Source: a virus. From it: a stretch of DNA of 25,047 bases. Shown here piece after piece: positions 1-25,047 of this stretch (position 1 is its first letter; the number at the start of each line of letters is the position of its first letter). The notes beneath the pieces were generated by a model, which saw only the letters and a list, made by a program, of their open reading frames with translations, ran no database searches and was not told the origin of the DNA. Where the stretch lies: positions 1 through 25,047 of the IMG/VR virus record IMGVR_UViG_3300023175_001936; one strand, given 5' to 3'. The position numbers were made by a program, and so were the translations under genes.

Positions 1-990
1 CATATGTGAAATTTCTCTTTCATCTTTATCTCCATATGCATTGTAATCAAACTTGTTTTGTAATTGACGAAGTTCTTTTTGTCCGAAGTTTTCGTATCCA
101 CCTTTTTGTTTCCACTTTCTCATTAGTCCTTTTTTAACTTTTGAGATTGCTGAACGAACTTGTGATGGTTTGAATTTTCCTTCGTTTACTGATTCTTTAA
201 TACCTTTTGGAAATGGTTTAATTAATGATAATACATCTCCTAATGAAGTTTCTTTACCATTTTGGAATTTTACTTTCCAATCAGTTCCATTAGACTTTTT
301 ACCTTTTATTAAGGTAACAGGTCTACCTGCAACTTTATATGATTCTTCGTTTACTGATTCATCGAATCCATATTTGTACCCGCCTTTGTGTAATGTATTT
401 ACAAACTTTGCTAAATCTTTTTTGTTTCTGAAAATTTGGATATCAAAGAAATCACTACCATCTTTATGTTTCTTTTTACCATCGTGGTAAGAAATTACAT
501 ATTTTGATTTACCAACACCATCTTTTTGATTGTATCTTTTTTGTCCTTCGTTTACTGATTCACCGATTAAAGAATCTACATCATTGTGTACATCTTTCCA
601 CTTAGTAAATTTTTTATTACGAAGTGCACTATAAAGAGCGATTGTATATTTCTGTGATGAATTATGGATTCTTGATTTTACTAAATCAACTGCACCATAT
701 TGAGGTTTTCCTTTTTGGATTGAATCAACTGCTACTTTGAATGCTTTATAATCGTTAAATGCTTGTTCTTTTCTTCTATCTGTGATAACTTGAGTAATAT
801 AATCTTTTGCCTTACCCATATCACCTTTGAATTTATCTAAGATTTGTTGAGCACCTTTATCATTTCTTTGTAATGCTCTTTCAAAGTTTCCAATTTGAGT
901 TTTTGCTAAACCTTGAGCGTTGAAGTAATCTCTTTTATCAAAGATACCATATACTTTTTCGAATGTTCTATCGTTTGATTTAAATGCCAT
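1..990 (-). CDS. Modular head-associated protein with ESVNE linkers (3' end outside window)
   Basis: The start is ATG at 990 with AGGAG five bases upstream, and 330 codons stay open to the window edge, so the C-terminus is missing. The N-terminal part (about residues 1-140) is charged and probably mostly helical, with no family I recognise. The pentapeptide ESVNE occurs at residues 144-148, 211-215 and 266-270. Between copies lie compact modules of about 60 residues: one starting near GQKRYNQKDG, one containing YKVAGRPVTLIKGKK, then a basic stretch starting GKFKPSQVR. The first and third copies are followed by Gly, matching the T4 prohead protease pattern. It follows the 237-residue gene by nine bases in the prohead block. 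I infer an internal head or cargo protein cut during maturation; enzymatic function is unknown. Confidence 0.8.
   Translation of the reverse strand, partial: MAFKSNDRTFEKVYGIFDKRDYFNAQGLAKTQIGNFERALQRNDKGAQQILDKFKGDMGKAKDYITQVITDRRKEQAFNDYKAFKVAVDSIQKGKPQYGAVDLVKSRIHNSSQKYTIALYSALRNKKFTKWKDVHNDVDSLIGESVNEGQKRYNQKDGVGKSKYVISYHDGKKKHKDGSDFFDIQIFRNKKDLAKFVNTLHKGGYKYGFDESVNEESYKVAGRPVTLIKGKKSNGTDWKVKFQNGKETSLGDVLSLIKPFPKGIKESVNEGKFKPSQVRSAISKVKKGLMRKWKQKGGYENFGQKELRQLQNKFDYNAYGDKDEREISHM
181..195 (-). repeat. ESVNE linker repeat, copy 1
   Basis: Exact 15-base copy encoding ESVNE (codons GAA TCA GTA AAC GAA), followed by Gly. It separates the VAGRP module from the basic module of the partial gene. 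Confidence 0.85.
346..360 (-). repeat. ESVNE linker repeat, copy 2
   Basis: Exact 15-base copy, same frame and same codons as copy 1. It is followed by Glu-Ser rather than Gly or Ala, so it would be a weaker protease site than its neighbours. Confidence 0.85.
547..561 (-). repeat. ESVNE linker repeat, copy 3
   Basis: Exact 15-base copy followed by Gly. It marks the end of the roughly 148-residue N-terminal region of the partial gene. Confidence 0.85.
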
Positions 991-999
991 ATCTACTCC

Positions 1000-1713
1000 T
1001 TAACAGTCTCTCCAACCACCACCTTTTGATTTGTAATTTTTTGCTGCCCAACCATTTGCGTATGCAGATGGATAAACATCAAATTTAGATTTAGCTGCTG
1101 CTTTGGATGCTGCCCATTTACCTTTATCAGTAGGACAACTTTTTTCCATTAATTTTTCTACTTTCTGACCAAACTCATAGAGTTTCATTTCTTCTTCGTT
1201 TAAATCAGTTACTTCTTTAAGAGTAGTAGTAATAGTTCCATTAGAATTTCTTTTGGAAACCATTACTGGTGTTTCATTAATTGAATCACATCCACAATCT
1301 TCAGTAGATTCTTTGATACCCAATCTTTGTTTCATTTGGTCCTCTGTAATCTCTCCGAACTTATAGTATCTTGAAAGGATGTGTCCCATATCTTCGTATA
1401 ATCCTGCCATTCTTTGGTCAAGTGCACGAGCTTCAAGAGCAACTTTATCGAATTGTTTACCCAACTTATCCAATTCACTCATGTTTCTCTTAACAGTATG
1501 TTTATCGAACCAATCTCCTGCTTCTCTAATAGCAAGTGTTCTAGCAGCCTCAGTAATTCCACCAAGTGTTTCTGCTACTTGAGTAATATCTGATTTCCTA
1601 TCCATTGATTCTTGATACTTGTTGTAAGTAGAAACAATTTCAAGAAAATGTTTTTTAACCTCTGTTGATAGAGGTCTTTCTTCATTTTCTTTCATTAGTT
1701 GGGTTAGTTTCAT
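1000..1713 (-). CDS. Conserved-type phage head-region protein, 237 aa
   Basis: ATG at 1713 is preceded by AAGGAGA at good spacing. The protein opens with MKLTQLMKENEE, a short charged helix like the capsid-targeting leader of T4 internal proteins. Residues 15-135 are strongly helical and include GGITEAARTL, where ITE-A fits a prohead protease site. A CGC pair (ESTEDCGCD) is followed by SINE-T. The last 40 residues are Lys/Ala-rich and end in a segment with KFDVYPSAYANGWA and GGGW, which I recall from other phage proteins without known function. By position it could belong to the scaffold or core set, as T4 gp22 does, but I cannot identify it. It starts 10 bases after the 475-residue gene. Confidence 0.82.
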   Translation of the reverse strand: MKLTQLMKENEERPLSTEVKKHFLEIVSTYNKYQESMDRKSDITQVAETLGGITEAARTLAIREAGDWFDKHTVKRNMSELDKLGKQFDKVALEARALDQRMAGLYEDMGHILSRYYKFGEITEDQMKQRLGIKESTEDCGCDSINETPVMVSKRNSNGTITTTLKEVTDLNEEEMKLYEFGQKVEKLMEKSCPTDKGKWAASKAAAKSKFDVYPSAYANGWAAKNYKSKGGGWRDC

Positions 1714-1723
1714 TGTTCTCTCC

Positions 1724-3151
1724 TTAAAATAATTTTTTTAATTTTTTATCACCATAAACATCAGCGAAGTACCACTTCTTATCTTTCATATTGTATAAAT
1801 ATACATATTCTGCCATACCGTTTCTATCAGCAGCATCTACATATTTACCAAAATCTTTTAGATTACCTTTAGTTGGTTTTCCACTTTTGTAATATTCAAT
1901 ATCTTTATCATTATAGATTCCTCTTGCACCACCACTCTTAATTAACTTAAGAACATCTTTTTCATTCTTCATGTGTTTTTTAAGGCCTGGTTTCATATTT
2001 GATGGATAACCATCGTAGTGAACATATGCTGATGCAATCTTACCACTTCTATCAATGATACCAACTTGTGAACGAGTTCCTTCGTTGATTATATTTTCTT
2101 TAACAAGATTTGAAATACTAATTCTACCTTCTTTCTTCATATATTCTTTCTTATCAAAGATAGATTCGATTTTATCAGCAAAATCACTCATACCATTATC
2201 TCGTAGTTGTTTAGTTAGAGTTCCTACTGATTTAACTCCATCCCATTCAGCTGCATCTGAAGTTTCTCTACCCAATGCCGATGAATAATCATCTCTTTCA
2301 CTATATGTAGAAGCATATTTTTTTCTAATATCACCCATTTTCTTGTCGAAATCTGGGTCTGATATTGAAGGATACTCTGGTCTTTTTGCAAGTTCTGGTT
2401 TATCTTCTAAAACTGCAATTAACTCTCTTGCTTCAGTATGGAAGTTAGAATTAGTTAATGCCGAATAAACAGCTCTACCCATTGCAACCTTATAATCTTC
2501 TTCACCCATTTTTTGAGGAGTGATGCCATATTTTTTGGAAATCTTATCAGCAACTTTTTCAGCTTGAGGGTCTGATTCTAATTTTGGTTGAGATGGTTCT
2601 GATTTTGGTTCATCTTGTTTTGGTTCTGGCCAAGTATCATACGGACCAAGTACTACTTCCATAGCTTTAGCTGTAATTTCTGATGTTGCTTCTTCATATT
2701 CATCATCATCTCCACCCATCATCATTTCACCTTCTGCATCTTCCCAATCTGCGGCTAAATCTTTTAATTTTTTTCTTTGTTCATCCGATAAACCTTCTTT
2801 TGATTCTGCATAATCTAATAGTGCATCAGCTGAACTTATTTCTTCTATCTCATTGTATGCATCATCAGAGTATGGTAGATATGATTTAGAAGGTTCTGAA
2901 TTTGGTTCAGATTTAGGTTCTTCTTTATCTTTGTTGAAGATGTTTACTTTAGGTGTATCTTTTTTAGATGGGTCTTTGACTCCACCATCTTTATCATCTT
3001 TTCTTTTTTCATGAGTTCCTGCTTTTATTGCAGCATCTCTCGCAGCTTTAGATTTGAATACAGAAGTTGTACCAGTTTCTTTACTTGTAGCAGTGAATAC
3101 ATCTGCTTCAGTAATCGGTTTTAAATCAACAAGACCACCTAATTTAATCAT
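1724..3151 (-). CDS. Acidic modular prohead protein, candidate core/scaffold, 475 aa
   Basis: I chose ATG at 3151, with GGAGA about ten bases upstream and one base after the preceding stop; a longer frame from 3196 lies inside the upstream gene. The leader MIKLGGLVDLKPITE is followed by Ala, a possible gp21-type cleavage that would remove 15 residues. A long acidic, Pro/Ser/Glu-rich low-complexity stretch follows (about residues 45-195, with MMMGGDDDEYEE), then a helical region. At residues 355-357 INE-G precedes a different C-terminal module beginning GTRSQVGIIDRSG and containing YVHYDGYPSN. That recalls a domain of unknown function seen in other phages (often written CHWDGYP). The acidic centre suits a scaffold or core role; the C-terminal module may be released cargo. 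Both are inferences. Confidence 0.8.
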   Translation of the reverse strand: MIKLGGLVDLKPITEADVFTATSKETGTTSVFKSKAARDAAIKAGTHEKRKDDKDGGVKDPSKKDTPKVNIFNKDKEEPKSEPNSEPSKSYLPYSDDAYNEIEEISSADALLDYAESKEGLSDEQRKKLKDLAADWEDAEGEMMMGGDDDEYEEATSEITAKAMEVVLGPYDTWPEPKQDEPKSEPSQPKLESDPQAEKVADKISKKYGITPQKMGEEDYKVAMGRAVYSALTNSNFHTEARELIAVLEDKPELAKRPEYPSISDPDFDKKMGDIRKKYASTYSERDDYSSALGRETSDAAEWDGVKSVGTLTKQLRDNGMSDFADKIESIFDKKEYMKKEGRISISNLVKENIINEGTRSQVGIIDRSGKIASAYVHYDGYPSNMKPGLKKHMKNEKDVLKLIKSGGARGIYNDKDIEYYKSGKPTKGNLKDFGKYVDAADRNGMAEYVYLYNMKDKKWYFADVYGDKKLKKLF

Positions 3152-3152
3152 C

Positions 3153-3335
3153 TTACTTTGTCTCCGTTTTATGTGTATATAAATCAAGTTTACCATCTTC
3201 GGTTAACTTAACTTCATAATTAGTTTTTCTTATATCGTTGTGTCCACCTTTGAATGGAGTTTCTCCTACTTCTCTGGTAACTTTACCCAACTTAAATTTA
3301 TTTTTGGACATAAAGTCCTGTACATTAAATGCCAT
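3153..3335 (-). CDS. Small head-region protein, 60 aa
   Basis: This short frame starts with ATG at 3335, four bases after the protease stop, and ends one base before the 475-residue start. That tight fit between two real genes is the main evidence that it is coding. The protein is basic and soluble, with FKLGKVTREVGETPFKGGH near its centre. There is no leader of the capsid-targeting type and no protease-like site. I do not recognise a family; a minor prohead or capsid component is the likely inference from place alone. Confidence 0.7.
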   Translation of the reverse strand: MAFNVQDFMSKNKFKLGKVTREVGETPFKGGHNDIRKTNYEVKLTEDGKLDLYTHKTETK

Positions 3336-3339
3336 AATT

Positions 3340-3933
3340 TTAACTTAATTCTGTTATAATTTCTCTCATCATATCTTGTGCCTTACACCATTCGTTACAA
3401 ACTACTGTTTGTTTTTGAAGTTGTTTATTCACAGATTCATTCATTGGCACCATAAATGCACCATGTGTAGATGGATTGGATACAAAATCCCAACCAATCA
3501 ATTCAAAATCTTCTCCTACTTGTACTTTACCACCCGATAAAGGTTCTACCGAACCCATACCACGAGATGATATACCAAGAAGGATTCCTGCTTTTAATAA
3601 TTCTTTTAAGATGTTTCCACTTGGTGTAGGTAATATCTCTACTGTACCAACTAAATCTTCACCATCCCAATGAATCTCTCTTACATTGTGAGATACATTC
3701 TTTAGGTTGATTACAGAAGAATCAGGATGGTCTAATTCACCCAATGCTCTTCTTTCTTTAATAAGTGTTTCGTATTTTTTTGCTTCTCTCATCAGAATCT
3801 CTTTTGGGTAGATTCTTCCGTTTTGATTTTCCGCACCAGCTCTTTGTAAAATACCCTTAACGATAGTTCTTCCACTATCATCTTCGTTTACTCTACCTTC
3901 GAATAATCTGGTTTCTATTAATAGTTTACTCAT
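3340..3933 (-). CDS. 21: Prohead core protease (T4 gp21-like), 197 aa
   Basis: This is the maturation protease that acts inside the assembled prohead and cuts scaffold, internal and capsid proteins after a hydrophobic-x-Glu motif. Seen here are NQNGRIYPKEIL (residues 36-47), ELDHPD with candidate catalytic His69, LPTPSGNILKELL (101-113), GISSRGMG with candidate Ser122/123, and GWDFVSNPS (148-155). Length is close to T4 gp21 (about 212). ATG at 3933 overlaps the preceding TAA and has GGGGAG just upstream; a TTG four codons earlier is less likely. The C-terminal tail carries MNESVNKQ, nearly the ESVNE linker but with Lys in place of the final Glu. It sits amid the genes it probably processes. 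Confidence 0.92.
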   Translation of the reverse strand: MSKLLIETRLFEGRVNEDDSGRTIVKGILQRAGAENQNGRIYPKEILMREAKKYETLIKERRALGELDHPDSSVINLKNVSHNVREIHWDGEDLVGTVEILPTPSGNILKELLKAGILLGISSRGMGSVEPLSGGKVQVGEDFELIGWDFVSNPSTHGAFMVPMNESVNKQLQKQTVVCNEWCKAQDMMREIITELS

Positions 3934-4109
3934 TACGCTCCCCAAGTTTTTCTTTTCTTAAACAAATCAAAAAAGATTGCTGATACCTCTTGTCTGATAA
4001 TTTTTCGGATTAAATCCTTATCAGATTCATTGAGTTCTTCGTTGATTGTTCCTTTTTTAAAATTAACGATTTCCTCATTGATAATATCATACAACTCTTT
4101 CTTAGTCAT
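3933..4109 (-). CDS. Small core-like protein, 58 aa, coupled to the protease
   Basis: An ATG at 4109 opens 58 codons, ending in TAA that shares bases with the protease start (TAATG). It begins one base after the upstream gene's stop. The protein starts MTKKELYDIINEEIV and continues with TINEELNESDKD: charged, almost all helix, with repeated INE/LNE motifs. Size, leader and location just before gene 21 resemble small prohead core proteins such as T4 gp67 and gp68, though I see no direct homology. One-base coupling suggests it is made together with the protease. Confidence in coding is good; function is inferred from position. Confidence 0.72.
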   Translation of the reverse strand: MTKKELYDIINEEIVNFKKGTINEELNESDKDLIRKIIRQEVSAIFFDLFKKRKTWGA

Positions 4110-4110
4110 T

Positions 4111-4845
4111 TTATTTTAATTTACCTTTTTTTGCATCTCTCATTAAATCTTCGAGTGCTCTAATTTGGTCTTGTATTGCTGTTGCTAAATCTACATTTCT
4201 GTATTTAGCTTGTTTTCTTACAGCCAACAATGCTATTCTTTTTTCTTCAGTAGAAGGCCCTTCGTTTATTGATTCTTCGTTTACTGATTCAAACTTGATT
4301 GATTTACCGTATTTTTTTTGTAATTTTTTAATAAGTTCTTCTTTACTTTTAGCAGTTTCATTACCTCTATCAAAACCAAACTTTTGGATTGGTTTACCTG
4401 TTTTAGGATTTAAGGCTGCAGTTAGTTCTCTGAATCCCTTATTATCTCCAACAATTTGAACCATAGTATCATTATCTACTTTGATTGGTTTAGATACAGT
4501 TCTTGCTTCGTTTACTGATTCTTCTTCAGAACCAAATGTTGGTCCTTCATGTCCTCTACCAAATCTTTCTGTTTTATATTCTTTACCATCTACTTCAAAA
4601 GAATCATCACCATCTTTTTTCGCTTTTGCTACAGCAGCTCCAAATGCATTACCTTCAGATTTCTGTCCTCTACCTTGCCAAGTTTTTTCAATCTTGTTAA
4701 AGAATGCCTTCTTTTCTTCATCAGACATAGAAGGAATAGATTTTCCAGCCTTTTCTAATGCCTTTTTAAAGAAAGTTTGATACTCTGATTCTTCTTGTAA
4801 AGTTTCTCTTACAATATTTTTAAGTTGTTCTTTAGTAATTTTCAT
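4111..4845 (-). CDS. Modular head-associated protein with three ESVNE/ESINE linkers, 244 aa
   Basis: ATG at 4845 overlaps the upstream stop as ATGA. The leader MKITKEQLKNIVRETLQEE is an amphipathic helix of the kind common at the N-termini of T4-like internal head proteins. Residues 20-60 contain KAGKSIPSMSDEEKKAFF, then GNAFGAAVAKAKKDG and EVDGKEYKTE, motifs I recall from other phage head-region proteins. ESVNE at 109-113 (then Ala) starts a second module, ARTVSKPIKVDND, about 70 residues. A tandem ESVNE-ESINE at 186-195 (then Gly) starts a helical, basic C-terminal module. The layout suggests three separable modules. No catalytic motif is visible. Confidence 0.82.
   Translation of the reverse strand: MKITKEQLKNIVRETLQEESEYQTFFKKALEKAGKSIPSMSDEEKKAFFNKIEKTWQGRGQKSEGNAFGAAVAKAKKDGDDSFEVDGKEYKTERFGRGHEGPTFGSEEESVNEARTVSKPIKVDNDTMVQIVGDNKGFRELTAALNPKTGKPIQKFGFDRGNETAKSKEELIKKLQKKYGKSIKFESVNEESINEGPSTEEKRIALLAVRKQAKYRNVDLATAIQDQIRALEDLMRDAKKGKLK
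4261..4290 (-). repeat. Tandem ESVNE-ESINE linker
   Basis: An exact 15-base copy (4276-4290) is followed directly by a copy with one base changed (4261-4275), giving Ile for Val. Gly follows the second. This is the only back-to-back pair, and suggests duplication of the linker itself. Confidence 0.85.
4507..4521 (-). repeat. ESVNE linker repeat in the 244-aa gene
   Basis: Exact 15-base copy followed by Ala, at residues 109-113, between the GNAFGAA/VDGKEY module and the PIKVDND module. Confidence 0.85.
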
Positions 4846-5630
4846 TTCTCAATCTCCTGTATCGTTTTAGCGATTTTGATTAGTTTCTCTTTTATAGTAT
4901 AAATATGATTATTTGTTCTTTTCCAATAGTTCTGAGAATCTAACTCGTTCATCGTTTTAATTTTATTATACCAATTGAAAAACTTTTCTACTTCTTTTAA
5001 TTGATACTTTAATTCTTTTAAACCCATTGCCATCTTCTTATGAGGATGCATGGTTTCATCGTTTTTTAATTCTAACCAACGATTTACTGGTCTTTTTATT
5101 TTAGCTTCGTTTACTGATTCTTTTAAATATTTTTTCCAATCTGAAAATTCTGGTGCCTGAGGAACTTCTATAAAATTAGTTTTATACCTTAACTTAGGTT
5201 GTTTACTTAAATCATATCCTAATCGAACAGCAACTTTCTTTTTTAAATCTACATAAAAAAGTGCTCCATGATAATCAATTAAATACGCACCCTTTTTACC
5301 ATCAATAAATCCAGGTATGTTTTTCAATAAAACTCCAGGAGTTGTAAGTCCTAAACCAGAATGTCCTGCAATATATTGTACAGGTGCATCTTTAGTAAGT
5401 TGAAAGTATTTATGTCCTGATTTTGGAGATATCAATCCTTCTGCAAGAGTATATCCTGCTTGAGTAGCAGTTTCTTTTTCTTTCTTCTTATCTTTTTTAC
5501 GATTATTACCAAAAGCAAAAGGAGTATTATACCCAGCAACATTACCTGTTGTGGTAGCCTCTTCTAATTCTTGTTCTACTTCATCAAGAATTTCATCTAA
5601 GATTTCTTTAAGAGTTTTTTCCATTGACAT
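4842..5630 (-). CDS. Modular head-associated protein with one ESVNE linker, 262 aa
   Basis: The first of two nearby ATGs (5630) has AAGGAG eight bases upstream and is preferred. The leader MSMEKTLKEILDEILDEVEQ is an acidic amphipathic helix. After a Lys-rich linker (KKDKKKEKE) comes a probable beta-rich module, about residues 64-150, with GHKYFQLTKDAPVQYIAGHSG and DYHGALFYVDL. ESVNE at 171-175, followed by Ala, separates it from a helical C-terminal module. It overlaps the upstream gene by 23 bases and the downstream one by four. I recognise no enzyme family; internal head protein or cargo is inferred from leader, linker and neighbours. Confidence 0.8.
   Translation of the reverse strand: MSMEKTLKEILDEILDEVEQELEEATTTGNVAGYNTPFAFGNNRKKDKKKEKETATQAGYTLAEGLISPKSGHKYFQLTKDAPVQYIAGHSGLGLTTPGVLLKNIPGFIDGKKGAYLIDYHGALFYVDLKKKVAVRLGYDLSKQPKLRYKTNFIEVPQAPEFSDWKKYLKESVNEAKIKRPVNRWLELKNDETMHPHKKMAMGLKELKYQLKEVEKFFNWYNKIKTMNELDSQNYWKRTNNHIYTIKEKLIKIAKTIQEIEK
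5106..5120 (-). repeat. ESVNE linker repeat in the 262-aa gene
   Basis: Exact 15-base copy followed by Ala. It is the most upstream exact copy; no copy occurs in the portal, terminase or sugar genes. Confidence 0.85.
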
Positions 5631-6480
5631 TTTTTATCTCCTTAATCAATTCATAAGACATCATCAAAGCTGAAACTTGCTCATCGGTAATCTTTTTACC
5701 AATTTTTTGTTTTTTCAAAACATTAATTGTTTCTCTCAACTTGATTTTTGTAATCTTATCTTTCATTCCTTTATACATTTCGTGTAAAGAAGTGATAGTT
5801 TTGATTAATTCTTTTTCAAAATACTCGTTGAACTTTGAAGTGTTATTAACATTATTAATATACTCTCTCAATAAACCTTTTTGAGATTCATTTAAGTTTG
5901 TATATTTTTTGTTAAATGTTTCAACAAGAATCTTGTACGTCAATAATCTTAAATCTTTTTCTTGTTTTCTGTATTCTTCTACTAACTTATCTTCTTTTTC
6001 TTTTAATGTAGCTGGGGAATTAGATGAGATATGTTCTACAAGAGTAAGTTTTGAATCGAATACATCTTTAATATCAAGGATATCATTCTTTTTACCTTCA
6101 AATAGTTTGTGAATTGAAGCTAAAATTTTATAGTTTGTTACCGGGGAAGATAAGAAATTATTAATTTCAAAGTTTTCCTTGATAGCTTTTACAAGATTAT
6201 ACTTTTCTCGTTGAAGTTTTTTATAATCTAATTTAGTATGTGCCTCCAATACAACATCAATAAACTTTTCAGCCTTTGAATCTGTATTATATTTTTCGTT
6301 TATTAAAAGGTTAAATAATCTAAGTTCTTTAGATAATTCAGTACCTTTACCATAGAATTCTCTGATAATTCCTTTGGCCCTTTCCTCATTACCATTGATA
6401 ATTTCAAGGGTAACTTGTCGAGTTAATAGCTCGAAAAGAAATCCTGTGTTTTTAAATTTTGAATGCTTTATTTTTCTCAT
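5608..6480 (-). CDS. Conserved phage protein beside portal, 290 aa
   Basis: ATG at 6480. The protein begins MRKIKHSKFKNTGFLFELL and is helical throughout, rich in Lys, Glu, Leu and Ile. The opening KFKNTGFLFELLTRQVT recalls a family I have seen in T4-like marine phages close to the head genes, without an assigned function. There are no membrane segments or obvious catalytic motifs, and no ESVNE linker. It lies between portal and the modular proteins, where T4 has its small core genes 67 and 68, but it is far larger. A possible role is in the prohead core or portal vertex; this is position-based inference. Confidence 0.82.
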   Translation of the reverse strand: MRKIKHSKFKNTGFLFELLTRQVTLEIINGNEERAKGIIREFYGKGTELSKELRLFNLLINEKYNTDSKAEKFIDVVLEAHTKLDYKKLQREKYNLVKAIKENFEINNFLSSPVTNYKILASIHKLFEGKKNDILDIKDVFDSKLTLVEHISSNSPATLKEKEDKLVEEYRKQEKDLRLLTYKILVETFNKKYTNLNESQKGLLREYINNVNNTSKFNEYFEKELIKTITSLHEMYKGMKDKITKIKLRETINVLKKQKIGKKITDEQVSALMMSYELIKEIKNVNGKNS

Positions 6481-6504
6481 CTTTATAATTTCCTATTATG
6501 ATAT

Positions 6505-6559
6505 AGTAAAAATTCCCATATATAAATATAAATTTATTAAGTTAAAGGAAATTTTTACT
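6505..6559 (-). repeat. Imperfect inverted repeat around the portal/290-aa gap
   Basis: Arms 6505-6516 (AGTAAAAATTCC) and 6547-6559 (GGAAATTTTTACT) pair over about 12 bases with one bulge. The loop of some 30 bases contains the A/T promoter-like box. The portal stop codon lies in one arm. It may form a transcript hairpin after portal, or simply reflect the A/T-rich gap. Confidence 0.45.
6519..6530 (-). promoter_or_regulatory. Promoter-like A/T box before the 290-aa gene
   Basis: On the coding strand the box reads TATATTTATATA and lies about 38 bases upstream of ATG 6480, within one of the few true gaps in the window. The same core precedes three other gap-separated genes. Confidence 0.4.
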
Positions 6560-8279
6560 CTTCGAGTATGTTATCTTCATCTAACATACCTTTTATTTCA
6601 TGTAAATACTTTCGTTTTGATGCAATACCACTAATATATTCTATAGCTCTATCTTCCGAAGTACGAGAACGCTCTTTTTTTCTTTCTTTATCCCCAAGTG
6701 GGTCTCTACCGTAAGGATGTTTATCTTTTCCATATGTGTTTCCTTCTCTTGGTCTACCACCCTTATCCTTAAGTTCGTTTTTAAGATTTTCTAAAGATTC
6801 CTCAATATCTTCTGGTTCCTCATCTTCCATTGCAGGGTCATTACCCTCATCTTCAATAGAACGGAATCTGAATCTATCTTTCAAATCATCTAACATCTTA
6901 ACTCTTTCTTCATCTTGTTCACCTTCAGATAATTTAAAGATGTTTTCATAAACCCAATCTTTAGATAACATATTTAATCCTGCAATATCTTGAGCCAAAC
7001 GAATTTTTTCTGACCAAAGGTTTACTTTTTCTTGTTCGTAAATTGTAGATGGATTAACTAATCCTAATTCAAAGTTAGTCATTTCAGAATCAGTAACACC
7101 CTGTGAATACAAATGAACAATTGCAATCTTAGTTAATTCTGAAACTACTGTTCTTTGGATTCTTTCGATTGTTCTTGCAAATCTCACATCTTCTGCAGCA
7201 AGAGTTGCTTTACCATTTACATTTTCTTCATATCCTAAATAAGCTTTTGGAATTTTAAGAGCCGCGAATAATTTATTTTTTAGGTAATCAATATCTTCGA
7301 TAGTTGCGTACTCTAAACCAGCAAGGTTATCAATTGATGTACCACTATCACCACCCCTAACTGGTAAGAAGAAATCTTCAGTTAGGTTTTGCATATTGTA
7401 CTTTAAGTTGTAATCACCAGTATTTCTATCAACGAAAGGAACTTTCTTCATTTTGTTGATAATTCTCTGCATATAGTTATCCACTTCTGTTGGTGGGATA
7501 TTACCAATATCAATTTTGAAAACTCTTTTTTCTGGTGCTCTCATGATTCTATGAATTAACATAGCATCTTCCATCAGAGATAATTGTTTCCACAATCTTC
7601 TTCCATTCTCAATCATGGATTTACCATAAGGCAACCAGTTAGTATCCGCTAACAATCTAAAGTGAGCGATTTCAAAGTTTTCATATTCTTCTTTTCCATT
7701 CGGGTCCTCAGTAATTTTAAATTTTACTGAATTTGGATTTGATGGGTCTGTTCTTTCTAATCTTTCTGTATTGTAAACAGAGTGAGGAGTAACATTTACG
7801 ATACCTTTACCTTCAGCGATTTCTAAACCTAAGAAGAAATCTCCATACTTACACATATTTCTTACCCATGGCCATAAGTTGAATTCAACGTTAAGGATAT
7901 CGTAAAATAAGTTGTTTAATAAATCTTGTACTTTTTGATTATCTGAATGAACCAAGAGAGTATCACCAAATTCATTTTTTAGTGTTGATTCATCTGCGTA
8001 TATATCGAGTGCTGATGCTAATATTGGGTCATTATCCATTGCATCATAATCACGAAAAACTTCTCTACGAACTTGTTGGTATGCCATTGATTGAGCACCA
8101 CCAGCCTGTTCGAAGAAAGATTTCTGTAATTTAGTGTATCTATCTCTTAAAGATGATAGATTCGTTTGTTGTCTTTCATCAGTATCAACTACTCTTCTCT
8201 TACCTTCTTTATCAACAGTAACAACTGCTTGAGTACGAAAGAGTTTAGTTAATCTACCAAAAAATGAAGTATCTGCCAT
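6555..8279 (-). CDS. 20: Portal protein (T4 gp20-like), 574 aa
   Basis: This protein forms the dodecameric ring at the special capsid vertex, starts prohead assembly and is the channel for DNA packaging. Evidence includes the family-like N-terminal half (FRDYDAMDNDPILASALDIYADE, quoted only in part here: RDYDAMDNDPILASALDI), WPWVRNMCKYGDFFLGLEI, the segment APEKRVFKIDIGNIPP, and LKIPKAYLGYEENVNGKATL, where portal proteins of this group have a conserved helix and loop. T4 gp20 is 524 residues, so size fits. The last 90 residues are charged and low in complexity (EDEEPEDIEES, GRDPLGDKERKKERS) and look like an extension. Gene order terminase, small basic protein, portal, protease supports the call. 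Confidence 0.93.
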   Translation of the reverse strand: MADTSFFGRLTKLFRTQAVVTVDKEGKRRVVDTDERQQTNLSSLRDRYTKLQKSFFEQAGGAQSMAYQQVRREVFRDYDAMDNDPILASALDIYADESTLKNEFGDTLLVHSDNQKVQDLLNNLFYDILNVEFNLWPWVRNMCKYGDFFLGLEIAEGKGIVNVTPHSVYNTERLERTDPSNPNSVKFKITEDPNGKEEYENFEIAHFRLLADTNWLPYGKSMIENGRRLWKQLSLMEDAMLIHRIMRAPEKRVFKIDIGNIPPTEVDNYMQRIINKMKKVPFVDRNTGDYNLKYNMQNLTEDFFLPVRGGDSGTSIDNLAGLEYATIEDIDYLKNKLFAALKIPKAYLGYEENVNGKATLAAEDVRFARTIERIQRTVVSELTKIAIVHLYSQGVTDSEMTNFELGLVNPSTIYEQEKVNLWSEKIRLAQDIAGLNMLSKDWVYENIFKLSEGEQDEERVKMLDDLKDRFRFRSIEDEGNDPAMEDEEPEDIEESLENLKNELKDKGGRPREGNTYGKDKHPYGRDPLGDKERKKERSRTSEDRAIEYISGIASKRKYLHEIKGMLDEDNILEE

Positions 8280-8319
8280 TTTATTCCTAATTTAAATTAT
8301 AACCTTTATTTGTTTGTTT

Positions 8320-8700
8320 TTACCATGCTCTACATGACCAGTATCTAGCTTTGTGTCTTGGGCCTGGATTATCACAATTATGTCTTGCTCTAAAAGATTT
8401 TCTCCTTTCAGGGTTATTCTTTTTGATTGACATCGTTTTCTCTCCACCTTTTCCTTTATGACCAAAGTTTACTTTTACTACATTACCTTGGGGATTTTTA
8501 ACATATACTTTGAACTTTTTAACATCACCTTGCATTGGTTTACCAAGTTTTACTGTTCTACCTTGATATTCCGCTTCGTTAATATCTGGTTTATACGATT
8601 CCATGAATTCTTTAAACTCTTTGATATCGTGATAGTTTTCTACGAAATATTCATTGCAATATGATTCGTTTTCATTAAGTAAGTTTTTCATTGAAATCAT
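8320..8700 (-). CDS. Small basic head protein with removable leader, 126 aa
   Basis: ATG at 8700 has AAGGAG ten bases upstream; the next ATG is too far from it. Residues 1-42 form an acidic leader ending DINE, followed by Ala, matching the prohead protease pattern. The remaining 84 residues are basic and compact: EYQGRTVKLGKPM, KFKVYVKNPQGNVVKVNFG, then RRKSFRARHNCDNPGP and ARYWSCRAW. This C-terminal Arg/Cys motif is one I recall as strongly conserved in many tailed phages, often as an unnamed structural protein. Cys residues in HNC and SC could bind metal or form a disulfide. It lies between terminase and portal. I infer a processed internal or capsid-associated protein. Confidence 0.83.
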   Translation of the reverse strand: MISMKNLLNENESYCNEYFVENYHDIKEFKEFMESYKPDINEAEYQGRTVKLGKPMQGDVKKFKVYVKNPQGNVVKVNFGHKGKGGEKTMSIKKNNPERRKSFRARHNCDNPGPRHKARYWSCRAW

Positions 8701-8718
8701 AATATTTTTCTCCTTATA

Positions 8719-8730
8719 ATATAAATATAG
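8719..8730 (-). promoter_or_regulatory. Promoter-like A/T box before the 126-aa gene
   Basis: The coding strand reads CTATATTTATATT, ending about 18 bases from ATG 8700, with the AAGGAG ribosome site between. It diverges from the other boxes at its last positions. Confidence 0.35.
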
Positions 8731-8732
8731 AT

Positions 8733-10325
8733 TTATTTAATTAACCAAGTTAAATCCTCATTTGTATCACCAACTCGTTGTTTCCATGGATTTTCTTCGA
8801 GTGCAGAATTACCACCAAATCCCATACCTACTATATCTAATTGATGTGCTCCAATACCACCCAATGCTTGTTTGGTTAAATCAATTCCCTCTTGTCTTAA
8901 TCTTAATGCTGTATCACGAACCCAAAGACCAATTGCAAATGACATAGTTAAATCATCATTGTATCCAGTCATTGCTTCTGCTCTATTTCCTTTCCATATG
9001 AAAGTGAATAATTCATCGATTAATCTTGATGAACGAACTGTTACTGATTTATCTCTAAAATAATCATCCAACTTTGATATAATCAAAGGTCTTGTTTTGG
9101 ATGTAGTACTAAATCCTGCAACCATACCTCGTTCTTCGGCACGGTATCTATTTGATAGTTGATGTTCAACATCTACATATTTTAAATCCTTACTCATATA
9201 GAATAAGTTCTGATATCCTCTATCAATTACTTGTTGTATAACCGCCCATCCAATGTTTGCATTCTCAATCACAAGTAATGCTTGATTATAATCTGTTGCA
9301 AGTGATACAAGGAAGTTTCCAAAATCCTTTGTATCTAATTTACCTTTATATTCTGCTACTTGAGATGCTTCTTCAACATCAAAAACATGACAAGCTGAAT
9401 AATCCGATGAATCTCCACGAGCAACATCGGCTACAACCATGTAAGATTTATTGTAGTTTGGGTATTCCCATTTCCAAAGGTTTCCATCAAATCCTGTCTT
9501 TTCTATTGGTTCTTGACAATAAGATTCTTTGTAGAACATTAAAAGTTGTGGGTCTATTACAGTATCACCAGAAGAAACGAAATCACAATCACATTCTTGT
9601 GCCGCTCCCTTTGGTCCTAATAGTTTTTCCTGTTCATCTCTCCAATCTTGGTTTCTTTCAGGATGAACTGACCAATGTAAACGAATTGTATTGAATCCAT
9701 TTTCTTCTTCTTCTGCACCTACCCAAGTTTTGTGAAAGAAATTTCCGACACCATTGGGTGTAGAAAGAATAATTGCATTACCACCAGTAGATAAGGTAGA
9801 TTGAGCCGATACCCAAATATCCTCAATCTTATCAATAAAAGCAGCCTCATCAAATACTAAAAGTGATAGTGCTTCAGAACGACCAGCATCTCCAGCGGCT
9901 GAAGTTGCTTTTATCTGAGAACCATTTGAGTATCTTAGGGATAATTTGTTATCTTCTACTGTTGTTTGTTTTAACCACGATGGTAAGTACTGATTCATTA
10001 CACGAACCTTCGTTACAAGGTTCTTAGCAACTTCTTGTTTAGTTGCAATAACTAATACATTAAAATCTTGATTGAACAACATTTTCCATAATGCAAATCC
10101 TGCAGTTAAGGTTGAGATACCTGTTTGTCGAGATTTTAGAATTATATTGTATCTGTGTTCATTGAATTGGTCTAAAGTTCTTTCTTGGAATGGATATAAG
10201 TGAAAAGGAATTTTGCCTCGGACTGGATGTTGAATCATACAATACTTCTTCATGAAGTGTATTGGGTCTTGAGCACATTTTTGATACTCAAGTTTAATTA
10301 TTTCCTTTAAACTTTGTTTAGCCAT
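8733..10325 (-). CDS. 17: Terminase large subunit (T4 gp17-like), 530 aa
   Basis: This is the DNA-packaging motor: an N-terminal ATPase that pumps DNA through the portal and a C-terminal nuclease that cuts the concatemer. The Walker A-like loop is KSRQTGIST (residues 64-72), the Walker B strand is LSLLVFDEAAF (153-163, Asp159 and catalytic Glu160), and the coupling motif is probably ILSTPNG (186-192). The RNase H-like nuclease shows VVADVARGDSSDYS (Asp300), LVIENANIG (Glu354) and GYNDDLTMS (Asp457/458), matching the usual acidic triad. Length is somewhat below T4's 610. The start lies one base after the preceding stop. All key residues are present, so it should be active. Confidence 0.96.
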   Translation of the reverse strand: MAKQSLKEIIKLEYQKCAQDPIHFMKKYCMIQHPVRGKIPFHLYPFQERTLDQFNEHRYNIILKSRQTGISTLTAGFALWKMLFNQDFNVLVIATKQEVAKNLVTKVRVMNQYLPSWLKQTTVEDNKLSLRYSNGSQIKATSAAGDAGRSEALSLLVFDEAAFIDKIEDIWVSAQSTLSTGGNAIILSTPNGVGNFFHKTWVGAEEEENGFNTIRLHWSVHPERNQDWRDEQEKLLGPKGAAQECDCDFVSSGDTVIDPQLLMFYKESYCQEPIEKTGFDGNLWKWEYPNYNKSYMVVADVARGDSSDYSACHVFDVEEASQVAEYKGKLDTKDFGNFLVSLATDYNQALLVIENANIGWAVIQQVIDRGYQNLFYMSKDLKYVDVEHQLSNRYRAEERGMVAGFSTTSKTRPLIISKLDDYFRDKSVTVRSSRLIDELFTFIWKGNRAEAMTGYNDDLTMSFAIGLWVRDTALRLRQEGIDLTKQALGGIGAHQLDIVGMGFGGNSALEENPWKQRVGDTNEDLTWLIK

Positions 10326-10326
10326 T

Positions 10327-11016
10327 TTATTTTTTGCCTAATTTCCAATATAAAGATGTCCCAACGAATGGTTTGTATTCACCAAGTTGATTTGATAAAC
10401 CTATATTTAATCCATAGATATTCATCTTCTTAGTTTTTAACAACCCATTAACACTAAAACTACCAAAACCATTTACTTGGTCAACACCAAGTCCTAATCC
10501 GTAATAAAATTCATTTTTCGGTAACTCTTTTACAATTGTAGTGTTATAAACAGTTGGAATTCTAAAGAACCAATCAATTTCTCTTGATTGAATTGTATTT
10601 TGTGAGATTACATCGGTAAGAATACCATATCCTAAATTACTTGGTGGTCTATTACCAAGAGAATCAGTAACTTCCGTTGGAAAATCATAATCAAGTTGTA
10701 AGGTATCTGTAACTTTATAAGATGCGAAATAATCTCTTACAATTGCAAGTGAATCTACATCAGCAGGTATTTCCACTTCTTTAATTACTTCTTTTGTTAT
10801 GTATTTGGGTACATACTTTGTTACCTTTACTTCTTTTTCAACGTAAACTGTATCAATTTCTTGTTTTAATAACTCATAATCCTTACCATCTACTTTTACA
10901 ATTTCTTTATCTTCAAAATCAGTTCCACATCCTCTCATTAAGAAGATAACTGATACCAAAATAAGGATAAGTAGTTCTTTCCATCTTTTTGAAAGTAAAT
11001 TAAATATAATGCTCAT
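10327..11016 (-). CDS. Membrane-anchored protein with outer-membrane-like C-terminus, 229 aa
   Basis: A short basic start (MSIIFNLLSKRWK) leads to one membrane segment, about residues 14-27, ending in RGCG; the Cys context is not a canonical lipobox. Residues 50-85 are an extended Val/Lys/Glu-rich stretch (VYVEKEVKVTKYVPKY, ITKEVIKEVEIP) that could span the periplasm. From about residue 165 to the end, alternating hydrophobic residues and glycines (YYGLGLGVDQVNGFGSF, NIYGLNIGLSN, GTSLYWKLGKK) look like outer-membrane beta strands. A linker from inner to outer membrane would suit a spanin-like lysis role, or another envelope role. It overlaps the upstream gene by 17 bases and abuts terminase. 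The style recalls phages of Bacteroidota, a weak clue. Function is inference. Confidence 0.78.
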   Translation of the reverse strand: MSIIFNLLSKRWKELLILILVSVIFLMRGCGTDFEDKEIVKVDGKDYELLKQEIDTVYVEKEVKVTKYVPKYITKEVIKEVEIPADVDSLAIVRDYFASYKVTDTLQLDYDFPTEVTDSLGNRPPSNLGYGILTDVISQNTIQSREIDWFFRIPTVYNTTIVKELPKNEFYYGLGLGVDQVNGFGSFSVNGLLKTKKMNIYGLNIGLSNQLGEYKPFVGTSLYWKLGKK

Positions 11017-11659
11017 AGTTTTTTTCCTTTAATTGATTAAAGGCTTCGTTTCTTTTTTCTACAATCACCTCTAATTCTTTTTCTCCGTTGTCTATCATCT
11101 CTTGAATCTCTGCCTTTACCTCTTCAATTGGTTTCGGTAGTTTCCAAGTTTCTGTAACCTTACCATCAGAACCAATCATTTCATATTGTTCTTTAATTTC
11201 TGATAAAGATTGTTTTAATTCTTCTAATTTAGTCTTTCCATACACAATCATACGAGTTGCAATCTTATAATCTTCATATGGAATCCATAACCCTGCCATT
11301 TTTATTTCGTGTTCTCTATCAACCGTACAATTTAAACAAAATCCACCTTTTTGGATAAATTTTAAATCTTTTTCACTTTTTTTAAGTGTTTTACACTCCG
11401 AATTCTTACATTTTGATTTTTCTTCAAGATATTTTCTAATTTCTTGAAGTGCTTCTGAGTTTTTACCTGTTTTTAAGATATAACCTTCCTTTTTCTCATA
11501 TCTGTGGGTTTCATCTTCCCAAGTATCACCAACTTTTCGTTGTTCTTCAGTTTTTGTCCAACCAATTTGAGTATTTTTATCATACTCACCAGTATGAATC
11601 ATATCTACCAACTTTCTACGAGTTGGATGCATATATTTTTTTTTGAAATCTTTACCCAT
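11000..11659 (-). CDS. Cys-rich (putative zinc-binding) phage protein upstream of terminase, 219 aa
   Basis: The N-terminal part MHPTRRKLVDMIHTGEY and the region with VGDTWEDETHRYEKKEGY recall a family of unnamed proteins in T4-like marine phages. Four cysteines, in CKNSEC and further on CLNC (about residues 83-116), could form a zinc ribbon. The second half is helical: an acidic and basic coiled-coil-like stretch ending KRNEAFNQLKEK. In T4 the small terminase gp16 lies just before gp17; here this gene is one gene away, so gp16 is possible but the motifs do not show it. It begins 60 bases after the 1754-residue gene, behind an A/T box and a hairpin. Confidence 0.8.
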   Translation of the reverse strand: MGKDFKKKYMHPTRRKLVDMIHTGEYDKNTQIGWTKTEEQRKVGDTWEDETHRYEKKEGYILKTGKNSEALQEIRKYLEEKSKCKNSECKTLKKSEKDLKFIQKGGFCLNCTVDREHEIKMAGLWIPYEDYKIATRMIVYGKTKLEELKQSLSEIKEQYEMIGSDGKVTETWKLPKPIEEVKAEIQEMIDNGEKELEVIVEKRNEAFNQLKEKNYEHYI

Positions 11660-11684
11660 TGTTATATATTAGGTTATATTATTG

Positions 11685-11696
11685 TATATAAATATA
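11685..11696 (-). promoter_or_regulatory. Promoter-like A/T box before the 219-aa gene
   Basis: The coding strand carries TATATTTATATA, about 25 bases before ATG 11659, directly after a terminator-like hairpin. This pairing of hairpin then box is what a boundary between transcription units would look like. Confidence 0.42.
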
Positions 11697-11701
11697 TAAT
11701 A

Positions 11702-11715
11702 ATCGGAAAACCGAT
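11702..11715 (-). terminator. Hairpin just after the 1754-residue gene
   Basis: ATCGG and CCGAT pair around a four-base loop, starting five bases after the TAA at 11720-11722. On the coding strand the stem is followed by TTATTATATATTT, a mixed rather than pure U tract. The five-pair stem is short, so termination would be partial at best. Confidence 0.4.
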
Positions 11716-11719
11716 ATTT

Positions 11720-14700
11720 TTAGAAGAAAATACCAAGTATTTGGTTTACTGATGCAAATGTACCTGTAAGTTTGAAGGTATTTCCATTATATAAGAAAAC
11801 TATACCTTCATTCGGTACTATTTTTTTAGAACCTCCAATAGAATTTAATCTTTGGAGTTCTAATTTAAGTTTTTCTATCTTTTTTGGGTCTCCTGATTTC
11901 TTAACATCCTTGATTGTTTTATCAATTCTCTTTTTCATATCACGAACTGCTGCATCAGGGTTTACAGTTAGAGCAGATGAAGTAAATTCTAACACTTCTG
12001 CTCCTAATCCTAAGAAAATCTGTTCAAACTTCATTAAATTCTGTTTAGAAATCTTCTTTTGGTCCTCTTTATCTATCTTTTTAGCCCATTCAAGTGTTTT
12101 AGAATCAGTAATATTCTTATTATCTAATCTAAACTTCTTATCCATGAATGCCCATCTCTTAACTAACCCCATTTTAGTTTTGTTATCAAGTGTTGATGGT
12201 GAATTTTTATCAACCCATTGTTCCCACCATGCTTGATGGTAGTTTGCAACACCATCCGTATCCTTTAATCCGAATTCTTTTTGTAATTTAGAGATTTGAG
12301 ATGAATATTTACTTCTTTTCTTTGATAAATCGGTAGATTTAGGTAGTTTTACAACAGGTGGGCCTTGAATCGTATAATTATCTTGTACATCTTTGTTAAC
12401 TTGTTTAATCATACCTGCCAAGATTCTTGCAGCCTCACCATTTTCACCAATTGCAACACCCTCATCGTTATATTCCATCGTTCCATGGAATACAAGTAAC
12501 GCTTGACCGTAAGGAATTACATTAACTGATGTTGGATATATCACTTCAAGGTTCATAAAACACGCACCTTGTTTAAAAATCTTATCTCTTTGTTTATCGT
12601 TAAGAGAAGATATAGCATTTGAAAGGTCTTTCATTGCATAGTTGTAAGCATCTGATAATCCACCTCTACCTTGGAACTTATCTGATACACCTTTGATATC
12701 TAATGCGTTCTCACCTTTGTTTTTAAGGTGTCCTTTGTTCCTAGCTGCTACTAATCTTCCATCTCTCCATGAAATTGCAAGAGCTTGACCATCAGTTTTC
12801 TCTCTTGTAAACTCAAGTGTACCTTCGAGTGCACGATTTACGATATCTTTTAATTGTCCAAAGGTTAAATTGATATCAGTATCGAATGGGTGAGACATAT
12901 GTCCATACGCACCACCTTCTGTAATGATACCTTCTCCTAATCCACCTCTATCATGTTTAGAAAACTTACTTAATTTATCAAAATTTGGATGAGATTTTAA
13001 ATCAGATTGTTTCTTAGGTCTCATATCAGATAGTTGTTTGTATCTCATATGATTTTTTACTATATAGTGAACCGTATCTACATTACCACCAACTGATTCA
13101 ATCCATTTTTTGTACTTATTTACTAAATTAGCAGATACTTTCTCATGTCCAAAGTGTGTGATATGTCCTTTCTTTGGATGAATTCCCGCAGTTTCATCTT
13201 TTCCTATATCGTGGAACATTGCTGCGATTGCAATATCGATATCATCTTCTTTGATTGAACGATTTACAACTGTGATTGTATGTTTAAGTACATTCCCTTC
13301 AGGGTGTTTATCAATTCTCTGTCCAAAGTTCTTTAAGTTATACACTCTCTTTTGTAAATCAGATGGCATTTTCTTAAAGAGTGATTTGAAATCGGTGATT
13401 CCTAATTTTTTAAGTTCTTTACCTTCTCTAATTGGTTCATATTGATACTCTTGATTTGAATCAGTATTATTTCTTTGTTTCTTAACTCTTTTTTCGATTC
13501 GTTTTAAATCATCTTTAGATGGATATCCCATACGAATACCACTTTGACCAGTACCAACTCCTACTTCCTCTATGGTTGCAAGTTTTGTGTAGTATTTTGG
13601 GTCCTCGAATAAGTGGTCTTTAGCGATATCGTATGCAACTTTTACATCTGAAGTGTGTTCCATTTCAACTTTAACACCTTTTCCTGCTTCTTTCTTTAAT
13701 TCTTCGAAAGAAACTTCGTGTTTTTCTGCAATATCTCTTAAACTCATACCTTTTGCAAGTTGTTCAAATGCAAGAACAGGGTTAGATGTTTTAAAATCAT
13801 CCTTTCTCATTACTGTTTTTGCAATAATCTGATTTGCTTGTTTAACAAATGGAATATTGATATCATGTCTTTTATCTTTTACAACGATTTGTTGATATTT
13901 TTCTAAGAATTCTTTAAATTTCTTTTTATACTTTGATAATCTTTTAAAAAATCCCGTCAATTCTGCATCAGAAATTTCTTTTCCATTACGAGGGTCGTTC
14001 AATCTATCGAAAAAATGTTTTGTGAACTCAATATCTTCTGGTGATAATTGTTTCTCAGCATATTTTTCAATCTTATTAAGAGTAGATTTAGACATTTCAT
14101 TTGTTTCTTTTGGTTTATTAAATGAAATGTTTGATTTGTTATCAAATTTATCTACTTCTGCATCTCTAAGTTTAGGTAAGAACTTAAATCTTGCTCTTTT
14201 TAAAACTCTTTTCTTTTTTCTAAGTACATTTTTATGAACTACCTTTGCCTGTTGAATAGTTAATTCTGCTTTTGTTTTACCAGGAAACAAATCTTCCATA
14301 AATTCTTTGTAAACTTCTAAGTATGCTTTTTTGTATGCAATCTTTTTAAGTTTATCAATAGATTTTCTTCTTTTCATGGTACGAGCTCTTCTTCGTTGAA
14401 TCTGTGCTCGTTTACCAGCCATTTTAGCCTTTCTTCTTAGTAAATCTGCTGGTCTTAACTTTCCTTTACTTCTTTCATCTATATCTACATCTTCAGATAA
14501 TCCCATTTTTTCTTGCCAAGAATCAAATGCATCAAAATCATATTCTTGTTTTTGTGAATCCCAACCACAAGAATGACATAAGTATTTTTCAGTATCTTCT
14601 GATTCTATTTCCCAAGAGTGATTACATTTCTCACACTTAACTTCTGTTCCAGCAATAGATTCTCTTAAACCAATAGATTCATTCTTCATCATTTTATCAA

Positions 14701-16984
14701 CCAACCCTACATGAGATTCACCTGCTATGACAATTGGTATTTTTCCTTGAGAAGATAATTCTTTACTTTTTTTAATAAGGTGTTCATCTCTTGTTTCATT
14801 AAATGCATCTTGAATATCACCTATCTTTGTTTGTTTATCTTTGTTATCTTCTGGAAATGCTAAACGATATAATGTTCCTTTATCGCCACTTCCTTTCCAA
14901 TCATTTTCATCACTTGGGGTTTCACCTGTTGGATTCTCCCAATTTTCTATTGGAGGAAATCCTGCCTCTTTTGCTGCAGATTGTATGTATTCTTTTCCTT
15001 CATCATCTAAAAAATCATCAGGACTCATGGTATCAGTTCCTTCACCCTGTCCAATCATACTTGCCCAATTACCTGCATTAACTTGTGATTGATTAAGACC
15101 AGTTTTTTCCATTTGTCTTTTATACAATTTGGATTGGTCATTATGAACATCCATTTCATCACCATCCCATGTATCAATACCTGCACCCAATTCTTTGAAT
15201 TTAGGAACAGCATAATCCATTTCATCATTGAATTCTAATTCACCATTATCTCCAGTTGCACCACCTTCACCTACGAATACAATATCTTTCCATCTTTCTT
15301 TTGGTATGTTCTTTTTAACATCATCAAGGATATCATCAACCATTGCGGTTTCTCCGTGCTCCGTTCCATATACTTTACCACCACCATCTAAACCAAGATT
15401 TTGAATTTCTTTACCAGACTTTTTTCCTTGTAAAGTTGTTACTTTTGATTTTGGTTCTTCTTTGGGTTGTGGTTTTTCATTTGAAGTATCTCCACTAATC
15501 TTTTTTTGAATCTCTTTTTCTTTTTTTACTTTATTGTCATACCCACCTTGTTTTAAAGATGTACCTTGTTTTGGCTGTGGTTTAGTTTTACCATCTTTAT
15601 CTAACTCAATATATTTTCCACTATCATCTTTTTTGAAAGTTGGGTCATCTTCACCTTCTTTACCTTTTAGTTTATAGTTACCATTACCTACATGGGTATA
15701 TTTCTCATCTTCTTTTTCATCTTCAAATATTGCTTGGAAACCTTCTTTCATCAATCTAAAGGTTACTACCTTTTTACCATTGATAGTTGGCATTCCATGT
15801 TCATCTTTACCAATTGTTTTTACAGTTACTTTTTTATTTTTAAATCTACCCGTTAGGATAGTATCACCAACCTTAACAGGTAATACAATATTTTCGTTTA
15901 AAGAATTTTCAAATTCATCTTTCAATTCTTTATCACCTTTTGCTAAATTACCAGATTGATTTTTATCTTGAGAAATATCAGCTTTTGCAGAAATTGATTT
16001 TACTAATTCATATCCAGCTAAAGTTGCCTTACGGGTTGCATGTTTAAACCATTGTGAGTATGCACCACTTGAGTAAATATCTATCTGGTTGTTGGGAGTC
16101 ATATTACCAATAATACCTGCTGGAAAGAATGAAGTTGCCTTAACAGGTCCATTTGGATAGTTTGGGTGGTCATAATAATCTTCGATTTCTTGTGTGGTAA
16201 TCATATTAAGAACTTCCCAACCTATTTTCTTAGCTCTATCTATATTTACCTTTGAAAACACATCGTAATTTGGAAAAAAGAAGCTTGGCCCATCATCAAC
16301 ATCACTTCCAGCGTTCCCACCTAAGTTAGAACTCTCATTGATGAGCCATTCTTCAATTACTTCTTTAGGAATCTCAATTCCTTCATTAAGTTTATCAGTA
16401 ATCATTTTGAAAATCGTCATATTGAACTTTCCATATGCACGATTCTTAAAGAAGTTTTGTTTTTGTTCATCCGAACCAACTGATAACCCATTACGAGTTT
16501 CAGTTCCACTTATACCCCTACCTTGTGATGGTGAAGCATAAACATATCCACCCTCTTCATAACCAATTTCGGCCTTTCCTTTCCATGGTCTAAAATACTT
16601 TCCACCTAATCTACCAGAATCTTTCTCACCAACAACGGTTACGAAGGCAGTTGTTTCTTTATCGTATTTATCGAGGATTTCTTTCGGTGCATAATTGTTT
16701 CTTACCTGTACTATTTTTGATTTAGGTATATTGAACATCGTAGTCATGATTTTCACCTTCTCTTTGAAGTTAAAAGGTGATTTGGGTTTTTCTACTTTGT
16801 TGGAAGTACTGATAAAAACATTATTCTTACCGAATTTTTTGACAAGGTGTTGGTATGTGCCATAGTGTCCTTTATGGAATGGTTGAAATCTACCACCATA
16901 AATTACTACGACCTTTTTAATAGGATTTTCATCCTCTAAGAGCATTTGCTCTACGAGATATTGTGAAAGTTCATTCATATTCAA
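11720..16984 (-). CDS. Giant multi-enzyme polyprotein, 1754 aa: NMNAT-like, zinc ribbon, HD hydrolase, KxDG ligase-like
   Basis: Domains in order: leader 1-20; NMNAT-like nucleotidyltransferase 21-195 (GGRFQPFHKGHYG, later ISGTETR); unknown module 218-364; small module 365-415 (GRFKNKKVTVKTIG); a longer unknown module about 515-765 with GTEHGE, VGEGG and GESHVG, faintly like Tiki/TraB/ChaN proteins; zinc ribbon (Cys784, 787, 803, 806); Arg/Lys-rich 838-945; a KHFFDRLNDPRNGKEIS module; DUF5661-like segment 1100-1140 (KVEMEHTSD); HD hydrolase 1188-1345 (His1235, His1258-Asp1259); and ligase-like nucleotidyltransferase 1357-1754 (KTDG at 1396, EGIVF at 1726, Lys1738). LNE-G, INE-S, LRE-S, IRE-G and ITE-G lie near junctions. 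The second ATG (16978) is an alternative start. The frame is open throughout. Cleavage into separate enzymes is inference. Confidence 0.9.
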   Translation of the reverse strand: MNMNELSQYLVEQMLLEDENPIKKVVVIYGGRFQPFHKGHYGTYQHLVKKFGKNNVFISTSNKVEKPKSPFNFKEKVKIMTTMFNIPKSKIVQVRNNYAPKEILDKYDKETTAFVTVVGEKDSGRLGGKYFRPWKGKAEIGYEEGGYVYASPSQGRGISGTETRNGLSVGSDEQKQNFFKNRAYGKFNMTIFKMITDKLNEGIEIPKEVIEEWLINESSNLGGNAGSDVDDGPSFFFPNYDVFSKVNIDRAKKIGWEVLNMITTQEIEDYYDHPNYPNGPVKATSFFPAGIIGNMTPNNQIDIYSSGAYSQWFKHATRKATLAGYELVKSISAKADISQDKNQSGNLAKGDKELKDEFENSLNENIVLPVKVGDTILTGRFKNKKVTVKTIGKDEHGMPTINGKKVVTFRLMKEGFQAIFEDEKEDEKYTHVGNGNYKLKGKEGEDDPTFKKDDSGKYIELDKDGKTKPQPKQGTSLKQGGYDNKVKKEKEIQKKISGDTSNEKPQPKEEPKSKVTTLQGKKSGKEIQNLGLDGGGKVYGTEHGETAMVDDILDDVKKNIPKERWKDIVFVGEGGATGDNGELEFNDEMDYAVPKFKELGAGIDTWDGDEMDVHNDQSKLYKRQMEKTGLNQSQVNAGNWASMIGQGEGTDTMSPDDFLDDEGKEYIQSAAKEAGFPPIENWENPTGETPSDENDWKGSGDKGTLYRLAFPEDNKDKQTKIGDIQDAFNETRDEHLIKKSKELSSQGKIPIVIAGESHVGLVDKMMKNESIGLRESIAGTEVKCEKCNHSWEIESEDTEKYLCHSCGWDSQKQEYDFDAFDSWQEKMGLSEDVDIDERSKGKLRPADLLRRKAKMAGKRAQIQRRRARTMKRRKSIDKLKKIAYKKAYLEVYKEFMEDLFPGKTKAELTIQQAKVVHKNVLRKKKRVLKRARFKFLPKLRDAEVDKFDNKSNISFNKPKETNEMSKSTLNKIEKYAEKQLSPEDIEFTKHFFDRLNDPRNGKEISDAELTGFFKRLSKYKKKFKEFLEKYQQIVVKDKRHDINIPFVKQANQIIAKTVMRKDDFKTSNPVLAFEQLAKGMSLRDIAEKHEVSFEELKKEAGKGVKVEMEHTSDVKVAYDIAKDHLFEDPKYYTKLATIEEVGVGTGQSGIRMGYPSKDDLKRIEKRVKKQRNNTDSNQEYQYEPIREGKELKKLGITDFKSLFKKMPSDLQKRVYNLKNFGQRIDKHPEGNVLKHTITVVNRSIKEDDIDIAIAAMFHDIGKDETAGIHPKKGHITHFGHEKVSANLVNKYKKWIESVGGNVDTVHYIVKNHMRYKQLSDMRPKKQSDLKSHPNFDKLSKFSKHDRGGLGEGIITEGGAYGHMSHPFDTDINLTFGQLKDIVNRALEGTLEFTREKTDGQALAISWRDGRLVAARNKGHLKNKGENALDIKGVSDKFQGRGGLSDAYNYAMKDLSNAISSLNDKQRDKIFKQGACFMNLEVIYPTSVNVIPYGQALLVFHGTMEYNDEGVAIGENGEAARILAGMIKQVNKDVQDNYTIQGPPVVKLPKSTDLSKKRSKYSSQISKLQKEFGLKDTDGVANYHQAWWEQWVDKNSPSTLDNKTKMGLVKRWAFMDKKFRLDNKNITDSKTLEWAKKIDKEDQKKISKQNLMKFEQIFLGLGAEVLEFTSSALTVNPDAAVRDMKKRIDKTIKDVKKSGDPKKIEKLKLELQRLNSIGGSKKIVPNEGIVFLYNGNTFKLTGTFASVNQILGIFF

Positions 16985-16997
16985 TATACCTTATCAG

Positions 16998-17009
16998 TAT
17001 ATAAATATA
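16998..17009 (-). promoter_or_regulatory. Promoter-like A/T box before the 1754-aa gene
   Basis: The coding strand carries TATATTTATATA, about 13 bases before ATG 16984, with an AAGG in the short space between. It sits in the gap after the 38-residue gene, where the sugar operon ends and the head block begins. Confidence 0.4.
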
Positions 17010-17022
17010 ATATGTTTAAAGA

Positions 17023-17139
17023 TTAGTGATTCTTATAAATGAAAGGGTCTCTTTTACGAAGTTCTTCTAATCTTTTTTTATATTGCTTATTTAACTTTCT
17101 TTTTTTTAAGTATTCTTTAATTTTTTTTATCAACCACAT
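17023..17139 (-). CDS. Small basic phage protein, 38 aa
   Basis: ATG at 17139 opens 38 codons overlapping the end of the glycosyltransferase gene by 23 bases in another frame. The product, starting MWLIKKIKEYLKKRK and ending RKRDPFIYKNH, is extremely basic and helical. The ending EELRKRDPFIYK is one I recall from short proteins in other T4-like marine phages, which is the main support for calling it a gene rather than chance. Beyond the overlap, the stretch would otherwise be a noncoding gap. Function is unknown. Confidence 0.62.
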   Translation of the reverse strand: MWLIKKIKEYLKKRKLNKQYKKRLEELRKRDPFIYKNH

Positions 17140-18523
17140 AATTTTTTAAGTTTGTTATAAATTCTCTTTCAGTATCTTGTTTACTTTCAGCATATTTAAA
17201 AAGTAAAGATTGATTATGTATAAGTATATCTTTAATTGAATCATACCAATTATGTATTTCTTCAGTTGATAACGAATTTAATCTTAGTATTTCATCAGAA
17301 ATCATTTTTATTCTTAACGCATCATTATGTTCATTATCATACTCTTCATTTATAAAAGGTGAAAATGTTTTAAAACCTATATTTCGTAATTCTTGTAATG
17401 CACCAGCTTTATTAACTTGTATAAATGGTTGTAAATGTCCTATTGGTTTCCAAGTTTTTTCTGAAAGGTATAAACCATCTTCATAAAAATTTGTTTCGGT
17501 ACAAATATTAATATATGAATCTAAGTAAGGTTGTTTGTTTTCAAAATTAAATCCCCAAACAGAATTTATATCATCATAATCAATAGTTTCTTTTTTATTG
17601 TTTATAATATCAAACGATTTTTCGTAAAGTTCCTCACCTATAACATCACCTGCATGATGTAAGTAAAATGATAAATCATTTTCTCTATCAAATAAACTTA
17701 TATCATAAGAAACCAAGTTTTCTTTTATAAAATCTAAACCTAACAAACATAACAAAATCATTCGTTGAGGTCTTAATCTTCTATTCATCAATAAAAACTT
17801 TGTTTTACGAATTTTTGAATCTAAATCTTCAGATTTAACAATACTATTTTGTTGGTCGATATCATCCCAAAATTTATAATCAACCCCATCATAAATCTCT
17901 TTTAATTCTTTTGATTTAAATCGTAAAGACCATGGCCAGTAAACCATTTTTACTTTTTTCGGATTATGGTTTCTTACTTTTTTATGTAATGTTTCAATAT
18001 CAACTGCGGATGATAATAAAATTACTTTATTTTCTGGTATTTCATATTTTTCTAATACTTCATACAAATTAGAGAAAAAATCAATAGGAAATACTCCCTC
18101 AGTGCCATAGTTTATAATAAGATAAAAATTATCATTTGTTTTAATGTTATTTAAACTATCTTTCGAAATAAAATCTATAAAACAACTTTCTGAAAATCCT
18201 CCAAATTGTTTTCCTAAAAAATGATTAAAATTACCAAATGGCTCTACGAGATAAAAACACACATCATTTTTATATCTTGTATTATTTAAGTAATCATGTA
18301 TTGTTAATTTATTAAACAATAAATGGTCTGAATTTAAAAATACATTAAATACAGATGGTTGTACAAAATTTTTAAAAAAATGATTTTGTAATTCAAAATC
18401 TGATACGAAATCTTTTTCAAAGTATTTTTGTGAATAATAGTAATTTAATGCATTAGGAATCCAGTCATTTGGTCCTCTAAAATCATAAATTATATTCAGA
18501 TTTTTTATTTTTTCAACTTGCAT
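17117..18523 (-). CDS. Putative phage glycosyltransferase, 468 aa (paralogue 1)
   Basis: The C-terminal half carries the features of a phage glycosyltransferase-like family: an Arg-rich strand LLMNRRLRPQRMILL (244-258), YLDSYINICTETNFYEDG (333-350), LSEKTWKPIGHLQPF (353-367) and IGFKTFSPFINEEYD (382-396). In related sugar-transferring enzymes the TEK/SEKT-KP segment lies at the donor-binding site. The N-terminal 230 residues are divergent and not recognised. It overlaps the E1-beta-like gene by 11 bases. A clear paralogue lies at 22101-23342, sharing the C-terminal motifs but not the N-terminus, as if the two act on different acceptors. Transferase activity is family inference; donor and acceptor are unknown. 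Confidence 0.75.
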   Translation of the reverse strand: MQVEKIKNLNIIYDFRGPNDWIPNALNYYYSQKYFEKDFVSDFELQNHFFKNFVQPSVFNVFLNSDHLLFNKLTIHDYLNNTRYKNDVCFYLVEPFGNFNHFLGKQFGGFSESCFIDFISKDSLNNIKTNDNFYLIINYGTEGVFPIDFFSNLYEVLEKYEIPENKVILLSSAVDIETLHKKVRNHNPKKVKMVYWPWSLRFKSKELKEIYDGVDYKFWDDIDQQNSIVKSEDLDSKIRKTKFLLMNRRLRPQRMILLCLLGLDFIKENLVSYDISLFDRENDLSFYLHHAGDVIGEELYEKSFDIINNKKETIDYDDINSVWGFNFENKQPYLDSYINICTETNFYEDGLYLSEKTWKPIGHLQPFIQVNKAGALQELRNIGFKTFSPFINEEYDNEHNDALRIKMISDEILRLNSLSTEEIHNWYDSIKDILIHNQSLLFKYAESKQDTEREFITNLKNYVVDKKN

Positions 18524-19061
18524 AATACAATTCAGGATATTCTACTAATATATGTATTCCACCTTTAGATAAAGCTGTTTTGTAAGCAGGCAATATTTGT
18601 TCTGATGATTTTAAATCTTGAATGGTAACATTTGTTAACATTTGTTTGAATGGTTCTGTATAGTTTGCTTTGTGTTGATGGCCAGGGTCTAATGGTTTAT
18701 CAGAACCTTTACCAACTCTTACAATTACGTTTGGTTTCCACTCACCATCAGACATCGCTTCTAACTTATCCAAGTGATTAATAAGTTGGTTTGCTGCAAG
18801 AATAAGAAAATCCCATCTTGGGTAGAAAGTAACAACTTGGTGTCCTGTCATTGCAAGACCCATTGTCATTCCCATTTGAGTTTCTTCCATTACTGGAGTT
18901 TCAATCATTCTATCTTTTGGTAAACCTTCAATGGTTTTTGACATTGGGTTTCCGTAATACACAATCTGTTGGCCAATAAAAATTGTAGATGGATTGCCCA
19001 TACAAAGTTTCATAGCTTCTGTAAGTGCATCTACATATGGTGTAAATTCTGGTTTACTCAT
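18513..19061 (-). CDS. Short E1-beta/transketolase-type TPP pyrimidine-domain subunit, 182 aa
   Basis: This matches the pyrimidine-binding domain of two-subunit thiamine-diphosphate enzymes such as pyruvate dehydrogenase E1-beta. Seen are TIFIGQQIVYYG (26-37), the motif ETPVMEETQMG, with Glu59 in the place of the catalytic Glu that activates the cofactor, FYPRWDFLILAANQL, and DPGHQH (125-130), near the place of the usual GxQHSQ. E1-beta chains are about 325 residues; this protein ends after the first domain and lacks the transketolase C-terminal domain. The stop is natural and the next gene overlaps it, so it is not an obvious truncation. Its likely partner is the alpha-like gene at 23327, five genes upstream. 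Confidence 0.82.
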   Translation of the reverse strand: MSKPEFTPYVDALTEAMKLCMGNPSTIFIGQQIVYYGNPMSKTIEGLPKDRMIETPVMEETQMGMTMGLAMTGHQVVTFYPRWDFLILAANQLINHLDKLEAMSDGEWKPNVIVRVGKGSDKPLDPGHQHKANYTEPFKQMLTNVTIQDLKSSEQILPAYKTALSKGGIHILVEYPELYYAS

Positions 19062-20197
19062 AATATATCTGTTATTTTATTAATTTTTAGTTTTGTATCG
19101 AATACCACAGATATTCTTGTATTTGTTTTGCTATTATTTTTAAAATCATGAAAAGTATTACCTATGTATAATATATCATCATTAATATTTTCTATTTTAG
19201 ATATTTTATTATAGTTAAAAAATTCAAAAAATGAATTATCTGATGGCTGTATTTCATAAACATATCTGTTTGAATCGTGTGTCGAATCTTGATGGTATCC
19301 TAAACTATAATTTGGTGGATATTTCATTAACCAAATATTTAATAATTTAAAATTTTGTAATTTTTTGATTACATCATCAATTAAATTAGTATCAGTCAAA
19401 TCTTCATCATAAGCAACATTATTTTTATCAACAGAATATAGTAAATATTGTTTTTTATCATTATGTTTTACAACATCCAATAATGAATCAAAATCATTCT
19501 TATTAAAAATTTTATTTTTTACTAACTTTGGTAATTCTATTTTTTTAACATTTTCGTAATTACTTTTTTCTAATTCTTCAATAATAATTTTTGTTAAATA
19601 CTCATGACCCTTAAGATTAAAATGTGTATCACTATTTGAGAAATCCGCACCAATTGTTCTATAATCTCTTTTTTCGTTTACTACTAACATAGTATGATAA
19701 AAATCCAATTTATTATCATATAAAATAGTTCTACTTTTAATTTCTTCTGAAAGTTCTAATGTAGAATGCTCACCTCCCAAATCCATGTGAATAAATCTTA
19801 TTAAGATATCTTTTTCTTCTACAAACTTAATTAATTTATTAAATTCATCTATTTGTTTGTTATCATCTCCAAGTTGATTATATCCTCTTGCAAAACTTGT
19901 ACTCTGAACTATAATACAATCGGTGTTTGGATTTTCTTTTAACTTTTGATAAATCCATGTAACCATTAATGGATTTGAATTTCCATTCCTAGCAGCCACG
20001 ATTGGTTTTCTTCCAAAGTAATCAGCAACTTTTGTTGCAAATCTATTATCTACATTATATTGATAATGATGTGGTAATAATAATTTGTCATAGAAAAACC
20101 CATCACGAGGATGTTTATCATCATTAAAACCACCATATAAATGCAAACTTTGTCCCCATGTATAAGAACAACCTGCAAATATCATTGTTGAAATCAT
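19058..20197 (-). CDS. SGNH hydrolase fused to a 2OG-oxygenase-like domain, 379 aa
   Basis: Residues 1-215 look like an SGNH/GDSL hydrolase: MIFAGCSYTWG with candidate nucleophile Ser11, AARNGNSNP (68-76) as the Asn/Gly block, and SDTHFNLKGHEYL with His192. Such enzymes remove or transfer acyl groups on sugars. Residues 235-375 form a second domain: LGYHQDSTHD (His302-x-Asp304), RYVYEIQPSDNSFFEFF, GNTFHDF (His350) and NTRISVVFD (Arg361). An HxD, distal His and Arg fit the iron and 2-oxoglutarate pattern of aspartyl-hydroxylase-like enzymes. No signal peptide is seen. The gene overlaps both neighbours by one to four bases. Role in sugar acylation or oxidation is inferred. Confidence 0.78.
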   Translation of the reverse strand: MISTMIFAGCSYTWGQSLHLYGGFNDDKHPRDGFFYDKLLLPHHYQYNVDNRFATKVADYFGRKPIVAARNGNSNPLMVTWIYQKLKENPNTDCIIVQSTSFARGYNQLGDDNKQIDEFNKLIKFVEEKDILIRFIHMDLGGEHSTLELSEEIKSRTILYDNKLDFYHTMLVVNEKRDYRTIGADFSNSDTHFNLKGHEYLTKIIIEELEKSNYENVKKIELPKLVKNKIFNKNDFDSLLDVVKHNDKKQYLLYSVDKNNVAYDEDLTDTNLIDDVIKKLQNFKLLNIWLMKYPPNYSLGYHQDSTHDSNRYVYEIQPSDNSFFEFFNYNKISKIENINDDILYIGNTFHDFKNNSKTNTRISVVFDTKLKINKITDIL

Positions 20198-21189
20198 TAC
20201 GGTCTTGAATTTGGGTCAAACTGGTCTTTGTTTTCTTTATACCAACGAAGTGCATCTTCTAATCCACTTCTTAAATCGTATTTTGGTTTCCAACCAAGTT
20301 TTAATAATTTTTCATTTGATAATAATCTCTTTGGAATCATCGGTGCTTTATTGTTAACAAACTCAATTGGATTGTCGTTCCCCTCAATCTCTTTGATAAG
20401 TTCTAACACTTCCATTACAGTATATCCTTTACCAAAACATACATTGTAGATATCATAGGTATCCACATTTTCTGCAACTGTGATAAATCCACTAACCATA
20501 TCATCAACATGGATGATATCTCTTACCTCAGTACCATCGCCCCAAAGTGGAATTGGATTTAAATTATCTGCAACTTTTCTGATATTCGCAGGTGTTACAT
20601 GACACTTTTCAAAATCGTACTTATCATTTGGTCCAAACGAGTTAGATGGTCTGATAATTACACATTGCATTGGGTCATGGATTTGATTTGAAAAGAACTC
20701 ACAAAGAGTTTCTCCATATCTCTTCATCCAACCCACTGCTTTGTAAACAGGATAGATGTTTGGTGTTTGTACATTCATATCTTCTGTGCAATACTCTTCA
20801 CCAACATCTGGATATGTTGTATTAGAAGAAATAAACATAAACTTACGAACTTTGTTTCTCCAACTTTGTTCCATAAGGTTTGTATTCATTTCAACATTAG
20901 GAGTAACATGAAGAAGTGGATTCACTTTTGTATCTAAAGCATTTGAAGTATTTGCTGCTGCATGAAATACAACATCTACATCCTTTGATACTTCTTCACA
21001 AAATTCTGCAGTTCTTAAATCTCCTTTTAAAAACTCAACATTTTCACATCCTTCGAAATCGTTTCTTAAATCTCTACTCCAAGATGTTGCTCTAAGGTTG
21101 GTGTACCCATTTTCGTATAACATCTTGATTAATCGTGAACCAATAAATCCACTTGCACCTGTAACTAAAATTTTATCTGTTTTGTTCAT
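20197..21189 (-). CDS. NAD-dependent epimerase/dehydratase (extended SDR), 330 aa
   Basis: An extended short-chain dehydrogenase acting on a nucleotide sugar. The dinucleotide loop is GASGFIG (11-17), followed by GDLR near residue 58 and HAAA (76-79). The catalytic set is intact: Ser121/122 in FISSNTTYP and Tyr146-x-x-x-Lys150 in YPVYKAVG. IRPSNSFGP and VRDIIHVDDMV are typical of UDP-sugar and GDP-sugar epimerases. Length is normal for the class. It overlaps the preceding epimerase by 17 bases and the next gene by one. The exact substrate cannot be told from sequence; a 4-epimerase or GDP-fucose-synthase-like enzyme is possible. Confidence 0.88.
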   Translation of the reverse strand: MNKTDKILVTGASGFIGSRLIKMLYENGYTNLRATSWSRDLRNDFEGCENVEFLKGDLRTAEFCEEVSKDVDVVFHAAANTSNALDTKVNPLLHVTPNVEMNTNLMEQSWRNKVRKFMFISSNTTYPDVGEEYCTEDMNVQTPNIYPVYKAVGWMKRYGETLCEFFSNQIHDPMQCVIIRPSNSFGPNDKYDFEKCHVTPANIRKVADNLNPIPLWGDGTEVRDIIHVDDMVSGFITVAENVDTYDIYNVCFGKGYTVMEVLELIKEIEGNDNPIEFVNNKAPMIPKRLLSNEKLLKLGWKPKYDLRSGLEDALRWYKENKDQFDPNSRP

Positions 21190-22111
21190 AATATTTGTAT
21201 GTTTCTTTTATACCTTCTTCGAATCCAAGTTTTGGTAATAATCCGAATTGTTCTTGTATCTTAGTACTCATTCTTCTTCTCATATCACCATTGGGTTTGG
21301 AAGTATCCCAATTTATTTTTATTTCTTTACCACTAACCTTAGCAACAGTTTCAATCATTCTTTTGATTGATATTTCTTCACCACTACCTAAGTTAGTTGT
21401 TATATGTAATTTATCTTCTAAACATTTGATACAACCATCTGCAACATCTCCAGCGTATATGAAATCTCTTGTTGGTGTTCCATCTCCCCATGCTTCAATC
21501 TCACCATCGGATTCATAAACCTTTCTACAAGTTGCTCCGATTACAGTTGCACCTTCACCGAAGTTATCATATTCACCAAAAATATTTGCTGGTCTTACGA
21601 TTGTCCAATCTTCCCAATTGTGTTGTACTTTATATGCCTCCAAATAAATTTCTGGTATTCTTTTACTCCACGATGGAAACCAATCGTTTGGTGATGGAAG
21701 TGTTTTCCATACTGTATCTTCTACAAATTCTTCTGCTGGTTCATAAACGCCAACCGAACTCATAAATACTAACCAACAATTGTGTTTGTGAGAGTTTTCT
21801 ATAATATTTGTATTAACTTTTATAGATGGTTCAAGAAAATCCAATGGTCTTTCTTTTGCTCTGATTGGTGAACCTTTGATTCCAAATGCATTTACAACTC
21901 CATAAAAGTCAAATTCTTGAAAAAGAGCTTCAACCGTTTCAACATCTCTTAAATCTAAGTTTAAAAATGTAAAATTTTCATTTTGTGGTAAGTTTGTAGA
22001 TTCTTTAATATCTACACCAACCACTATGTATTCTTTTTGTAGAAGTTTGTTTACCAAGTGAGTTCCAACTAAACCACTACAACCTGTTACTAATATTGTT
22101 TTACCACTCAT
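21173..22111 (-). CDS. NAD-dependent epimerase/dehydratase-like, 312 aa, catalytic Tyr apparently lost
   Basis: Extended SDR fold with GCSGLVG (10-16), NLDLRD (51-56), VNAFGIKGSP and VFMSSVGVYEP (115-125) for the Ser. TIVRPANIFGEYDN and TPTRDFIYAGDVADG are standard late motifs. Where the YxxxK would lie, the sequence is WFPSWSK: Lys150 is present but the residue four before it is Pro146, with Phe145 adjacent. A different tyrosine (156 or 160) may serve, or the enzyme may have lost normal redox chemistry. The rest of the fold looks intact, so this is not simple decay. It sits between a glycosyltransferase and a complete paralogous epimerase. Confidence 0.85.
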   Translation of the reverse strand: MSGKTILVTGCSGLVGTHLVNKLLQKEYIVVGVDIKESTNLPQNENFTFLNLDLRDVETVEALFQEFDFYGVVNAFGIKGSPIRAKERPLDFLEPSIKVNTNIIENSHKHNCWLVFMSSVGVYEPAEEFVEDTVWKTLPSPNDWFPSWSKRIPEIYLEAYKVQHNWEDWTIVRPANIFGEYDNFGEGATVIGATCRKVYESDGEIEAWGDGTPTRDFIYAGDVADGCIKCLEDKLHITTNLGSGEEISIKRMIETVAKVSGKEIKINWDTSKPNGDMRRRMSTKIQEQFGLLPKLGFEEGIKETYKYYEQNR

Positions 22112-23342
22112 TTTCTATAACCTTAATATTTTTATCCATCATATCTTCTTTGTATATTTTTTTAAGATGGTTTCTGTTATATATACATATATCTAAAACA
22201 GAAATGTATAATTCATGTAACTCATCTAATGATAATGAAGATAATTTTTTAATTTCATTTGTAATTTTTAAAAATCTCTCAACATTATCTTCTTCTTCAT
22301 CATAAGATTCATCTATAATTTTATCAAAAGTTTTAAAACCAAATTCTTTTAATTGTTTTAAAAATCCTTTATTGGAAAAAACAATAAATGGCTGTAATCC
22401 AATTATTGGTTTTGAAATCTTTTCAGTAAAAAATAATATATCATCTTCAAATGAAGTTTCAGTTACAATATGAATATAAGAATCTAAATATTCTTTTTTT
22501 CTGTAGCAATTTAGAGTAGAAAATCCCATTTTATTTTGAAAATCATGTGTATCAATCTCAATTGGAATTTTTTCATTCATCTCATCTACATATTTTGTTA
22601 AATGAGATAGTTTACTACCTTGTGTATCTATACTATATTGTTTATCTATTTTTCTTATTGCGGATAATATAAATTTATCTAATAAGTTTTCATGTCTTAA
22701 ATATAACAACAACCAATGTCTGTGAAATCGTTGTGTGTTTCTCATAAAACACAAAAAATGTTTATTTCTTTTTGTATTTTTACATTCTGATATATTTGGT
22801 ACTGAGATTGGGTAACCCAAATCAGTAATTCCACCATCTAATAAATTAAATGTTTCTGCAGAATGTATAAAATAGTGATTTGAACCAAAAAATCGAAATT
22901 TTGTTTTTTCTTGTGTATATCTAAAGTTTGATTCCATGCAGATTAAAGATTCATTTTTAATATCAAATCTTTTTAGTTCTTTTTCAATATTATCTATTAT
23001 TTCGTAATCAAATGTAATCGATTCTGAAAGCGATGTTAGAAGGATTTTACACTTACCTTCTTGTATTTTTTTTAATAACGAGTTTGGTAGTGTATCTAAA
23101 ATAGTTTTCTTTGTATAATCATCTTTTATATAAAAATTTTTTAATCCTTCAAAACATTCAATATAAAAAATGTTTTTTTTACCTTTTTGATACTCATTAC
23201 TAATTTGATATGAGGTGCCTGTTAGCCAATTTTCAAAAATAGATAAATGAAACAATGGAACATTATCATCTTTTTTATGAACTAACCCCTCACCATTATA
23301 TTTGGTATTTGGTAACTTAATAAAATTTAAAATACTACCCAT
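22101..23342 (-). CDS. Putative phage glycosyltransferase, 413 aa (paralogue 2)
   Basis: This is the paralogue of the gene at 17117. Shared features are an Arg-rich strand (FLCFMRNTQRFHRHWLLLYL, 196-215), YLDSYIHIVTETSFEDD (285-301), FTEKISKPIIGLQPF (305-319), FGFKTFDKIIDESYD (334-348) and a helical tail SLSLDELHELY. The N-terminal 150 residues do not match the paralogue visibly. It overlaps the E1-alpha-like gene by 16 bases and the epimerase by 11. Attaching one of the sugars made by the operon to a surface or virion acceptor is the simplest reading; direct evidence of substrate is absent. Confidence 0.75.
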   Translation of the reverse strand: MGSILNFIKLPNTKYNGEGLVHKKDDNVPLFHLSIFENWLTGTSYQISNEYQKGKKNIFYIECFEGLKNFYIKDDYTKKTILDTLPNSLLKKIQEGKCKILLTSLSESITFDYEIIDNIEKELKRFDIKNESLICMESNFRYTQEKTKFRFFGSNHYFIHSAETFNLLDGGITDLGYPISVPNISECKNTKRNKHFLCFMRNTQRFHRHWLLLYLRHENLLDKFILSAIRKIDKQYSIDTQGSKLSHLTKYVDEMNEKIPIEIDTHDFQNKMGFSTLNCYRKKEYLDSYIHIVTETSFEDDILFFTEKISKPIIGLQPFIVFSNKGFLKQLKEFGFKTFDKIIDESYDEEEDNVERFLKITNEIKKLSSLSLDELHELYISVLDICIYNRNHLKKIYKEDMMDKNIKVIENEW

Positions 23343-23971
23343 TTTCCCGTTCCATAATGTGGGTACTTAGATTCGTATTTATAATATATCACATCTTCTG
23401 GTACATCTCTCTGAATCCCATTCCATGTATCCAATGTTGGTGTATTTGTAGATACACCATTATCTTCTACCACAAAGTGAAGTGGCAAATCATAGTTTCT
23501 TGCATATTTGTGAACTTCATAAAAGATTCCACTTTCAAATGCCATATCACCCAAAAATACCCAAACTTTATCATCACCACCATTGTACTTAATTGATTTA
23601 GCAACTCCCAATGCAATAGGTAAAGTACCAGTTACAATTGCAGATGCATAGAATTTGGAATCTTTATCTACAATTGTGATTGATTTACCATCAAGAATTT
23701 TTTGTTTTAGTTTATCTTTTTCCACACCATGTAAAAGTGCATGATAGTGAGACCTCCAAGTTGAAAATACCCAATCAGTTGGAGATATTTTTTTGAATAT
23801 TTCTATTAGTTGTTCTTCGTTTCCATTTGATAAATGTATAGGACCTGTAATTTCTCCATTTTCCCAATGAGAAATGATATCATCTTCAAAATTGATTAAA
23901 TCCTCTTTTGAATAATTGCCTTCTGACCATCTATCTTCGTGATAATTTAAATTTTTAATTTCCATTTGCAT
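23327..23971 (-). CDS. Compact E1-alpha-type TPP-binding subunit, 214 aa
   Basis: This matches the diphosphate-binding subunit of TPP-dependent E1/transketolase enzymes. ITGPIHLSNGNEEQL (41-55) corresponds to the usual vHLsiGqE strand, STWRSHYHALLHG (70-82) holds His75/77 at the active-site loop, and IVTGTLPIALGVA precedes the cofactor motif GDMAFESG (141-148) ending in EDNG (169-172), spaced as in the GD-x(about 27)-N signature. E1-alpha chains usually exceed 300 residues, so this is a stripped-down form. It is flanked by the RmlC-like gene and a glycosyltransferase with overlaps of 16 to 17 bases. Moving a two-carbon acyl unit onto a sugar is a possible job, as known for PDH-like pairs in some branched-sugar pathways. 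Confidence 0.85.
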   Translation of the reverse strand: MQMEIKNLNYHEDRWSEGNYSKEDLINFEDDIISHWENGEITGPIHLSNGNEEQLIEIFKKISPTDWVFSTWRSHYHALLHGVEKDKLKQKILDGKSITIVDKDSKFYASAIVTGTLPIALGVAKSIKYNGGDDKVWVFLGDMAFESGIFYEVHKYARNYDLPLHFVVEDNGVSTNTPTLDTWNGIQRDVPEDVIYYKYESKYPHYGTGKWVVF

Positions 23972-24539
23972 CTCGTTTTGATAAGATTGGATTTTGTACT
24001 GGCCAATCTATGTTAAATCTTTTATCGTTAAATAAAATTGTCTTTTGTTTATTTTCGTCATTATATTCACCTTTATATGCCATCTTATAATGAAAAATAG
24101 AATCATCTTCCATTACAAAGTGTCCATTTGCAAACATAGGCGGTACAAGAACTTGTGTACCCGTTTCAGGTGAAATTATAAATGATTCCCATTTACCATA
24201 AGTTAATGAGTGAGGTCTAACATCTAATACTACAAGATAAATTTTACCATGTAAACAACTTACTAATTTCCAAGTTTTATCATCATAGTGCAATCCCCTT
24301 AAAACCGCGAACTTAGATTTTGAATATCTATCGTGTTTAAATTGCAATCCTTCGTTTCTTTCGTTAGCAGGTAATAATCTATCATAGTAATCTGAATGAT
24401 ATGTTGTAGAAATACTACCCCTATATTCATGATATATTGAAGGTTGTACTATTTTTATATCATTAAGAACACTGCCATTGTAGAAGTGAAAATCATTCCA
24501 GCTTCTTTCTTTATAAAATATACTTCTATTTAATGCCAT
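23955..24539 (-). CDS. RmlC-like dTDP-4-keto-sugar 3,5-epimerase family, 194 aa
   Basis: A cupin of the RmlC type, which epimerises keto-deoxy sugars. Visible are SKFAVLRGLHYDD with the catalytic-type His in RGLHY (about residue 93), WKLVSCLHGKIYLVVLDVR, LTYGKWESFIISPE, VLVPPMFANGHFVM where AHGF is usual, FHYKMAYKGEYND with the Tyr region, and INWP-like NIDWPVQNPILSKRD near the end. Length is close to the family's 180. The N-terminal part with YHEYRGSISTTYH is compatible but divergent. Overlap of 14 bases with the upstream epimerase suggests shared substrate flow. Confidence 0.83.
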   Translation of the reverse strand: MALNRSIFYKERSWNDFHFYNGSVLNDIKIVQPSIYHEYRGSISTTYHSDYYDRLLPANERNEGLQFKHDRYSKSKFAVLRGLHYDDKTWKLVSCLHGKIYLVVLDVRPHSLTYGKWESFIISPETGTQVLVPPMFANGHFVMEDDSIFHYKMAYKGEYNDENKQKTILFNDKRFNIDWPVQNPILSKRDANGN

Positions 24540-25047
24540 AACCTAATGGAAAATCATTTCTATATTTTGAACTTAAATCTGAAATTAGTATTGTATAAGT
24601 TTTAATCAATTCACTAATTCCATCATCTAAACTATATTGAGGAATCCAACCATTAGATTCTAACTTCGAATTTGAAACAATATAATCTCTCTTATCGGGG
24701 TCTTGATAATTTTCATTATAAAATATTTCAAATGAAGGAATCTGTTCTTTGATTGATTCACATAATTGTTGTTTAGTTAAATTTGCTTCTGTCAATCCCA
24801 CATTATAAACCTCACCACTATGTAATGGATACTCTTCAATCATTTTTCCAAACACAAGTGCAACATCTCTAATGTGAATAAAGTTTCTTACAAATTTTTT
24901 CTCGAAGAGAACAATAGATTTATCAGTAAGTGCTTTGTAAACAAATTCGTTTACTAATAAATCCATTCTCATTCTTGGTGAAGTTCCAAATACGGTTGCT
25001 AATCTCAAAGAGATTCCACCAATACCTAAAACTTCTTTTTCGGCGTT
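24526..25047 (-). CDS. NAD-dependent epimerase/dehydratase, C-terminal part (5' end outside window)
   Basis: The frame is open to the window edge. A TTG at 25008 could be read as a start, but codons upstream of it (NAEKEVLGIGGISL) match the family, so the gene simply begins beyond the window. LRLATVFGTSPRMRMDLL, VRNFIHIRDVALVF and VYNVGLTEANLTKQQL are the late motifs of extended SDR sugar epimerases; DKRDYIVSNSKLESNGW and the DDGI helix end the fold. The catalytic Ser and YxxxK lie outside the window. It is the third such enzyme in the operon. Confidence 0.88.
   Translation of the reverse strand, partial: NAEKEVLGIGGISLRLATVFGTSPRMRMDLLVNEFVYKALTDKSIVLFEKKFVRNFIHIRDVALVFGKMIEEYPLHSGEVYNVGLTEANLTKQQLCESIKEQIPSFEIFYNENYQDPDKRDYIVSNSKLESNGWIPQYSLDDGISELIKTYTILISDLSSKYRNDFPLGYGIK

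Follow-up and report, generated by a model that had tools for sequence, protein, structure and literature searches.

Head-region polyproteins of a T4-like aquatic phage lineage as probable carriers of exchangeable small modules joined by a 15-base word

The array genes around the prohead protease

The window, by which we mean the whole 25,047-nucleotide stretch of virus record IMGVR_UViG_3300023175_001936 analysed here, carries a 15-base word, GAATCAGTAAACGAA, that reads ESVNE on the minus strand and occurs there as six exact copies, all in frame, in three open reading frames (ORFs) around the gene for the prohead protease gp21 (1-990, which the window edge truncates, 4111-4845 and 4842-5630). 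A single-base variant, GAATCAATAAACGAA, reads ESINE and lies in frame at 4261-4275, also on the minus strand. These seven positions, in frame and in three genes, agree exactly with an earlier note on this DNA, and a scan of the window allowing two mismatches adds only one site, an unrelated one with two mismatches at 11741. That note had also named the neighboring gene as gp21, an assignment now backed by Pfam and PHROG matches to the S77 protease; the protein carries the motifs GELDHP and GISSRG. Portal, protease and scaffold genes are the neighbors of the array genes. In the following list, a slash marks the putative cut.

1-990, minus: array gene C, with helical N-module, m4, m43 and m11, its C-terminal module lying beyond the window (ORF, identity to relative L008, AF2)
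1-180, minus: cargo module m11 (partial), found in gene A, B or C depending on the relative
181-195, minus: linker ESVNE, exact word, P1' = G, in ORF 1-990
196-345, minus: cargo module m43, 50 aa (module clustering in relatives)
346-360, minus: linker ESVNE, exact word, P1' = E, outside the A/G/S rule, in ORF 1-990
361-546, minus: cargo module m4, 62 aa, KYxISYHDGKKKHKDGSDFF... (relatives supply 26 distinct instances; AF2)
547-561, minus: linker ESVNE, exact word, P1' = G, in ORF 1-990
3340-3930, minus: prohead protease gp21, S77 (Pfam PF03420, E = 2e-26; PHROG 207, E = 3e-49)
4111-4845, minus: array gene B, with N-module m0, a single cargo module and C-module m7 (ORF, relatives)
4114-4260, minus: constant C-terminal module m7, GPSTEEKRIA... 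(clustering, junction analysis)
4261-4275, minus: linker ESINE, one mismatch, P1' = G, in ORF 4111-4845
4276-4290, minus: linker ESVNE, exact word, P1' = E, doubled with ESINE, in ORF 4111-4845
4291-4506, minus: cargo module of 72 aa, unclustered; in other relatives its place is taken by another module or left empty (m3 in L010, none in L043)
4507-4521, minus: linker ESVNE, exact word, P1' = A, in ORF 4111-4845
4842-5630, minus: array gene A, with a leader ending LEE/A, core module ATTTGNVAGY..., a linker and constant C-module m1 (ORF, relatives)
4845-5105, minus: constant C-terminal module m1, NRWLELKND... (clustering, junction analysis)
5106-5120, minus: linker ESVNE, exact word, P1' = A, in ORF 4842-5630
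8320-8700, minus: stand-alone cargo gene, a leader ending DINE/A plus module m28 (match to PHROG 7595, m28 comparison)

The word in related phages

A search of related phage genomes, which the earlier note had suggested as a check, found ESVNE to be the commonest dispersed word there; single ORFs contain as many as six copies. Its ORF placements are in frame in 245 of 246 cases, and an S77 protease is present in 19 of the 20 word-bearing contigs. Some jumbo-size contigs have their ESVNE arrays more than 100 kb away from gp21, an observation that counts against the main explanation given below.

Could chance, codon bias or an assembly artefact account for the repetition? The genome is AT-rich and its GAA usage strong, as codon bias would have it, but composition predicts 0.007 occurrences of ESVNE in the window against the 6 present, and by window codon usage only 5% of ESVNE would be spelled with the exact 15-mer. 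Additionally, the contigs L008 and L009, from other metagenomes, hold six exact copies each, and array gene C, 423 residues long in L008, is identical there over its first 330 residues to the window's cut ORF; thus, the word is not an assembly artefact. Expectation and independent contigs refute this explanation, which we find scarcely credible.

Tblastn queries with a seven-module array, with the array of the window and with gene A brought up no arrays among cultured phages in the collection. No comparable word repeat is present in the head regions of the closest relatives examined, cultured or assembled (Microcystis phage Mel-JY01, Flavobacterium phage immuto and the huge phage LR756508); a large upstream protein of immuto does contain a single ESVNEG. 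In the literature searched, whose coverage excludes preprints and many subscription journals, we found neither a published account of such arrays nor ESVNE itself.

Modules and their borders

Between word copies lie modules of 40-130 residues that recur in varying order and in varying host genes. From 149 loci, 732 modules fell into 325 clusters, 223 of them singletons (a first, single-linkage clustering was dropped because it chained unrelated modules together). For example, m3 (n = 23) has 11 left and 14 right neighbors, and m4 (n = 17) has 13 and 11. Module order is reshuffled among genes A, B and C, and gene A has 23 distinct interiors among 31 complete copies. Related modules almost never share a locus: 1 such pair was found, against 36 ± 6 expected. 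The arrays are modular, their modules are shuffled between genes and between phages, and the linkers are the module boundaries.

Homology ends at the linker in both proteins in 30% of cases, as compared with 1.4% at random, a roughly 22-fold excess. L076 and L077 are 97.9% identical but for a 489-base insertion that begins with one linker and stops just before the next, i.e. one linker plus one module. Insertions in the pairs L070/L077 and L070/L078 behave in the same way, and insertions bordered by variant words also occur. It is these insertion and homology borders, rather than an observed event, that suggest recombination at the word. The word shows no significant homogenisation within genomes (0.556 vs 0.510 ± 0.026), so gene conversion within a genome is unsupported.

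The cleavage rule at module junctions

Are the linkers protease sites? The earlier note had held that ESVNE fits the rule of T4 gp21, counting four copies followed directly by A or G and one more through ESINE-G. The count is correct and the fit holds for those copies; it fails for the ESVNE-E at 346-360. At ESVNE sites, P1' is A, G or S in 69% of cases vs 19%, and the remaining third or so, a class that includes one exact window copy, counts against cleavage. Among 124 junctions reached through module homology and not through a search for ESVNE, 121 match [ILVMF]xE/[AGS] (background 4.1%), and 42 of the 44 distinct left contexts of the constant module m1 obey the rule. In the same lineage, the site in the major capsid protein reads [LIV]xE/[AS] in 33 of 33 cases, including VSE/A and VKE/A.

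Alternatively, ESVNE might be a flexible linker that stays uncut, or else a peptide for core binding (capsid targeting), and the arrays simply multidomain proteins. AF2 does put the linkers between independent domains, and the third of P1' residues outside A/G/S would fit; such a linker, however, predicts no constraint at P3, P1 and P1' where the DNA word is lacking, and all 38 junctions having neither ES nor NE keep [ILVMF]xE/[AGS]. The module m28 also speaks against it. In three phages with an S77 protease, m28 stands behind a leader ending in a cleavage-type site; in four sampled phages without a detectable S77 protease, the leader is missing and translation starts at the predicted cut position, which we therefore count as support for protease-cut linkers. 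The m28 phages in which no S77 protease was detected are small phages. On balance, an uncut linker seems to us quite improbable. Protease-cut linkers between modules, as the earlier note had proposed, are well supported at the level of sequence comparison, because breakpoints at the linkers, module shuffling, the junction rule and the m28 starts converge; from the same comparisons, we infer that gp21 would be the enzyme that cuts and that the modules would be packaged in virions.

Is the word, then, primarily a DNA element, a recombination or other recognition site with an incidental peptide? Nucleotide conservation across 220 distinct junctions is restricted to the word, which is exact at 162 of them; the flanking bases carry about 0.07 bit each. 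Of 128 ESVNE in relatives chosen without regard to the word, 89 use the exact 15-mer, far above the 6.7% predicted by codon usage, and insertions are bounded by the word. Against a DNA element stand the almost invariable reading frame, the persistence of the peptide rule at junctions whose DNA has diverged and the variant words that also bound insertions, all of which make this a very remote prospect in our estimation.

The nature of the cargo modules

Interior modules are positively charged in 89% of cases vs 34% and contain 16% lysine vs 9.6%; cargo modules average 73 residues, with a net charge of +0.074 per residue. Like the T4 internal proteins, they form a small, basic, highly variable and non-redundant set. 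AF2 modeling of the 423-residue L008 ORF predicted the end domains with confidence and the linkers, at 210-219 and 338-350, with low confidence, and m4 alone gave an isolated domain with a pLDDT of 89. The models predict several independently folding units per ORF, parted by putative protease sites.

Database comparisons returned few names. Interior cargo modules have no convincing functional match in Pfam, PHROGs, NCBIfam or the PDB, nor did HMM searches of m3 and m4 against the PDB give anything convincing. Among the matches listed for 90 modules (Pfam, PHROG, NCBIfam), a comparison of annotations only, there is no annotated internal protein (IPI, IPII, IPIII, Alt). Array genes and modules contain no match to a peptidase family, most modules matching nothing at all. 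Fold searches found no confident match for the 423-residue model in the PDB or BFVD, or for the m4 model in the PDB; a PH-domain-like assignment of m4 was rejected, its best Z of 6.7 being in the range of common arrangements.

Instead of injected cargo, the modules might be pieces of the head scaffold (core), cut and then discarded or structural, like T4 gp22, gp67 and gp68. The constant end modules resemble core proteins, the array genes share their region with portal, protease and scaffold genes, and T4 gp21 cuts core proteins into several fragments. Scaffold, however, is acidic and the modules are basic; module turnover is high and repetition within a locus almost nil; one module moves among three genes; and m28 is also found in small phages without any detected S77 protease. 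We regard scaffold pieces as an unlikely account.

A proposed explanation and its precedents

The explanation that we consider likely, judging from sequence, is that the arrays encode prohead-core polyproteins with shuffled cargo modules, which gp21 would cut at the linkers. A constant N-module and, usually, a constant C-terminal core module would enclose a changing series of small modules, most of them basic, with neighbors joined by ESVNE or a relative ([V/I/L]-x-E, then A/G/S). Cutting by gp21 behind the glutamate, within the prohead, would free the modules among the packaged DNA; less certainly, and by analogy with T4 internal proteins, they may accompany the DNA into the host cell and there counter its functions or defences early on. 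Since the 15 bases and their frame are common to all junctions, homologous recombination at the word would add, remove or swap whole modules with the frame intact, and it would explain why the DNA word is conserved beyond its peptide. In other words, this looks like a cassette system with the cleavage site as its seam, and it is probably through a few such polyproteins that a T4-like aquatic phage lineage loads and swaps assorted small virion cargo. A bolder version we offer tentatively, as an open bet: one 15-base in-frame word may be both recombination seam and head-protease site, with which the lineage collects, swaps and fuses small injected anti-host proteins in at least three core polyproteins, each module once per genome.

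In T4, gp21 cleaves at L/I-x-E and internal proteins are injected (PMC9026906, PMC3012670, PMC12373910). With IPI, IPII, IPIII and Alt, which have capsid targeting sequences and are matured by gp21, the arrays share T4-like head genes, an S77 protease, an [L/I]xE-type site (presumably cleaved here) and a highly variable set of small basic proteins. In T4, each cargo has a gene and an N-terminal leader to itself, whereas here each polyprotein holds many modules, shuffled within it at an identical 15-base seam. The T4 core proteins gp22, gp67 and gp68 are cut several times by gp21 (PMC9026906), and the arrays resemble them as prohead-core proteins with several gp21-type sites, putatively cut; in T4, the core fragments are scaffold peptides that the head mostly loses, whereas here the modules are conserved, at least some are predicted to fold alone and neighbors differ from phage to phage. 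Polyvalent proteins of phages and conjugative elements fuse effector-like domains believed to pass into the host together with the DNA, and their describers liken them to viral polyproteins (PMC5512222). Here, too, several domains share one polypeptide and may reach the host along with the DNA; unlike polyvalent proteins, which have their own peptidase domain, the arrays yielded no peptidase family, the head protease is separate, and the modules are small and have a common nucleotide linker. In phiKZ and SPN3US, a gp21-like protease cleaves numerous head proteins and ejection proteins behind a short motif whose last residue is Glu; this is propeptide removal from products of separate genes, and the accounts examined do not describe shuffled arrays. 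Integron cassette arrays also string exchangeable units at a common short seam, but the units here are in-frame protein modules without a start or stop of their own.

Implications

Few parts of the virion are as poorly understood as the proteins packed in phage heads, and in T4, three head-packed proteins have been shown, one by one, to block host restriction systems. Module boundaries that can be read from linker sequence alone would give access to a wide and hitherto hidden stock of candidate injected proteins in metagenomes; here, the readout is 325 clusters from 149 loci, with predicted ends ready for expression. If the proposal is true, DNA phages would have a polyprotein strategy driven by the head protease, and one sequence would serve both recombination and proteolysis.

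The ESVNE word and its spread

The 15-base word encoding the peptide ESVNE (GAATCAGTAAACGAA) occurs in the window, a virus record of 25 kb, as six exact copies and one single-base variant, on the minus strand and in frame; every position that the earlier note had claimed for it, in three ORFs around the prohead protease gene, was borne out. Amino-acid composition predicts 0.007 ESVNE peptides in the head-region proteins of the window, where six are observed, and by codon usage an ESVNE would be spelled with exactly these 15 bases 5% of the time.

Features of the window that bear on the word
1-990, 4111-4845 and 4842-5630, minus strand: array ORFs carrying the word (genes C, B and A, respectively), around the prohead protease
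3340-3930, minus strand: prohead protease gp21, family S77
8320-8700, minus strand: stand-alone gene of module cluster m28 (PHROG 7595), with a leader ending DINE↓A (arrow, predicted cut)

One related locus (L008) encodes an identical gp21 and the same 330 residues as the ORF truncated by the window edge, and it gives a longer view of the operon: terminase, portal, gp21, array genes, an acidic scaffold-like protein and a T4-type major capsid protein.

IMG/VR was scanned for gp21 relatives and separately for the bare 15-mer, yielding at least about 190 distinct loci. Loci selected by the word form a biased subset of this sample, and counts resting on the 15-mer scan are lower bounds; prevalence and the relatives' codon and P1' (the residue after the predicted cut) figures come from gp21-selected loci only, and shuffling, junction and charge figures come from both selections together. 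ORFs run from ATG to stop, modules were clustered by blastp, and contigs are fragments. This search of related phage genomes, which the earlier note had proposed, found ESVNE or ESINE in 39 of the 47 loci of 9 kb or longer that had been selected by gp21, regardless of the word; 25 of them carry three or more such peptides and 28 the exact word. In many gp21-relative loci the commonest repeated 15-mer is this word, and among the matches listed it reads ESVNE in frame in 245 of 246 ORF placements. One ORF in L159 (664 aa) and one in L187 (858 aa) hold six ESVNE each, spaced 58 to 111 residues apart. Among 20 large contigs in which the word or a near-identical copy is present, 19 encode an S77 protease.

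Two jumbo-size contigs (L215, G004:214500-219500; L216, G001:82500-91500) have more ESVNE arrays, >100 kb away from gp21, one of them with a P-loop-like domain in lead position. A 484-kb uncultured phage (L220, LR756508.1), whose capsid protein is related, lacks arrays; it has small genes in a row, and in several of them a leader or an early site ends in xE↓A, as though the cargo style of the arrays had been kept in separate genes.

Shuffled modules and a moving unit

At least 197 array ORFs from at least 149 loci, cut at their linkers (ESVNE or related peptides), gave at least 732 modules in at least 325 clusters. Clusters m0 and m2 are always N-terminal and m1, m7 and m12 always C-terminal. 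Cluster m3 occurs at least 23 times, with 11 different neighbours on its left and 14 on its right; m4, seen at least 17 times, has 13 and 11. Among the matches listed, 17 of the 29 clusters that count at least five members have no fewer than three different neighbours on each side. A given module can occupy gene A of one phage and gene B or C of a different one, as m4 and m11 do; gene A copies with both ends intact show 23 different interiors in 31 copies among the matches listed. Across the loci listed, two related modules share a locus almost never, with one such pair against 36 ± 6 expected. Since cutting at linkers might make this result circular, homologous proteins were compared uncut as well: of the alignment ends inside the proteins, 30% fall at a linker in both partners, against 1.4% at random positions, and the ends cluster on the linker's first or last residue.

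The unit that moves is linker plus module. Recent events show this: gene A of L076 and L077 is 97.9% identical outside 489 bases that start with a linker and end just short of the next one, and L070 differs from L076, L077 and L078 by indels of 282, 207 and 135 bases whose borders fall within linkers; indel lengths in these comparisons are always a multiple of three. Conservation extends beyond the peptide to the DNA word: the exact 15-mer stands at 162 of 220 distinct module pairs among the matches listed, the exact spelling is used in 89 of 128 ESVNE in relatives chosen regardless of the word (6.7% by codon usage), and junction information content is concentrated in the word and the first base of the following codon, with both flanks near background. 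The proposed recombination between cassettes at the word would yield such a conserved spelling. Words within one genome show no significant excess likeness over words between genomes, which points more to exchange among phages than to conversion within one genome.

A module (m39) resembling the C-terminal part of the window's 1754-aa ORF (11720-16984, minus strand) takes the final position in the ESVNE arrays of four relatives. LNE↓G and INE↓S sites lie between the parts of that ORF, which are a nucleotidyltransferase domain, a region resembling a zinc ribbon, DUF5661 and an HD domain.

Predicted cleavage at the linkers

T4 gp21 cleaves after L/I-x-E (PMC9026906). All 33 capsid proteins compared from the present lineage carry [LIV]xE↓[AS] ahead of a conserved GSEEW region, and since VSE↓A and VKE↓A are among these sites, valine at P3 is probably acceptable. 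Among the matches listed, [ILVMF]xE↓[AGS] precedes the module in 121 of 124 distinct contexts, drawn from four modules found by homology rather than by motif, compared with 4.1% of random positions; contexts with neither ES nor NE fit in 38 of 38. The earlier note had matched ESVNE followed by A or G to the gp21 rule, and this holds for the larger share: A, G or S directly follows 69% of ESVNE in gp21-selected relatives (background, 19%). It fails at about a third of the relatives' sites, where E, D, V, I or N stands at P1', and likewise at one window copy, whose P1' is other than A, G or S; sites with these five residues may be uncut or slowly cut.

Module m28, annotated as HVA1 family in some phages, offers a natural experiment, as it is also present in cultured phages. 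HTVC008M, C48C1 and immuto encode S77, and their m28 lies behind a leader that ends in LEE↓A, LTE↓A or LDE↓G. No S77 protease was found in HTVC111P, HTVC026P, CRP-902 and Aegir; there the gene is leaderless and begins M-A-K-Y or M-A-T-Y, a start that coincides with the predicted mature N-terminus in all four. This pattern agrees with cutting at the predicted protease site. Taken with the 121 of 124 junctions and the breakpoints at linkers, it carries the proposal of protease-cut linkers well past what the window alone could support, at the level of sequence comparison.

Elsewhere in the window, the ORF at 1724-3196 (minus strand) has a proline/glutamate-rich stretch with EPKSEP repeats and then INE↓G abutting a PHROG 1987 domain, so that one cut would free the C-terminal domain. 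Beside the head genes, genes for sugar and thiamine enzymes follow one another at 18513-24539 (minus strand): two NAD-dependent epimerases, one dTDP-4-dehydrorhamnose 3,5-epimerase and, in two separate ORFs, a transketolase pyrimidine-binding domain and an E1 dehydrogenase domain.

Nature of the modules and outlook

What might the modules be? Among the matches listed, interior modules are about 73 residues long, 89% are positively charged (34% of other ORFs) and lysine makes up 16% of their residues (9.6% in other ORFs). An AlphaFold2 model of a 423-aa array has end domains with pLDDT in the nineties, interior modules with moderate to low values and dips at the linkers; modelled by itself, m4 reaches pLDDT 89, and twelve residues are invariant in the m4 alignment. 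No convincing match to interior-module function was found in Pfam, PHROG, NCBIfam or the PDB. Three T4 internal proteins block one GmrSD restriction enzyme each (PMC12373910). T4 internal proteins are likewise small, basic, variable and non-repeated, and the array modules resemble them by analogy, not by membership.

The observation of the ESVNE word stands. The portions of the literature consulted hold no account of modules reshuffled at a common in-frame word that doubles as a protease site. Because the individual parts are already known, we group the array polyproteins as a probable variant of the internal and core proteins processed by gp21; the combination of these parts may merit a class of its own, if cleavage is shown.

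Follow-up and report, generated by a model that had tools for sequence, protein, structure and literature searches.

Closest described systems

In phage T4, the internal proteins IPI-III and Alt are processed by the prohead protease gp21, which cuts after L/I-X-E, and a 10-residue N-terminal capsid-targeting sequence (CTS) is enough for foreign proteins to be packaged in T4 heads (PMC9026906). The T4 capsid protein gp23 is cut after residue 65 (PMC5694885). In phiKZ and SPN3US, the head proteases, i.e., gp175 and gp245, trim many packaged and ejected proteins after Glu, mostly at long N-terminal propeptides (PMC5694885, PMC9026906). Polyvalent proteins are chains of unrelated domains that are mosaic among relatives and predicted to be injected; an embedded metallopeptidase is proposed to process them (PMC5512222). 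Cytidylyltransferase/NMNAT-like proteins were reported in virions of cyanophages S-SM1, S-CREM2, and S-SCSM1, and two of the three papers warn of possible carry-over during purification (PMC3037559, PMC9602691, PMC10665884).

The polyprotein gene described here shares features with each of these systems. Like the T4 internal proteins, it has a short N-terminal peptide ending in L/I-x-E, a gp21-family protease in the same genome, a place in the head cluster, and predicted injection. However, the T4 proteins lose end peptides, whereas the many internal sites of the polyprotein would release a series of enzymes. The head proteins of phiKZ and SPN3US, unlike the polyprotein, are not chains of several enzymes. 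With polyvalent proteins it shares at least two unrelated catalytic domains in one chain and mosaicism among relatives, some of which carry an HExxH peptidase-like module. The polyprotein itself has no such peptidase domain, and its joints carry head-protease sites instead; Pfam search detected no hub domain, i.e., zincin metallopeptidase or ArdC-N, in it. An NMNAT-ligase core is not described among polyvalent proteins in the passages of that source consulted (PMC5512222). The cyanophage virion protein (phrog_395, T4-GC190) has a homologous NMNAT-like module, but it is usually a shorter separate gene.

The T4 internal proteins and the polyvalent proteins are each known (PMC9026906, PMC5512222). 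Neither an account of phage polyproteins cut by a head protease nor one of a chain of interchangeable enzymes with head-protease sites at its joints was found among the open-access papers searched.

Genome setting of the polyprotein gene

On the minus strand of the window, i.e., the whole stretch of viral DNA analysed (25,047 nucleotides), the head genes are ordered as in a T4-like myovirus. The source virus is an uncultivated T4-like marine phage, and the polyprotein gene lies within its head-gene cluster.

3340 to 3945, minus strand: gp21-type prohead protease, the predicted cutter (phrog_207, 1.7e-49)
6555 to 8279, minus strand: portal protein, gp20-like (phrog_213, 1.8e-63)
8733 to 10325, minus strand: terminase large subunit (55.7% identity to TerL of Flavobacterium phage immuto)
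11720 to 16984, minus strand: polyprotein ORF, 1754 codons from TTG (ATG at 16978 conserved in relatives)

After phage immuto, the nearest terminase was that of Microcystis phage Mel-JY01 (54.9%). The protease itself carries LFE/G, VNE/D, and MNE/S near its ends (the slash follows the Glu of each putative site).

The polyprotein ORF is single and intact, exactly where the first-pass annotation had placed it. Its translation probably starts at the ATG at 16978, because relatives begin MNELS or MNKLS; the TTG would then be two codons too early and the predicted product about 1752 residues long. The same protein was found at 100% identity on an independent contig (L001). An assembly artefact as the origin of the ORF was ruled out by this contig together with the many relatives.

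A low-GC block occupies 17117-25047 on the minus strand. It holds what we take, from our own reading and without a search, to be sugar-nucleotide epimerase-like genes, transketolase-half-like genes (18513-19061 and 23327-23971), and paired glycosyltransferase-like genes (17117-18523 and 22101-23342). These are perhaps surface-glycan genes carried by the phage.

Modules of the polyprotein

The modules are given in the order of the protein, with residue numbers in brackets.

16934 to 16978, minus strand: capsid-targeting-like N-terminal peptide (3-17), MNELSQYLVE/QMLLE/D, compared with the T4 CTS; shared by relatives
16382 to 16933, minus strand: NMNAT/cytidylyltransferase-like module (18-201), C-terminal LNE/G; Pfam PF01467, phrog_395, weak Foldseek matches
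16334 to 16381, minus strand: linker flanked by two sites, C-terminal INE/S (215-217); [LIVM]xE kept in 17/17 distinct relatives
15893 to 16333, minus strand: unnamed module (218-364), C-terminal LNE/N; conserved in relatives
15743 to 15892, minus strand: small beta module (365-414), C-terminal MKE/G; predicted strands, site before it in 17/17 and after it in 23/23
14660 to 15742, minus strand: optional alpha/beta module (core 510-768), IFE/D before and LRE/S (773-775) after; pLDDT about 92
14492 to 14659, minus strand: zinc-ribbon module (776-831), two CxxC, C-terminal LSE/D; site before it in 15/15 and after it in 16/16
14096 to 14473, minus strand: Arg/Lys-rich helical module (838-963), IDE/R before; no L/I-x-E at its C-terminal end
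13565 to 14095, minus strand: phrog_23027-like domain (964-1072) and DUF5661 (1084-1140), C-terminal IEE/V; Pfam and PHROGs
13424 to 13564, minus strand: short optional segment (1141-1187), C-terminal IRE/G; from junction comparison among relatives
12932 to 13423, minus strand: HD module (1188-1351), C-terminal LGE/G; PF01966 1.1e-6, TIGR02692 1e-8, 3wfp/3wfo
12917 to 12925, minus strand: putative cut site ITE/G (1354-1356) ahead of the ligase; L/I-x-E in 38/38 distinct upstream sequences
11723 to 12916, minus strand: KxDG nucleotidyltransferase/RNA-ligase-like module (1357-1754); KTDG, NLEVIYP, EGIVF, FKLTG

The domain names of the first-pass annotation were matched in Pfam for three modules, i.e., NMNAT-like, DUF5661, and HD, and remain motif-based for the zinc ribbon and the ligase. 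CTP_transf_like (PF01467) was recognized at residues 28-119 (5.6e-8), and phrog_395, a cytidyltransferase family, matched the same module at 9.5e-13. Foldseek matches of this module to adenylyltransferases were weak. DUF5661 was found at 1084-1140 (7.9e-11) and phrog_23027 at 964-1071 (1.8e-11). A RegB-like identity for the latter domain was rejected, as its only support, a match in the immuto relative (E=0.0056), was below the cut-off. PF01966 covers 1242-1319, and TIGR02692 matches across 1224-1320, under the whole-protein cut-off of that model; judged by sequence match, the HD module resembles the HD region of CCA-adding enzymes.

The residues 510-768 are confidently predicted as an alpha/beta domain. 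Foldseek found no fold identity for it, and a TraB/Tiki-like identity had no Foldseek support. The ligase-like module shows the ATP-dependent RNA ligase motifs KxDG, III, IV, and V in order, conserved down to 38% identity. Its Foldseek matches to RNA ligases were weak, with E about 1 or worse (2vug, 8uce, and 6vte at 0.9-3). No Pfam model passed its cut-off for the ligase or the zinc ribbon. Both identities rest on motifs only, and ligase activity is likewise inferred from motifs.

Position and conservation of the putative cut sites

The first-pass annotation had proposed gp21-type sites near the module joints, and all of them are present, i.e., LNE (199-201), INE (215-217), LNE (362-364), LRE (773-775), IDE (835-837), IRE (1185-1187), and ITE (1354-1356). 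Further sites were identified at LVE (10-12) and LLE (15-17) in the N terminus, MKE (412-414), IFE (419-421), LSE (829-831), IEE (1138-1140), and LGE (1349-1351). Most joints have a site; a few do not, such as the one between the Arg-rich module and the next, where no L/I-x-E was found.

The motif is short, and the number of sites is not significant and was set aside as evidence. The strict motif [LI]xE[GASN] occurs 8 times against 4.1±2.0 in shuffles (98 of 2000 shuffles reach 8), and the loose motif [LIVM]xE 24 times against 27.4. The placement is significant, so the earlier view that position is a stronger argument than number held. Segments with pLDDT<50 make up 31% of the length and contain 19/24 of the loose motifs (p=2e-6) and 7/8 of the strict ones (p=0.0017). 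Control motifs showed no such bias: 4/33 for [LIVM]xD, 13/72 for [LIVM]xK, 29/95 for polar-x-E, and 14/32 for the reversed motif. Exceptions such as IGE-N at 1512 lie within folded domains, and low pLDDT may in part come from shallow alignments.

The same placement was seen among relatives. Related loci were fetched (77 in number), and module edges were compared in 42 non-redundant relatives. Of 479 edges, 169 lie within 8 residues of [LIVM]xE[GASND] against 49 expected, i.e., a 3.4-fold enrichment, whereas [LIVM]xD, [LIVM]xK, and small/polar-x-E reach only 0.80, 0.62, and 0.89 of the expected value. For the reversed motif the ratio is 1.9, and it is an imperfect control, partly because the sites occur in tandem pairs. 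The edges are not independent, as joints are common to relatives.

At the ligase start, in all 38 distinct 14-residue upstream sequences, which include that of the stand-alone ligase of LR756500 (37-38% identical), P1 is Glu and P3 is Leu or Ile, while P2 is any of eight residues. The Mel-JY01 ligase, 40% identical, has IAE/GG at the same place. In the divergent LR756508 the motif is absent directly at the ligase, and LDE/S stands shortly upstream. In distinct relatives, [LIVM]xE is kept at the beta start (17/17), beta end (23/23), zinc-ribbon start (15/15), Arg-rich start (16/16), and HD end (14/14), and also at the HD start (9/9, a count without shuffle control). Joint sites clearly exceeded within-linker shuffles, i.e., 38 versus 20.2, 12/13 versus 3.8, 10/14 versus 2.4, and 13/13 versus 3.6. 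The varied P2 within a fixed residue pattern is as expected under protein-level selection. Sites buried in folds and not conserved would have refuted the proposal; instead, they lie in joints predicted to be unstructured and exposed, and they are conserved at every tested junction with the adjoining modules changing around them.

These results bear on the possibility that the chain is packaged but stays uncut, its domains acting as one polyvalent protein after injection and the L/I-x-E joints being ordinary flexible linkers. There are precedents for this, both in polyvalent proteins, which can hold many disparate domains, and in N4 vRNAP, which enters the virion without processing (PMC5512222). 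Also, there are no cleavage data for the polyprotein, and some joints lack a site. However, simple linkers do not account well for the invariant P1 Glu and the Leu or Ile in P3 that unrelated joints share, for control motifs that are enriched neither at edges nor in low-pLDDT segments, or for stand-alone versions whose N-terminal CTS-like peptides close with this motif. An uncut chain is therefore considered unlikely, though not negligible. That the joints carry head-protease-type sites, as first interpreted, is supported; cleavage and packaging of the polyprotein have not been shown.

Separate genes and a possible origin of the joints

Some relatives keep parts of the polyprotein as separate genes. 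Stand-alone ligases open with a short peptide that resembles a capsid-targeting sequence and has L-x-E at its end; the ligase of LR756500 begins MKFLKSYEEFLNE/NLILE/GG, and that of L053 begins MIRLQKILNEVLLKE/GG. In L023 and L017, MIRLKKILKEVLLKE/GG, including the start methionine, is found inside a longer fusion chain, which is what fusion of separately targeted genes would leave. In phage immuto, a single small gene holds the DUF5661 and phrog_23027-like parts and starts with the CTS-like peptide MKKSQLRQIIKE/A. The first-pass annotation called these enzymes not normally fused. They are fused here, but the description understated the case, as the fusion is variable and the ligase remains its own gene in some relatives.

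In L066 (9986-11530 and 12303-13490), an intein breaks the ligase-like gene at REK^TDG, and the gene is divided between two ORFs about 770 bases apart; this may be a split intein whose halves flank another gene.

Three other head-cluster genes of the window carry short DNA repeats at the joints of small modules.

181 to 5120, minus strand: repeats of GAATCAGTAAACGAA (ESVNE) at the joints of small modules; ESINE variant at 4261-4275

Six copies are exact (181-195, 346-360, 547-561, 4276-4290, 4507-4521, and 5106-5120), and the degenerate pattern gives 7 matches in the window against 0.09 expected. Cassette insertion at L-x-E joints seems to reach beyond the polyprotein into neighbouring head genes, because some flanked modules are absent from the counterparts of these genes in a relative (G001). 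The joints could be recombination seams, i.e., short coding repeats at module edges that favour swaps and are kept by DNA homology and not for cutting. The identical 15-base ESVNE repeats, present in these three genes and found in 22 loci, speak for such seams. The polyprotein joints hold a residue pattern with varied P2 instead, and as a replacement for cutting this explanation is very improbable. Seams and cut sites are compatible, and both could be true.

Proposed packaging and function

The major capsid protein of the same virus (G011, identical over the polyprotein) has QLLDE/ATSTG near residue 61, about the position at which T4 gp23 is processed. Genes downstream of the polyprotein, in the head cluster, have an N-terminal [LIVMF]xE in 42/71 cases against 29.7±3.2 shuffled, and genes upstream show no excess (14/81 against 15.5). 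The phrog_395 protein of cyanophage P-TIM40 begins MRFLDFIKE/A. In this phage (L123:1711-3975) a KWDG ligase-like gene stands directly before the phrog_395 NMNAT-like gene, and phrog_455 spans both. Homology of the polyprotein ligase module to the KWDG protein was not detected, as the profile comparison was negative.

T4 RNA ligase and NAD enzymes are non-virion proteins, and the domains of the polyprotein would suit RNA and NAD metabolism, but a multienzyme for RNA repair and NAD that is produced in the infected cell and stays out of the virion is hardly tenable for a gene that lies beside terminase, portal, and protease, has a CTS-like N terminus, and has NMNAT-like relatives in cyanophage virions.

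We regard it as probable that this polyprotein is virion cargo, i.e., that its N terminus directs it to the prohead, that gp21 cuts it there, and that the products are injected as an enzyme set that can change. This reading is built on the observed module anatomy, module exchange, and site conservation and position; the cutting, packaging, injection, and enzyme activities are inferred, with no proteomics on the phage or close relatives. The N-terminal peptide ending in L-x-E sites would bring the whole chain into the prohead core, as the CTS of T4 internal proteins does. At most joints the gp21-type protease would then cleave L/I-x-E behind its Glu. The parts set free, i.e., the NMNAT-like, beta, alpha/beta, zinc-ribbon, Arg-rich, HD, and ligase-like ones, would enter the host together with the DNA.

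The freed parts may help before phage transcription begins. The HD, CCA-adding, and ligase-like modules may process and seal RNA ends against tRNA-cutting defences, and the NMNAT-like module may maintain NAD. NAD and RNA-repair systems in phage conflict have been reviewed (PMC9503650). This purpose is inferred from the kinds of domain present and carries less certainty than the architecture does.

If the cargo reading is true, the head protease also unpacks the payload, beyond capsid maturation, and one targeting signal loads a whole enzyme set. Injected effectors could be read from sequence in a simple way, as the parts that follow a targeting peptide and are bounded by L/I-x-E sites. It would also offer a testable explanation for the place of RNA-repair and NAD enzymes in the late head cluster and not among early genes.

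Module exchange among relatives

In the 42 non-redundant relatives, the NMNAT-like start and the ligase end are nearly constant. Between them, modules are gained, dropped, or found in another order, with the sites retained. The shortest relative, in Mel-JY01, consists of NMNAT and ligase (639 residues as annotated), and the longest has 2108 residues. A CCA-adding/poly(A)-polymerase head domain is optional (10/31 scanned sequences) and varies in position; it follows HD in L016 and precedes HD in L003 and the Arg-rich part in L050. Other optional modules are an HExxH peptidase-like segment, a ParB-type domain, and a ROS_MUCR-type segment.

Because each module stands between cut sites, it could be inserted, lost, or reordered without spoiling its neighbours; under the cargo reading, the sites at the joints would explain piecewise change of the payload. 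With somewhat less assurance, we lean towards a general cassette system in T4-like phages, mainly in the branch near phages immuto and Mel-JY01. Injected enzymes would be strung into polyproteins, the joints would be head-protease sites descended from the targeting peptides of once-separate genes, and new enzymes would be added by insertion at a site.

Several minor observations concern the optional modules. In L025, L029, and L014, a mid-polyprotein module with the metallopeptidase signature HELVH calls to mind the peptidase found in polyvalent proteins. In L060 (1-2301), a ROS_MUCR-matching segment stands between two L/I-x-E sites just ahead of the ligase and is possibly a homing-nuclease-like insert. 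The alpha/beta module recurs without the other modules in giant proteins of up to 2452 residues (contigs L098-L118). These giant proteins have DGHHRW ParB-like segments and proline-rich stretches, and most of them begin MNMNLSELINEI.
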